A stretch of 64,000 bases of DNA. Source: Chiridota heheva. Lineage: Eukaryota > Echinodermata > Holothuroidea > Apodida > Chiridotidae. Below are positions 1 to 64,000 of the stretch, one piece after another. The stretch's first letter is position 1; each line of letters begins with the position of its first letter. Made by a program: the position numbers and the translations under genes. Below the pieces are notes generated by a model that was not told the DNA's origin, did not search any database, and saw only the letters and a program-made list of their open reading frames with translations. The stretch is from contig JAIGNY010001253.1 in assembly GCA_020152595.1 (NCBI GenBank), positions 631,001-695,000 of the forward strand. Direction: 5' to 3'.

Positions 1-160
1 GGCCAAAGTTGGTTACAGTCAATTGGGTCCAAATATTGTTGATATTCCTTCTCGATTCCTAAAAAAGTCAGAAAATCATGATCCTAAAAGTTTTTTGCCC
101 TGGCTGCCCGCGCCGCTAAATACCAGGTGTGAAAATAGTTGTGTTTGATCTGTTTATTAA

Positions 161-335
161 CAGTGGCGGTGCCAGGATTTTTTTCATGTGGGGAGAGGGA
201 GGGAAAGTTTTTCCTATGGGGGCAAAGGCCTAATCGGACAAAATATGTCACTTTACAAAATTTTCTGGAGAGCAAGTGGGGGGAGGGGGACAAAACAATC
301 TCGTAAGGGCAAATGCCCCCGTAGCGCCGCCACTG
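161..335. mobile_element. 175-bp MITE with TTAA flanks
   Basis: Inverted termini CAGTGGCGGTGCC and GGCGCCGCCACTG, flanked by TTAA at 157-160 and 336-339. Non-coding. A fragment of the same family lies near 832-880. TTAA duplication is typical of piggyBac/Kolobok-type elements. Confidence 0.7.
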
Positions 336-2750
336 TTAATTAAGGGTATAACACCTTCAACAGGGTGAATTTTATTGTCAATATTAAGATCTGTGCTATT
401 CTCATATAATTATTTGCATAAAATGTGACTTAGTAGGTGGTTTTTTTTTTTTAATACTTTTTTGGCCACAAGGAAAGTTATTTGGCTTTTTCTGAAATCT
501 GGTTTTGCCACAAAAAGTCTTATTTGGCTGAACTTTAATACCGTTTAAAAAAATTTGATGGAAAATAAAACGAGATTAAAAGAGTTTTAAGATTACTTTT
601 CTGATGACATTCAGACCACGTGATATTTTGCATGTTGTAGGAGTTCTATTTTTTGGTTGTCAGTACATTTTGACTAATCCTAGAAAAACCAGTCTAGACC
701 CGACATTATGGCCGAACTCTTTCAAAATGTGAAATTTTCTTGACTTACAGTTTGGCCTCTACAAACTTAATTTGTTTGTTTTTTCTTTTAAAAATAATTG
801 GCTTTGTGCGCTTGGGACAATCTACCAACCAGCAGTGGCGGCGCTACGGTTAGCATTTTCCCCCACAAGATCGCTAACATCAAATGTAGGCTACTTCTAT
901 ATAGTTATCCTGAATGTGGGAGTTTTTATTCAAGAAGTACAAAGTTCTAGCCAGACGTACTAATAACAAATTATTTCAAATGTGACATGACCAGATGACG
1001 TATATTATATATGATTGTATGACTTAATTTGTTTGCGCAGGTAGCTAACATCAGTATTTGTTTGCAAGGTACATAAAATTATATAGATTTTTTTGTGAGA
1101 GGTGGGGTGATCAGAGGCGTTGCTCACGTGTTAACAAATCCGGAATTTAGGGGACAGGGGCCATTAATTCAGAGGGTGTTCGAAAACCTCTTTGTAAAAA
1201 AAAAGGAAAGGGACTAGAACTTGTAATTCTTGAATTATGCATTTCAAACTTTATACGAACCGGGCCCAACATTTCACACTTGCAGCTTAATAATTACGAA
1301 GAGCCCTCTCGATTTTATGTGTTTGCTCTACTTCACAACAATATTTATGCACAGGTTGGGGTTAAAGTTTGTTAGGGGCGTGTCAGGGGGCGCATGTTTC
1401 TACCTCGTATAATAGAGCTGAATAAAAGTAAAAAAGAACAATGAGAACTTTCGTTAATATCTTGTTCTGCTCAAAAGAATTAAGCTTTAAAGATGTCACA
1501 AGTTGATAACTGGTGTACCACACCTACTGTTGAAGAGTGACGTCACATCCTCACTTTTTTGCCAAATTCTTAAAAAATGAAATAAGGTACATTTAGCCGA
1601 TTTACTTCAGATTGTAAATCACAATTCCTTCTTACACTCTCCCCTGCTTCATATGAACTATGTTTGGGAAAAGTAAGGCCGTGGTTTCTTTTCTCGTCTA
1701 ATTCCATTTTTTTCTTCTGATTCCATGTTATATATTCTATACACATTTCTGAGAACTTAGGATGTCTCCTTAATGGTATTAAGGACGTTTGGGCATATCA
1801 TTAGCTAATTTCCTTTCAAATCTATTAAGAATGAACGTAGCAGAAAAATCATCATTTTCAGTGACTGAGTTAAAGAAATACAAAAAATCACCAGTTATTC
1901 ATCACATATTTAGCATAAATTAAAGCGCAGTTGTCGTCTCTAACGTACAAGGTAAATGAAATTCAAATCCTATGTTTTGATTGGTCGAAACACAATGGTA
2001 CAGTGTGCACTTACATTGATTGACTAATCAGTACAGTTTTGGAAGAAATTGTACGCCGCCACATTTTAATCACGATAGAAAGCCTTTAAGACTCATATCA
2101 AGTTTGATCAGCTTGTATACTGGAACACTAAAAGTGCTATTTTTAAAATTTAAAAAGAAATATGCTCAGATTTTAACCAGTATAGAAGTTGGAAAAACGT
2201 TTTGGACACTTTCTATACCACTTTAGTGGAGTTTCATCCTTTCTGTTTAAGGCCTCTTTTCATATATGATTGACACGCCTAACCATAATCCTGTGAGATT
2301 AAAGCCTTTGTTTTATTAACTCATTCTTTTCAGAAAAGGTGGAACATTAAAAACTCCTATTTCTCAGGATGACGCATTCAACAAAGCAAGAAATAATCTA
2401 TAGGCCTATATTTACTAATTGAAAACTAGAGATGAAGGTGTACATATTGTTGTACGAGTGACAAGACAAGACAATCTTTGAGTTGTCTAAAATGAAAATG
2501 GTTTTTCATAGCAGTTTCGACAGGAAAAACCTTGCACATTCAATCTGCTGGACCTGTTTTTTCATATATCATGTACATTAGTAATTTCATAAAATGGTCA
2601 TTAGACTTTTTGTATTTATTTCAATGCATAAATCACTATTAAAATTGTTGGTGTTTTTTTGTTTTCATCCAATCCAACTCTTCAACAGAAAAACCAAAGC
2701 CATTTTGAAAGGGCTAACTTGTTTCACTTTACATTGGTATGTGTAGTAGC
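336..2750. other. No gene seen
   Basis: AT-rich sequence with only short random frames. About 832-880 is a fragment related to the MITE at 161. I see no exon, RNA gene or tandem array in the rest. Confidence 0.5.
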
Positions 2751-2789
2751 TATTCTCTCATGCCATTTTAAAGATATATGGACGTATGG

Positions 2790-4080
2790 TGCCCCAAAAA
2801 ATAATTGGGCACCAACTGTTGTATTAGGCATGATTATTAAACTCCGCCTTTATTATTGCGCACATTATCATAAAGTTGCTACAGTATATGAACTGACCAC
2901 TTATTTTATTTAGTATGCTCAGTCAGGGAGTGTGGCAGGATGTGACTGCATATGGACATAGGGAGGGATGCCATGTGGGACATGGATGGAGGCCATATGA
3001 TAGAAAATATACCATGTGGTATTTACAAAGGGGCATATCAGGCATAATTATTTGACTGCCTTTTTTTTTATTTAACAAGGCATTTGCATTTAAGTTATTA
3101 TATGAACTGACACTTTCATACATAGTTTGCTCAATCAGAGCTGATAGCTAGGATGAGACTGGGACATAGGGTGGGATGCCATGTGGAACAGGGTGGAATG
3201 CCATGTAGGATATATGGTGGAATGTCATGCGGGACATAGGGTGGAATGCCATGTCATGTGGGACATCATGGGGTGGGATGCTATGTAAGACATGGGGTGG
3301 GAATGCCAGAGTAACAAAAGAGTGTGACATAGGTTAGGGTGGGGTGTGGGACATAAGCTAGGAGGCCATGGGAAAATGGGATGTGATGCCATAAAGTAGG
3401 ATGTCATTGGGACAGTGGGAGGATACCATGTGGAACATATGGTGAGATGCCATGTGGAACATATGGTGAGATGCCATGTGGAACATAAGGTTGGATGCCA
3501 TGTGGGTCATAAGGTAGGAAGCCATATGGGACATAGGTTTGGATGCCATGTGGGTCATAGGGTGGGGTGCTATGTGGGGTATATAATGGAATGCCATGTG
3601 GGACATATGGTGGAATGCCATGTGGGACATACTGTTTGGTGGAATGCCATGTGAGACATACTGTATGGTGGAATATCATGTGGGAGATATAGTGGAATGG
3701 TATGGGATGTCATGTGGGACATGGGGTGGGATGATATTTGGGACATGGGATTGGATCCATGTAGGACATAGGGTGGGATGCCATGTGGGTCATAGGATGG
3801 GATGCCTGTGGGACATATGGTGGAATGTCACATGGGACAAGGGATGTCATGTGGGACATGGGATGTCATGTGGGGCATGGGGTGGGATGCCATGTGGGAT
3901 ATATGGTGGAATGCCATGTGGGACAAAGGATGGGATGTTATGTAGAACATGGGATTGGACGTCATGTGGAACATGGGATGCCATGTCAGACTTAGTGTGA
4001 GATGCCATTTTTATAATTGGTTGGGTCATATGATATGGGTGTCAACTGGGATGGACATGCAAATCATGACGGTATTTATT
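2790..4080. mobile_element. Minisatellite-bearing dispersed element, copy 1
   Basis: A diverged 19/24-bp tandem array (core ATGCCATGTGGGACAT, about 2930-4000). The left flank contains tatatgaactgacactttca and gatagctaggatgagact. The right flank is tttttataattggntgggtc...gttctagtt. The same flanks bound the arrays at 17.8-18.5 and 57.8-59.2 kb, so the array travels within a repeat family. The His/Met/Pro-rich frames it opens on both strands are artefacts. Confidence 0.65.
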
Positions 4081-4084
4081 GTTC

Positions 4085-4260
4085 TAGTTTTATTTGAAAG
4101 GGCCCTTTTCCTTTGAAAAAAAAAGGGGCACTTTTCCCTCATAAAAGGGCCCTTTTCCTCTCTGAAAAAGGGCAATTCTTAAACTTTTGAGAAAAGTGTG
4201 GGGGGCATATTCCCTTGTGGATCCCCCCCCCCCACCAGTTCCACTGCCTATGTTTCTGCC
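4085..4260. repeat. Low-complexity G/C-run region
   Basis: Alternating gggccctttt and ggcactttt blocks followed by a C9 run. No coding potential. Confidence 0.5.
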
Positions 4261-4557
4261 ACAAATCTCAGTCACTAAAAATAATGAGAATAAATTCCTG
4301 CAATAATTTGATTAGGATTATGGTAAAGATTCCAAACCTTTGTTTAGATTTTAAAATAATAATAAGAGACAATTAAAACAAATGAAAAAGTTTACATCAT
4401 CCACAGGCATCCTGGGATGTGTTACCTAAACATTCGTTAAAATACAAGCTGAGAATATTAAACAAAAAGAGAACAAAACATGTGTTTTCTGTAAAATGTA
4501 TTCTGTACAAAAAGCATTTGTACATTTCAAATGATTATCAATCCTATATTGCATTAT

Positions 4558-4632
4558 AAAGTGATTGCATGATAAAGTGATTGCATGATAAAGTGATTGC
4601 ATAATAAAGTGATTGCATAATTTGATTGCATA
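4558..4632. repeat. 16-bp tandem repeat
   Basis: About 4.5 copies of ATAAAGTGATTGCATG with minor variants. Confidence 0.75.
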
Positions 4633-4812
4633 TTGTGTAAAACTTGTGATTTCCAGAGTTGATTGCACATTCTTGGTTTCAAAATTCTTTCCAAAATAAT
4701 TACAATTTCTCTAAATTCTCAAATGTAATGTCCATAATTTTGTTTCTTGTCGTTGTTGAGTTGAAAAGGTGACAAACATTTTTTTTTTTTTTTTTTTTTT
4801 ACGAGATTAAAT

Positions 4813-5004
4813 TTACAGATCCGTGATAGGGAAGAAGAGTCTGCCTGGTGGAAGATCTATGATGTGCAGATCCTCTGGATGGGCGTCATCAGCACCCCTG
4901 GTGCTCCTCTTCTGTCTCCAGGCAACTTTCTTGGCCTTCTTGCGCTTTGTTTTATCTCTGGCATGTCTTGGCTGAGAAGCAGCAGCTTGCTGTTGCTGCA
5001 GGAG
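4813..5004 (-). CDS. Unrecognised - strand gene, terminal exon
   Basis: LLQQQQAAASQPRHARDKT, then KRKKAKKVAWRQKRS, then DDAHPEDLHIIDLPPGRLFF and a short tail before TAA at 4815-4813. The acceptor within the CAA/CAG run (5005-5007) is my best guess. The basic cluster resembles a nuclear or nucleolar localisation signal. A 22-bp poly(A) on this strand lies 12 bp past the stop. Confidence 0.5.
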   Translation of the reverse strand, partial: LLQQQQAAASQPRHARDKTKRKKAKKVAWRQKRSTRGADDAHPEDLHIIDLPPGRLFFPITDL

Positions 5005-8000
5005 CTGTTGTTGTTGGCGGTACATAAAAACAGAAGAAAAATAAATAGATATAAGATATAACTGGATATCTATTTTCTTTACATAATCAGCTTATTTTGA
5101 CGCTCCTTTTAGCTCTCATTAAAATAACTTGTGGCAACTTCATGTTTGTGTTTAACATGCACTTGAACACTTAAAGTCGAATGTGCTAAAAGAGGTTAAT
5201 TATGAAGAGTTAATTGCTTGGACTGAGTTGAAAAGAGATGTGTTAGTCTTGTGGGATTATATATAGAAAACGAAGGTATCCAGGGTATAGAGAGAAAAGG
5301 AACAGCAAAGTGTAAAGGGGGCAAAGGAGTGCGTAATATAAGGCCCAGACAGTGGCCACATTGAGATAGTCGGACTACTTTCATTTTATTTGATTTAATC
5401 CATTTTCTTTATTTTCAAATCAATTTCTAACAATATACAGAAATCAAAGCAAAATGTCTGTAGAAAATAATACGAAAATATTTTGACATGTAAAATGAAT
5501 AAACAAAACAAAAAACTTTGCTATAAAGATAAATAATATAAAGGACCATAAAAAGAAGTCTTTCCTAATCTAGCCCTTGAAAATGAACAATAATAGTAAA
5601 TAGAAATGCAACTGTTAACTTCGCCCTCAGTACAAACAATGATTTACTTGGGTTTTTTTAGCATTAGGTCTGGTTTGAAAGAAGGATAGGGGAGAGAAAC
5701 ATTTAATAATTGAAAAATTGTATGTACTGGAGGAAAATTAGTACTCCTGTGGAGGAATTCTTTTTAAAGAAGTCAGAGATAGTACTATCAGAGGTAGCAT
5801 ATGATTAGAAAAGGTGTTTCAGAGTGGAGGGTGTATCAGCTTGAGGAGTGATGATAAATTATATTCTTCTTAGATTTTTACTGGGTAGGACTATGGTAAA
5901 GACTTTTAGTCAGAATTTGCTGTACTCCTTCCAAGATTCATGATAGATAATTGAAAATCAACATTTTATATAAAAGATACCAAGTTCCGCCAACTGTTGA
6001 GTCATACACCACGAAATAACATAACAACTTGCTTACCGGTTTTGGTTGCTCAACACAGAAAATACTGAAATCTGTTGTTGTTTTCTCCTGAAAAGAAACA
6101 AAAACAAGACAGTTTTACAAAATGCTGCCTTGCATGTGTTACATAAACCTCATATTTGATATTGAAAACCTTGGGATATTTTTCTGGATATGATCTTTGC
6201 CCACAAGGTCCGTTGAGTACTATTACTTCCTGACAGCTTTGATCAATTGATTAAATTATATCCCAATTTACCTAATAGTAAAAGTGTGCAGAACAAGGAG
6301 GTCCAGCAGCTGGGTTCAATTGGGTGGAGGAGCTATGTCCACAAGGGTTTTACCTTCTCATTGTAACATTTATAATTCAAAAGCACAAATCACCTCCTTG
6401 CTTTTAGCCACTCCTTGCGCTGCAGGTGAAGGCAGATTGTTTCCAGTTTGAGGAGCCACTGTCTTGCTGTTATCATGGTGAGCAGTTACTGCAGCAATTT
6501 CAGGCAATCGCTGGATGACATACATAGTCAATGGTTTTAAGCCACAAAATCGCAGGACAAAATATGATGAAATACATTTGAGAAATCCAGGATGTAACAT
6601 CACACCTAGTATGATTTCAGTAATTTCTACACAAATGATACCCAACTTTAAACTTAACTATTTCCTTAATGTTTCTTTTGAATTCCTCACATAAGATGGA
6701 CTTGCGTGACCCCTCAACTAGTCCTTTGAATCCCTCCTCCCCAACCCCTCATTAAGCTCCTTCCTCCCTCACCAAACCCCCAATAAGCTCCCTCATTCTC
6801 CTTTCCTAAACATACCCTTATCTTAATCTTATTTGATATTCAGGAGCCTGCATGCTTTGTATGTGAAATCCCCAAACTTTCTAGGTTTTATTTATTTTAA
6901 CAAATGGAAGCACTTAATGTAGCTGGTGCAGGGAAGATCTAATCTCAAAGACTACTGTCTTACTTTCTTTTCATCATGATACTTACAAGTTCATCCTCAT
7001 GTTTAAGAAGGTAAGGCCATTGACCTTTCATGTCATTGAAGAGGTATACAGAAAGGCAACAGTCATTCTGCAAAGACAAATCAAAATATTTGAAAAATAC
7101 AATCCTTCCTTTTCCCCCATCTACCCAATATTGAAAAACTTAAAAATTCACACAATACAAACAGTGACAATTTTAATTTACAGAAGGGCTAATGCAGTTC
7201 ATCTGATATTAGGCCTATAATCTGATATTTGACCACCTTTTCCTGTTTGGCAGAGGCTCATCACTTATTTCTGCCTCACTTGGTTGACTGGCAGTCACAT
7301 TGCCTTTTAATGCCCCAATTTCTACCTGCAACAACATTGGTTTAGCATGTGATGTCCAAACTGCTCCATTGTTGCTTGGGTTGTCATGGGAACCTCTGGC
7401 TCCTAGCTGTTTACCAAAGAACTCTTCAATGGGTTCCTGGTTGGGAGGGGGAGGAGGAAGGAAGAATAGGATTTTATCAAATTTGAATGATTTTTGAATT
7501 TTCTTCATCTTCTTACATTGTTAATGATGGAAAAGGTCCAAGTTAGTAAAATAATTGATCCAAAGAAGGTCGAAGGAGCAATCAGATGTTGAATAGAACA
7601 CAATTAACATGGTAGAGTGTGAGGTTAAGTCTATATCACACACAGCGCCTTTTCTATGGCACTCTAAAACTGAGGTATTATGCTTATCAAAGGTGTCCAA
7701 ACAGCAGAAGGCATCCAAACAACATAAGGCATCCAAACAGCAGAATGCATCCAAACAGCAGAAAGCATCCGAAAAGCAGAAGAAATCCGAACAGCAGAAG
7801 GCATTCGAACAGCAGAAGGCATCTGAACAGCAGAAGGCACCCATACAGCAGAAGGCATCCAAACAGCAGAAGGCACCCGAACAGCAGAAGGCATACAAGG
7901 CATCCAAACAGCAAAAGGCATACAAACAGCAGAAGGCATCCAAACAGCAGAAGGTATCCAAACAGCAGAAGACATCCAGACAGCAGAAGGCATCCAAACA

Positions 8001-9363
8001 GCAGAAGGCATCCAAAAAACAGAAGGCATCCAAACAGCAGAAGGCATCCATAGGCATTCATTTTTTGAAATAAAATAATCTTTAACACACCTGTCACATG
8101 AAATCCTTCTGAGGTGACACGGCTTATGTACCTCTGCTTCTCCTTCTTACTGATACTAACAGCTGCTGATCTCTGCTTGCCATTCTGACAAAAAGCTGAG
8201 GAAGTCCTCCAACCACTGAAATTCAAACAAAAGGGAGTCATATATCAAAATATGTCATTCTAAATGCTACAGAAAGTGTTTATAACAAGTACCTGTAGTA
8301 GTAAGTATTGGCTACACATATTCAAATCAATTATCAGTCTGAAGCAAACCCTGTAAGCATAGCACAGAAAATGCTTTCTATCACCAAATTTTTCACCTGG
8401 ATCCCTTCTAAGACACAGCACCTTGTTAGATTCAAGAAAATGCATCTAAATTAAAGACTTCCAGGAATTGAAAATCCCTTTTTAAGGAAAATATCAATTG
8501 TCCCATATAATGATATGCCACCAATCCTAAACAAGAGTGTTAATACACTAAAGGGCTGATCTTTAAATTCCCCTGCCTATGCTGCAACCAACAAATGTCT
8601 TGAAAGCTGATGAATGGATATCATTTAAGTAAACATACACATGAAATTGAATATAAGTGTACAAAAAAACAAAAAAATGCTTACCTTAAGCCTTCCGGGT
8701 TATGCTCTTAAATTTTGTTCCGCAGAGATGACAAAGAGACCTCAAAATGAGATGATACATTTCCATCTGAAATGAAAAAAATAATGAGGCAAAATACTGA
8801 ATGATTTATCATCTTTACAGTATGTACAAAATCTGTGCTCACAGAGTGGTAAGAGTTTAGTAATGGCCAGAAACTAAGCCTATTTATCATATGATTTACT
8901 AAAATGATAACTATTGCAATATCTTTTGTACAAATGTTTACACAGATTAAATGATCACAAATGATTATAGAGTATCTCTGAGCAAATGCTGTACATACAC
9001 GTATATGAAAATGAATAACTTTAATTAATTTGTAAATGGCTTCTGCAGTTAAAATGCATTGCTAACTTACAGTAATAACAGTTGATATTGACAATTTAAA
9101 CACAAAAATATGGCCAGGGATTCAAATACACAAGTTCACACAAGAGAGCCTTCCTTTGAATGATAAATCTGAAATGCGACAGCATTTTCATAAAGTGCTT
9201 TTTGTTCATACAATTTTTTCTCCAATTCACCACTACTTTTCCACTTTTTTGTAAATATGATGAAGACCCACTTGATCAAATTGAAACAAATCATCCGGGT
9301 GGGAAAAATTGGGAGGAACTTTAGAAGCAGGTTCTCTCGAAAAATAATCAGACTCATGAACTT
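4813..9363 (-). CDS. Unrecognised multi-exon gene, C-terminal part
   Basis: Seven candidate exons on the - strand, given here in transcript order: 9363-9245, 8704-8685, 8215-8091, 7436-7326, 7067-6987, 6510-6394, 6087-6037, followed by the terminal exon 5004-4813. Every intron is GT-AG. Phases join from 7436 to the stop and from 9363 through 8091. The junction 8091 to 7436 is off by one base under the best donor, so a small exon or a weaker donor (CAT|gtgaca) is probably involved. The predicted protein is non-repetitive and looks like real coding sequence (for example VPPNFSHPDDLFQFDQVGLH, SKKEKQRYISRVTSEGFHVT, LSVYLFNDMKGQWPYLLKH). It ends in a Gln run, a KRKKAKK basic cluster and LPPGRLFFPITDL. 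I do not recognise the family and assign no function. The start codon was not found. Confidence 0.5.
5005..6036. other. Last intron of the - strand gene
   Basis: About 1 kb of AT-rich sequence with no recognised repeat or exon. Confidence 0.4.
6037..6087 (-). CDS. Unrecognised - strand gene, exon G (51 bp)
   Basis: EKTTTDFSIFCVEQPKP between cttttcag and gtaagc, phase 0-0. Confidence 0.55.
6394..6510 (-). CDS. Unrecognised - strand gene, exon F
   Basis: RLPEIAAVTAHHDNSKTVAP and on to QGVAKSKE, 117 bp, phase 0-0, acceptor tcatccag and donor gtgatt. Low-complexity, probably disordered linker. Confidence 0.5.
6987..7067 (-). CDS. Unrecognised - strand gene, exon E
   Basis: NDCCLSVYLFNDMKGQWPYL then LKHEDEL, 81 bp, phase 0-0, between tttgcag and gtaagt. 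The aromatic- and hydrophobic-rich composition suggests a folded core element. Confidence 0.6.
7326..7436 (-). CDS. Unrecognised - strand gene, exon D
   Basis: A long pyrimidine tract and ccaaccag precede EPIEEFFGKQLGARG, and the exon closes at TTGTTGCAG|gtagaa, phase 0 both ends. The frame remains open past this donor to about 7237, but only the gtagaa donor joins the next exon in frame. Confidence 0.55.
7690..8055. repeat. 18-bp minisatellite in an intron
   Basis: About 20 copies of CAGCAGAAGGCATCCAAA. Since 18 is a multiple of 3, all forward frames and most reverse frames stay open (for example SKQQKA repeats). It lies between exons B and D of the - strand gene and interrupts no recognised coding segment. 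Confidence 0.85.
8091..8215 (-). CDS. Unrecognised - strand gene, exon B
   Basis: GWRTSSAFCQNGKQRSAAVS then KKEKQRYISRVTSEGFHVT, between a tttcag acceptor and a gtgtgt donor. The other two frames are closed. A basic, possibly nucleic-acid- or protein-binding patch; family unknown. Confidence 0.55.
8685..8704 (-). CDS. Unrecognised - strand gene, 20-bp microexon
   Basis: HNPEGL plus two bases, between an acceptor ttaagag and a strong gtaagc donor. It joins exon Z and the 8215-8091 exon in frame as IYKK|HNPEGLS|GWRTSSAF. It rests on frame logic and a good donor only. Confidence 0.35.
9245..9363 (-). CDS. Unrecognised - strand gene, candidate exon Z
   Basis: Opens after ccttag and reads VHESDYFSREPASKV, then PPNFSHPDDLFQFDQVGLHH and IYKK before a gtggaa donor. 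Phase 1 in, phase 0 out. The composition is typical of globular protein, unlike the surrounding DNA. The upstream exon carrying the start was not found; a 1-kb LINE insertion lies just beyond it. Confidence 0.5.
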
Positions 9364-9721
9364 CTAAGGTGAATGATGTAATCTTATCAATTATTAAAGA
9401 ATCTTTTGTGTAATCTTATGGCTTCCATGCAGTATCCCCGGCTACAGTAGCATTAAAGTCGCATGGTCCAGCATTGTACAAATCTTAATAAAAGAATGAT
9501 GCATATTCATATTGGAAGAACTTATTATGTATGTCCAAACTATGGCATATCCCTGGCGGCTGGGCAGCAAAGTTGCAAGGCCGCCAGCTGTACTAAGCTA
9601 GCTTAACTATAAAATGATGAATATTTTTTTATGTATCATAATAGGGTAAAAAAACACAACAATTACAACCTGAAACTATTTAAGTATGCCTCTCTATCAT
9701 TTCTGATTCTAAACAGGTTTT

Positions 9722-10740
9722 ATCTGGTGTACCACACACAAGGTACTGTTTTGGGTCCATTACTTTTCCTTTTATATGTAAATGACATCCCTGATAATAT
9801 AAACAGCACAGTTAGACTGTTTGCTGATGACTGCCTTGTGTGGAGAACAATTGATAACCCCTATGACCAACAAATCCTCCAAGATAATCTTAACAAACTT
9901 GAACAGTGGCAAAACAAATGGCAAATGAATTTCAACCCCTCTAAATGCTACATCTTGTCAATTTCCTCTAAGAAATGCTTTAAATCACCTGTTTATACCT
10001 TATGCAACCAGCCACTAAAACATGTCAAGTCCCACCCATACATACCTAGGTGTTGAAATTGATAATAAACTTAGATGTGATAAACATATACATAACATAA
10101 CCAAGAAAGCTGACTGTACTTGGCCTATTAAAACGTTACCTCTCAAACTGTCCCACCGACGTTAAATTTACTGCTTATAAAGCTCTAGTCAGGCCAGTAC
10201 TTGAGTACGCATCAGCAGTCTGGGACCCCCATCACCAGAGCGATGTGGATAAACTTGAATCTATTCAAAGCAAAGCAGCCAGGCTCTGTATGGCAGACTG
10301 CTCTTATACATCTAGTGTAAAAAACATGCTTCATAAATTAGATTGGCCTCTGCTACAAACATGAAGATACAACACCCGGCTACAAATGCTTCATAAAATC
10401 AATAACAATCTTGTCGCCATCAATAAAGATGAACTTATCCCCACCGTCAGAATTAATACAACTTACAAGAAATAATCATGACTTTAATTTCCAGGTTCCC
10501 TATGCTAAAAAGAATGTTTACAAACACTCTTTCTTCCCTCACACACTAAAGGATTTGAATGATTTACCGTCAGACATTGTACATGCGCCAAGTCTCAACT
10601 GTTTTAAAGCTAAACTTACTAACACTTGTATTGCTATTAAACTAGTTTTTTTATATTTTTTTTACTCATACTTTTTACGCTCGGTTGGCGTTCAGGCGTT
10701 CATGTCCTCTTGAAGGATTTTTGCCGACTAAACCGATTTC
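9722..10740 (+). mobile_element. 5'-truncated Jockey/CR1-type LINE with RT domain
   Basis: The reverse transcriptase starts at SGVP..QGTVLGPLLFLLYV and shows the catalytic FADD box (VRLFADDCLVW). It continues through FNPSKC, YLGVEID, YLSNCPTDVKF and PVLEYASAVWDPH. Frameshifts near 10040, 10110 and 10360 and a stop near 10475 make it inactive. A two-codon insertion splits the usual SGVPQGT motif. The 3' tail ends near ttttgccgactaaaccgat. Confidence 0.85.
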
Positions 10741-11689
10741 GATTTTAAACCTAAAGTTATTATTTCTATGCAATGAAGTGCAGTAACACATTATAGAAAG
10801 ATGATATGCAAATTCTTTCAACAATTTTAAAATAAGAGCCAAAATATTGCACGCAAAAAATAAAGAAAAAAAGGGTAGGCATAGACCTACGCCAATTTCC
10901 CATTGTGTATTGGTTCTTTGTTTTGTAGGCTAAATGAAAATAAATTAAGGGAAATTTCTTTTGCCTTAGCCTGCACAAACTTCTGAGCCACATTACTAAA
11001 GTGCATCACAACTGTAGTAATTTTTTAAAGAATCTTGCATTCGATCACCATATGTAGCTTCATTCTTTTAGGCCTAGGCCTAAAATCGGTTTAGGTTTGT
11101 TTTCTTAGTAAGGCCCAAGGCCTATCCTGGGCACACTACCTTGACGAAGTTAGCCTGCACAGCAGTATTAATACCAGTAGTACCGTCAATATTATATCAG
11201 TATCACTTTCTTGGCCTTCGATTTTTGATCTTATTCCTACTATTTTAAGACTTAAATATTCAACAATTTCCAAACGATTTTCAATATAACACTGGGTAAA
11301 AAGTAGTTGCCATGGAAACAACCTGAAAATCTGACCAAAAAGTGCGATTTTCTCGATTGGAGTACATTGCACACATACAATTACAAGCGCTGTCAGAAGT
11401 GCATAAAGACAAACAAGCTAAATTGACCCAGCGTCATTTGCAGGAACCTGCAGAAAATAACCCCAAAATACAATTTAGGCAAGCTATTTTCCAAAATTAT
11501 TAACCATAAATGTCACCAATAACATGAGGATAACTTACCGTTAAAAAAAGAGATCGATTTCGTTTTTTTTATAGTATTTTTGTAACGACTTGCTCTACAA
11601 CTGCACATAACTTTCATTGGGGAAACTACGTCAAAATACACACTGCGCAGCCGTATAACGTAAGGCACAGGTCACTTTAAAATTATTAT

Positions 11690-12345
11690 TATTATTATTC
11701 ACAACTTCTACAGCGCCAAATCCAAAAAAGGCTCTTGGCGCTTTACAAAAGACAAAACATGAAAGACACATTAAAAGCTTAAATACAGTCAAACGATACT
11801 AGGGCCTTAACAATATAAAAACCTTAATAACCGATACAAGGGCCTAAACAGTATAAAAAGGTATATACAAACTATAAAAGCAGTAAAAGCGAGGTAGAAA
11901 GGTATAAAACTGGTAATGTACAAAAAGTAGAACTTACAAGTAAAAAACAATCAAAGTACTGAAAATAGCTATGAGTCAAAAGCAGCCACAAACAAGTGAG
12001 TTTTGAGGAATTTCTTGAAAGTTTTGACATCAGGGCACATTTTATGAAAACGGGCAAATTGTTCCAGAGAGTAGCAGCAGAGTGACTAAAAATTCTATCT
12101 GAGTAACGGGCAGTGTTGGTTTTGGGAACAACAAGTAAATATTTATTTTGTGATCTAAGATTACGAGGTGGATTATAAAGGGTAAGTTCATCAGCCAGGT
12201 AGGCAGGGGCGAGACCATTTAGAGATTTATAAGCAAAGAGCAGTATTTTGAAAGTAGGTCTGTAACATACAGGAAGCCAGTGGAGTTGTCTAAGAATGGG
12301 TGTAATGTGGTCATGCCGGGGAGTTCTAGTAATTAAATGACTTTA
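11690..12345 (-). mobile_element. CR1/L2-like LINE remnant, C-terminal RT region
   Basis: The - strand reads HDHITPILRQLHWLPVCYRP, FKILLFAYKSLNGLAPAYLA and RIFSHSAATLWNNLP, the typical C-terminal region of CR1/L2/Rex retrotransposons. It is frameshifted after WNNLP and 5' truncated. Confidence 0.85.
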
Positions 12346-12976
12346 TAACGACGTTATTTGCTGGCTTGCTCTAGCCTTATTTACCTCCATGCTCTAGCGC
12401 TCTCAGCGGCTACACACATTGTTTCAATAGGACTTTTATGGGGACCATGGGATGTGGGTGTTGAGTGAATCTGCAGAATATTAAGTTAAAGCCGTGTATG
12501 GGTTAATTTGTCGGTGTTTTTTGCCGGAGGCTACGCTTTACGACCGTCAGCTCTCCATGTGTGGAAGCTCTTTGATCTGAGGTGACTTTCAAGTCTGAAT
12601 CTGAATTTAAGGCCACTCTGAATCTGGATATGAGGCTACACCCAATCTGAATCTAAATATGTTGTGGCAGGAAATTCAAATATCATGCATCGAGCGTCAG
12701 TGGCTATAGTACGGGTTACAAATGAAAAGGGTAACATTTTATATTAATATCATTAATGCAATCTGGTGTGTAGTATATCAGGTCGATTACATTTTCAACA
12801 ATAAATCAATCTGAATTATAAATATTGTCCTTGACAATGACATATTCGATTGTTTACGCATAGTAATATGTAAAGGGTAGTATATCAGTTCCACGAATAT
12901 TTGTAAGCAGACCGCTAGAATTTGGACCATGGCTAACAAAAAATATCCTTAGAAATGTAGCTTTCTGAATCTGAAT

Positions 12977-13036
12977 CGGTTAAGTCGGCAAAAATCCTTC
13001 AAGAGGACATGAACGCCAACCGAGCGTAAAAACTAA
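12977..13036 (-). mobile_element. Solo LINE 3' tail, inverted relative to 9722-10740
   Basis: The reverse complement of this stretch repeats the 3' end of the LINE at about 10675-10735 (ttttacgctcggttggcgtt, then ttgaaggatttttgccgact), lacking an 8-bp duplication present there. Confidence 0.75.
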
Positions 13037-13039
13037 AAG

Positions 13040-14640
13040 TATCCTTAGAAATGTAGCTTTAGCACAATGACTCGTAGAATTATTAAAAGTGATCCGTCTT
13101 CCATTCCAAATTATGTAACTTCACAATTTTCCATATCTCAATTAGGCTATCTGATAGTGATACAGTTGTTCGCAGCGTTATGGCAACCTATATAACAACA
13201 ACAACAACAATTGAATACACAACATTAATGGACAGACGTGGTAGTTACCTGCATTTTCCCATCAGCCACCAGAGGTGACTGCCAGGTTCTGCTAAACACT
13301 ACCGAGGATGATAAAATACACACATACAAACAAACATAAAGATGGGAATTTTATTTCTTTTGAAGTCCTCTTATAAGATAAACATGTTTGACCACTGAAC
13401 TTATCCTTTAACAAAGAACAAGGGCATTGAGGTAGTCAAATTCGAATGAATTTTGATTGTGCACAACAATGCAATTGTCACATTTTTAAACGAACGTGCA
13501 GTGTGCTTTTTCTTGTACCTGTGCCCGTTTTGTCCCATCTCTTTTTCAAGTTGTATGCGCATGTTTGCTGCATTAGATACAATGCTATCATCCTGTGCAC
13601 AGACACTGAATTTCTTCCAGAGGAATGACCATTTTTACTCTTTTTGCAGAGAATTCAAGAAATTTACAAAACGTAAGTTAAAATAAGTTGTTCAGCTTTA
13701 TGATTGTGTGGTTGCATTAGGCAAAAGTTAAGGGCATCAGTGTTAATTATCATGCTCTTTTGTGACCACCATACTGTAGGAAAGGTCATGTATAGCGATC
13801 GTGTCTACTAGGTTGAGGCTTAGTCAAGTTACTTTATTTTCCACACCTATAGTATTAGTAGACAGGTACACCAAACATCAAAACTGAAGTAGGCCTACAT
13901 TGTCTGCAGTACTCCTCATCCAGCCTCTAGGAGTAGTGGACAAATTATGGTTAGATGGTGCTCACAGTCCCTGTGATGAGAATGAAGAGCCCCCATACCC
14001 CCTTCCATCTTTTGATGAGAATGAGAGTCCTCCCCACCTGTGATGAGAGTCCTTTCCCTGTGATATGGGAATGAGAGTTCCCACCCTCCACCCTGCCTAT
14101 GTACACTTCTTCTCTGAGCACTTTTCGAGAAGAAAAGGTACTTCTTCCGCCTGGCTCTCTGAGCACTTTTCGAGAAGAGAAGCGTACTTCTTCACTTTCT
14201 GTTTATTCACTTCCTGCCCCGGTTTGAACACCCAAGTTCCGCTTCTCGAGTCATTAGCCTGTTTATGTTTGAAATGTAAATCACAAGAAGAAGAAGAAAT
14301 TAATGCTGAGATCAAGAGTGAAACCACTGAAAACTACAGTATGCAAAAATGTACATTTCGAGTTAGCAATTAGGCTAACATACCAATGAAAAGGCATTTG
14401 AAGATTTGTTTAGATTGTTTGTACATTATCCCAAGATTGGAAAATTTTGTGGTGCACTAAACCCCTTGCGCAAAAATTTAAACCTCTATGTGCCAGCACA
14501 GTAGGGCAATTTTAAAATCCCACACGCACTTTGCAAACTTTCCAATCTGGCATCGTCTCCCTGACAGGAAGTGGGCAAGATTCTGTTATGGAGCATAAAC
14601 TCTAATGTATAGCAGATGCCAGTCTTGTGCGCAATGCACA
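13040..14640. other. No gene seen between the two genes
   Basis: Contains a short fragment of the 50.7-kb MITE family near 13346-13400 and a mild repeat of gatgagaatgagagtcc at 13970-14080. An untranslated first exon of centlein could lie here, but I cannot pick one. Confidence 0.35.
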
Positions 14641-14710
14641 AAGCTTTAGGTCTATGATTTGGGATTGCAGATGGGAAACCACAACTCAAAAAACTACACC
14701 ACAATTTTGA

Positions 14711-14783
14711 TCTCAGTGTTGGACACGAACCTACAACCTCATGGTTAGGAAGCTACAGATTATACCACTGGGCCATACTGCTT
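14711..14783 (-). mobile_element. tRNA-like SINE head
   Basis: The - strand carries an A-box-like TGGCCCAGTGGTA and a B-box-like GGTTCGTGTCC at tRNA spacing. No matching acceptor stem is seen, so a SINE rather than a working tRNA. Confidence 0.5.
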
Positions 14784-14997
14784 GTTGATTACCATGAAAT
14801 ACAAATTAAAAAGATTTATGCTTAACAAACAAGTTATAGATCATACACTAGCAAACATGCCATGAATAGAAAAATTAAATATGAAATCGCATATCGCAAT
14901 GTAAGAATAAAAAAAATGATAGTTAAATAAAATGATTGGAATAGACCTTACAATAGATTATCTATAAAATAAGGTGGTGAAAAGCTACAAATAGCTT

Positions 14998-15372
14998 ATG
15001 TTGGGTGGCGCACTTGTTGGGAGGCGCACTTGTTGGGAGGCGCACTTGTTAAGAGGCACACTTGTTGGAAGGCACACTTGTTGGGAGGCGCACTTGTTGG
15101 GAGGCGCACTTGTTGGGAGGCACACTTGTTGGGAAGTGCACCTGTTGGGAGGCACACCTGTTGGGAGGTGCACCTGTTGGGAGGTGCACCTGTTGGAAGG
15201 TGTATCCGTTGGGAGGTGCACCTGTTGGGAGGTGCACTTGTTTGGAGGTGCACCTGTTGGGAGGTGCACTTGTCTGGAGGTGCACCTGTTGGGAGGCGCA
15301 CCTGTTGGGAGGCGCATTTTTTGGGAGGTGCACCTGTTGGGTGGTGCACCTGTTGGGAGGCGCACTTGTTGC
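14998..15372. repeat. 16-bp minisatellite upstream of centlein exon 1
   Basis: About 23 copies of GGAGGCGCACTTGTTG. The right half has a GGAGGTGCACCTGTTG variant. With a period of 16 the array has no stop in any frame, so all six frames look open. It ends about 210 bp before the centlein 5' UTR exon. Confidence 0.9.
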
Positions 15373-15584
15373 AACATTTTGTACCGTATAATGCAAATTG
15401 CCATATCTTCAAAATAATGAATCATGGGTAGACCCTTTAGACTATTATACCATTTTAAATGTGCAATTCATATTGTGTATACTGTGTCTAATTGTGATGA
15501 TATCAGATCATATCTTACAGTAGAAGGATTAACATCTTAGGAAATAAACAAGAAAATTTAGACAAATTATTGTTTTGTTTGCAG

Positions 15585-15675
15585 ATATGAAACAAACACA
15601 GATATGATACTACCATGACTTCAGCTTCGGAGAATGCAACCCAGAGAACATCATTAGCATATTCCGCCTCTAAAG
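15585..15675 (+). CDS. CNTLN: Centlein exon 1 (5' UTR plus first 20 codons)
   Basis: A tttgcag acceptor at 15578-15584 opens this exon, so at least one untranslated exon lies upstream. The start is ATG 15615 (MTSASENATQ...). An in-frame TGA at 15588-15590 sits upstream of it, and the two earlier ATGs in the exon are closed by stops within a few codons. Coding is 15615-15675, ending in phase 1 before gtatcc. Confidence 0.82.
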
Positions 15676-18600
15676 GTATCCTTTGTTTTTTGAGGAAGCA
15701 AATAGTTTATTTGGATAAATTCTGATAAATTTTAAGGATGGGCACTAGAAGTATATAATTCATGATTCATCCCTATTGTTTTAGATCCCTAGCTTTTATT
15801 TTAAAAAGGGACAGGGTGCTAGATTTGTTGAGGGGCACATAAATGGGTGTAAGCACTGCAACTTTTCAGCATGGGGTCCAGGGGCCCTTAAGGCTTAAGC
15901 CTCTTGTGAAGCTTTGGGATAATTAGCTCTAATCATACAGTACCTCAGAATGAAACTTTTCTGACTGATAATGCCATTTATGAGCCAAACAGGACAATTC
16001 TTACTATGCTATTATTTTGTGCTCTGTATACAGTACATGTAAGATATTCCATTTATGAGGTTAACTAAGATCATTAAGTTTTTAAAGATTCTTTTTAATT
16101 ATTATTATTTTTTAAAACATTTGGTTATGATGAGAGCAGGGGACCAAAAGGGGCTGGGCCGCCCCTCTGAAACAGTAAAGCTTGGGCACTGTTAGTATCT
16201 ATATTATTTCTGGATACTAATGTTGTTTTTGATATTAGCAAGAACAGGTGTTTAAAGGAATAATGTTTTTTGTTTGTAACTAGTAGATTTGAAATGATTT
16301 TGCCTCTACCCATCACGATCCTTAAACCTATAGTGTGTCATTGTTGGAATTAGACTCAGAGGTGCGAGAATACACAGCTTTTAGGGAAATGCATACAGTA
16401 GAAGGTTCATGTAGAGCACTTTGATTTGTAACTGCAATGGTTTCCTTGTCTTCACTGATTAATCAGTTATTGGCTTTGTTTGGTTAGCTCTCAGAAAACC
16501 TTGACCTATTGTTGTTGGTTTCAGAAATTGCATTAGTTTTTATGCAAAAACCGACCTTTTGTTATATTTTTAGATGCAGATATTGCGAAGTTGCGAGCTG
16601 AAAACCAGGCATTATCTGAAGAGTTATCTCAGTGCCAGGTAAGGTTGTGTAACGTATGATTGATTGATGCTGTTTGATGAGGAATGTAATTTGTTGGTGT
16701 TTCCTAGATATCAAGAAGAAACCTAATTAATACATCTAATGCTTGTAAATACTCTCACTCATCCGTAATCAAGCTGGTCATTAGGACACCATTGATGACT
16801 TTCTGACAAGCTCTGGTTATGGTTCTCTGTGCTCTCTGGGATGTTGCAAATGCTCAAACCCGGTCCACTCTTTGATGTTGTCCTCCCACCTTTTTCTTTG
16901 GCAGCCTCTCTTTCTGCTTCCTGGCAAGGTACCTTGCAGGATTGTCTTTGTCAGGGCAGCAGATCTAGAGGCATGACCAAGCCATCTTAGCTTCCATTTT
17001 TTTAAACACTTGACAGAAAGTCTTCTAAAGGGCCAATGGCTAGTTGAATTCTGCTACGGAGTTCATCGTTGGGGACATGGTCCTTGTTTGAGATATTTAG
17101 GATAGATTCGCATTCGTAAATATATTAAATACATGTTAAAGCATAAAAACCATTGATTGATATTTTTTTCAAATTGATTGCATTTTCTGTGAATATTGTG
17201 GAAGGGAAGGAGATAATACTGTATGAATTATATTAAAAAAATAGTTTAGTTTTATGTATTTTCTTCCAAAGGCTGACAAGGATTTTGTATGGTCGCTATG
17301 GAAGAGACTTCAGGTGGCCAACCCCGATGTCTCCCAAGCTATCAGCTTAGTACTACAGAGGTAGGCAATTATGTAATGAATGTTCATACTTACCAATCAT
17401 AAAAACATGTGATGTCTGTAGAATGAGGTCTTAAAGGAACATTAGACCGACAAGTGAGGGCACTTATGTTTGCGAATTTCACCTGATCTATTGTCCACAA
17501 TAGAACAATACACTTCATGCCCTTATAGCCCACAGACAACATAAGGGCAAAGGTTACTTGAATATTTATATTAACCAGAAAATTGCTATACCATTGCATG
17601 CCAGATTAGCATTTTTTTTTTTTGGGGGTCCCCTAGAAATACACCCTCACTTTTTGGTCTAGTGCTCTTTAAATACTAAGCCTGGAATATCCAAAATATA
17701 TCCAGGCAATCAAAGAAAAACAATTGTTTGAATATTCATAATTTAACCCTTATTCTACCAGCATTTTTGTGAAAATGTGCTCGGGAGGCGCAGTCATATT
17801 TTTTATTTTTTATTTAACCCCATTTGCATATTATTTGCATATTATATGAACTGACACTTTCATACATAGTATGCTCAATCAGGGACTGTGATAGCTAGGA
17901 TGAGACTTCTTATGGAGCCTATGGGACGTCATGTGGAACATAGGGTGGGATGCCATGTGGGACATGGGGTGGGATACCATGTGGGAAATATGGTGGAATG
18001 CCATGTGGGACATGGTATGGGATGTCATGTGGGGCATGGGATGGGATTCCATGTGGGACATGGGATTCCATGTGGGACATGGGATTTCATGTGGGACATG
18101 GGATTCCATGTGGGACATGGGATTCTATGTGGGACATGGGATTTCATGTGGGACATGGGATTCCATGTGGGACATGGGATTTCATGTGGGATGTGGGATT
18201 CCATGTGGGACATGAGATTTCATGTGGGACATGGAATTTCATGTGGGACATGGGATGCCATGTGGGACATGGGATTTCATGCAGGACATGGGATGCCATG
18301 TGGGACATGGGATGCCATGTGGGACATGGGATGCCATGTGGGACATGGGATGCCATGTGGGACATGGAATGCCATGTGGGACATGGGATTCCATATGGGA
18401 CATGGGATGCCATGTGGGACTAAGTTTGAGAAGATATTTTTATAATTGGCTGGGTCATATGATATGGGTGTAAATTAGCATGGGCATAAGAACCATGATA
18501 GTGTTTACCGTTCTAGTTTGAAAATGCACTCGGGAGGCGGAGTCAAAGATAGGGAATCCAAAACAGCGATAATATCAGGGCATGGTAGTTTAGAAAATAA

Positions 18601-21600
18601 GCAAATGTGAAATTCCACAGATTTATAGCTTTTTTAATGTTTGTGTCTTTTAGGGCATAAGTTATAAAAGTCTTTAAACAACACTCGATGCCATGAATAT
18701 TCATATTGGGCTTAGCCATTTACCAACTTTGCATCAACTGCACCATTTACTCTATACTGAGGTATTTTGATAGATAAATTTTTAACAAGTGTGCACAGAG
18801 GTCGGAAGTTGCTAGTGCAATTATGCAAAAAGGTAATCCTTGCTTTTTAAACTCAATTTTCAATTTCATAAACATTATTCAAGTCATCTTTTCGTCATTT
18901 AAAATTTACATATATGTGTACATAATTACTTATTATGAATTAAACATAGTAAAATGCAGAATTCATATATACATTCAGAACAATATGAAAAGAGACTAAG
19001 GGAAACACACAGGAAGTTCATTAAAACCGATTGTGCGTTTCCCTGCAAGAAAGTTATACTTAAAAACATTTAAAACAAAAAGTTATGGGAAATGCAAAAA
19101 GGAGGAAAAACAAAAGTTATTTAAAAGTTAAGTTTTAATTGAAATTGAAAAAAATCAAATATGTCAAACAAAAGAGAACCTGCTCTGGACGTCTTATGTC
19201 CGTGGGTTGGCACGTGCACCCCCATTCTACCTTCCCACCTTCAGGGGTCAGGTTTTGAATCATTTATTCATCAAGATGGTACTGTATTCTGAGTTGATGT
19301 TCTACTATATGATAATTAGTTGTGGTTGACATAAGTAAATGTGCAGGTTTATGGTACATGAATAGGCAGGCATCTCTGCAGTATTTGCATAGGTAAATCC
19401 ATTGTTTCTTAATCATCTCTCACAATTTTTGCAGAGGGATTTGCTTTGGCAAACGATGTTTTATCTTTTCCCCAAGTTGTAACGCCTTAGAACTCCTGTT
19501 CTTTCCTTTTGTAACATCCCTTGGGAAAACAGTTACCCCTCCCGCCTGAATATACTTTTTTTAGTTAAAAAAAGAGCTGTGCTTAGCTGTATAAGCAAAG
19601 CGGAACCTATGAAGGCTTATTTGGGTGTGGTTTGGGGACAGATGTGTGGGTGGGTTAGGAATAGGAAGGTTTTTTTCATATATGTCTCACACAGCTAGCT
19701 CAGTGACATCACATGTACAACAAACATACTACATGCTAACCTACCAGTACTAGTTCAGCAAATTTTAGTACTTGTAGTTTTTTGTTTGCTTCTGGTTTTA
19801 CTTCATATTTTCCTTAAGTTTGATATACTCACCAGGTATACAAAGTGTAACTTTAATGTTAATGCCAGCTGATCGTTTGTTATACTCAGATAAAGCCTAC
19901 AAGTGCTCGCTGCAAATCATATGAGACCTAGCCTAAGCCGTAGCGTCGTACAGCAAGAACCCACTTCGAACGTTGATCAGGATCAGATAAAAATCGAAAA
20001 AAAGTCTTTTTATTCCCCGACACACATCTATTAGTGCAACCAATGGTACAGCAGGGTTCCGGCATAATTATCTTACAAAAAATAATCTTATTTAACAACA
20101 TGCAAACGTATGTAAGTCTAATTAAGTGTACAGCAAACCGACAAAATGGCGATGTAATCAAAGTCATGTGACCTCATGACGTCAGCTGAAACACCCTTAT
20201 ATGATTATTTTGATATAATTTCTTGGAAAGGTATTTGTGTTAATGTTTACAAGTTTTTCTAAACTTTCTGTAAAGTCTCAAGCTTTTCGTTCGATATATG
20301 TAGGAGTTCATTTTCTGTAATGTACATAAACAAACTTGTTTTATCTACAAGTCTTTGTAATGAATGTGAACCGAATTGGGACTTTTTACATAAGTTCATC
20401 AAAGTTTTGAATTTTTGTTTGTCTTTTTCGATATCAGGGAGAAGGAGAAGACAGAGATGAAAGACAGAAAAGTTTTGGAGATACTCCACATCAAAGATGA
20501 CAGGATTGCCGACCTTGAAAGGGTAAGACCCGAGTGATATTTATACTGCAAGCAATTTATGCACTATTTTTCTTTTTAATTGTATTGCCAAGAATAAGTG
20601 ACGGTTTAAAGGATACATGTATATTTAGCTATCTGTTATGTCCAAGGGTTTTTAATTAAATTTTGCGAAGGGCCATTATTTCACAACAGCTTCAGTCAGT
20701 GGGCCAATTGCGTGGCAAAAGCAGCATCATGTGACAAACAAAAAAGATGTATCTGGGAGTGAGTATAAGACTGCAACTGTTGGCAACCAGTGGTGGTTTG
20801 AAATTGTTGTGTAAATAATTTTTGAAATTGTTATGGAAATAATTTTTGAAAATGTTATGGAAATAATTTTTGAAATTGTTATGGAAATAAGTTTTTGAAA
20901 ATGTAATGGAAATAATTTTTGAAATTGTTATGGAAATAATTTTTGAAAATGAAGATTGTTTGCTTCGTTTCATGATCCCTCATGGACCGGCCCTATCTTT
21001 TACTTGGCCAAGACAAGTTGACCTTGTTTACCAAACTCAAAACAAAGAAGGAACAATGCAACCTGGCATTCCTGTAATTTCAGTTCTGTAGGGTTTAGAG
21101 ATGAGGAACCTCAGTTTTAAGTTTGTCTGAGTTGTGTGAAGTTTTCTGATTTGCAAAGATAAGTTGTATCATTTTCAGAAAGTTGTCTCATTTTGGCCAG
21201 TAAAAGGAATAGTGGTGTCTGGACTCCATGCATTTTTGTGATCTCCTTAATCTCTGCAAGTAACTATTAGTTTTCATATGAAAACTAAGGTAATGTTAAA
21301 TACTGTGGTGCAGAAGAAATGTAGAATGAAGGGGAGGGGGGGGGGTTGGGCACAATTTTCTTAAAACATATGTTGAACAGCAATTTTTCCTGCCTGTGTC
21401 AGCTATGGGTTGAGGGTTGGTCCAGAGTAAAATTTGATTTGAAAGAACATACTTTTAGAAACAATTTGGTACAAAAATCAGGTTGATATCATTTTCTGTT
21501 CAGGAGATAAGGATTTTTTAAAGATTTCCCAATTGCATTTTAAAGTTTTTGTACAGTGTGATGAATTCGTGTTTGATGATGTCATAGAGACAATACCATT

Positions 21601-24600
21601 GCAAATGTTTGGATATTTCTTTGAATGTTATTTGGTTGTTTCTGTATGATTAGAAACAACTTTAATTTTTTATTTTTTTTATTGAAGTAGGGTATTATTT
21701 GGCAATGTATATCAATACCTAACTTTCATCAATTTGATTTTTCTAGCAGGTTTTATTAATAAAAAGGGATAATAGATTTTAATGAAATACATACCCTTTG
21801 TTTGAGAATGTGTTGCTGTGATGTCATACTGAGCCTTTTCCTATTCGTTTATTGGCATTTTTTGTAAACCTTAAAATTGGATTATATCCCAGTGGGAATA
21901 ACATGTCAACATGATTTTTGTACTAAATCTTTTCTATTTTTTGTTCTTTTTTATGAAAGGTTACGAAAAATTACAGGAATATTCCTTTAAACATTGTTTT
22001 GCTGTTTGGATGGATTCTCAACTTCCCATCTTGGTTGAATTCTCTACCTCTGTCACTGCTTTGTAATACCTCTGTCCCATGTTTGTAATACTGTAGATAA
22101 ATTTTCTTTTTAAATGTGAATTGTTTGTCACAAACTCAATGTAGTTGAAGTTTATCATTTTATTTTGTTTTCTTTAAAGCTTGAGAGAGAGCATGAAGAG
22201 GAATCAGTGAAACTCAAAGAAAGGTAAATTGTAAAAGTTGGGTGCCACCTAGTACAGTTATGCCTATGGGATGAAGCAACACATTCTGTGAAGACTAACA
22301 TGTCATATTGGTTAAACCCATAGAAATGAATAAAGCAAGAATTCTGAGCTCAGGGTGATGAGTGAAACCAACCTGTATTTCTGAACATCATCAAAATCAT
22401 GATTTTCTGTAGACTTGTGTGATAGGTAATTATAAAGGGCACTTTTTTTCAACAACTGTCTGTTCAAATTTTTGTTGAACCAAATATGTTATTCACCTTT
22501 TTGTATCTTAATGTAATATTTTTATTTTTGTGTTTGTTTCTTCTCAAAGTCTTGCAAATCAATGAAGTGACATAGAAGGAGATCATTACATTAATGATGA
22601 ATAGTAAGCATGAAAGGCAAATGTGTCACATACAAAAGATATTGATCAAAATCATAAAAACAAATAAAATATGATTAATCCTCAAAAATCGATATATATC
22701 CACGACAAGACCTCCACTGTTGTAAAAAGTCATTCATGCGATTGTTTACAGTTAAATTATACTTCCCAGCTTTCAACAGAAGCTTTGTATCTTTCGAAAC
22801 AAGGGCAAAATTAATTGACATCTTTTGCATTTTGCGCTTATGAATGTAAAACTGGAACCAAATAAGGTATTCCACAATCTTGCAGGCATGTGAGACTCCA
22901 GCTATTTAGCTGATTGCAGCTATTTTCCAAGCTTATTTCACCTATTTTCTGCCTAATTGACAATACTTAGCTATTTTGATGAGAAAATTGATCAATTTCA
23001 GCATGTGAGATTTCAGCTATTCAGCTGATTGCAGCTATTTTCCAAGTTAATTTCACCTATTTTCCGCATAATTGACAATACTTAGCTAATTTGATGAGAA
23101 AATTGATGAATTTTAGCTACTTTTATAAATAATTCACATGTCTGATTTTGGAAAAAAAACTGTTGGATCAATTTAGCATTATGAGAACTACATATGTTAG
23201 TGTTATTTTAATTTTAATTTTTTCTTCTGAGAATTGTAACTTCCTACCCCTCCCCTCTTTCAGTGTTGAATTTATTTGTGTTTTAAGATCATTTCCAAAA
23301 AACCCCATTAACAATGGTCAACATTGAATAGGGAGGGGAGGGGTGGAGAGGAGGGAAAGAGATAGTGAGGTTGGGGAATAGTATACTGAAGTCATCAATG
23401 AAATTATAACAATGTCCTTATATTCTAAAATTTTAATTACAAATCAAATTAAACATCAACAAACCAATCAAATCCAGTTCAGTTCCAGATGTCAAAAGAC
23501 GTGTTGTTTAAAATCACATCCCACTGCTTAGTGATAGACTTCTATTACTGGATTATTTCATTCAGCATCAAAAAGTTTCAAGAATCACGAGACAAATTTG
23601 AAGCTGACAGAGAAAGCTTGGTTGCAGAAAAAGAAAGCTTGACTTCAGAGAAAGAAAGTTTGACTTCAGAAAAAGATAAATTGGTTGCAGAAATAGTACA
23701 GGTGAAATCAAAGGTAAGATTGCATTTAAATCAGAAATATCTTGTAGATGAATTTTTTAATTGTCCATACAAAGTATTGTTTTTATCTGTAGTTTGCATA
23801 CTCAGTGCATATACATGAATTATACATGAAAAAGTATCTTATAGCAATTGGAAGCAATTGAGGTTAAATAATGATGTGTGTATTCTTTGCTCTATATCAG
23901 TATTGGTTTATTCATAATCATTTTCTTTCTGTCTCTGTATTGGTAATATGATGTGTTGTATGGGCTAGTATTATGATTAAAAAGATAAACCATGGGCTAG
24001 TATTGTGATTGAAAAGATAAATCATGGGCTAGTATTATGATTGAAAAGATAAACCATGGGCTAGTATTGTGATTGAAAAGGTAAACCATGGGCTAGTATT
24101 GTGATTGAAAAGATAAACCATGGGCTAGTATTATGATTGAAAAGATAAACCATGGGCTAGTATTATGATTGAAAAGATAAACCATGGGCTAGTATTGTGA
24201 TTGAAAAGATAAACCATGGGCTAGTATTATGATTGAAAAGATAAATCATGGCCTAGTATTATGATTGAAAAGATAAACCATGGGCTAGTATTGTGATAGA
24301 AAAGATAAACCATGGGCTAGTATTATGATTGAAAAGATAAATCATGGGCTAGTATTATGATTGAAAAGATAAACCATGGGCTAGTATTGTGATTGAAAAG
24401 ATAAACCATGGGCTAGTATTATGATTGAAAAGATAAACCATGGGCTAGTATTATGATTGAAAAGATAAACCATGGGCTAGTATTGTGATTGAAAAGATAA
24501 ACCATGGGCTAGTATTATGATTGAAAAGATAAACCATGGGCTAGTATTGTGATTGAAAAGATGAACCATGGGCTAGTATTGTGATTGAAAAGATAAACCA

Positions 24601-27600
24601 TGGGCTAGTATTGTGATTGAAAAGATAAACCATGGGCTAGTATTGTGATTGAAAAGATAAACCATGGGCTAGTATTGTGATTGAAAAGATAAACCGTGGG
24701 CTAGTATTGTGATTAAAAAGATAAACCATGAGCTAGTATTATGATTGAAAAGATAGACCATGGGCTAGTATTGTGATTGAAAAGATAAACCATGGGCTAG
24801 TATTATGATTGAAAAGATAAACCATGGGCTAGTATTATGATTGAAAAGATAGACCATGGGCTAGTATTGTGATTGAAAAGATAAACCATGGGCTAGTATT
24901 ATGATTGAAAAGATAAACCATGGGCTAGTGTTGTGATTGAAAAGATAAACCTCTAGTCCAAACTCCTGACAAAATTCACTTTTCACAGGATATCAAACAA
25001 ACAGTATTTAAAATCCCTATTGGCACAATATCCAAACCCTGCAAGGTGCATATGAAACAAACTATTGTGTATATTTAAAGAAGACATAAAATCTATTACA
25101 ATCATTATTTCATATGATAGAGGACAAACATCTTAACCAACTGCCACAAACAGCAAGTCAGAATCGTATTCCTATCTCAAGTTATTTATGTTTGAAATCG
25201 ACACATGGGGGCTGCCATTTTGTTCAATTCTATATTGAAATATTGTGCATGATGATATCATAATGTATTTCTTTATAAATGTGATTAAAGTTTTTATTCC
25301 AAAATGATGTGACACTAAGTTTTAACAGCATGTCTTGATAATTTCATGTGTACATAATTTTTTTCTTGACCCTTACAAAAGAAAAACAATTTTTCATAAG
25401 GTAGAAAACTTGAGGTAGATTGTAAAGAATTACAAAGCATTCCAACATTCTGCTGGGCTGATGACATCATAATCTGCATGATTTTGGAATCAAAACGGCA
25501 GCTCCCATGGTACTATTAAGTAGTAGCATTAAAGTTTTTAGTAATTACAAATAATTGTGTTAGATTGCCTTCGGGACTTATGAAACACGGTGAGAAAATT
25601 TGTTATTTTCAATTCTATCACATGAAATAAGGATTATGTCGGACTTTATGTCTCCTTTAATCTGTAGTATAGAAATCTGTTAAAATCATCAAATTGTCCT
25701 GTTTAACACAATTTAACAAAAAAATAGAGAAAAATTTGTATGCACTAAATGCATGAAAATTAATTGTTTTTCATGTGTCCGTAAACTGATAGTATTGCAG
25801 GAATATACCGTATTTAGAGTCCCTGCTCTAATAAGCGCCCAATCAACATTTTTTGACTGATTATGTAATTCACTTAATAATTTGACTGATAATAATTCAT
25901 TTGATAATTTTCATCATTAATAATTAGCAATTTTATTTTGGGGCTTGTATATAAAGCATGTATGTACCCGAATACACTGTACGTGGGTGTGTATTAGTGG
26001 TGCAATTTTATTTTCTTAAGGGTATGTCTTATTTGAATAACTGGGCTTTTCCTGTCTTCTTCTCTTAACCTCACTAAGCTGGAGGCCAAAATAAAGTACA
26101 ACTTGAGTTTCTGGTTGCCAACTTAAGTGCAAACTGTAAAAATTTCTTTGCCATTTTCAGAAAATAAATTCCAAAATTCAATTCTCTCTAAAGTATCCTA
26201 TGAAAATGTGCCAACAACTTTTATCAAACTGGTTTGCACGGAAGCTCCAAATGAAATAAACAGTTTTGTACTTATTTAATTTTTATTATTAAGCTACTGG
26301 TAAGGTTTCAATTATAGAAGTGGAAAAATAGGTTTCCTATCTACCAACACAAAAATTGGAATTGAAAACTAACATATCTTGTATGTAAGCCAAATGATTA
26401 ATACTCTGAAGCCAAGAAATTAAGTCTCTTTGCATCATTTTGTCAGTTTGAAGAATCCACCCGAGATTTGAAGTACCAGGTTACGGAGAAACATCAGGAG
26501 TGTGAGAGGCTCCTTAAGGAGAACAGTGGTGAGTCAGATGCATTATCACATGACATATACCATAGCTTTAAATGTAAGACATATTCTATTAGGTGCATAG
26601 ATTTGATTTAATCTTCTTTAGATGATTTAAAAATGATTTTTCACTTGGTGAATATCAGAAAATTAGACATTTGCAAAAGATGTATTAATAGTAAAAACTT
26701 TTTTTCTGCAGTAACTTATTTCTGATATATTTCCCTGATGGAAGTATATTCAGAATTTGATGGTAGTATTTATATTTACTTTTAGTTATACCTCACCTTT
26801 CATGCTATTAATATGCAATCTGGTCACATGACCTGATTCTAACGCATGGAAGGTAAGTATAAGTCTCGTAAATATCCCACTACGCTTAGCGGGCTAAGTT
26901 TATCTTGACTTACATTTACATTGTGATAAATTTGATGGGTGATTGGAACATTGTGCCATATTTTTCATTTTATTTGACCAACTTACCTGGGTTGGTTTTC
27001 TTTAGTTTGATAAGTACATGTCAAGCATTTTCATCCCATATGATAAAAAAAAAAAATAAGATTTAGTATAACTTGAAATTTTTTTTCAAGAATTTCTTTT
27101 CAATATTGAAAACGTTTTTGAGGTTGTGTGATTTGCAAGCATTGGATATGTTAACGTGTACTGAGGTTACTGTCATTTACCATCTGAATAAATGTTTGTT
27201 TTCAAAATGCTTTAATTAGTAAAAGAAAGGAGCATAAATATGCAAACAGACGCTCTGTGACTAATGCTTCAAAGAGTTGACTTTGAGGATTTTGTAGGAC
27301 AAGGCATATGCGCATGTACTTGTACTGTGCACATATGTTCCATATTTACTGTACCTAGTTTGAGGCCTGACACCATGTACACTCTCGCTGCTTTAATTTT
27401 GTGATGTCAACTTAGCAGCGCGTAAACCACTGTCCGAGGAGATTATCCTAGAACTTTGTTGAAAATGCCACCTTCACCGTCATGCAACTTTTCCATGATA
27501 AAGAATCAAAATTGACTCTCTTGAACCATTAGGCGCAGAGAGTCCATTTGCGAATTTACGCTTCTTGGTAAAAGCAATTAAACCAAATTTCAATAGATCA

Positions 27601-30600
27601 ATAGAAGACAAACAATTGCAAGAAAGTGAGTGTGTGACATCACTCATCGTCTAAAGTAGACTTTCTGTGCCAGTCGTTTTCAAGTAAACTTTATTTTTCA
27701 ACTTTGATTTCTTCTGAAGGGAAGAAAATATCAATCTAGTCTCTTCACATTTCTTTATTTTCTTTTTTTCATACAAAATGGACATGTCTGACCATTGCAG
27801 GACATGTCTGACCATTGCAGGACATGTCTGACCATTGCAGGACATGTCTGACCATTGCAGGACATGTCTGACCATTGCAGGACATGTCTGACCATTGCAG
27901 GACATGTCTGACCATTGCAGGACATGTCTGACCATTGCAGGACATGTCTGACCATTGCAGGACATGTCTGACCATTGCAGGACATGTCTGACCATTGCAG
28001 GACATGTCTGACCATTGCAGGACATGTCTGACCATTGCAGGACATGTCTGACCATTGCAGGACATGTCTAACCATTGCAGGACATATATAATCATTGCAG
28101 AACATGTCTGACCATTACAGGACGTGTCTGACCATTGCAGGACATGTCTGACCATTGCAGGACATTTTCAACTTTAATTTCTTCTGAAGGAAAGAAGATA
28201 TTAATCTAGTCTCTTCACATTTCTTTATTTTCTTTTTTTCATACAAAATGGACATGTCTGACCATTGCAGGACATGTCTGACCATTGCAGGACATGTCTG
28301 ACCATTGCAGGACATGTCTGACCATTGCAGGACATGTCTGACCATTGCAGGACATGTCTAACCATTGCAGGACATATATAATCATTGCAGAACATGTCTG
28401 ACCATTACAGGACATGTCTGACCATTGCAGGACATGTCTGACCATTGCAGGACATGTCTGACCATTGCAGGAAATGTCTAACCATTGCAGGACATGTCTG
28501 ACCATTGCAGGACATGTCTGACCATTGCAGGACATGTCTGACTATTGCAAGACATGTCTGACCATTGCAGAACATATCTAACCATTGCAGGACATGTCTG
28601 ACCATTACAGGACATGTCTGACCATTACAGGACATGTCTGGCCATTACAGGACATGTCTGACCATTACAGGACGTCTGACCATTACAGGACATGTCTGAC
28701 CATTGCAGCAATGATTTATTGATCAATTTACTTTGAAACGTTTTGTATATCTTTCCTTTACATAGAACTGAAACGACAGCTGGATAGTTATTCTGTATCT
28801 GTACAAGAGAGCAGGGAGGAGCTAGATAGAAGTGACAGACAAAACGCTCACCTTTTAGCTAAAATCAAGGTATGCATGACAGATTTTATCACATAGTACA
28901 AATGACTGAAAACTAAAACCATCCGCGCATTAGGCTCATAGGGCCGGTGCTTATTCCCTGATTTTCATGGCGCAAATGGATGAGAGTACATAACTCCCCC
29001 TGGACAGGACACCAGTCCATCGAAGATTAACTCCCAAGCAGTGCTGATACTTATTTTACAGCTGAGTGGACTTGAGCAAGTAGAGTAAGATGCCTTGCTC
29101 AAGGACACAATGCAACGCTCATGATGGAATCGAAACTGGTACCTTTTGCATACGAGTATGACCCCTTAACCACTGCACCAATCAAATGACTGAAATCAGA
29201 CTAGAAATGACATAGCAATTTCTCATTCCTGAAAGGTTTGTATTTTAATAAAATAATTTGTTGAGTTTTGTGATTTACAACCATTAGATATGTCAAGGAA
29301 GTTTTTTTGTAAACAGCTGGAATCTTGTAAAGTAACTGATTTAAAAAAATTGAATAATGATATATGCTTAGTAACTGGGATTATTATGTACCATTTAAAA
29401 AATTGAATAATGATATATGGTTAGTAACTGGGATTAACATGTACCATCTAAAAAATTGAATAATTGATATATGAATAGTAACTGGGATTAACAAGTACCA
29501 TCTACAGAAATTGAATAATATGTATGGTTAGTAACTGGGATTAACTAGTACCATCTAAAAAATTGAATAATGATATATGAATAGTAACTGGGATTAACAA
29601 GTACCATTAAAAATTTGAATAATGATATGTGGTTAGTAACTGGGATTGACAAGTACCATTGAAAAAATTGATTAATGATATATGGTTAGTAACTGGGATT
29701 ATTAAGTAACATTTAGAAAATTGAATAATGATATATGAATAATAACAAGTACTATCTAAAAACATATAATGATATATGGTTAGTGACTGGGATTAACAAG
29801 TACCATCTAATAAATTGAATAATGATATATGGTTAGTAACTGATTAATATGTACTATCTAAAAACATTGAATAATGATATATGTTTAGTGACTGGGATGA
29901 ACAAGTACCATTTAAAAATTGAATAATGATATATGCTTAGTAACTGGGATTAACAAGTACCATCTAAACAAAATGAATAATGATATATGGTTAGTAAGTG
30001 GGATTTAGTACCATCTAAAAAACTTGAATAATGATATATGGTTAGTAACTGGGATTAACAAGTACCATCTAAAAACTTGAATAATGATATATGGTTAGTA
30101 ACTGGGATTACCATGTACCATCTAAAAAATTGAATAATGATATATGGTTAGTAAAAGGAAAATTGAAATAATTTGAAATTAATACAATAATAATTGCCAT
30201 TAAAGCTTTATGGACAGGTACAAAAATTTTACCACCAAAAAGAGCATTAAATTTGAATTTTGAAAACAGCATGCATAGTTTCAAGTTATGAATAATCAAA
30301 AATTTGAAAATTGTTTAAAATTTTGAAAACATTGTGGTATATGAACAGAAAAACACCTGAAAGTCGCTTTTGTTTTTTAATATTTCTTCCCTTAAAAATT
30401 CAGACCTTGAAAATGTTCAAAATCTGTTCTCCAGCTTGAGGTTGGTTGGGGTATTGTAAAGATCATGTCCTCTTCATCAAAATTATCTTCCCTTTTTTCA
30501 AAGAGAAATTGCGGAGGGCTAAAAAACAATGGATTTACATAAGAAAATATTGACTGTCCCATTCATTTATCACATAAGTAACACAAAAATTTGTATATTT

Positions 30601-33600
30601 GCCCATAGTTGAACAAAGTTCTTCATTAAGCTGTAAAATGGCCAATTTTTAACCGATTTTGATGTTTTTTTTTATTATTTGCTATTTTCATGGTTTATAG
30701 TAGTTTACAACGCCATTTTGTCCGGTGAGAATAATCGTCTGCTGTACACTTATTTAGACTTACAAACGCTTGCTTGTAAGATAATTGTTGTGAGATAATT
30801 GTGCCGAATTCTTGCTGTGCCATTGGTTGCACTAATAGACGTGTGCCGGGAAATAAAAAGAGGCTTTCTCGATTTCCATCTGATCCTGTTTGACGCTCGA
30901 AGTGGGTTTCTGCTGTACGACGCAACGTCTTTCAACCTTCGGTATAGGATTTGCAGTGAGCACTTTATGCATGTTATGTAGGCTTTATCTGCATATAACG
31001 AACAATCAGATGGCGTTCACGTAAAAGTTACTCTTTGTATACCCGGTGAATATATAAAACATTAGGAAAATATGAAGTAAAATTGCCGCCGCGAACAAAA
31101 ACAATTAAATTCGCTGAACTGGTACTGGTAGGTTAGCATGCAGTATGTTTGTTGTACGTGTGTTGTGACTGAGCTGTGTGATAAGTGAAACGCAATGACG
31201 CTTGCCCGGCAAAATGGCTTCCAGATGAGTTAGAGTCACGTGATGAAGTCCCACTGTTAAACTCAAGTTGTTGCTACCAGTGCACAGACTTCGAAAGTGG
31301 AGGTGATATGTTACTTTTACATGTTTGAAATCACTATCACCTGCACAGAACAAGATACTGTACCAGAATAATTTCTTCACAATTTTGTTTTCCTATTCTC
31401 TATCATCCAGTACATGTTTAGCCATAAACCTTATCCCACAAAAGCAGTTGTTCTATAAATCATAAAAATATGACAAGTTTGCCGGACTATTTCTATTACT
31501 TTTTTTTAAATTTAAACCTTCCTCCATAATGAATAATTTAGTGACTGAATCGGTATCGAATTATCATTTATCAGTAATAGCAATTCTGAATTTGAATAAA
31601 CTGTAATATGCAAACAAAGTTTTTCAGCTCAAAAAAATTGAGTAATGGCTTCTAAAGATGATATGCCTATATGAACTGATAATGCTTAATCTTTTGTGAA
31701 GATCTGTGATATTCATTTTTGCTATTGAAGGTATGTAAATATGTACAGGAAACGTGTGAAAATATATCAAAATCCTTGTAAATAGTGACAAAATCCATCA
31801 AAATTGGTCAATTATTGACCACTTTATGTTTTTTCATGAATTACCAAATCTTATTATGCAACTTTTGTATGCAAATTTGGAATGTGTTAATGACCTATTT
31901 CATTATGTACATCCATTGTTTTTAAATCCTCCACCACACCAAGGGAAGTTTCTAGGAGATTTGGTCTTTTATTCATAGCAATCAACAGGCCTTTGGAACA
32001 TTTTTATATTTTTAAAGGAATTAAGGAAAGAAGTTTAAAGAAATGCATGAAGAGTCTAGAATATCTTCCAATCCTTTAAAATATCCTCAAACTTAAAGCA
32101 GCCATAATTTCAGAAACTGAATATGCCATCTGCAACTTTTTAATTCTGCTTTACTCTTACATGTATAGTTGTTTTAATGTGAAATAAAATAGAAAATTGT
32201 GGTAGCTACCCATAGATCGCTGAATAAATGATTCTCTACCCTTCATAATAGGAGCTTGAGGTGGACCTTGCCCGAATTGGTAAAACAGCAGAGAGAGCCG
32301 CAAATGAGGTCAGTCATGTTTATAGTCAATAAGCGATTTGTATTGTGTATAATCAATAAGCATGTATGTTTTATTTGTTGTCATATTATTGCATTTGTTA
32401 TACTTCCTAATTGGTCCACTCCCACACCTTTGCAATGAACAACTCGCTGGCAAATTGGAACAAATTATAACAGTGCACTACAATGCAATTGTCGCGTCTT
32501 GTATCAAACGTGCATTTTACAAATGTAAGGTTGGCTCTGAACTTTGTATTTCGTCTGATTTTTTCTCAGCATGAGTTCTCAGACATTGAACTGGAGGAGA
32601 CGAAGAAGCAGCGAGACCAGTGGAAAGAGGTAGCGACAACCATGGAGAAAGACCTCAACAAACTCAGGTCAGCAATATCAAACTTAAAAATGTTTTTCTA
32701 TAAATTTTGCATGTATGGCAAGATGCATGGTGAAGTCATTTATATCCATTAAAGCAATTCAATGTTGAATTTCATATACTCTTTTGTTAATTTCATTTTC
32801 TGTTTTAGAAAGAAATTTGTTGAGATGAAAAAGAACTACCAGAAAACGGTGGAACAGACAACGGAACAACTGCAAGTGATAACCCAACTTCAATCACTGC
32901 AAAGTGAAACCCAAACAAGTAGGTATCACCTGACTACAGTGACAACAAACTAGAATACCCGCAAACATAGTGTTGCAATCTAAGTATCACCTGACTACAG
33001 TGACTACAAACTAGAATACCCGCAAACATAGTGTTGCAAACTAAGTATTCCTTCTTCACGTTATAATATTGTCAAATATTATCTCAGTGTTGTAGCATGC
33101 AAAATCTTAGGTAAGTGTGTAAATTCAAACATTGAAAAACATCAGTGTTACATAACATAACATAACATAACAAGATTACGGGCTAAGAAAGGTTAGTTAC
33201 TGTACCCCATAAAAAGCCCAAACTAACACCACCACCACCAAAAAAAAAGAAAAAAGAATCAATCAATCAATCAATCAAATGTAAATCAATCAATCAATCA
33301 GCATTCTTGTAAAGCACCGGTTTCCACCATAAATGATGCTCAGGGTGCTTTGCATAAAAACAACTAACACAGTTAAATGTTTTTAAAAGAGTTCAGGTAC
33401 AATCAGCTTAAATGAGCAATAGTTGTGTATGTACTCAAAACTTAAGTGAGTCAAGTTGACACGATTAGCAATTTGGCCTGATATTTCATTTTATTAAATC
33501 ATTTTTAATGTTTTAAGGAAGTTCAAAAGGATTAAAGAAGTTTATGATGCTATTGTGGTCAGATTCAGAAGTCATAAGTTTGATCTCTTTTGGTTTAGAC

Positions 33601-36600
33601 TTCATATTTTGCAACAGCATAATTGCATTAATAGACCAAACTGATAATCGCAGTGTAAGTTTGTATAGCGATGTATCACTCAGTATTGCAAGTAGTAGTG
33701 CATATGTACAGCATATAGTGCACACTGAGTGAGATGTTTATATCACTATAGGAGTGAGGTGTGGTAGCCCAGTGGTAATGTCTCTGACTCATACTTCAAG
33801 GGGAGGCTACTGGGTTAGATTCCCAGGTACCTGTGTTGTGTTCTTTAGCAAGATACTTCATTTCCGATTGCAGTCCATTTATATGGGAAATTAGTACCAG
33901 CTTGATGGGAAGTTAGCCTGCAATGGATTGGTATTCCGTCAAGTATAGCTCACTGCTTGTACTAAGGGAACAGGGGATACCCACCAGCCCAAATGACTAA
34001 TATGTATCCTTTCAATATCAATTGTCTACTGCTCACTGCTTGTGCTAAGGTAACAGGGGATACTCACCAGCCCAAATGACCAATATGTATCCTTTCAATA
34101 TCAATTGTCTACTGCTCACTGCTTGTGCTAAGGTAACAGGGGATACCCACCGGCCCAAATGACCAATATGTATCCTTTCAATATCAATTGTCCACTGCTC
34201 ACTGCTTGTACTAAGGTAACAGGGGATACTCACCAGCCCAAATGACCAATATGTATCCTTTCAATATCAATTGTCTACTGCTCACTGCTTGTGCTAAGGT
34301 AACAGGGGATACCCACCGGCCCAAATGACTAATATGTATCCTTTCAACATCAATTGTCTACTGCTCACTGCTTGTACTAAGGTAACAGGGGATACCCACC
34401 GGCCCAAATGACCAATATGTATCCTTTCAATATCAATTGTCTACTGCTCACTGCTTGTACTAAGGTAACAGGGGATACTCACCAGCCCAAATGACCAATA
34501 TGTATCCTTTCAATATCAATTGTCTATTGCTCACTGCTTGTACTAAGGTAACAGGGGATACTCACCAGCCCAAATGACTAATATGTATCCTTTCAATATC
34601 AATTGTCTACTGCTCACTGCTTGTGCTAAGGTAACAGGGGATACCCACCGGCCCAAATGACCAATATGTATCCTTTCAATATCAATTGTCTACTGCTCAC
34701 TGCTTGTGCTAAGGTAACAGGGGATACCCACCGGCCCAAATGACCAATATGTATCCTTTCAATATCAATTGTCCACTGCTCACTGCTTGTACTAAGGTAA
34801 CAGGGGATACCCACCAGCCCAAATGACTAATATGTATCCTTTCAACATCAATTGTCTACTGCTCACTGCTTGTACTAAGGTAACAGGGGATACCCACCGG
34901 CCCAAATGACCAATATGTATCCTTTCAATATCAATTGTCTACTGCTCACTGCTTGTACTAAGGTAACAGGGGATACCCACCAGCCCAAATGACCAATATG
35001 TATCCTTTCAATATCAATTGTCTACTGCTCACTGCTTGTGCTAAGGTAACAGGGGATACCCACCGGCCTAAATGACCAATATGTATCCTTTCAATATCAA
35101 TTGTCTACTGCTCACTGCTTGTACTAAGGTAACAGGGGATACCCACCGGCCCAAATGACCAATATGTATCCTTTCAACATCAATTGTCTACTGCTCACTG
35201 CTTGTACTAAGGTAACAGGGGATACCCACCAGCCCAAATGACCAATATGTATCCTTTCAATATCAATTGTCTACTGCTCACTGCTTGTGCTAAGGTAACA
35301 GGGGATACCCACCGGCCTAAATGACTAATATGTATCCTTTCAATATCAATTGTCTACTGCTCACTGCTTGTGCTAAGGTAATAGGGGATACCCACCGGCC
35401 CAAATGACCAATATGTATCCTTTCAACATCAATTGTCTACTGCTCACTGCTTGTACTAAGGTAACAGATACCCACCAGCCCAAATGGATACCACTTGTGC
35501 ATGCCCAAATGACCAATATGTATCCTTTCAAATGACCTGTTTGTGCTAAGGTAACAGGGGATACCCAATATGTATCCTTTCAATATCAATTGTCTACTGC
35601 TCACTGCTTGTACTAAGGGAACAGGGGATACCCACCGCCCAAATGACCAATATGTATCCTTTCAATATCAATTGTCTACTGCTCACTGCTTGTGCTAAGG
35701 TAACAGGGGATACCCACCGCCCAAATGACCAATATGTATCCTTTCAATATCAACATCAATTGCCCAAATCTACTGCTCACTGCTTGTGCTATATGGATCT
35801 TTTCAATATCAATTGTCTACTGCTCACTGCTTGTGCTAACAGGATACCCACCGCCTAAATGACCAATATGTATCCTTTCAATATCAATTGTCCACTGCTC
35901 ACTGCTTGTACTAAGGAACAGGGGATACCCACCAGCTCAAACTGGTAACTAAGGGAACAGGGGATACCCACCGCCCAAATGACCAATATGTATCCTTTCA
36001 ATATCAATTGTCCACTGCTCACTGCTTGTACTAAGGTAACAGGGATACCCACCGCCCAAATGACCAATATGTATCCTTTCAATATCAATTGTCCACTGCT
36101 CACTGCTTGTGCTAAGGTAACAGGGATACCCACCGCCCAAATGACCAATATGTATCCTTTCAATATCAATTGTCTACTGCTCACTGCTTGTGCTAAGGTA
36201 ACAGGGGATACTCACCAGCCCAAATGACCAATATGTATCCAATTGTCTTTCAATATCAATTGTCTACTGCTCACTGCTTGTACTAAGGTAACAGGGGATA
36301 CCCACCAGCCCAAATGACCAATATGTATCCTTTCAATATCAATTGTCTACTGCTCACTGCTTGTACTAAGGTAACAGGGATACCCACCAGCCCAAATGAC
36401 CAATATGTATCCTTTCAACATCAATTGTCTACTGCTCACTGCTTGTACTAAGGTAACAGGGATACCCACCAGCCCAAATGACCAATATGTATCCTTTCAA
36501 TATCAATTGTCTACTGCTCACTGCTTGTGCTAAGGTAACAGGGGCCCAAATGACCAATATGTATCCTTTCAATATCAATTGTCTACTGCTCACTGCTTGT

Positions 36601-39600
36601 GCTAAGGTAAAATACCCACCAGCCAAAATGACCAAATGTATCCTTTCAACATCAATTGTCTATGTATCCTTTCAATATCAATTGTCTACTGCTCACTGCT
36701 TGTACTAAAGGTAACAGGGATACCCACCAGCCCAAAATGACCAATATGTATCCTTTCAATATCAATTGTCTACTGCTCACTGCTTGTGCTAAGGTAACAG
36801 GGGATACCCACCAGCCCAAATGACCAATATGTATCCTTTCAATATCAATTGTCTACTGCTCACTGCTTGTGCTAAGGTAACAGGGGATACCCACCGGCCC
36901 AAATGACTAATATGTATCCTTTCAACATCAATTGTCTACTGCTCACTGCTTGTGCTAAGGTAACAGGGATACCCACCGCCCAAATGACCAATATGTATCC
37001 TTTCAATATCAATTGTCTACTGCTCACTGCTTGTACTAAGGTAACAGGGGATACCCACCGGCCCAAATGACCAATATGTATCCTTTCAATATCAATTGTC
37101 TACTGCTCACTGCTTGTGCTAAGGTAACAGGGGATACCCACTCGCCCAAATGACCAATATGTATCCTTTCAATATCAATTGTCCACTGCTCACTGTTTGT
37201 GCTAATGACCAATATGTAACACTGCTCACTGGGATACCCACGGCCCAAATGACCAATATGTATCCTTTCAATATCAATTGTCCACTGCTCACTGCTTGTA
37301 CTAAGGTAACAGGGGATACCCACCGGCCCAAATGACCAATATGTATCCTTTCAATATCAATTGTCTACTGCTCACTGCTTGTACTAAGGTAACAGGGGAT
37401 ACCCACCAGCCCAAATGACCAATATGTATCCTTTCAATATCAATTGTCTACTGCTCACTGCTTGTACTAAGGTAACAGGGGATACCCATCGGCCCAAATG
37501 ACCAATATGTATCCTTTCAATATCAATTGTCTACTGCTCACTGCTTGTACTAAGGTAATAACAGGGGATACCCACCAGCCCAAATGACCAATATGTATCC
37601 TTTCAATATCAATTGTCTACTGCTCACTGCTTGTGCTAGATAACAGGATACCCACCCGCCCAAATGACCAATATGTATCCTTTCAATATCAATTGTCTAC
37701 TGCTCACTGCTTGTACTAAGGTAACAGGGATACCCACCGCCCAAATGACCAATATGTATCCTTTCAATATCAATTGTCTACTGCTCACTGCTTGTACTAA
37801 GATAACAGGGGATACCCACCAGCCCAAATGACCAATATGTATCCTTTCAATATCAATTGTCTACTGCTCACTGCTTGTACTAAGGTAACAGGGGATACCC
37901 ACCAGCCTAAATGACCAATATGTATCCTTTCAATATCAATTGTCTACTGCTCACTGCTTGTACTAGATAACAGGGGATACCCACCGGCCCAAATGACCAA
38001 TATGTATCCTTTCAATATCAATTGTCTACTGCTCACTGCTTGTACTAAGGTAACAGGGGATACCCACCAGCCCAAATGACCAATATGTATCCTTTCAATA
38101 TCAATTGTCTACTGCTCACTGCTTGTACTAGATAACAGGGGATACCCACCGGCCCAAATGACCAATATGTATCCTTTCAATATCAATTGTCTACTGCTCA
38201 CTGCTTGTACTAAGGTAACAGGGGATACCCACCGACCCAAATGACTAATACATATCCTTTCAATATCAATTGTCTACTGCTCACTGCTTGCACTAAGGTA
38301 ACAGGATGGATACCCACCAGCCCAAATGACCAATATGCATCCTTTCAATATCAATTGTCTACTGCTCACTGCTTGTACTAAGGTAACAGGGATACCCACC
38401 AGCCTAAATGACCAATATGTATCCTTTCAATATCAATTGTCTACTGCTCACTGCTTGTGCTAAGGTAACAGGGGATACCCACCGGCCCAAATGACTAATA
38501 CATATCCTTTCAATATCAATTGTCTACTGCTCACTGCTTGTGCTAAGGTAACAGGGGATACCCACCGGCCCAAATGACCAATATGTATCCTTTCAGCATC
38601 AATTGTCTACTGCTCACTGCTTGTACTAAGGTAACAGGGGATACCCACCAGCCCAAATGACCAATATGCATCCTTTCAATATCAATTGTCTACTGCTCAC
38701 TGCTTGTACTAAGGTAACAGGGGATACCCACCAGCCTAAATGACCAATATGTATCCTTTCAATATCAATTGTCTACTGCTCACTGCTTGTGCTAAGGTAA
38801 CAGGGGATACCCACCGGCCCAAATGACCAATATGTATCCTTTCAATATCAATTGTCTACTGCTCACTGCTTGTGCTAAGGTAACAGGGGATACCCACCAG
38901 CCTAAATGACCAATATGTATCCTTTCAACATCAATTGTCTACTGCTCACTGCTTGTACTAAGGTAACAGGGGATACCCACCAGCCCAAATGACCAATATG
39001 TATCCTTTCAATATCAATTGTCCACTGCTCACTGCTTGTGCTAAGGTAACAGGGGATACCCACCAGCCTAAATGACCAATATGTATCCTTTCAACATCAA
39101 TTGTCTACTGCTCACTGCTTGTACTAAGGTAACAGGGATACTCACCAGCCCAAATGACTAATGTGTCCCCTTTCAATATCAATTGTTTACTGCTCACTGC
39201 TTGCACTAAGGTAACAGGGGATACCCACCAGCCCAAATGACTAATACATATCCTTTCAATATCAATTGTCTACTGCTCACTGCTTGTACTAGATAACAGG
39301 GGATACCCACCAGCCCAAATGACTAATACATATCCTTTCAATATCAATTGTCTACTGCTCACTGCTTGTATTTAGGTAACAGGGGATACCCACCAGCCCA
39401 AATGACTAATACATATCCTTTCAATATCAATTGTCTACTGCTCACTGCTTGTACTAGATAACAGGGGATACCCACCAGCCCAAATGACTAATACATATCC
39501 TTTCAATATCAATTGTCTCTCATTATGTTTCTCGTTTGAATATATTCTCTTTATCATAATTTTCCTTCTAGTACTAAAGACTCAAGAAAATGCCCATGTA

Positions 39601-42600
39601 ATTGAAGCTTCAAATTATTTAGCGGTGAGTATGATTTGAATATTGTTTCATTTCATGCCTGTTTGTTTAATGTCACATGATGTTTTTGATATAAAAATTG
39701 TTGTATCATTTAGATTATTTTGTGACTTCATGAGGTGAGGAGAGGCATGGCGTGTTTGCAGTAAAGTGTCAGTCAGTTCTGTCACTTTCATGTCAGTTGA
39801 AGGGAGAAAAAGGTTTAGTCACTACCAGCATGATGTTTGTTAAATTGCCGCGTGGTAGGGTAATGGGTAATCAAGGGCTGATGATTGAATGGACATCAGT
39901 AACAATTTTCATATTGGTTAATCCTTACTCTACCAGCACTTTTTTGAAAATGTGCTCGGGAGGAGGAGTCAAAGATGGGGCACCCAAAACGGTGATAATA
40001 TTGCCGCGTGGTAGAGTAAGGGTTAAAAGAGTATTTCAAAGGAGACATAAAGTCTGATACAATCATTATTTAATATTTCATATTTTATATGATAGAGGAT
40101 ACAAATCTTAACGGACTACCACAAACAGCAAGTCAAAATCTTATTTCTATCTCAAGTTATTCATGTTTGAAGTTGACACATGGAGGCTGCCATTTTGTTC
40201 AATTCTGTATTGAAATATTGTGCATGATGACATAATTTTCCCAATAGGGACATAGGGAATTTAATGTATTTCTTTATAAATGTGATTGAAGTTTCTATTC
40301 CAAAATGATGTGACACAAAATTTTAACAGAATGTTTTCTTAATTTCATGTATACACAACAAATTCCTTGACCCTTACAAAGAAAAAACATTTCTCATAAC
40401 CTAGAAATCTTGATTATAAAGAAATACAAAGCATTTCCAACATCCTGTTGGGCTGATGACATCATAATCTGCATGTTTTGAAATCAAAATGGCAGCTCCC
40501 ATAGCACTATTTAGTAATAGAATTAAAGTTTTTAATAATTATACAAATTGTGTTTGATTGCTTAAGGGGGTATGAAACTTGGTCAGAAAAATTTGTTATT
40601 TTTAATTCTATCATATGAAAAAGGATTATGTCAGACTTTATGTCTCCTTAAACATCTGAGCAGATCAGTTTTTGATTTTTGAAGAAAAAAAAAACTTTTT
40701 TAGTTTTTGAGTTATGAAAAATGTTTTTAATTCACACAAAATTTGTGGTGTATGACGGGTGGAAAGCTAAAAATCTGTGATGTAATTCCTTAAATTTCTT
40801 TCCTAAATCTTAGTTCCTACAAATATTGAGAAAGTATATTTCTGTTAGAATTTTATTGGGGCAAAGAATCAAAAACTTTTTGTCAGAATTTGCTGCACTG
40901 CTTCAAAGAATTATGGTAGACATTTAAAAAACAAATAATTTCCAAGAAAATAAATACCAAGGTCACCCTGCAAGTACATTTCAACTATGCATAAAATATG
41001 CAAGTTGATGTCCGAGTTTTAAAATGCTGTAAAATGGTCAATGTTTAATCAATGTTGGTGAAATTTGTTGCTACTTTTATGGTGTCTAATAGATCTTAAA
41101 CATTTATATAACTTAGCTGGAAGACAGGTATCTTGGGACTGAGAGCAGTAGCTTACTGATAACAATGCAGAACTTTTGTGTTTCTCTTATTGAAGAAGCA
41201 TATTGAAAATTTCTTTGAAAATGTTCTCCTGTCAATTTGGCCGTTACTGTCTGTAGTACTTGACTGCGTTATGGTTGTTCTGAATGCTTGCGGAAGTTTT
41301 TCAAAAAAGAATGAAAAATCTTAATTACAGTGTGTTTTTTCGCGATTAAAGTTTAATCCATTCGAGCCATTAGAACCATATGGTTAGTGCTTATACCCGG
41401 TTTCCGTGGCACAAGCGGATGAGAGCATAGAGCATATGTTACTCCTCGAACGGGATGCCAGTCTATAAGGGTCTTTCAGCTGACGTCACGAGGTCACATG
41501 ACTTTGTTTACATTGCCATTTTGTCTGGAAAAACCACTGTCGTCTGCTGTACACTGCCATTGGTTGCACTAATAGATGTGTGCGGAGGAATAAAAGACAT
41601 TTTCTTGATTTCCATCTGATCGACGTTCGAAGTGGGTTTCTTCTGTACGATGTGACAGCTTGAACCTGTGGTTCACACTAGGATTTGCAGCGAGCATTTT
41701 ATATCAAGTATGTAGGCTTTGTCTGAGTATAACGAACAATAAGCTGGCGTTGACGTTAAAGTTACTCTTCGTACACCCTGTAAAAATATAAACTAATATG
41801 AAGTAAAATCGGAAACGAACAAAAAATTGCAATTAGTAAAATTCACTGAACTGGTACTGGTAGGTTAGCATGTAGTATGTTTGTTGTACGTGTGATGTGA
41901 CTGACCTGTGTGAAAATGCGTGAAATGCAACGCTGCTGCCCTGCAAAATGGAGTCCAGTTGAGTTAGAGTCACGTGATGAAATCCCTCTATTACAGGTAC
42001 TCCTCAGCAGTGCTGGTACTTATTTTACAGCTGAGTGGACTGGAGCAAGTAGAATAAAGTGCCTTGCTCAAGGACACAATGCATTGCTCACAACAGGAAT
42101 TGAACCAGGTACCTCTTGCATAAAATATTTTCAATGTACTAGCATGTTTATTTGAATTAATGTAAATTGTTTTCCTTTTGTGACCTTAGATGAATAAAGA
42201 GCTGCAAGCCAGGTTTGAAGCAGTTCAGGAATCAGAACAAAACCTCCAAAGGATTCTCTCAGATCCTCACTCCCAGAGATCAAAGAAGAACTTGACCGAA
42301 GCAGCTGTCCAGACAACAGAGTTGACGGACAAAAACATTGAGTCTCCCTGGACTGAAAGGTGTGGATTAACAATTCTAATTGAATGTATTTTTGTTTAGA
42401 TGAGGTATTTAAAATTTGATTGGTATTAGGCCATAGTTAATTAGGTATCATCATTATGTTTAAAAATGTATTATCATTCTGATAAGGTATAGATAATAAT
42501 GTACAGTATTTATGTAGCATAATATTACAAATAAGTACCACAATATATGCAGATACAAAAAAGCTTTAAAATATAGTTTAAAATGTTACAGTGATTCTGG

Positions 42601-45600
42601 TTAGATAGGTATCAGCATGCTGTTTAAAATGGTACCATCATTTTGTTAAAAGTTATCATTATTCTGGGTAAAAAGAAATCATCTTTCTGGTTGAAAAGGT
42701 ATCATTATTCTGGTTAAAAAGTTGTCATCATTTTGGTTAAAAAGTTATCATCATTATGGTTAAAAAGTTTATTTATTTGCAAATTGGGGAAAATTTAGGA
42801 GAAAATAACCATGATTGGAAAGAAGAGTAACAGTATGATTGAGTTGTTACAAAATTTAGAAAGTGTTGATTTCATGTTCAACTACTTTGACCTACCAAAG
42901 AAAGGAAATGCTGAAAGAATGTAGCTTTGACATGGAAATACAAATCATTGAGGAAAAGTCTTGAAATCTTTTTTTAGTAAAATGCATATTTAGTGTCCAT
43001 GATAATAATTGCAATTAATTTGAATATTTATAGAAGAGAGGCTAATTGTACTTAGGCATGCAGAAGAAGTATTTAAGTATTAGGAGGAACCTCGGACGGA
43101 CTGGCCTATAGGTCCAGCAGACATGGTCCGAAGCATTGCTAGACTTGTGCCGGTGATGCCGCAGACAGCAAGATTATATCACATGAACTGCCCAACTTGC
43201 TCTAAAACCAATTAAATAGTGCACTGCAGCAGATTAAAAACTTTTCATGTCTTCTGAAATCGTGTTTAGTGTGGTCTCTCAGACTCTCCCCCTCCAGTTA
43301 GTATATTGTGCGTCATTGGTAAATCTGGTCCAAAATATTTCCACCTCCCAGTCCACCCCTAGTGGGGGACCCCATATGTTTTCATATGTGTGTGACGCTA
43401 CCATGCTGTATTTGTATTATTATCATTAACAAAATTTTAATAATTCTGGAGGAGTATTATTTCAGTTATAGTACTTGTAGATAAATGCAAGTCTGAATGC
43501 CAGAAATGCAGTCACATTCTGTTTTGTGATTTATAATCCATTTTGTGCCAGACACCCATACTTCAAAATTTTGTTTCTCTTTTTTGTTCACAGGTTTTCA
43601 AAACAGAGTAATATCGTCATTGACTCTGATGTAGCGATGAAGCATGATATTAGCGTATGTGTTTATTCTCTTGTGACCACAAGTATTATTCAAAATTTTA
43701 AAGATTGAGAGATTTGTAGATATCAAGAACTGTTTACACATAAGAAATTTAGTTTCATATTTTCAGTAAATCGTGATTTTGCATGTAATCTTTAATAAGA
43801 TCTTTGATAGAAATATGTCAGACAGTTTTGTAAGTGCTGTTGAAAGTGTACCCATGCAACCCTTTCTTGAATGTGAAGCAAAGGAGCCCCGTGTTTGAAC
43901 CAATAATTTGGGATTAGCAAAGGAACCCCTTGTGATGTAAAAGCAGGAAGTTGCTCTCAATAAGGTGTCTTAGTAAGTGAGAATTAAAGATTGCAAGATA
44001 AAATAATTGTTATCTAAGGGAACCTCACTTCTGAAATTTAAAATGGTATCGTGGGTGGGGAGGGGGCGGTTTTATATTTTTCATCTATTGCGACAAATTT
44101 TCAACCTGAGTAACAATTTTGCAAGAAAATACAAAATTGTTGAAAAGATTATGGAAAGTTTCCTGTTCCTCTTGGCAACAGCTGTGCATTCTCCCAGGCT
44201 TGCTACCAAGATTTAACTGTGCATTTAAGTAATTTGCATAAAGTATTATTTAAAGCAAAGTATGAAATCAATGATTTTTACTTTGAAACATGGCATCTGT
44301 TTTGAATATCTTAAAATTTACCCAAATTTAATATTAATTTTCCTCAACCTAAGAATCAGAGTGCTCAAGCCAACATTTGTTGCAAAACTTTCAAGATCTC
44401 AACTTTACTTAATTTAAATATTCATATTTAATTTAAATAATTGTATTTAATTTGAATATTCATATTTAATTTGAATATTCATATTTAGTTTGAATATTCA
44501 TATTTAATTTGAATATTCATATTTCCTCCTTTTAATAGGTATCAAGCTTAAAAAGAAGGAGAACCAAGTCCCTGTCTCCCCAAAGATCCAGAGCTTTATT
44601 CAATGAGGACCAAATGATCAAATCTGGAGACAACCACGGTGGAGATGATGAGGATGAGCCGTTGAGTCACGACAGAAGGAAATTAAAAGATTTGAAGAAA
44701 TTGTTGCGTTTAAAGGTTGGTATCGTTCATTTCCTCTTTTTACCCTCTGCCATCAAAGTTGGACATAATTTTGTATTTGGTTGTTTGTTGGAAGATTTCC
44801 AAAAATGTATCTCAAGAAGATTGATATTGATGAAAGTAGGTGTGTGTATGTGTGTGTGTAGGGGCAGGGGAGGAGAAAGGGCTTACTCAAACACTTGAAT
44901 AAGGATTGATGAAGTTATGCTGGTATTTTTTACTTGTATCCCAATTGCATATTTCAAACTAGAAATCATCCAATTGCTGTAGGATGCAATATATAAAGTG
45001 TTGAAGCCTGGCTTAAAAAGTAAAGTGGTTTCTGTTAAAGCTATAGGATTTAGTTCTAAAGAGAACTGACTTCTTTAAAGGAATATTCCCATCGAATTTC
45101 ACTTTTTCATATATGATAGAGAAAAATTTAGAAACAAAGTGGTGAAAAAACTGTTAATATCTTATTTTGTTTAGAAGTTATGAATTTTTAAAGTATTTTT
45201 GAATTTGGACAAAAGTGACTGATTGGCAACTTCTGGGATGTCATAGAGGCAATTTCAAAAAAACTTCTTTTGCATTTCTTTAAAAACTATTTTGATTTTT
45301 TCTTATTGAAAATGTGACGTACACCAAAAAAACAAATGTTTTCCTGTAGGTATAATTCCACCCTATCTCTCTAATGAACCAAAAATGCTGTTCAATAATG
45401 TAAAAAAGGGTCTGATTAAATTTATAATAAATACATAAGAACTGTGCTGGATTTGCCTCGATGACATCACCAAGCTGAGGACATATACTGTACGAGGTGT
45501 TTTTAAGAACATTTTTGTACTCTTTAAATTGTTATGACTTCTAAATGGAATAAAATATTAACATAGTTTTTTTACACCACTTTGTTTCTATAACTTTTCT

Positions 45601-48600
45601 CTATTATATATGGAAAAATGAAAATCCATGGGAATATTCCTTTAAGGGATATCTTTTCCTGTGACCTGTTCATTAATGGCATTACCAAGTTTAAGAATGC
45701 ATTGTAAGAATGTAATGAAGATTGATATACAGGATGTTCTGTTATTATTTAATTTAAGGAATTATTATTTTTTGGTTGCAGTTTATACTGCAGTATATTT
45801 TTGTAAAAGCAAAACCTACCAGCATCCATGGACTACTGGGTCAGGTCAGGTGGAGGAAATTAATCAATGATGGCAGAGTTTGCTCGACCTGATGATGATG
45901 ATATTTTTGAGTGTATGAAGTTGAATGTTTTTGTCCTTAAAGTTTGATTTCAGGAACAAGTCATTTAATTTAATTTTCTTCCTACCTCTGGAATGATCTA
46001 ACCTCTCAGGCACAATTTGACCCTCGTTGTCGTGGTGCCGTTAAGCCCTTATCAAACAAACAAACTTGCTTCATCATGCTTCCCTCTACAACCATATTTA
46101 GTCCTCCTCTCCCACCCCCTCCCGCTCTCTACTTTGTCTTTTTTGACCTATGCACCTCCTCTCTCGATCCCAGCTTTTTGACTTTTAGTTCTTGTATTTC
46201 TCTCAATCTCCCCATTTTCTTTCCTTCCTTTATCTGGAATGATCTAACCTCTCAGACACAATTTGACCCTTGTTGTCGTGGTGCCGTTATAGCCCTCATC
46301 AAACAAAAACAAAAAAAACTAACTAACTTCTTCTGAAGATTTTCTTGTACAGAACAGTAAGTCCTTACAAGCAATAATGCTGCATCCACTTTTTGTCATT
46401 TAAGGAGGAGGAATTAACACAGATGAGGAGTGCCCACCATGGGCGACTGACACGACTACAGTCCTTGCAGTCAGCGTACAACGTGGTGAAGGAACAGATA
46501 CAGACATACGAACAGCACAGCGGGTGAGATTCATTTCTTTCACTAATAGATTTAAACAAACTGCTTACACAAAACCTTAGAAAACAGACCTTAGTAAGAA
46601 ATGATCAACGACCTTACACATCCGGTATCCCACTTCACCACAAATACCCAGGTCTTTTGTAACAAGGTTTTTAAAAGGATTCTGTAATGTTTCCCACTTG
46701 TCAATGCCAATTTATGCACACTCAATCATCAGTGGCGGCATGCACATCACAGATCCATCACGTTCTCCTTGCTTGCCCCCTGTACAACCTTTCCAGAGCT
46801 TCCCTCGCTCCCCACAACTCAATTGCTGAGTTCTTCCAGAAAAATCCTCCGAATAAAATTATCTCCTTCCTTCATCATGCTTCCCTCTACAACCATATTT
46901 AATTCTCCTCTTCCACCCCCTCTCTACTTTGTTTTTGTTTCAACCATGCACCTCCCCTCTCGATCACAGCTTTCTGACCTTTTGTTCTTGAATTTCTCTC
47001 ATTCTCCTATTTCCTTTCCTTCCTACCTCTAGAATGATCTGACCTCTCAGGAACAATTTGACCCTTGTTGTCATGGTGCTGTTAAGCCCTCATCAAACAA
47101 ACAAATCACAGATCAGGTATAAATCCCAGGTTCCTGTTTCTTGGTAAATTTGTGTACCTCAAAACAGTGCACTCAATGTTGTATACTTGTTTGTTAGTAT
47201 CCAAATCATCATCATTTTGTCTACTGTCCTGTATTTCTTTATTCTCTGGCAGTTTGTGTTTAATAACAGCAGTTACAAAATGGATTTTGAATGAACAAGT
47301 TTGATGTGACAGGGATGATCAAATTTCTTTGAGCATCGCCCATGTCTTGCATGTACCCTGAAGAAATAGTCACTTATGTATGACATTGTCATTGACAAAC
47401 CCTTTTTTGCCTTTTAACTATCTTTCTCGCACTCTTTATGTCCTTTGTCCATTGACTTTCCCTATCCCACCCTTGCACCTACTTCTTACTTCCACTCTGC
47501 CACCCAACATCCGCTCCCCCCTTCCCCCTTTATGGGTGCCGGATTTTTTTTTTGAATGGGACAGGAGAGAAAAGAGACTTTTAACAAGCAGTGGAAGTAA
47601 ATTGAAGAACATTTTCGAAATTTTGGCAAAATTTCCCAAAATAGTCTGAAAAGGAAGGGAATTTCCTAAAATGAAGGGAATTTCTAGAAATGTACGGAAT
47701 TTTTTGAAAGTAGGGAATTTCTTGAAATGTAGGGAATTTCTTGAAATGTAGGGAATTTCCTCAAAATGAAGGGAATTTTCCAAAAATTGTTCAAAAATGA
47801 AGGGAATTGCCCAAACATTTCGTGGCAGATTAGCAGTAACTATTAATGAAACTTTAACGTATCAATGCAAATTTGTGGGGTGTAAGACAATTTTGCCCGA
47901 CGAAAATTTGCGTTTGCCCCTGGCACTTACATGTATCTATAAATGACAGGGACGTAGCCAGGAAGAACTGTTGGAGTGGTCACTTCCTCCTGTGGTGACT
48001 TAATGAATAACTATGACAGTTTAATTATGCATGTACTGATTTATGGGCTTTGAGCTGAGCTTCTCTTATTGCCAATTATCTGAGATATTTTGTTAATTTT
48101 CCAAAAATTCAGCCAATTTCCGAAAAAATCAGTAAATTGTTCAGTTTTCTGAAGAAACTCCTCTAAATTCAAAGCATTTAGAAAACAGGTAAAAAAAGTC
48201 AGACAGAATTATTTAGGTGAAAAGTTCCAAAGGTTTTTTTCAGGCAAAGAGAACTCTTACCTCCTCTCCCTCCCAGTAGAGATTAGTTCTGTAAGCGTAT
48301 GATTATGGAAAATCTGATTGTGTCTGATGCAAAATACTTTTTCACAGAGGTAGTTCCTCCTCTTTCAAATTTCTAACTACGTCGCTGACTTGTTATCTTG
48401 TTTTGTTATTGTTAAATGCCCAAAAGTGTAAAAACTTGATTTAATCCAATGTAGAAAAAAGAAAAAGAAAGTCACATATCGAGCTGACCCCCGATTGTTG
48501 CAGAAGGAAGACTCAGATGCTGTGTGGAACGAACTGACCTACTACAAGCAGAGAACGGCTGAGATACTCCAAGAAAAGTCAGTTCTTGTATATTTTTACA

Positions 48601-51600
48601 ATCTGTCATTTCAATTTCTCACAAGATTTAAGATCACTTCAGTTGTTAATCTTTGACAAGGAATTCTAATGCAATCTGGCATGTTAATGATCTACATTCC
48701 GTAATGTAGAAGATGTATTTTTGAACACAATTACTGTTGTATTTTGTATTTCTTCACGTCAGTGTTGATTCTGAAGGATTACTTGGACCATAGAATGCAT
48801 TCCAGGGGGTATTCTCCACTCCCCCATTAATTTCCTTGAGGGGATGAATATGCTTATTTTCCTCATACCCAAACTATTCCTCAAAATGGAATCTTGTATA
48901 CCATCATAGAATTGTGGAGCCATTAATGATCCTTGATGTCTGAAAAGCAAAAAAGTCATTGAGTTGCCTGGATTTGAAAATCTGACCAGTTGCAAAAGAT
49001 AAACTTGACTGACAAATTTACTTAAACATTTCCTTTAAATTCAAATAAGGTTTATTCCAAAAGTGTTGCCCCTATGGTGGATGTTTTTATTTAAGGGACA
49101 AAATTTCTGGCCCTTACAGTGACCATGAACTAAGAAGTGTGAGATTTCAATTAAGCTCTCAAAGTTAGATGATTGACAGCTTTTTCAACCAATCACCGAA
49201 CGAATTTGCTTAGCAACAAAACCTGTGTAACTAAGTGGGGCAAAAAAACCTACGCGTTACTGGCACAGTACAGCTAGATAGCGGCACACATTCATAGAGT
49301 CAATGCAATTTGTTGCACTAAACAAATTTTTGCACACACAAGACTGAGTGACGACATCATAGTGAACAAAAATTGCGCCAGCAGGCTTTGTAAATACGAT
49401 TCCTATTACCCAGAGTGGTTAGCAAACAGAATTGTGTTTATTTCTTTAGTTAAAAACTCTCTAAAGATCCTTAGAAGTACCATAAATGGATCAAACCTTG
49501 TGGCAGGCCACATGAACATCTAAATGTCAATACATTAGTCATGCATGATTGCACATTTGAGGTTTGTTTGCCCCACCTAGTTACTGTGTCGTTATGGTGG
49601 GTGTGACTTATTCCCGGACTTGGAAAGGTTAATTGTGTGAGATTGTAATTCTTATTGAACTAAAGGTTATGTAACTTCCATACCAGGGTATATATATATC
49701 CCTGTCAATTGTTCTCCCCTCTATCTTTGAAAACACATTCATTATAGCTTTTTGTTGTTGTTGTAATGACACCACCTTAATTCGACAATTCACTACAAAA
49801 CAAATGCTTACTCACCAGGTAACCACTTTATAAACCATTTTCATTTACCTGTTCCTTTACTATCAGAGACAAATTTTACTTGCCCTTGAGGACAGAAGAA
49901 AGTGATTTAAGCAGTTCAAGGTTTTATAGCTGTATGTGCAACTTGCCCACATGGGCAATTCCTCGATTAATTTTTTGAACCCATCTTGCACAGAATTCAA
50001 TTTTTGCTTGTTCAGGGCATCTGGCCGGGATATTTATCAAACTGCGGAAAAAAACATACTTTTTTATGATTAAAAAAAAAAATCTATCTATTTTATTAAA
50101 CTCATGTTGGGTGCCCTTTGTAACATACAGTTTCAAACATTTCATTTTGTTGGTTGTGAAGGTCATTTTCATTTTCAGCTCGGGATAAGAAACTCCCTAA
50201 AACCCATTTTATTTTCCTGCTTTTTCAGGATGAATCTAGAAGAGGAGCTAGATAGGCTCAAAGTCCAGACTGCCTCCGACGCCTGCACAATTGAAGATTT
50301 AGCTCTGTGCCTTCAAGAGGACAAGAAAGGTAACTTTTGTCTTTTTGTCAAAATGTCTTAGACAACAAGTAAAGATTGCATTGAAATAAATTCCAGTCAT
50401 GATAAAAAGAATATCATTTTGCTATTCACTTGTTTCTATTTTATGATGTGGTTGAGCAGAAATAATCAATCTTCAACGTGCAAAAGGAAATTTTTGTGAA
50501 ATTGCACATAATTTTGATAATAGATAACCTTACATTGTGTTGGAATGTTTGCTTTGGGTGAATCTGAAACTGGCTATCAACATGACAGAAGCAGGTATTA
50601 CACATTTTTTATGATCCTACTGTATACTCTACTTCCTGATTTCCAATTTATGGTTTTAGAATTTGAATAAAAGGCTTTGGGCTTATTAGCTCAGTGTTCA
50701 AACTAGTCCACCTTATATGAGAGAGGACTTCAATAGAAACAAAATGGTGAAAAAGTATTTAAAAATCCTATTCCGAGATGTTTCAGTTTAAAGTTTGGTG
50801 TCAGTCTAGTTGTGACATCACAGCTTCAATTCCTCAAAGTCTTTATGTATTCTATCATATTTTGTTCTGCAATTTTGTGGCTTAAAAACCATTGGATATG
50901 TCATGAAAGTAGTAAATCAGAATCTTGTAAAGGTAATTATTATTTACCACCTGACGAAAATTCAAGAAAAAATAATTCAAATAGTAAAACACTTAAATGA
51001 AATATCTTTAAAATACATGAACAATTGTTAAGAATGTGAGGATGGAGGCTCTAACCTTCCATAGAAGACTTTACTACACCAGTCATTTGTACATAGATAA
51101 GACAGAGCTTTAAACTTGAATATCTTCTTGATGGAATGGGATTTTGAAGTAGTTTCTTCACAATTTTGTTTCTTTTAAAGTCCTCTTTCATATAAAATGA
51201 GCTTGCTTGACCACTCAACTAATCTTTTATGTTGCTTCATACATTTACTCATATTGTATATGTGGATGATTAATGTTCCCAATGAATTTTGATTTAAAAA
51301 ACTGCTAATCATTTTAAAGAATAGTGAATTTCTGTACTGTTTACTCTTGTTTTCTCTAATTATGCAGAGATGCAATTTCAAATTAAAAAGTTAAAGGAAA
51401 TGAAGAAGAAGGAGGAAAAAGAAAGAGACAGGGCTAAGAAAAGTGAAAGTTCGCTGGAGAATCTTCAAGCAGAGGTATTTGAATTATAGTTTTAGTTTTT
51501 AGTTGAAACTTTTAGGTATATGCCAGGGAAAGCACATGTTAAGTAACCTTTGACTTGTGGACTTTGCCATGACAAGAAGTTTATAGAATTTGTATAACTT

Positions 51601-54600
51601 ATGCAAAAATACTTATTCAAACGAGTGTGTCATACATGCAAACATATTTTTTAAGAAAATTTAAGCAAATAAAAATAAGATAATAGTAACATTTTACAGA
51701 TTAGTTACAATATTGACAGCACAATCAAAACGACAAGTCTGTAGTAAATGTTGGGATTGTTGAAAGGATTGTACAGATTTTGTTGAAACAGGTACAGTAA
51801 GCTATTTCCTAGTTCTGGACCTTGTTCACTTATAAGAGGATGACCAAATGAAGATTTGATTTGGGAATTACAACACTAAATGTCATCAGGCCTGAGGGAG
51901 TATCTAGTTGTTTTGTAGCAAGAAATATTGGGCAAATAAACCAGGACCATATTTATTCAGAGATTTATACAATAGTTCTGAAATTTTTAATTGATTTTTG
52001 TAGGAAACAGGTAGCAAGCATAAATCTGTCAAAATCCTGAATAATTGAATGAGATGATAACTCTTGGTAACTATTCTGGCTGCATTATTTTGCAAAGCTG
52101 CTGCCACTTAATTGAGAGTAGGCACATCAGTAAAAAATGACATTACAATAATCAATCACTTTTGTCTCGATCAAACAAACAAACAAACATTTTTCTCCCC
52201 TTTTTTTTTCCCCCTCTTTTTTTTTTGTAGGTTCTTCATAGCAGACAAGCAGTAGAGGAAATGGAGATTAAGGTCAATGACCTGAAATCACGATGCACCG
52301 AGGCAGAGAGAGAAGCCAGGTCAGAATTTTTGATGATTTTCATTAACTTCAGACTGTATGTGTGTAGTGTACTATGGGATGGGGTATAACCTAATCAATT
52401 GTAAAGAAATAATCAGTACATTATAAGATATGCTTCATCCTACCCAATGAGGTCATGGTAATGAATAAGATGTCACTTCCTTTATGCCAAAATAAAATAG
52501 TTGTGAGATTCCAATTTTAATTTCTAAATCTTGGATTGGTAGGTAGGAACAAACAAATTTTGGGAAAACTTGTATTCAACTTTTCTAATTGATACCTCAC
52601 CTGCTTAAGTACTTAATGATGGATGAGCACACAAATGTGTAGTTTACTTTGATGACATTATTTATTGTCAGGCATTTAATTCAGGGAAATGTGAAAGAAA
52701 ACATTCGAGATCCATCAAATTGATGATAGATTTTATTAGTGCTGTCGTGATATGGCTCTATCATGTATCGATTATTGTGGAGTAAAATATCGTGATATAA
52801 TGTATATCGCAATACTTTTCAAGAAAACTTACTCACTCAGAAAACTTACTCACCAACAAAACTTACTCACCAAGAAAACTTACTCACCAAGAAAACTTAC
52901 TCACCAAGAAAACTTACTCACGACACATTGTTAATATCACTAACGTTGTATGATCATGGAGTTACAATTTTTCATGATATGCAAAAACAAATGATTTGCA
53001 GATCTAGCAGACAACATGATCGCATGACTATCACGTTCATCACCCATCACGAACGTGTTTGGTAATTTAGCCAGCGTGACCATGTATCATTAAAGTGAGA
53101 GTCTGAGCGGCACATTCTGGACCAATTTTTTGTTCTTTTTGCCAACTTACATCAGTGCGTGCCAGTGTGGGATGACGGAGGACGATTTTTAATTAGTTTT
53201 TATGTTTCACGATTATTTTGCACATTTTTAATGGCCTACACTTGACTTTTAGATTTAGTACCGTAACATTAGAATTGTAATGTACAAAATAGCCTAGCCT
53301 AGTAGCCTAGCCTATATTTCTTAGTTGAGTTTTAGTTTTTGGTATCTCGATATGTCGCAAGATGCATATTTCATGTCATAGGAAAAGAGATACTCGTGAT
53401 ATCGCGAAAATCGATATGTTATGATATCACTAGATTTGATTCAGGACCTAATTGTTGTTTTATTTTTGTAGTTTTTTAAAAGGGAAGTGCAGTGCATGTT
53501 GTAGGCAATTTAAACTTACAGTTTGTCCTCAAGTGAAACTAAATATGATTGATTGGCCTTAGCATATATGGACATGCGTTCCCATTTAAATTTTGATGTT
53601 ACAAATAATTTGTAAAAACAACTTTCATTTGAATTGAAAAACTGCACAATTTTTACTGATAGCCTATAATTATTATTATTTTTGTTTAATCTATCTCAAA
53701 ATTTCTTCCTAGGAAATTAAAAGCTCAATGTAGCAAACTTGAATCTGAGGGGGTTTTGAAGGCCAGCCGTGTTGAAATGTTACAATCAGAGGTTGTTTCA
53801 TTGAAGAGGAAGTTACACCACAAGCAGGAATCATCCAAGGTTGCAAGACGCTCCAGGAGCCAGACCAGTCTCAAGGAGGTGAGCAGCGGTGCAAATTCTT
53901 CAACTCTTTGTTCTTTACAACTGATTTCTCCTTAAAGGATATTCCTATGAATTTTCATTTCAATATGTATGATAGAGAACTAATTATGAAACAAGTGTGA
54001 TTTAAAAACCATGTTAATTGATAACTTATTCCATTTTTAGCTTGACTTTTCAAAGAATAGTAGAACTATTCTACTACCCTCCGGCATCGTCGTCTGCATC
54101 TCGTAAAGTTTTGGTTAAAGTTTTCATAACTTAAGTTATGAATGATGTACATTCATGTGACCTGGGATATGGGTAGAGGACATGGGTACTGATCAAATGA
54201 GCATGATTGGAGGGTTTTGTGTGCCTATTAATTAGCTTATTTGCATAACAATGAAAACATTTGTCAGGTTAAAGATTTGGCTAAAGTTTTTATAAGTTAT
54301 GAATAGTGTACATTCATGTGAATTGGCATAGGGGTAGAGGACATGGGTACTGTTCAAATGAGCATGATTGGGGGGTTGTATGTGCATACTAATTAGTTTA
54401 TTTGCATAACAATGAAAATGTTTGTCAGGTTAAAGTTTTGGTTAATGTTTTTGGTTAAAAGTTTTCATAATTGGCATAGATGACTCATTTATGAATGGTA
54501 GAATAATCATTCATGTAACTTGGTGGCATCAAACAAACAAACAAACAAACAAACTGTTCAAGTGAGCATAATTAGGGGTTGTGTGTGCATACTAATTAGA

Positions 54601-57600
54601 TTATTTGCATAACAATGAAAATATATTTTAGAAGTTATTGCACTTACTTTCATCTATGGAACATTCTGAAACCTGTCACACACTTAACTAACATGATAAA
54701 GGCCATATCTCTTCCAGGGATTTGCTAGGGCCATTAATCAGTCTGTCCTTCCTGGAACCGATTGGAGAATTGCATCTATGAAGTTCTCAGTACAGACTAT
54801 TGTGACACTGATATTTTTACTTTTGTTTCAACCTTAATTTCTCTCATGGCCAAGCTTTTAATTGTCATAATGATCTTGCCGTCGCATTGAAAAGTTGTCC
54901 AAATTGGGGGTATACCTGTCTAATGATGCATGCATTATATCACCTCCACTAACTAAAAAAACCCACAAAAGTAATATCGACTTTCAAGCATAGCAGGGTA
55001 ATTTCCAGACACGATAACATGCCTAACAATCATTCAAGTTACTTTAATCACTTATGAATGAATCGCGTCGTGGAGGTTGGAAACTGTATCATATAATTTA
55101 ATGCACAAGTAAGCAAGTGATGCAAATCAGATGCGGGGGTACGTAATATGATCACCTGACCAGTTTTCTGTTAATAATCAGGTGTTTAGGACACATTTTT
55201 AATGCGGTCTCAGGATCGCAATGTTATGTTTTTTTCGTCTTTTTTCAGCATCAGTTGGCATTAAATAAGTCAATCGAAAAGATGAGTCATATATTCCCTA
55301 ACCTGAGCTATAAAGACTGGGAGGAAGTTTCCTCTTGGAGGTGAGTCAAAGGGTGGTGTGATGAGGATGGTTTTTTTTTTAAGAGTTCTTGGTCATGAAA
55401 ATTTTGAAATAACACAGATAACTTTTGAAACACGTTGGTGGAAGAGTTTAATTAAGCAAATCCAGCCATTTATTGGATTATTGGGGGTGTAATAAGTTTC
55501 CAACATAGAGAGCTGCACTATTGAAACTACTGCACCATTTACATCATTTTCAATAGATTGTAAAATAATCAAGTTCTTTATTCGTATGTATTATCTTATA
55601 TATTTTAATGGTAAACTAATCAAAGTTGAGAGAGTAATATACTAACCCTCCATTTTGTCAATGATGCGCTATTTACCGTGACACACACAAAGTTAGTACA
55701 TATTTAGTGGCTTTCGCAACACAAAATTTGTCGCTCCTACGTCAATAAAGTGTCACATAACTTTTCAAAAACCTTTTGAATTATGAAATTCGCTGTTCAA
55801 AATTTTTTTTCCAAAGTTATAAGAAGATAGTCTGAAACTTTGTATATAGGTTCCTAAATTCATAATATGAAAGATTAAATTGATAAAACAACGTGGGAAT
55901 ATTTCCTTAAGTTCACTTGCATTTTTACTGTCACTATTCCACACTCAGACCTCCGTCTCTTCATCTCCAACTACATAAAAAAAAACCTGCCAAAACTAAT
56001 GGAATCATGAAACCAGTAACAAATTTCACATCATCAAACCCAAAGTTGGGGCCAACACCCCTCTGCACAGTTGCAACCGCAGGGAAGACGTCTTTGTCAC
56101 CTGCATCCGTCTCGGCCACTCCTCTTTTACTCACTCCCATCTCTTATCCGACTCCCCTGCCCCTCTCTGCCCCACTTGCAACACCGATCTCTCCATGAAG
56201 CATATCTTTGTAACCTGCCCCCTATACCAGAACTCCAAATTTCTTCTCCCTCACTATCCTCAATCTCGGACCATTTCAAAAAAAATTCTTCCTCAAACAT
56301 CATCAACTTTCTCCGCAAGAACAACCTCTTCCATCACATTTAATTCCCTCCTCCCCTCCCTTTCTGCACCTAACCTTACATACCCCTTTTTTTCTGCTTT
56401 CCCCTTAATCCCCCTTACAAACCTTTCATCTCATTATCCTTACTCTCACACCATAATTTATTAACACCCTCTTGGCACATTTGACTCTGACTGTTGCCAT
56501 GCCGTTAAACATCAACAAACCAACCAACCAACATGTTTATGTAAAGGAGTTCCATGTCTTCTTTGTCTACAGTGGGGATGATACTGGGAGGATTTCAACA
56601 GGTTTTGTTACTTCAACTCCAAGAAGACGTCCAAGGGAAGGCGCAAGGGCAAGAAGACGTCATCTCAGGGCACAATCTTGGGATTCGTCATTCCAACAAG
56701 TAAGTCAGCTCTTCTTGTTTTTGAGAGAAATTTCAGAAAAATAAGGTCTGTAAAAAAATGTTCTTGATACAGTATGTTCAATTACAATACATACTGTCAC
56801 TCTGTTTCTTTGCCACAAAACTTTGCATTTAGTGCCACATTTTGGTTCGCATGCGTAGCATAATGCGAACCTATGTAATGGCGATTACGTCCTTCCGGCC
56901 TTCCAGACGCCCGACGTCCGTTCTGAGATTTCCACCCACATGGGGTGGGATGCCATGTGGAAGATATGGTAGAATGCCATGTGGGACATGGGATGGGATG
57001 CCATGTGGGACATGGGGTGAGATTCCATGTGGTACATGGGATGCCATGTGGGACTTAGTGTGAGATGCCATTTTTATAATTGGCCAGGTCATATAATATG
57101 GGTGTCAATTTGCATGGGCATGCGAACCATGACTGTATTTCCCATTCTAGTTGTTTGTTATGATGAGTATTTGTGTGCTTCATACAAGGGGTAATTCCCC
57201 CTCCCTCACAAGAAATGCTTTGCCCCATAAAAAATTGTATGGAAAAATTTGTTCTGGTTAATGTTATTGATATGTTTTATATATCCCTCTTGTGAAGTAT
57301 TGAAAAGAAAGGGTCTTCTTTTTGGTGAGCATACGAAGCATAATGCGAAGCTATGTAATGGCGATTTCGTCCGGCCGGCCGTCCACAGTTTTTCCTGAGA
57401 TTTCCTCAGAAATGTTAAAGCTTTTTGAGAATTTCTCAGAAAATCTTAAAGTTTCTTCGAGTTCTTCAGAAAAAGTTAAAGTTTCTTCAAGAGTTCCTCA
57501 GAAAAAGTTAAAGTTTCTTCAGATATCCTTATGGAAGGTTAGAATTTCCTTACAAAATGTTAGTTTTTCAGAGACATTTAAGACAGATTAAAGACTAATT

Positions 57601-60600
57601 TTCTTAAAAAGTTTACAAAACATTTGATATTTCCTATAGAAGATAAGATAACTGTAAAATGATATAATTTTCTGATATTCTTCAGAGATCCTCAAGCATC
57701 TCTCTTGTAGCACAGGAGATTTAAAATCCTTAAAATTCTTCAAAATCTTTGGGCACCAATGGTTGTATCAGGCATGATTATTGAACTCTGCTACAGTTGC
57801 TACAGTATATGAACTGACCAGACTTTTTTGTTTAGTATGCTCAGTCAAGGAGTGTGACAGGATGTGACTGCATACAGACATAAGGAGGGATGCCATGTGG
57901 GACATGGATGGGGGCCATGCGGGACATATGATATTATATACCATGTGGTATACACCAAGGGCTATATTAGGCATAATTATTTGACTCCACCTTTTTTTCG
58001 TATTCAACAAGTCATTTGAATATAATTTATTATATGAACTGACACTTTCATACATAGTATGCTCAATCAGAGACTGTGATAGCTAGGATGAGACTTCTTA
58101 TGGAGCCTATGGGATGTCATGTGGGACATAGGGTGGATGCCATGTGGGACATGGGGTGGGATGCTATGTGGAACAGGGTGGAATGCCATGCGGGACATAG
58201 GGTGGAATACCATGGGATGTCATGTGGGTTATGGGGTGGGATTCCACGAGTAACACAGTGTGACATAATTTGGGATGCCATGTGTGACATGGGGTAGGAG
58301 GCTATGTGGGTGGGATGCCATGTGGGACATGGGATGAGATGCCATGTGGAACAGGGTGGAATGCCATGTAGGATATATGGTGGAATGCCATGTGGGACAT
58401 AGGGTGGAGTGCCATGTCATGTGGGACATGGGATGACATGGGGTGGGACTACGAGTAATACAGTGTGACATCGGTTGGGATGCCATGTGTGACATAGGGT
58501 AGGAGGCCATGTGGGACATGGGATGTGATGCCACGTGGGATGTTAAGTAGGATGTCATTGGGTATTGGGAGGGATGCCATGTGGAACATAAGGTGGGATC
58601 CAATGTGGGACATAAGGTGAGATGCCATGTGGGACATCAGGTGGTAAGCCACTGATGTGGGACATACGGTGGGATACCATGTGGGACACAGGTAGGGATG
58701 CCATGTGGGACATAGGGAGGGATGTCATGTGGTACATATGGTTGGATTAATGTGGGACATACATGTAGGATGGGATCCATGTGGGACATAGGGTGGATGC
58801 CATGTGAGACATACTGTGTGGTGGAATGCCATGTTGGAGATATAGTGGAATGCCATGTGGGACAAGGCATGGGATGGGATGTCATGTGGGACATGGGGTG
58901 GGATGTCATTTGGCACAAGGGATGGGATCCATGTAGGACATAGGGTGGGATGCCATGTGGGTCATAGGATGGGATGCCATGTGGGACTTATGGTGGAATG
59001 CTTTGTGGGACAAGGGATGGGATGGGATGTCATGTGGGACATGGGGTGGGATGCCATGTGGGAGATATGTTGGAATGCCTTGTGGGACAAGGTATGGGAT
59101 GGCATGGGGTGGGATGCCATGTGGGACATGGGATGTCATATGAGACATATGATATGGGTGTCAATTTGCATGGGCATGCGAACCATGGTGGTATTTACCG
59201 TTCTAGTTCAATGGTGTGTATCTTGAAATATTTATTCAAAAACTATTACTTATGTCTTTTCTTTGAAATGATCATACATTTTCAAGTTTAAATTTTGAAA
59301 ATATGTAGCATATATGACAGGATTAATTTATAATATCCATGTGTCCACTAAAGGATAATGCATAGATGCTGGTTGTACAAACATCGCTGGATACTCGGGT
59401 TTGGCTCTTGTGTATCACTCATCTATGCCCGGCTCCTATGTATTATCCTGTACCAAATACATGTCATTGTGGGTTTAGCCATTATTAAAAAATGTAATAA
59501 AAAAACAATCACTTTATGTTCTTTTTGTTTAGAGAAGCATTGTTAGTTTGCTGGTACTTTTTTGAAAATGGTGATGCAACCAAGGGGATTTAAATCATTA
59601 ACCACATATTTTTTGTTACTCTGAAAAGTAATCTGCTACTGTAAAAAGTAATCTGCTACTGTTAAAAGTAATCTCACGCCCACAAAATGTACACTTTTGC
59701 AGCTCTCGTCTGTTCAGAAGCATTTGATGAGGATGGCACGAGCTTATGAGCAAAACCGGCAGGAGTCGTTATTCATAAAGAGTTGGTGAACATGAGCACA
59801 CAGACAGATGATGATAATAGTCCAGGTGAGGACCAATCACTTCCCTTCTAAAATCAATCATTGTGGAAATCATATACCGTATTCGACGTATTTATCGCCC
59901 CTACTCTAATAAGCGTCCACATAACATTTTTTGACTGATAACATAATTCATTTGAAGACTTAAAATACTCAAGTTGTGTTACATTCTTTGTTTATTTTGC
60001 ATGTGAGGCTCAGAATGTTTTTGTGTTGGTTATTGTAGAGCAAGTATATAACCAGTACACATATATGTACAGTGCCATTGAATAGCACACTATACATGGC
60101 CCCGAGTATTGGCACTTATTAGGAAGAAACTTTGGGCCTAAAACGTGGTACAATTTTATTTTTATAAGCATTCCGGGTGCTTATTACATCAAATATCGTG
60201 CTTACTTTTTCACAATTTTAATTCATGCAAGTCGGCGGAAAAAGTTGAAAGTTGCACAAAAAAAATTAAGAAGAAAAAAAAAAACTTCATAAAAATTGAG
60301 CTTATGATTGGTCATTTTTTTACAGTTTTCAAATATTAATGAAGTACTGTATGCAAAAAGGTTATGTCAAAGTAGTAAAGCCGTTCTTAAAACAAACACA
60401 TTGTTTTCATGATGAAAATCTGTTGCAATAGATTTTTAGTCCAAAAAATCCTCAAAGCTTACAAGGTTGGACAAAAACATCACTTAAAATCACTCATCCA
60501 TAAACAAACAAAACCTTCACTGTATGTAAATTATTACTTCAAGCCAGACACTTTGACCACAGGAGAATACTTTTGTCCTTGTGTTTAGTTTGAAAGTCAG

Positions 60601-62997
60601 TGCACCTGCAGTGAAATTTGTTTACTATCAATGTCAGATTATCACCATAGAAAGTGAGGTGAAGTGTGTGCATTGTAGAAAGAAGAAATCCCTGGTGTGA
60701 TTGCTGGATTGTGGTTTCTGTTGTGAGCAATACTAGACCCTACCCCCCCCCCACCCCCATCTCCCCCTCTCTCCCCCTTATCCCCTGACAGTTTTGTTGG
60801 GGCTTAAGACTGAAAAGGTATTGCGAGGTTTAAACTTAATGTTATGTTGTTTATTCTTTTTAACCTATGCCTTCAGACATAGTAGATTCTCAACCCATAT
60901 TTAGAAAAGCCAACTGCAGATAATTTTAGTGATTATTTTTAGCTGTTAGGTTCAACTTGAAGATAATGTCACTAGCTACTCCTGTATTGCATTTATTTAT
61001 TCAAAGGACCTCAAAGTTTGCATAACCATATTGCTGCAACTTCAGGTAATTTTCTTGGAATTGAAAATTGCTCCATCTGAAATTCAAATGTCTTTTGTAT
61101 TCACATTTACCCCACAGCTCACTGTAGGAAGTTTGTGTTGGGGAAGAAACAAAACTCTGTAAAAACAAGTATAACACTTTTCTCCAATACTGTTACAATG
61201 GATCACATTTAGATTAATAAATTTCACATTTCATTCTTTCTGTTATTTATGTTTTTCTCTTTAGTGTTATCAAGAGCTGATGTCATTGACGCAAGTGTGG
61301 GCGACATTGACATCAGGTCAGAGACAAGCACAAATGCTTCAGAGAGTGAGGGCAGTGTTACTCATTACTCGGCATCTGCATGTAAGTCACGTTAGGCTCT
61401 CTTATTTCCATTCAATCATGCTTTATGTCTGATTTGTGTGACTGAATCTTTGAAGTAGATTTTTCCTTATTCTTCTTTTCAATTTCAAAATCATTCATTT
61501 ATTTTTATCCAATGTTGGTAACAAGTTACTTAGTTAAATACATGCTAAAGCCATGAAGGCCCATCAGGCTGGTGCTTATCCCTGGTTTCCTTGGCATACG
61601 TGGATGAGAGTACATGACTCAACCTGGACAGGATGCCAGTCCATCCATACTAGAGCCATGAAGGCCCATCAGGCTGGGGCTTATCCCAGTTTCCTTGGCA
61701 TAAGTTGATGAGAGCACATGACTTCCCCTGGACAGGATGCCAGTCCATCCATACTAGAGCCATGAAGGCCCATCAGGCTGGTGCTTATCCCTGGTTTCCT
61801 TGGCGTAAGTGGATGAGAGCACATGACTCAACCTGGACAGGATGCCAGTCCATCCATACTAGAGCCATGAAGGCCCATCCGGCTGGTGCTTATCCCTGGT
61901 TTCCTTGGTGTAAGCGGATGAGAGCACATGACTTAACCTGGACAGGGCGCCAGTCCATCCATACTAGAGCCATGAAGGCCCATCAGGCTGGTGCTTATCC
62001 CTGGTTTCCTTGGCATACGTGGATAAGAGTACATGACTCAACCTGGACAGGATGCCAGTCCATCCATACTAGAGCCATGAAGGCCCATCAGGCTGGTGCT
62101 TATGCCCTGGTTTCCTTGGTGTAGGCAGATGAGAGCACATGACTCCCCCTGGACAGGACGCCAGTCCATCCATACTAGAGCCATGAAGGCCCATCAGGCT
62201 GGTGCTTATCCCTGGTTTCCTTGGCATAAGCGGATGAGAGCACATGACTTAACCTGGACAGGATGCCAGTCCATCCATACTTAGAGCATGAAGGCCCATC
62301 AGGCTGGTGCATATCCCTGGTTTCCTTGGCATAAGTGGATGAGAGCGCATGACTCAACTTGGACAGGATGCCAGTCCATCCATACTAGAGCCATGAAGGC
62401 CCATCAGGCTGGTGCTTATGCCCTGGTTTCCTTGGCATAAGTGGATGAAAGCACATGACTCACCCTGGACAGGACACCAGTCCGTCCATACTAGAGCCAT
62501 GAAGGCCCATCAGGCTGGTGCATATCCCTGGTTTCCTTGGTGTAAGCGGATGCGAGCACATGACTTGGCAGGACCTCAGTCCATTGCAGGTTAAATCCCC
62601 AGCAGTTCTGGTACTCATTTACTGCTGAATAGAATTGAGCAAGTAGAGTAAAGTGTCTTGCTCAAGGACAAAATGCAGTGCTTGCAGGAGTCAAACCTGG
62701 TACATTTTGCTGATGAGCATGGCTCCTATTCTACTGAGCCACTGCACCTCTTATGTTGGTAAGAAGCTTCAACTGCATTTTTGGACGATATGAATTTGTC
62801 CATGATGAAATATTGCAGTTTTTAAACCTGTTTTCAGATCTTTTATTTTAAGTTTTGAGTTTCGTTTTTCAGTTTCAGTTTCCAGTTTCGAGCAAGGAGC
62901 CTCAGATCTGCTTGGCAAAAGACAATCATCCCCCAGCCTCAAATCAAGAAACCATGTAAGAAGCCTTCAGAAACGAGTTTCAACATTGCAACAGCAG
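15615..62997 (+). CDS. CNTLN: Centlein, N-terminal 896 residues (26 exons, 3' end outside window)
   Basis: Centlein is a long coiled-coil centrosomal protein. In vertebrates it sits at the proximal ends of centrioles, bridges C-Nap1 and CEP68 in the centrosome linker, and is used in the sperm head-tail junction. Exons: 15615-15675, 16574-16638, 17272-17360, 20438-20522, 22180-22223, 23566-23713, 26447-26528, 28766-28869, 32252-32308, 32570-32667, 32809-32918, 39572-39624, 42190-42359, 43594-43654, 44539-44715, 46405-46523, 48455-48577, 50229-50329, 51368-51474, 52231-52319, 53713-53878, 55249-55340, 56573-56699, 59703-59825, 61265-61381, 62879-62997. All introns are GT-AG and phases join throughout, except for one missing base in exon 24. 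Identification rests on colinear blocks I know from vertebrate centlein: DFVWSLWKRLQ (residues about 45-55), DRKVLEIL, SLSPQRSR, EDSDAVWNEL, MNLEEELDRLKV and SIEKMSHIF. The rest is mostly charged heptad coiled coil. Vertebrate centlein is about 1400 residues, so roughly the last third is missing here. The N-terminus is shorter than in mammals. Confidence 0.93.
16574..16638 (+). CDS. CNTLN: Centlein exon 2
   Basis: Residues 21-42, between a ttttag acceptor and a gtaagg donor. The segment is an amphipathic helix (AKLRAENQALSEELSQCQ) that leads directly into the conserved tryptophan motif of exon 3. In vertebrate centlein a similar leucine-rich helix occupies the same place. Confidence 0.88.
16755..17095 (-). 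mobile_element. RTE-clade LINE 3' end
   Basis: The - strand reads KLRWLGHASRSAALTKTILQ, GTLPGSRKRGCQRKRWEDN and IKEWTGFEHLQ, the C-terminal signature of RTE retrotransposons. 5' truncated, lying in centlein intron 2. Confidence 0.8.
17272..17360 (+). CDS. CNTLN: Centlein exon 3, conserved Trp motif
   Basis: Residues 43-72, with the diagnostic DKDFVWSLWKRLQVANPD followed by VSQAISLVLQR. This is the best-conserved block of centlein and the strongest single piece of evidence for the gene's identity. Acceptor ccaaag, donor gtaggc, ending in phase 2. Confidence 0.93.
17743..18590. mobile_element. MITE interrupted by minisatellite element, copy 2
   Basis: The outer sequence (17743-17796 and 18520-about 18590) matches the 109-bp MITE at 39918. 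The inner part (about 17800-18515) is the 19/24-bp minisatellite family, here as about 20 very regular 19-bp units (18040-18420) with the family flanks gatagctaggatgagact and gggtcatatgatatgggtgt. A 26-bp stretch is present on both sides. Confidence 0.65.
18600..19680. other. Intron 3 spacer, nothing seen
   Basis: AT-rich intronic sequence without recognised exon, tandem array or element ends. Confidence 0.4.
19683..20197 (-). mobile_element. Short THAP-containing DNA element, copy 1
   Basis: From 20065 the - strand reads MPEPCCTIGCTNR, then KTFFRFLSDPDQRSKWVLAV: the CxxxC start, the aromatic-R-F core and the invariant Trp of a THAP zinc finger. The closing ICSEH motif follows after a frame break near 19910. 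The flanks match the copies at 30.7 and 41.5 kb. No transposase follows. Confidence 0.7.
20438..20522 (+). CDS. CNTLN: Centlein exon 4
   Basis: Residues 72-100. The segment KTEMKDRKVLEILHIKDDRI matches the basic helix that follows the Trp motif in vertebrate centlein. Acceptor atatcag, donor gtaaga, ending in phase 0. Confidence 0.92.
20806..20952. repeat. 31-bp tandem repeat
   Basis: About 5 copies of GAAATTGTTATGGAAATAATTTTT with alternating attgtt/atgtta variants, giving a 62-bp higher period. Centlein intron 4. Confidence 0.8.
22180..22223 (+). CDS. CNTLN: Centlein exon 5 (44 bp)
   Basis: Residues 101-115, LEREHEEESVKLKE, a short coiled-coil exon between a ctttaaag acceptor and a gtaaat donor. 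It is assigned by phase continuity (phase 0 in, phase 2 out) and heptad composition. Confidence 0.8.
22887..23118. repeat. 115-bp tandem duplication
   Basis: Two copies of a segment beginning catgtgagact(c/t)cagctat and ending gatgagaaaattgat. Intron 5, upstream of exon 6. Confidence 0.8.
23566..23713 (+). CDS. CNTLN: Centlein exon 6 with 7-residue internal repeats
   Basis: Residues 115-164. The exon contains four near-identical heptads of the form (V/T)(A/S)EK(E/D)(S/K)L, for example ESLTSEKESLTSEKDKL, a coding tandem repeat with the 21-bp period expected for a coiled coil. Acceptor attcag, donor gtaaga. Confidence 0.88.
23959..24951. repeat. 32-bp satellite, about 31 copies
   Basis: Unit CCATGGGCTAGTATT followed by (G/A)TGATTGAAAAGATAAA. 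Very homogeneous apart from a recurrent g/a variant. Starts about 250 bp after exon 6, in intron 6. Confidence 0.95.
25079..25656. mobile_element. TTAA-flanked MITE, family A copy 1
   Basis: Starts AGAAGACATAAAATCT and ends GACTTTATGTCTCCT, with TTAA at 25075-25078 and 25657-25660. The interior matches 40040-40648. Non-coding. Confidence 0.75.
25806..26030. repeat. Dispersed repeat shared with 59876-60200
   Basis: Both regions contain ctctaataagcg and acattttttgactgat; element class unknown. Confidence 0.5.
26447..26528 (+). CDS. CNTLN: Centlein exon 7
   Basis: Residues 165-192, FEESTRDLKYQVTEKHQECE and onward, charged coiled coil. Acceptor tgtcag, donor gtgagt, ending in phase 1. Confidence 0.87.
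27780..28163. repeat. 20-bp satellite block 1 (19 copies)
   Basis: Unit GACATGTCTGACCATTGCAG. The first 15 copies are essentially identical, followed by a diverged group (gacatatata, aacatgtctg, gacgtgtctg). Each regular unit contains GGACATGTCT. Intron 7. Confidence 0.97.
28164..28249. repeat. 86-bp spacer duplicated from 27695-27779
   Basis: Non-repetitive stretch beginning ttttcaactttaatttctt and ending catacaaaatg, nearly identical to the DNA preceding block 1. A whole spacer-plus-array segment was therefore duplicated. Confidence 0.85.
28250..28708. repeat. 20-bp satellite block 2 (about 23 copies)
   Basis: Same unit as block 1, including a second copy of its gacatatata/aacatgtctg variant pair. 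More diverged toward exon 8 (cattacag variants, one short unit). Confidence 0.95.
28766..28869 (+). CDS. CNTLN: Centlein exon 8
   Basis: Residues 192-226, with QLDSYSVSVQESREELDRSD and ending HLLAKIK. Acceptor ttacatag, donor gtatgc. The acceptor lies only about 57 bp downstream of a large 20-bp tandem array. Confidence 0.88.
28921..29187 (-). mobile_element. tRNA-derived SINE (tail region founds the satellites)
   Basis: The - strand starts gtgcagtggttaaggggtca (A-box region), has a B-box-like GTTTCGATTCC, then ccttgagcaaggcat, and a 3' part with atggactggtgtcctgtcc and cagggaataagcaccggcc. The same family occurs at 33755, 41375 and 62580. Confidence 0.75.
29335..30155. repeat. About 52-bp diverged tandem repeat, roughly 16 copies
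   Basis: Unit TTGAATAATGATATATGG, then TTAGTAACTGGGATTAACAA, then GTACCATCTAAAAA, with indels. Intron 8. Confidence 0.9.
30700..31258 (+). mobile_element. Short THAP-containing DNA element, copy 2
   Basis: From 30812: PNSCCAIGCTNRRVPGNKK, SRFPSDP, a stop, then RSKWVSAVRR, and in another frame RICSEHF. These are the landmarks of a C2CH THAP domain in broken frames. A downstream non-coding part (gaactggtactggtaggtta) and an agagtcacgtgatga end are shared with copies 1 and 3. Confidence 0.7.
32252..32308 (+). CDS. CNTLN: Centlein exon 9 (57 bp)
   Basis: Residues 227-245, ELEVDLARIGKTAERAANE, a phase 0-0 exon that could be skipped without a frameshift. Acceptor cataatag, donor gtcagt. Confidence 0.82.
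32570..32667 (+). CDS. CNTLN: Centlein exon 10
   Basis: Residues 246-278, HEFSDIELEETKKQRDQWKE and onward. Acceptor ttctcag, donor gtcagc, ending in phase 2. Highly charged coiled coil. Confidence 0.86.
32809..32918 (+). CDS. CNTLN: Centlein exon 11
   Basis: Residues 278-315, KKFVEMKKNYQKTVEQTTEQ then LQVITQLQSLQSETQT. The QLQ..ETQ part aligns with the segment before the VLRNQED block of vertebrate centlein. Acceptor gttttag, donor gtaggt. It precedes the longest intron, 6.65 kb. Confidence 0.87.
32922..33047. repeat. 67-bp tandem duplication at the exon 11 donor
   Basis: Two copies of gtatcacctgactacagtga through gtgttgcaa(t/a)ctaa directly after the splice donor. Confidence 0.8.
33151..33300. 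repeat. Microsatellites
   Basis: A (CATAA)n run at about 33151-33171 and an (AATC)n run at about 33257-33300. Confidence 0.85.
33755..33990 (+). mobile_element. tRNA-derived SINE running into the 83-bp array
   Basis: A-box-like TAGCCCAGTGG and B-box-like GGTTAGATTCC, then the SINE body and tail (atggattggtattccgtcaa, caggggatacccaccagccc). The last part is the first unit of the following satellite. Confidence 0.7.
33945..39519. repeat. 83-bp satellite, about 67 copies (5.6 kb)
   Basis: Unit in pieces: CCCAAATGACCAATATGTAT, CCTTTCAATATCAATTGTCT, ACTGCTCACTGCTTGTACTA, AGGTAACAGGGGATACCCAC, CGG. Highly homogeneous, with a scrambled stretch near 35460-36260 and 37190-37240 containing truncated units. 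It fills most of centlein intron 11 and stops about 50 bp before exon 12. Confidence 0.97.
39572..39624 (+). CDS. CNTLN: Centlein exon 12 (53 bp)
   Basis: Residues 315-332, ILKTQENAHVIEASNYLA, which resembles the VLRNQEDVHTAES block of vertebrate centlein. Acceptor ccttctag lies about 50 bp after the end of the 83-bp satellite array; donor gtgagt. Confidence 0.85.
39918..40026. mobile_element. 109-bp MITE
   Basis: Terminal inverted repeats TTAATCCTTACTCTACCA and TGGTAGAGTAAGGGTTAA (17/18 matched). The interior has gaaaatgtgctcgggagg, as in the interrupted copy at 17743. Confidence 0.8.
40040..40648. mobile_element. TTAA-type MITE, family A copy 2
   Basis: Perfect 18-bp terminal inverted repeat AGGAGACATAAAGTCTGA, interior colinear with 25079-25656. 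The flanking tetranucleotides (TCAA, TAAA) look like decayed TTAA. Confidence 0.8.
41375..42125 (-). mobile_element. SINE interrupted by THAP element
   Basis: The two ends (41375-41465 and 41990-42125) together make one SINE of the 28921 family: gatgccagtctat on the left, caggtactcctcagcagtgc and a tRNA-like head on the right. Confidence 0.65.
41466..41994 (+). mobile_element. Short THAP-containing DNA element, copy 3, nested in a SINE
   Basis: AIGCTNRCVRRNKRHF, a Trp region and RICSEHFISSM mark a broken THAP domain. The ends are aagggtctttcagctgacgt and agagtcacgtgatgaaatcc. TCTAT occurs on both sides and may be the target duplication. Confidence 0.65.
42190..42359 (+). CDS. CNTLN: Centlein exon 13
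   Basis: Residues 333-389. It begins MNKELQARFEAVQESEQNLQ and ends with a less helical TEAAVQTTELTDKNIESPWT. Acceptor gaccttag, donor gtgtgg, ending in phase 2. Confidence 0.88.
42590..42775. repeat. Diverged tandem repeat, about 20 bp
   Basis: Repeated (g)ttaaaaagttatcatcatt(t)(c)tg units after exon 13. Confidence 0.65.
43594..43654 (+). CDS. CNTLN: Centlein exon 14 (61 bp)
   Basis: Residues 389-409, FSKQSNIVIDSDVAMKHDIS. Low-complexity linker between coiled coils, assigned by phase and splice sites (ttcacag, gtatgt). Confidence 0.8.
43655..44400. other. Intron 14, nothing seen
   Basis: AT-rich, no repeat family recognised. Confidence 0.35.
44405..44525. repeat. AT-rich tandem repeat at exon 15 acceptor
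   Basis: About six copies of ATATTTAATTTGAATATTC immediately before the acceptor of exon 15. Confidence 0.8.
44539..44715 (+). CDS. CNTLN: Centlein exon 15, SLSP segment
   Basis: Residues 410-468. KRRRTKSLSPQRSRALF matches the Arg-rich SRSLSPKSSF motif of vertebrate centlein, a likely phosphorylated linker. An acidic stretch GDDEDEP and a basic helix RRKLKDLKKLLRLK follow. Acceptor ttaatag, donor gttggt. Confidence 0.9.
45079..45641. mobile_element. TTAA-flanked MITE, family B
   Basis: About 47-bp imperfect inverted ends beginning AGGAATATTCCCAT, with exact TTAA at 45075-45078 and 45642-45645. Related ends appear near 21970, 53935 and 55905. Confidence 0.85.
45960..46315 (+). mobile_element. 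Two tandem LINE 3' tails
   Basis: Both end in gaccctcgttgtcgtggtgc / gttaagcccttatcaaacaa, the 3' end of the element at 46690. Confidence 0.65.
46405..46523 (+). CDS. CNTLN: Centlein exon 16
   Basis: Residues 469-508. LQSAYNVVKEQIQTYEQHSG corresponds to the NYRAVKEQLKQWEEGSG block of vertebrate centlein. Acceptor catttaag, donor gtgaga, ending in phase 2. Confidence 0.91.
46690..47107 (+). mobile_element. I/Nimb-like LINE 3' end
   Basis: Reads HHVLLACPLYNLSRASLAPH, then IAEFFQKNPPNKIISFLHHA and LYNHI stop. The HxxxxCPxY motif is the C-terminal mark of this group. The element ends with a polypyrimidine 3' UTR and a CAAA-rich tail. Confidence 0.75.
47645..47800. repeat. Tandem repeat with GGGAATTTCC-like units
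   Basis: About eight units of 17-22 bp (gaaatgtagggaatttctt). GGGAATTTCC occurs exactly at 47657 and 47751, with one-base variants between. Intron 16. Confidence 0.8.
48455..48577 (+). CDS. CNTLN: Centlein exon 17, DSDAVWNEL block
   Basis: Residues 508-549. The phase from exon 16 requires the acceptor aatgtag at 48451-48454 rather than the closer ttgcag. This gives KKKKVTYRADPRLLQ then KEDSDAVWNELTYYKQ, matching RADPQQLRQEDSDAVWNEL of vertebrates. Donor gtcagt, ending in phase 2. Confidence 0.92.
48580..50228. other. Intron 17, no feature seen
   Basis: No exon or recognised repeat. 49060-49630 has a weak symmetry (tgcccctatggtgg and ttatggtgggtgt) that could be element ends, but I could not define it. 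Confidence 0.35.
50229..50329 (+). CDS. CNTLN: Centlein exon 18
   Basis: Residues 549-583, MNLEEELDRLKVQTASDACT then IEDLALCLQEDKK. This closely matches MNLEEELDELKV of vertebrate centlein, in the same position after the DSDAVWNEL block. Acceptor ttttcag, donor gtaact. Confidence 0.92.
50713..51195. mobile_element. MITE with about 40-bp inverted ends
   Basis: The left ATGAGAGAGGACTTCAATAG matches the reverse complement of the right end (ATGAAAGAGGACTTTAAAAG). Fragments of the right end occur near 6665-6735 and 13346-13400. The right end stretches to about 170 bp before exon 19. Confidence 0.7.
51368..51474 (+). CDS. CNTLN: Centlein exon 19
   Basis: Residues 583-618, a Lys/Glu-rich helix (MQFQIKKLKEMKKKEEKERD). 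Acceptor attatgcag, donor gtattt, ending in phase 0. Confidence 0.86.
51895..52150 (-). mobile_element. CR1-like LINE remnant
   Basis: The - strand reads LQNNAARIVTKS, then ILTDLCLLPVSYKNQLKISE and LLYKSLNKYGPGLF, the C-terminal RT region of CR1/L2-like LINEs. Different family from 11690. Confidence 0.75.
52231..52319 (+). CDS. CNTLN: Centlein exon 20
   Basis: Residues 619-648, VLHSRQAVEEMEIKVNDLKS and onward. A long pyrimidine tract and ttgtag form the acceptor; donor gtcaga, ending in phase 2. Confidence 0.87.
52735..53435. mobile_element. Possible hAT-like non-autonomous element
   Basis: The ends carry AGTGCTGTCGTGATATGG and, inverted, AGTGATATCATAACATATCG with further tatcg/gcgatat motifs. 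No transposase was seen. Confidence 0.4.
52828..52924. repeat. 17-bp tandem repeat
   Basis: Six copies of AAGAAAACTTACTCACC inside the possible hAT-like element. Confidence 0.9.
53713..53878 (+). CDS. CNTLN: Centlein exon 21
   Basis: Residues 648-703. A coiled coil (SRVEMLQSEVVSLKRKLHHK) ends in a basic/serine stretch KVARRSRSQTSLKE. Acceptor cttcctag, donor gtgagc. Confidence 0.88.
54060..54632. repeat. About 165-bp diverged tandem repeat
   Basis: Two full and one partial copy, each with gtacattcatgtgac, aggacatgggtactg, caaatgagcatgattgg and ttatttgcataacaatgaaa. Confidence 0.75.
55249..55340 (+). CDS. CNTLN: Centlein exon 22
   Basis: Residues 704-734. SIEKMSHIFPNLSYKDWEE matches the SIKVMSNVFENLSKDGWED block of vertebrate centlein, a conserved non-coiled-coil patch. 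Acceptor tttttcag, donor gtgagt, ending in phase 2. Confidence 0.92.
55915..56535 (+). mobile_element. I/Nimb-like LINE 3' end, second family
   Basis: Reads NRREDVFVTCIRLGHSSFTH, PLCPTCNTDLSMKHIFVTC and PLYQNSKF, the same CxxC...HxxxxCPxY C-terminal domain, then a CAAAC-rich tail. Confidence 0.75.
56573..56699 (+). CDS. CNTLN: Centlein exon 23, Arg-rich segment
   Basis: Residues 734-776. SGDDTGRISTGFVTSTP is followed by a very basic RRRPREGARARRRHLR, a disordered positively charged linker. Acceptor gtctacag, donor gtaagt. Confidence 0.87.
56850..57155. mobile_element. Minisatellite-bearing element, short copy
   Basis: The left part has gcataatgcgaacctatgta and atggcgattacgtccttccg. There are only about five 19/24-bp units, then the family right flank. 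Intron 23. Confidence 0.65.
57325..59210. mobile_element. Minisatellite-bearing element, long copy
   Basis: The left part gcataatgcgaagctatgta equals the start of the preceding element. The array (about 57885-59140) is a diverged 19/24-bp repeat on both sides of a gatagctaggatgagact segment. The right flank ends ggtatttaccgttctagttc. The interior 57420-57560 also has a repeated cagaaaaagttaaagtttct motif. Confidence 0.65.
59618..59680. repeat. 21-bp tandem repeat, 3 copies
   Basis: Units of aaaagtaatctgctactgt about 25 bp upstream of the exon 24 acceptor. Confidence 0.75.
59703..59825 (+). CDS. CNTLN: Centlein exon 24 with apparent 1-bp deletion
   Basis: The frame entering from exon 23 reads LSSVQKHLMRMARAYEQNRQ and continues to SLFIK, then meets TGA at 59787-59789. 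One base further on, the frame VNMSTQTDDDNSP stays open to CCAG|gtgagg, and this is the phase exon 25 needs. A single base is therefore missing near 59776-59784. The alternative donor ttg|gtgaac would put exon 25 in a frame that stops at once. This may be an assembly error, a null allele or a real mutation. Confidence 0.75.
60200..61264. other. Intron 24 spacer
   Basis: No exon seen. A C-rich run lies at 60738-60785. The remainder is unremarkable. Confidence 0.35.
61265..61381 (+). CDS. CNTLN: Centlein exon 25
   Basis: Residues 818-857, counting one base restored in exon 24. An acidic/serine-rich linker: LSRADVIDASVGDIDIRSET then NASESEGSVTHYSASA. Acceptor ctctttag, donor gtaagt, ending in phase 1. 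Confidence 0.84.
61548..62580. repeat. 105-bp satellite, about 10 copies, SINE-derived
   Basis: Unit in pieces: AGCCATGAAGGCCCATCAGG, CTGGTGCTTATCCCTGGTTT, CCTTGGCATAAGTGGATGAG, AGCACATGACTCAACCTGGA, CAGGATGCCAGTCCATCCAT, ACTAG. Reverse-complemented, it is the 3' part of the SINE at 28921. Intron 25. Confidence 0.92.
62581..62752 (-). mobile_element. SINE head adjoining the 105-bp array
   Basis: The - strand reads gtgcagtggctcagtagaat (A-box region), GGTTTGACTCC (B-box-like) and ccttgagcaagacac, completing the SINE whose tail is amplified to the left. Confidence 0.75.
62879..62997 (+). CDS. CNTLN: Centlein exon 26 (last exon in window)
   Basis: Residues 857-896. SSFEQGASDLLGKRQ and NHVRSLQKRVSTLQQQ, the latter like the LRERIISLQQQ start of the C-terminal coiled coil in vertebrates. 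Three nested cag acceptors occur here; only the last (62876-62878) gives an open frame. Donor gtaata. No further exon is visible up to 64000. Confidence 0.85.
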
Positions 62998-63539
62998 GTA
63001 ATAGTGGGATACAGACCAGGTGACCTGGAAGGTTGTGGCCAAATCACATCAAATACCACATCTGACCTTATACACAACATAAGAAAATATAGCAAGGCTG
63101 TACCATTACATGTAATGTGGTGCTGTTGGGTAAACAAAGGCTTAGTGTAACAGAATACACATACAATGGCTATGGGTTCCTTTGATATATTTTTGGAATA
63201 TAATTATGATAAAGTATGTATGATTTTAACTGATTACATGATTACATTTTGAATACATCATGGTGATCATTTGTCACCCACCCTTATTCTTGGAAAGTGA
63301 CTCACAATCATCAGTGCACTGGTATTTAACACATAGAGACAAGACAGGTGTCTTGGCTCTAAATAGGCTTATGTGGTAACACCAGAGCATCAAGGCAGGT
63401 CATGGACCAGTGAATCTTCTTTAAGAAGTAGGGTATAAATATAATTAGGAGTAATAAATGAATGAAGAAAATAATCATTCATACACCTATGCTACAATAT
63501 TAGGCAATTGGGCTGTTTTTTTTTATAACTTTTCACTTC

Positions 63540-64000
63540 CCTTCTTCGTGACCGCTGGCAAACCTCATGGGATTTTGAAATTGATAACAAATTCCATGTC
63601 ATCCAGCCCACCATTCTGATTACGTCCACATTACCCGCCTTAGAATAGGTCACACCCACCTCACTCACTCCCACCTCCTTATTGGCTCCCCCTACCCCTC
63701 TGCAACAATTGCCATTGCACCCTCACCGTCCGCCATGTCCTCCTTGCCTGCCCCCTGTACAACCTTCCCAGAGCTTCCCTCTTCCCTCACAACTCAATAG
63801 CCGAGCTCTTCCAGAAAAACCCTCTGGATCAAATTATCTCCTTCCTTCATCATGCTTTCCTCTACAACCATATTTAGTCCTCCTCTCCCACCCCCTCTCT
63901 CTACTTTGGCACCCATGCACCTCCTCTCTTGATCCCAGCTTTCTGGCTTTTAGTCCCCATGTTTCTCTCAGTCTCCCCTATTTTCTTTTCTTCCTACCTC
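63540..64000 (+). mobile_element. I/Nimb-like LINE 3' end, running off the window
   Basis: Reads RLRIGHTHLTHSHLLIGSP, a frameshift, then CTLTVRHVLLACPLYNLPRA and LYNHI stop, closely related to 46690-47107. Confidence 0.75.

Follow-up and report, generated by a model that had tools for sequence, protein, structure and literature searches.

The 64,000-nt window analysed here (Chiridota heheva, contig JAIGNY010001253.1, positions 631,001 to 695,000 of the forward strand) contains two tandem arrays, with units of 83 and 105 bp, together with copies of a tRNA-derived SINE (Table 1). Tandem Repeats Finder located both arrays where a preliminary description of this DNA had put them (the second at 61541-62566, with 9.8 copies). 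As had also been described, each is associated with a SINE: the 83-bp array starts inside the copy that begins at 33756 on the forward strand, while the 105-bp array lies inside the copy that begins at 62751 on the reverse strand. BLAST comparison within the window revealed that these two sequences and an unamplified copy at 28.9 kb are related to one another and to both repeat units. Target site duplications (TSDs), as expected of a SINE, flank the 28909 and 62751 copies; none was found around the 33756 copy with its 83-bp array or around the 41348-42122 copy. ARAGORN reported zero tRNA genes in the window, which is expected for diverged SINE heads.

Table 1. SINE copies, tandem arrays and target site duplications in the window (positions count from its first nucleotide)
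Feature	Position	Strand	Remarks
TSD pair of the 28909 SINE copy	28899-28911 and 29183-29195		13/13 nt
Single-tail SINE copy, unamplified	28909..29180	-	BLAST match 28915-29195; sequence comparison within the window
SINE head and body (S2-like, tRNA-derived) leading into the 83-bp array	33756..33947	+	88% identity to the S2 consensus over 176 columns
83-bp tandem array	33948..39518	+	67.0 copies (Tandem Repeats Finder); private to the locus
Further SINE copy in two pieces (41348-41466 and 41999-42122)	41348..42122	-	~530 bp between the pieces
TSD, 3' side of the SINE with 105-bp array	61512..61525	-	13/14 nt match to 62753-62766
SINE 3' terminus after the last 105-bp unit, followed by the TSD	61526..61540	-	sequence read
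105-bp tail array, 10 units, each the SINE 3' domain (~171 to 274)	61541..62584	-	
SINE head and body carrying the 105-bp array	62585..62751	-	SINE start at 62751
TSD, 5' side of the SINE with 105-bp array	62753..62766	-	

The SINE family was characterized in the 1.10-Gb assembly (3744 contigs). A search with the copy at 28.9 kb yielded 7086 first-look candidates, the best 40 of which were scored, the top matches being 85-87% identical. A 284-nt consensus (S1) was built from 20 genomic copies (L009-L028, 10 kb each), and a second subfamily consensus (S2) from 20 relatives of the 33756 copy (L029-L048). The true consensuses resulted in 185 matches and the reversed controls in none. Dispersed copies of one short consensus, here at 20 loci, are what is expected of a SINE, and A-box-like and B-box-like sequences can be read by eye in S1. 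In the anatomy of such elements the tail is the part that would derive from a partner LINE.

Alignment to the genome-built consensus bears out the proposal that the SINE 3' domain is the source of both units. The 105-bp unit matches S1 from 171 to 274, end to end, with a score of 134 (shuffle maximum 37), and the 83-bp unit matches positions 203-255 with a score of 39 (shuffle maximum 32); in neither case was the true score reached in 2000 shuffles. Against S1/S2 the 83-bp unit scored 58, and 300 shuffles reached 34 at most. Compared directly, the two units scored 37 (shuffle maximum 35, 0/2000 shuffles). On these alignments the direct resemblance between the units is real but weak, the link being the SINE, and the proposed homology stands.

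The 83-bp unit consists of approximately 57 nt of SINE tail (SINE ~203-262) and a further 26 nt or so which are absent from every subfamily consensus. Its full units are 96.0% identical on average (63 units), against 88% identity to the consensus for the SINE part outside the array. At the 5' entry, internal and 3' exit junctions the unit overruns the SINE homology, and the array exits in phase into the 3' sequence. A unit extending past the SINE end, combined with an in-phase exit, fits a duplication that took place after insertion and spanned the SINE end and the neighbouring DNA. An 83-bp dimer used to query the assembly gave a single first-look candidate, which was its own array, and a query made of the SINE plus two 83-bp units matched array units at the window locus only. 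The 83-bp array is an ordinary private minisatellite, a one-off local expansion. An old SINE copy would already have been in place, a segment covering the end of its tail and the adjoining DNA would have been duplicated in situ, and unequal exchange or slippage would then have brought the array to 67 copies. Since this unit is private and contains non-SINE sequence, a single process behind both arrays was rejected, and with it the earlier view of the two as instances of one process.

Tandem arrays are abundant in this genome. A random 50 kb (round coordinates, five contigs) contained 28 arrays of period ≥ 10, amounting to 12.6% of the bases, and zero SINE matches at 1e-4. Across all samples, the units of 121 of 165 arrays resembled those of no other sampled array. 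Nine of 137 array units matched the SINE beyond 300 shuffles each, where 0.46 would be expected. The SINE-internal arrays originate in heads (L011, L027, L047, L048), in the middle (L037) and in tails (L026, L027, L035, L046); those of L026 and L047, and the 15-bp repeat of L036, comprise only about two copies. Ten SINE-internal arrays were counted in ~12 kb (46 SINE copies from two picked samples, that of S2 being chosen by likeness to an array-bearing copy and thus possibly biased), as compared with 7.8 predicted from the background (P 0.26). Six of 12 lie in the 3' third of the element when the two window arrays are included (P 0.18). Arrays born within the SINE are real, but these counts do not show the SINE to be more array-prone than other DNA here. 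It had been suggested that the 3' domain is prone to tandem expansion; with arrays also beginning in heads and middles and with a density not above background, this suggestion finds no support, and a general array hotspot in the 3' domain is unsupported by both the density and the position counts.

The 105-bp unit is widely dispersed. A dimer query (3552 first-look candidates, 40 scored, 183 matches, two neighbouring matches on C3235 being merged) found the dimer in the same register at at least 39 places, the window included. At 22 or more of these 39, a query composed of head, body and first units placed the SINE head/body directly upstream of the array and on the same side, and reading of the sequences added C1190 (L064) and C3725 (L069). 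Fourteen loci, selected for short arrays, were fetched with their flanks. They typically comprise head and body, two to six units and, usually, the SINE 3' terminus, which is missing from L055 and L063. The expectation that a SINE borders each array thus holds only in part, as four of the 14 (L056, L058, L062 and L063) consist of tail units devoid of a recognisable head or body.

Allowing for substitutions, the main junction between units can be made out by eye in 13 of the 14 loci that were fetched. Its exact 22-nt sequence occurs 127 times in the genome (reversed control 0), and the 100 matches listed all fall within known arrays except for C3473:216017, where a partial second unit is present. 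Exact matches to the SINE 3' terminus number 42 (control 0), and of the roughly 40 places involved two are known multi-tailed loci. A gapped pattern, in which the full 3' terminus is followed by a unit start, gave seven matches (control 0): five define a second junction type, one is L066, and one (C1153) resembles a chance match. In the second type the full 3' terminus is joined to SINE ~169, at five places; these are 28-nt matches only and may represent one SINE abutting a truncated one. In the third type, found only at C3473 (L066), the next unit comes after the whole 3' terminus. In all three types the internal breakpoint falls no more than about 5 nt from SINE position 171. The longest direct repeat of the SINE was considered as the site of a crossing-over and rejected: S1 carries GATGGA at 171 and 269, but the main junction, as read, retains only a 3-nt GAT overlap, so that the longest repeat did not decide the junction. 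At one SINE position, then, tails seem to have multiplied on more than one occasion. In agreement with the earlier expectation of many SINE-to-array junctions at the same point of the element, the 105-bp array is a member of a family of tail arrays that lie inside SINE copies, are dispersed over the genome and share one recurrent breakpoint.

The TSD around the window SINE and its 105-bp array has a score that none of 300 shuffles reached, yet 9 of 1000 random pairs of window segments did. When 15 loci were tested against 210 mismatched flank pairs, only the window copy, L058 (12/13 nt around a tail-only dimer) and L059 (11/12 nt around a SINE with three units) stood out. A candidate TSD at L057 was discarded, since it is the 3' terminus of the SINE itself. 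Tail-only copies that break off within a unit might have proved that multimers are retroposed, but this argument was also set aside; L062 and L070 look degenerate upstream, which leaves one fair case, C312 (L068).

The ages of the units were assessed from their divergence. Identity averages 0.894 within loci (45 pairs) and 0.854 between loci (735 pairs), the maximum in 2000 label shuffles being 0.876; the window array was excluded from this comparison, and L063 had only one full unit. Relative to the distance from the consensus, unit-to-unit distance is 0.68 within loci and 0.87 between them. Late duplication in situ predicts much closer units within a locus, and the doubling is consequently about as old as the insertion; these unit ages led us to reject, for the 105-bp family, independent expansion in situ of each element's own tail. 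Lineages specific to unit position are absent (first-first 0.175, last-last 0.164, first-last 0.169). Unit 3 of L054 and unit 2 of L055 are identical, including a 10-nt deletion, which requires a shared multi-tailed source or exchange rather than fresh multiplication in each. The nearest unit belonged to the same locus in 20 cases and to another in 21, with eight ties, a result unusable as proof because other loci contribute more units and young loci attract old ones. Among the 40 near relatives recovered when head, body and a single unit served as query, 33 are single-tailed, six have further units, and C3473:215764 carries the main junction.

We propose that one tRNA-headed SINE superfamily gave rise to arrays by two routes, in-situ expansion for the 83-bp unit and multiplication of the 3' domain inside the element for the 105-bp unit, and put the probability of this explanation as a whole at about 0.6. 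According to it the 83-bp array would be one among many minisatellites born locally in a genome rich in arrays, and would not reflect a property of the SINE. In the 105-bp route, the 3' domain of one SINE subfamily (from ~171 to near the 3' end) would have multiplied within the element, between body and 3' terminus. One junction is common to dozens of dispersed places, two further types share its internal breakpoint, a TSD surrounds a whole SINE with its array, and two-unit copies made of tail only exist. We infer that the first doublings arose during reverse transcription, the enzyme having stalled where body and tail meet and resumed at, or close to, the 3' end of the RNA. Some multi-tailed elements may later have been copied, or have swapped units with others, and unequal exchange could then have lengthened some arrays to tens of units. 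Against this route it must be said that the missing SINE 3' terminus at L055 and L063 is odd for target-primed reverse transcription, that TSDs are clear at only three of the 15 loci tested, and that the shared main junction could go back to a single event, passed down in a multi-tailed source lineage.

The last objection can be developed into a full alternative, in which a single multi-tailed source SINE, born once at the main junction, was retroposed with a variable number of units; recurrence would then be unneeded save for rare accidents. The prevalence of the main junction at the fetched loci and in the exact search, the deleted unit common to L054 and L055, and the tail-only dimer of L058 with its TSD are all in keeping with a single source. 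It sits poorly with the further junction types that share the internal position and with the bodies of the multi-tailed copies, which do not cluster: a weakly resolved body tree does not unite them, and known multi-tailed places make up none of the 39 best matches to the L060 body and one of the 39 to the window-copy body, in lists swamped by young single-tail copies. It also leaves unaccounted for the fact that units are less diverged than bodies when the same loci are compared, and we think it unlikely. In the multi-tailed copies (10 of 15 loci kept) units differ by 0.136 and bodies by 0.172, the units less in 36 of 45 pairs, whereas single-tail copies show the opposite (tails 0.150 and bodies 0.084 in S1; 0.243 and 0.213 in S2), the contrast having a P of 5e-6. 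This hints at exchange between loci. Units might accordingly have been exchanged or seeded among dispersed SINE tails, by gene conversion or by re-insertion of excised circles, with the arrays evolving in concert and the bodies keeping their own age. The C693 locus is suggestive in the same direction, its full-length dimer matches being 90-96% identical to the window units and its body lying outside the 39 best body matches. The loci were, however, selected because their units, rather than their bodies, resemble those of the window, and between first units alone and bodies (11 of 15 loci, kept on body score) the difference in divergence is not significant (P 0.38), so that exchange as the whole explanation is somewhat improbable.

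Two other schemes fare less well. Both arrays could be plain minisatellite births in situ, the SINE being merely the DNA present there; the share of the random sample occupied by arrays, the background-level density of SINE-internal arrays and their varied starting positions are all what such births would give. This fits the 83-bp array and fails for the 105-bp array, whose junction recurs at dozens of places and whose units are hardly younger than the insertions, and as an account of both it is very unlikely. Alternatively, a partner LINE with a tandem 3' end could have passed the tandem on to the SINE and to tail-only copies. The repeated block does coincide with the would-be LINE-derived tail, and tail-only copies exist (L056, L058); on the other hand, most of the near relatives, as well as the sampled S1 and S2 copies, are single-tailed, and we consider a LINE origin of the tandem more improbable still. 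The two-route explanation remains our preferred reading. It might be carried further, to a built-in multiplication point at the body/tail boundary of a SINE subfamily, where repeated restarts of reverse transcription would add tail units as wholes and, together with exchange of units, would produce a genome-wide network of concertedly evolving minisatellites; this we offer as a rather doubtful extension.

The origin of a satellite is usually hard to read, the sequence that preceded amplification having been lost. Here the surviving single-tail SINE copies represent the state before, and breakpoint, unit, age and spread can be compared across loci. If tails were indeed multiplied at a fixed point in reverse transcription, satellite units would come directly from retroposition, which would then supply more than raw sequence. 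SVA elements are composite non-autonomous retroelements with an internal VNTR of variable length. They resemble the present family in holding a variable-length tandem array inside an inserted non-autonomous retroelement; in contrast to the SVA composite, it is the 3' domain of a tRNA-headed SINE that is repeated here, with one unit in most copies.

Minisatellites arising inside SINE copies are described for human Alu elements and for a mouse B1-derived VNTR, and there too any region of the element may supply the repeats (PMC9659126). In the part of that account available to us these differ in being short simple units or single loci, and no dispersed family with a common internal junction is described (PMC9659126).

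SINE-derived satellites (sSats) are already known from squamate reptiles, with a reported preference for subtelomeric regions (PMC10702118). The hallmark of an sSat is present here: the tandem unit shares homology with a portion of a SINE, and SINE sequence continues at an end of the array. One unit at many loci, which serves to define sSats, is seen for the 105-bp unit, and the dimer search of the whole assembly placed the 83-bp unit at one locus only. As far as the accessible portion of the squamate account goes, its arrays likewise have tandem units taken from part of a tRNA-derived SINE and usually a longer terminal unit continuing to one SINE end; the part of the SINE used varies by species, and one junction can dominate many loci, as here (PMC10702118). 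The same portion contains no mention that we found of target site, reverse transcription, microhomology or template (PMC10702118). The SINE family differs (PMC10702118), and the sea cucumber arrays are distinguished by TSDs which bracket a SINE with its array (window copy, L059) or a tail-only dimer (L058), and by three junction types at one internal breakpoint. The squamate sSats are the closest described relatives of the 105-bp family.

Three arrays of the 105-bp family, the repeated 3' domain of the tRNA-headed SINE, are held by one contig of the assembly, C1251, and in the unit comparison the units nearest to those of the window were those of L056, a locus of tail units with no recognisable head or body. 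This suggests that the arrays spread locally.

In the sampled SINE copy at L027 each array is made from the nearest end of that same copy, with units of 15 bp (tail) and 47 bp (head); the SINE 3' terminus is still present beyond the tail array. At locus L011 the SINE sequence continues past an array located in its head, the period of which equals the spacing of two GCTC words in the consensus SINE head (21 nt).

The largest cluster of array units among the sampled loci and the window (13 arrays) is a dispersed TGGGATGCCATGTGGGACATAGGG-like satellite, present in both. The reverse-transcriptase fragment of the window is, by its look, a LINE remnant.

Locations of arrays and related features
Feature	Location	Remarks
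105-bp arrays	contig C1251, about 310 kb; 547-551 kb; 692.5-693.6 kb	
Array-bearing SINE copy	L027:112-2627	array at each end
Array in SINE head	L011:5018-5326	period 21 nt
TGGGATGCCATGTGGGACATAGGG-like satellite	window 3162-3988, 17922-18420, 56938-57054, 58110-59148	unit 19-24 bp
TGGGATGCCATGTGGGACATAGGG-like satellite outside window	L010, L015, L016, L049	unit 19-24 bp
Reverse-transcriptase fragment	window 9613-10056	Pfam RVT_1, E 4.6e-11
Interrupted SINE copy	window 41348-42122	split by ~530 bp
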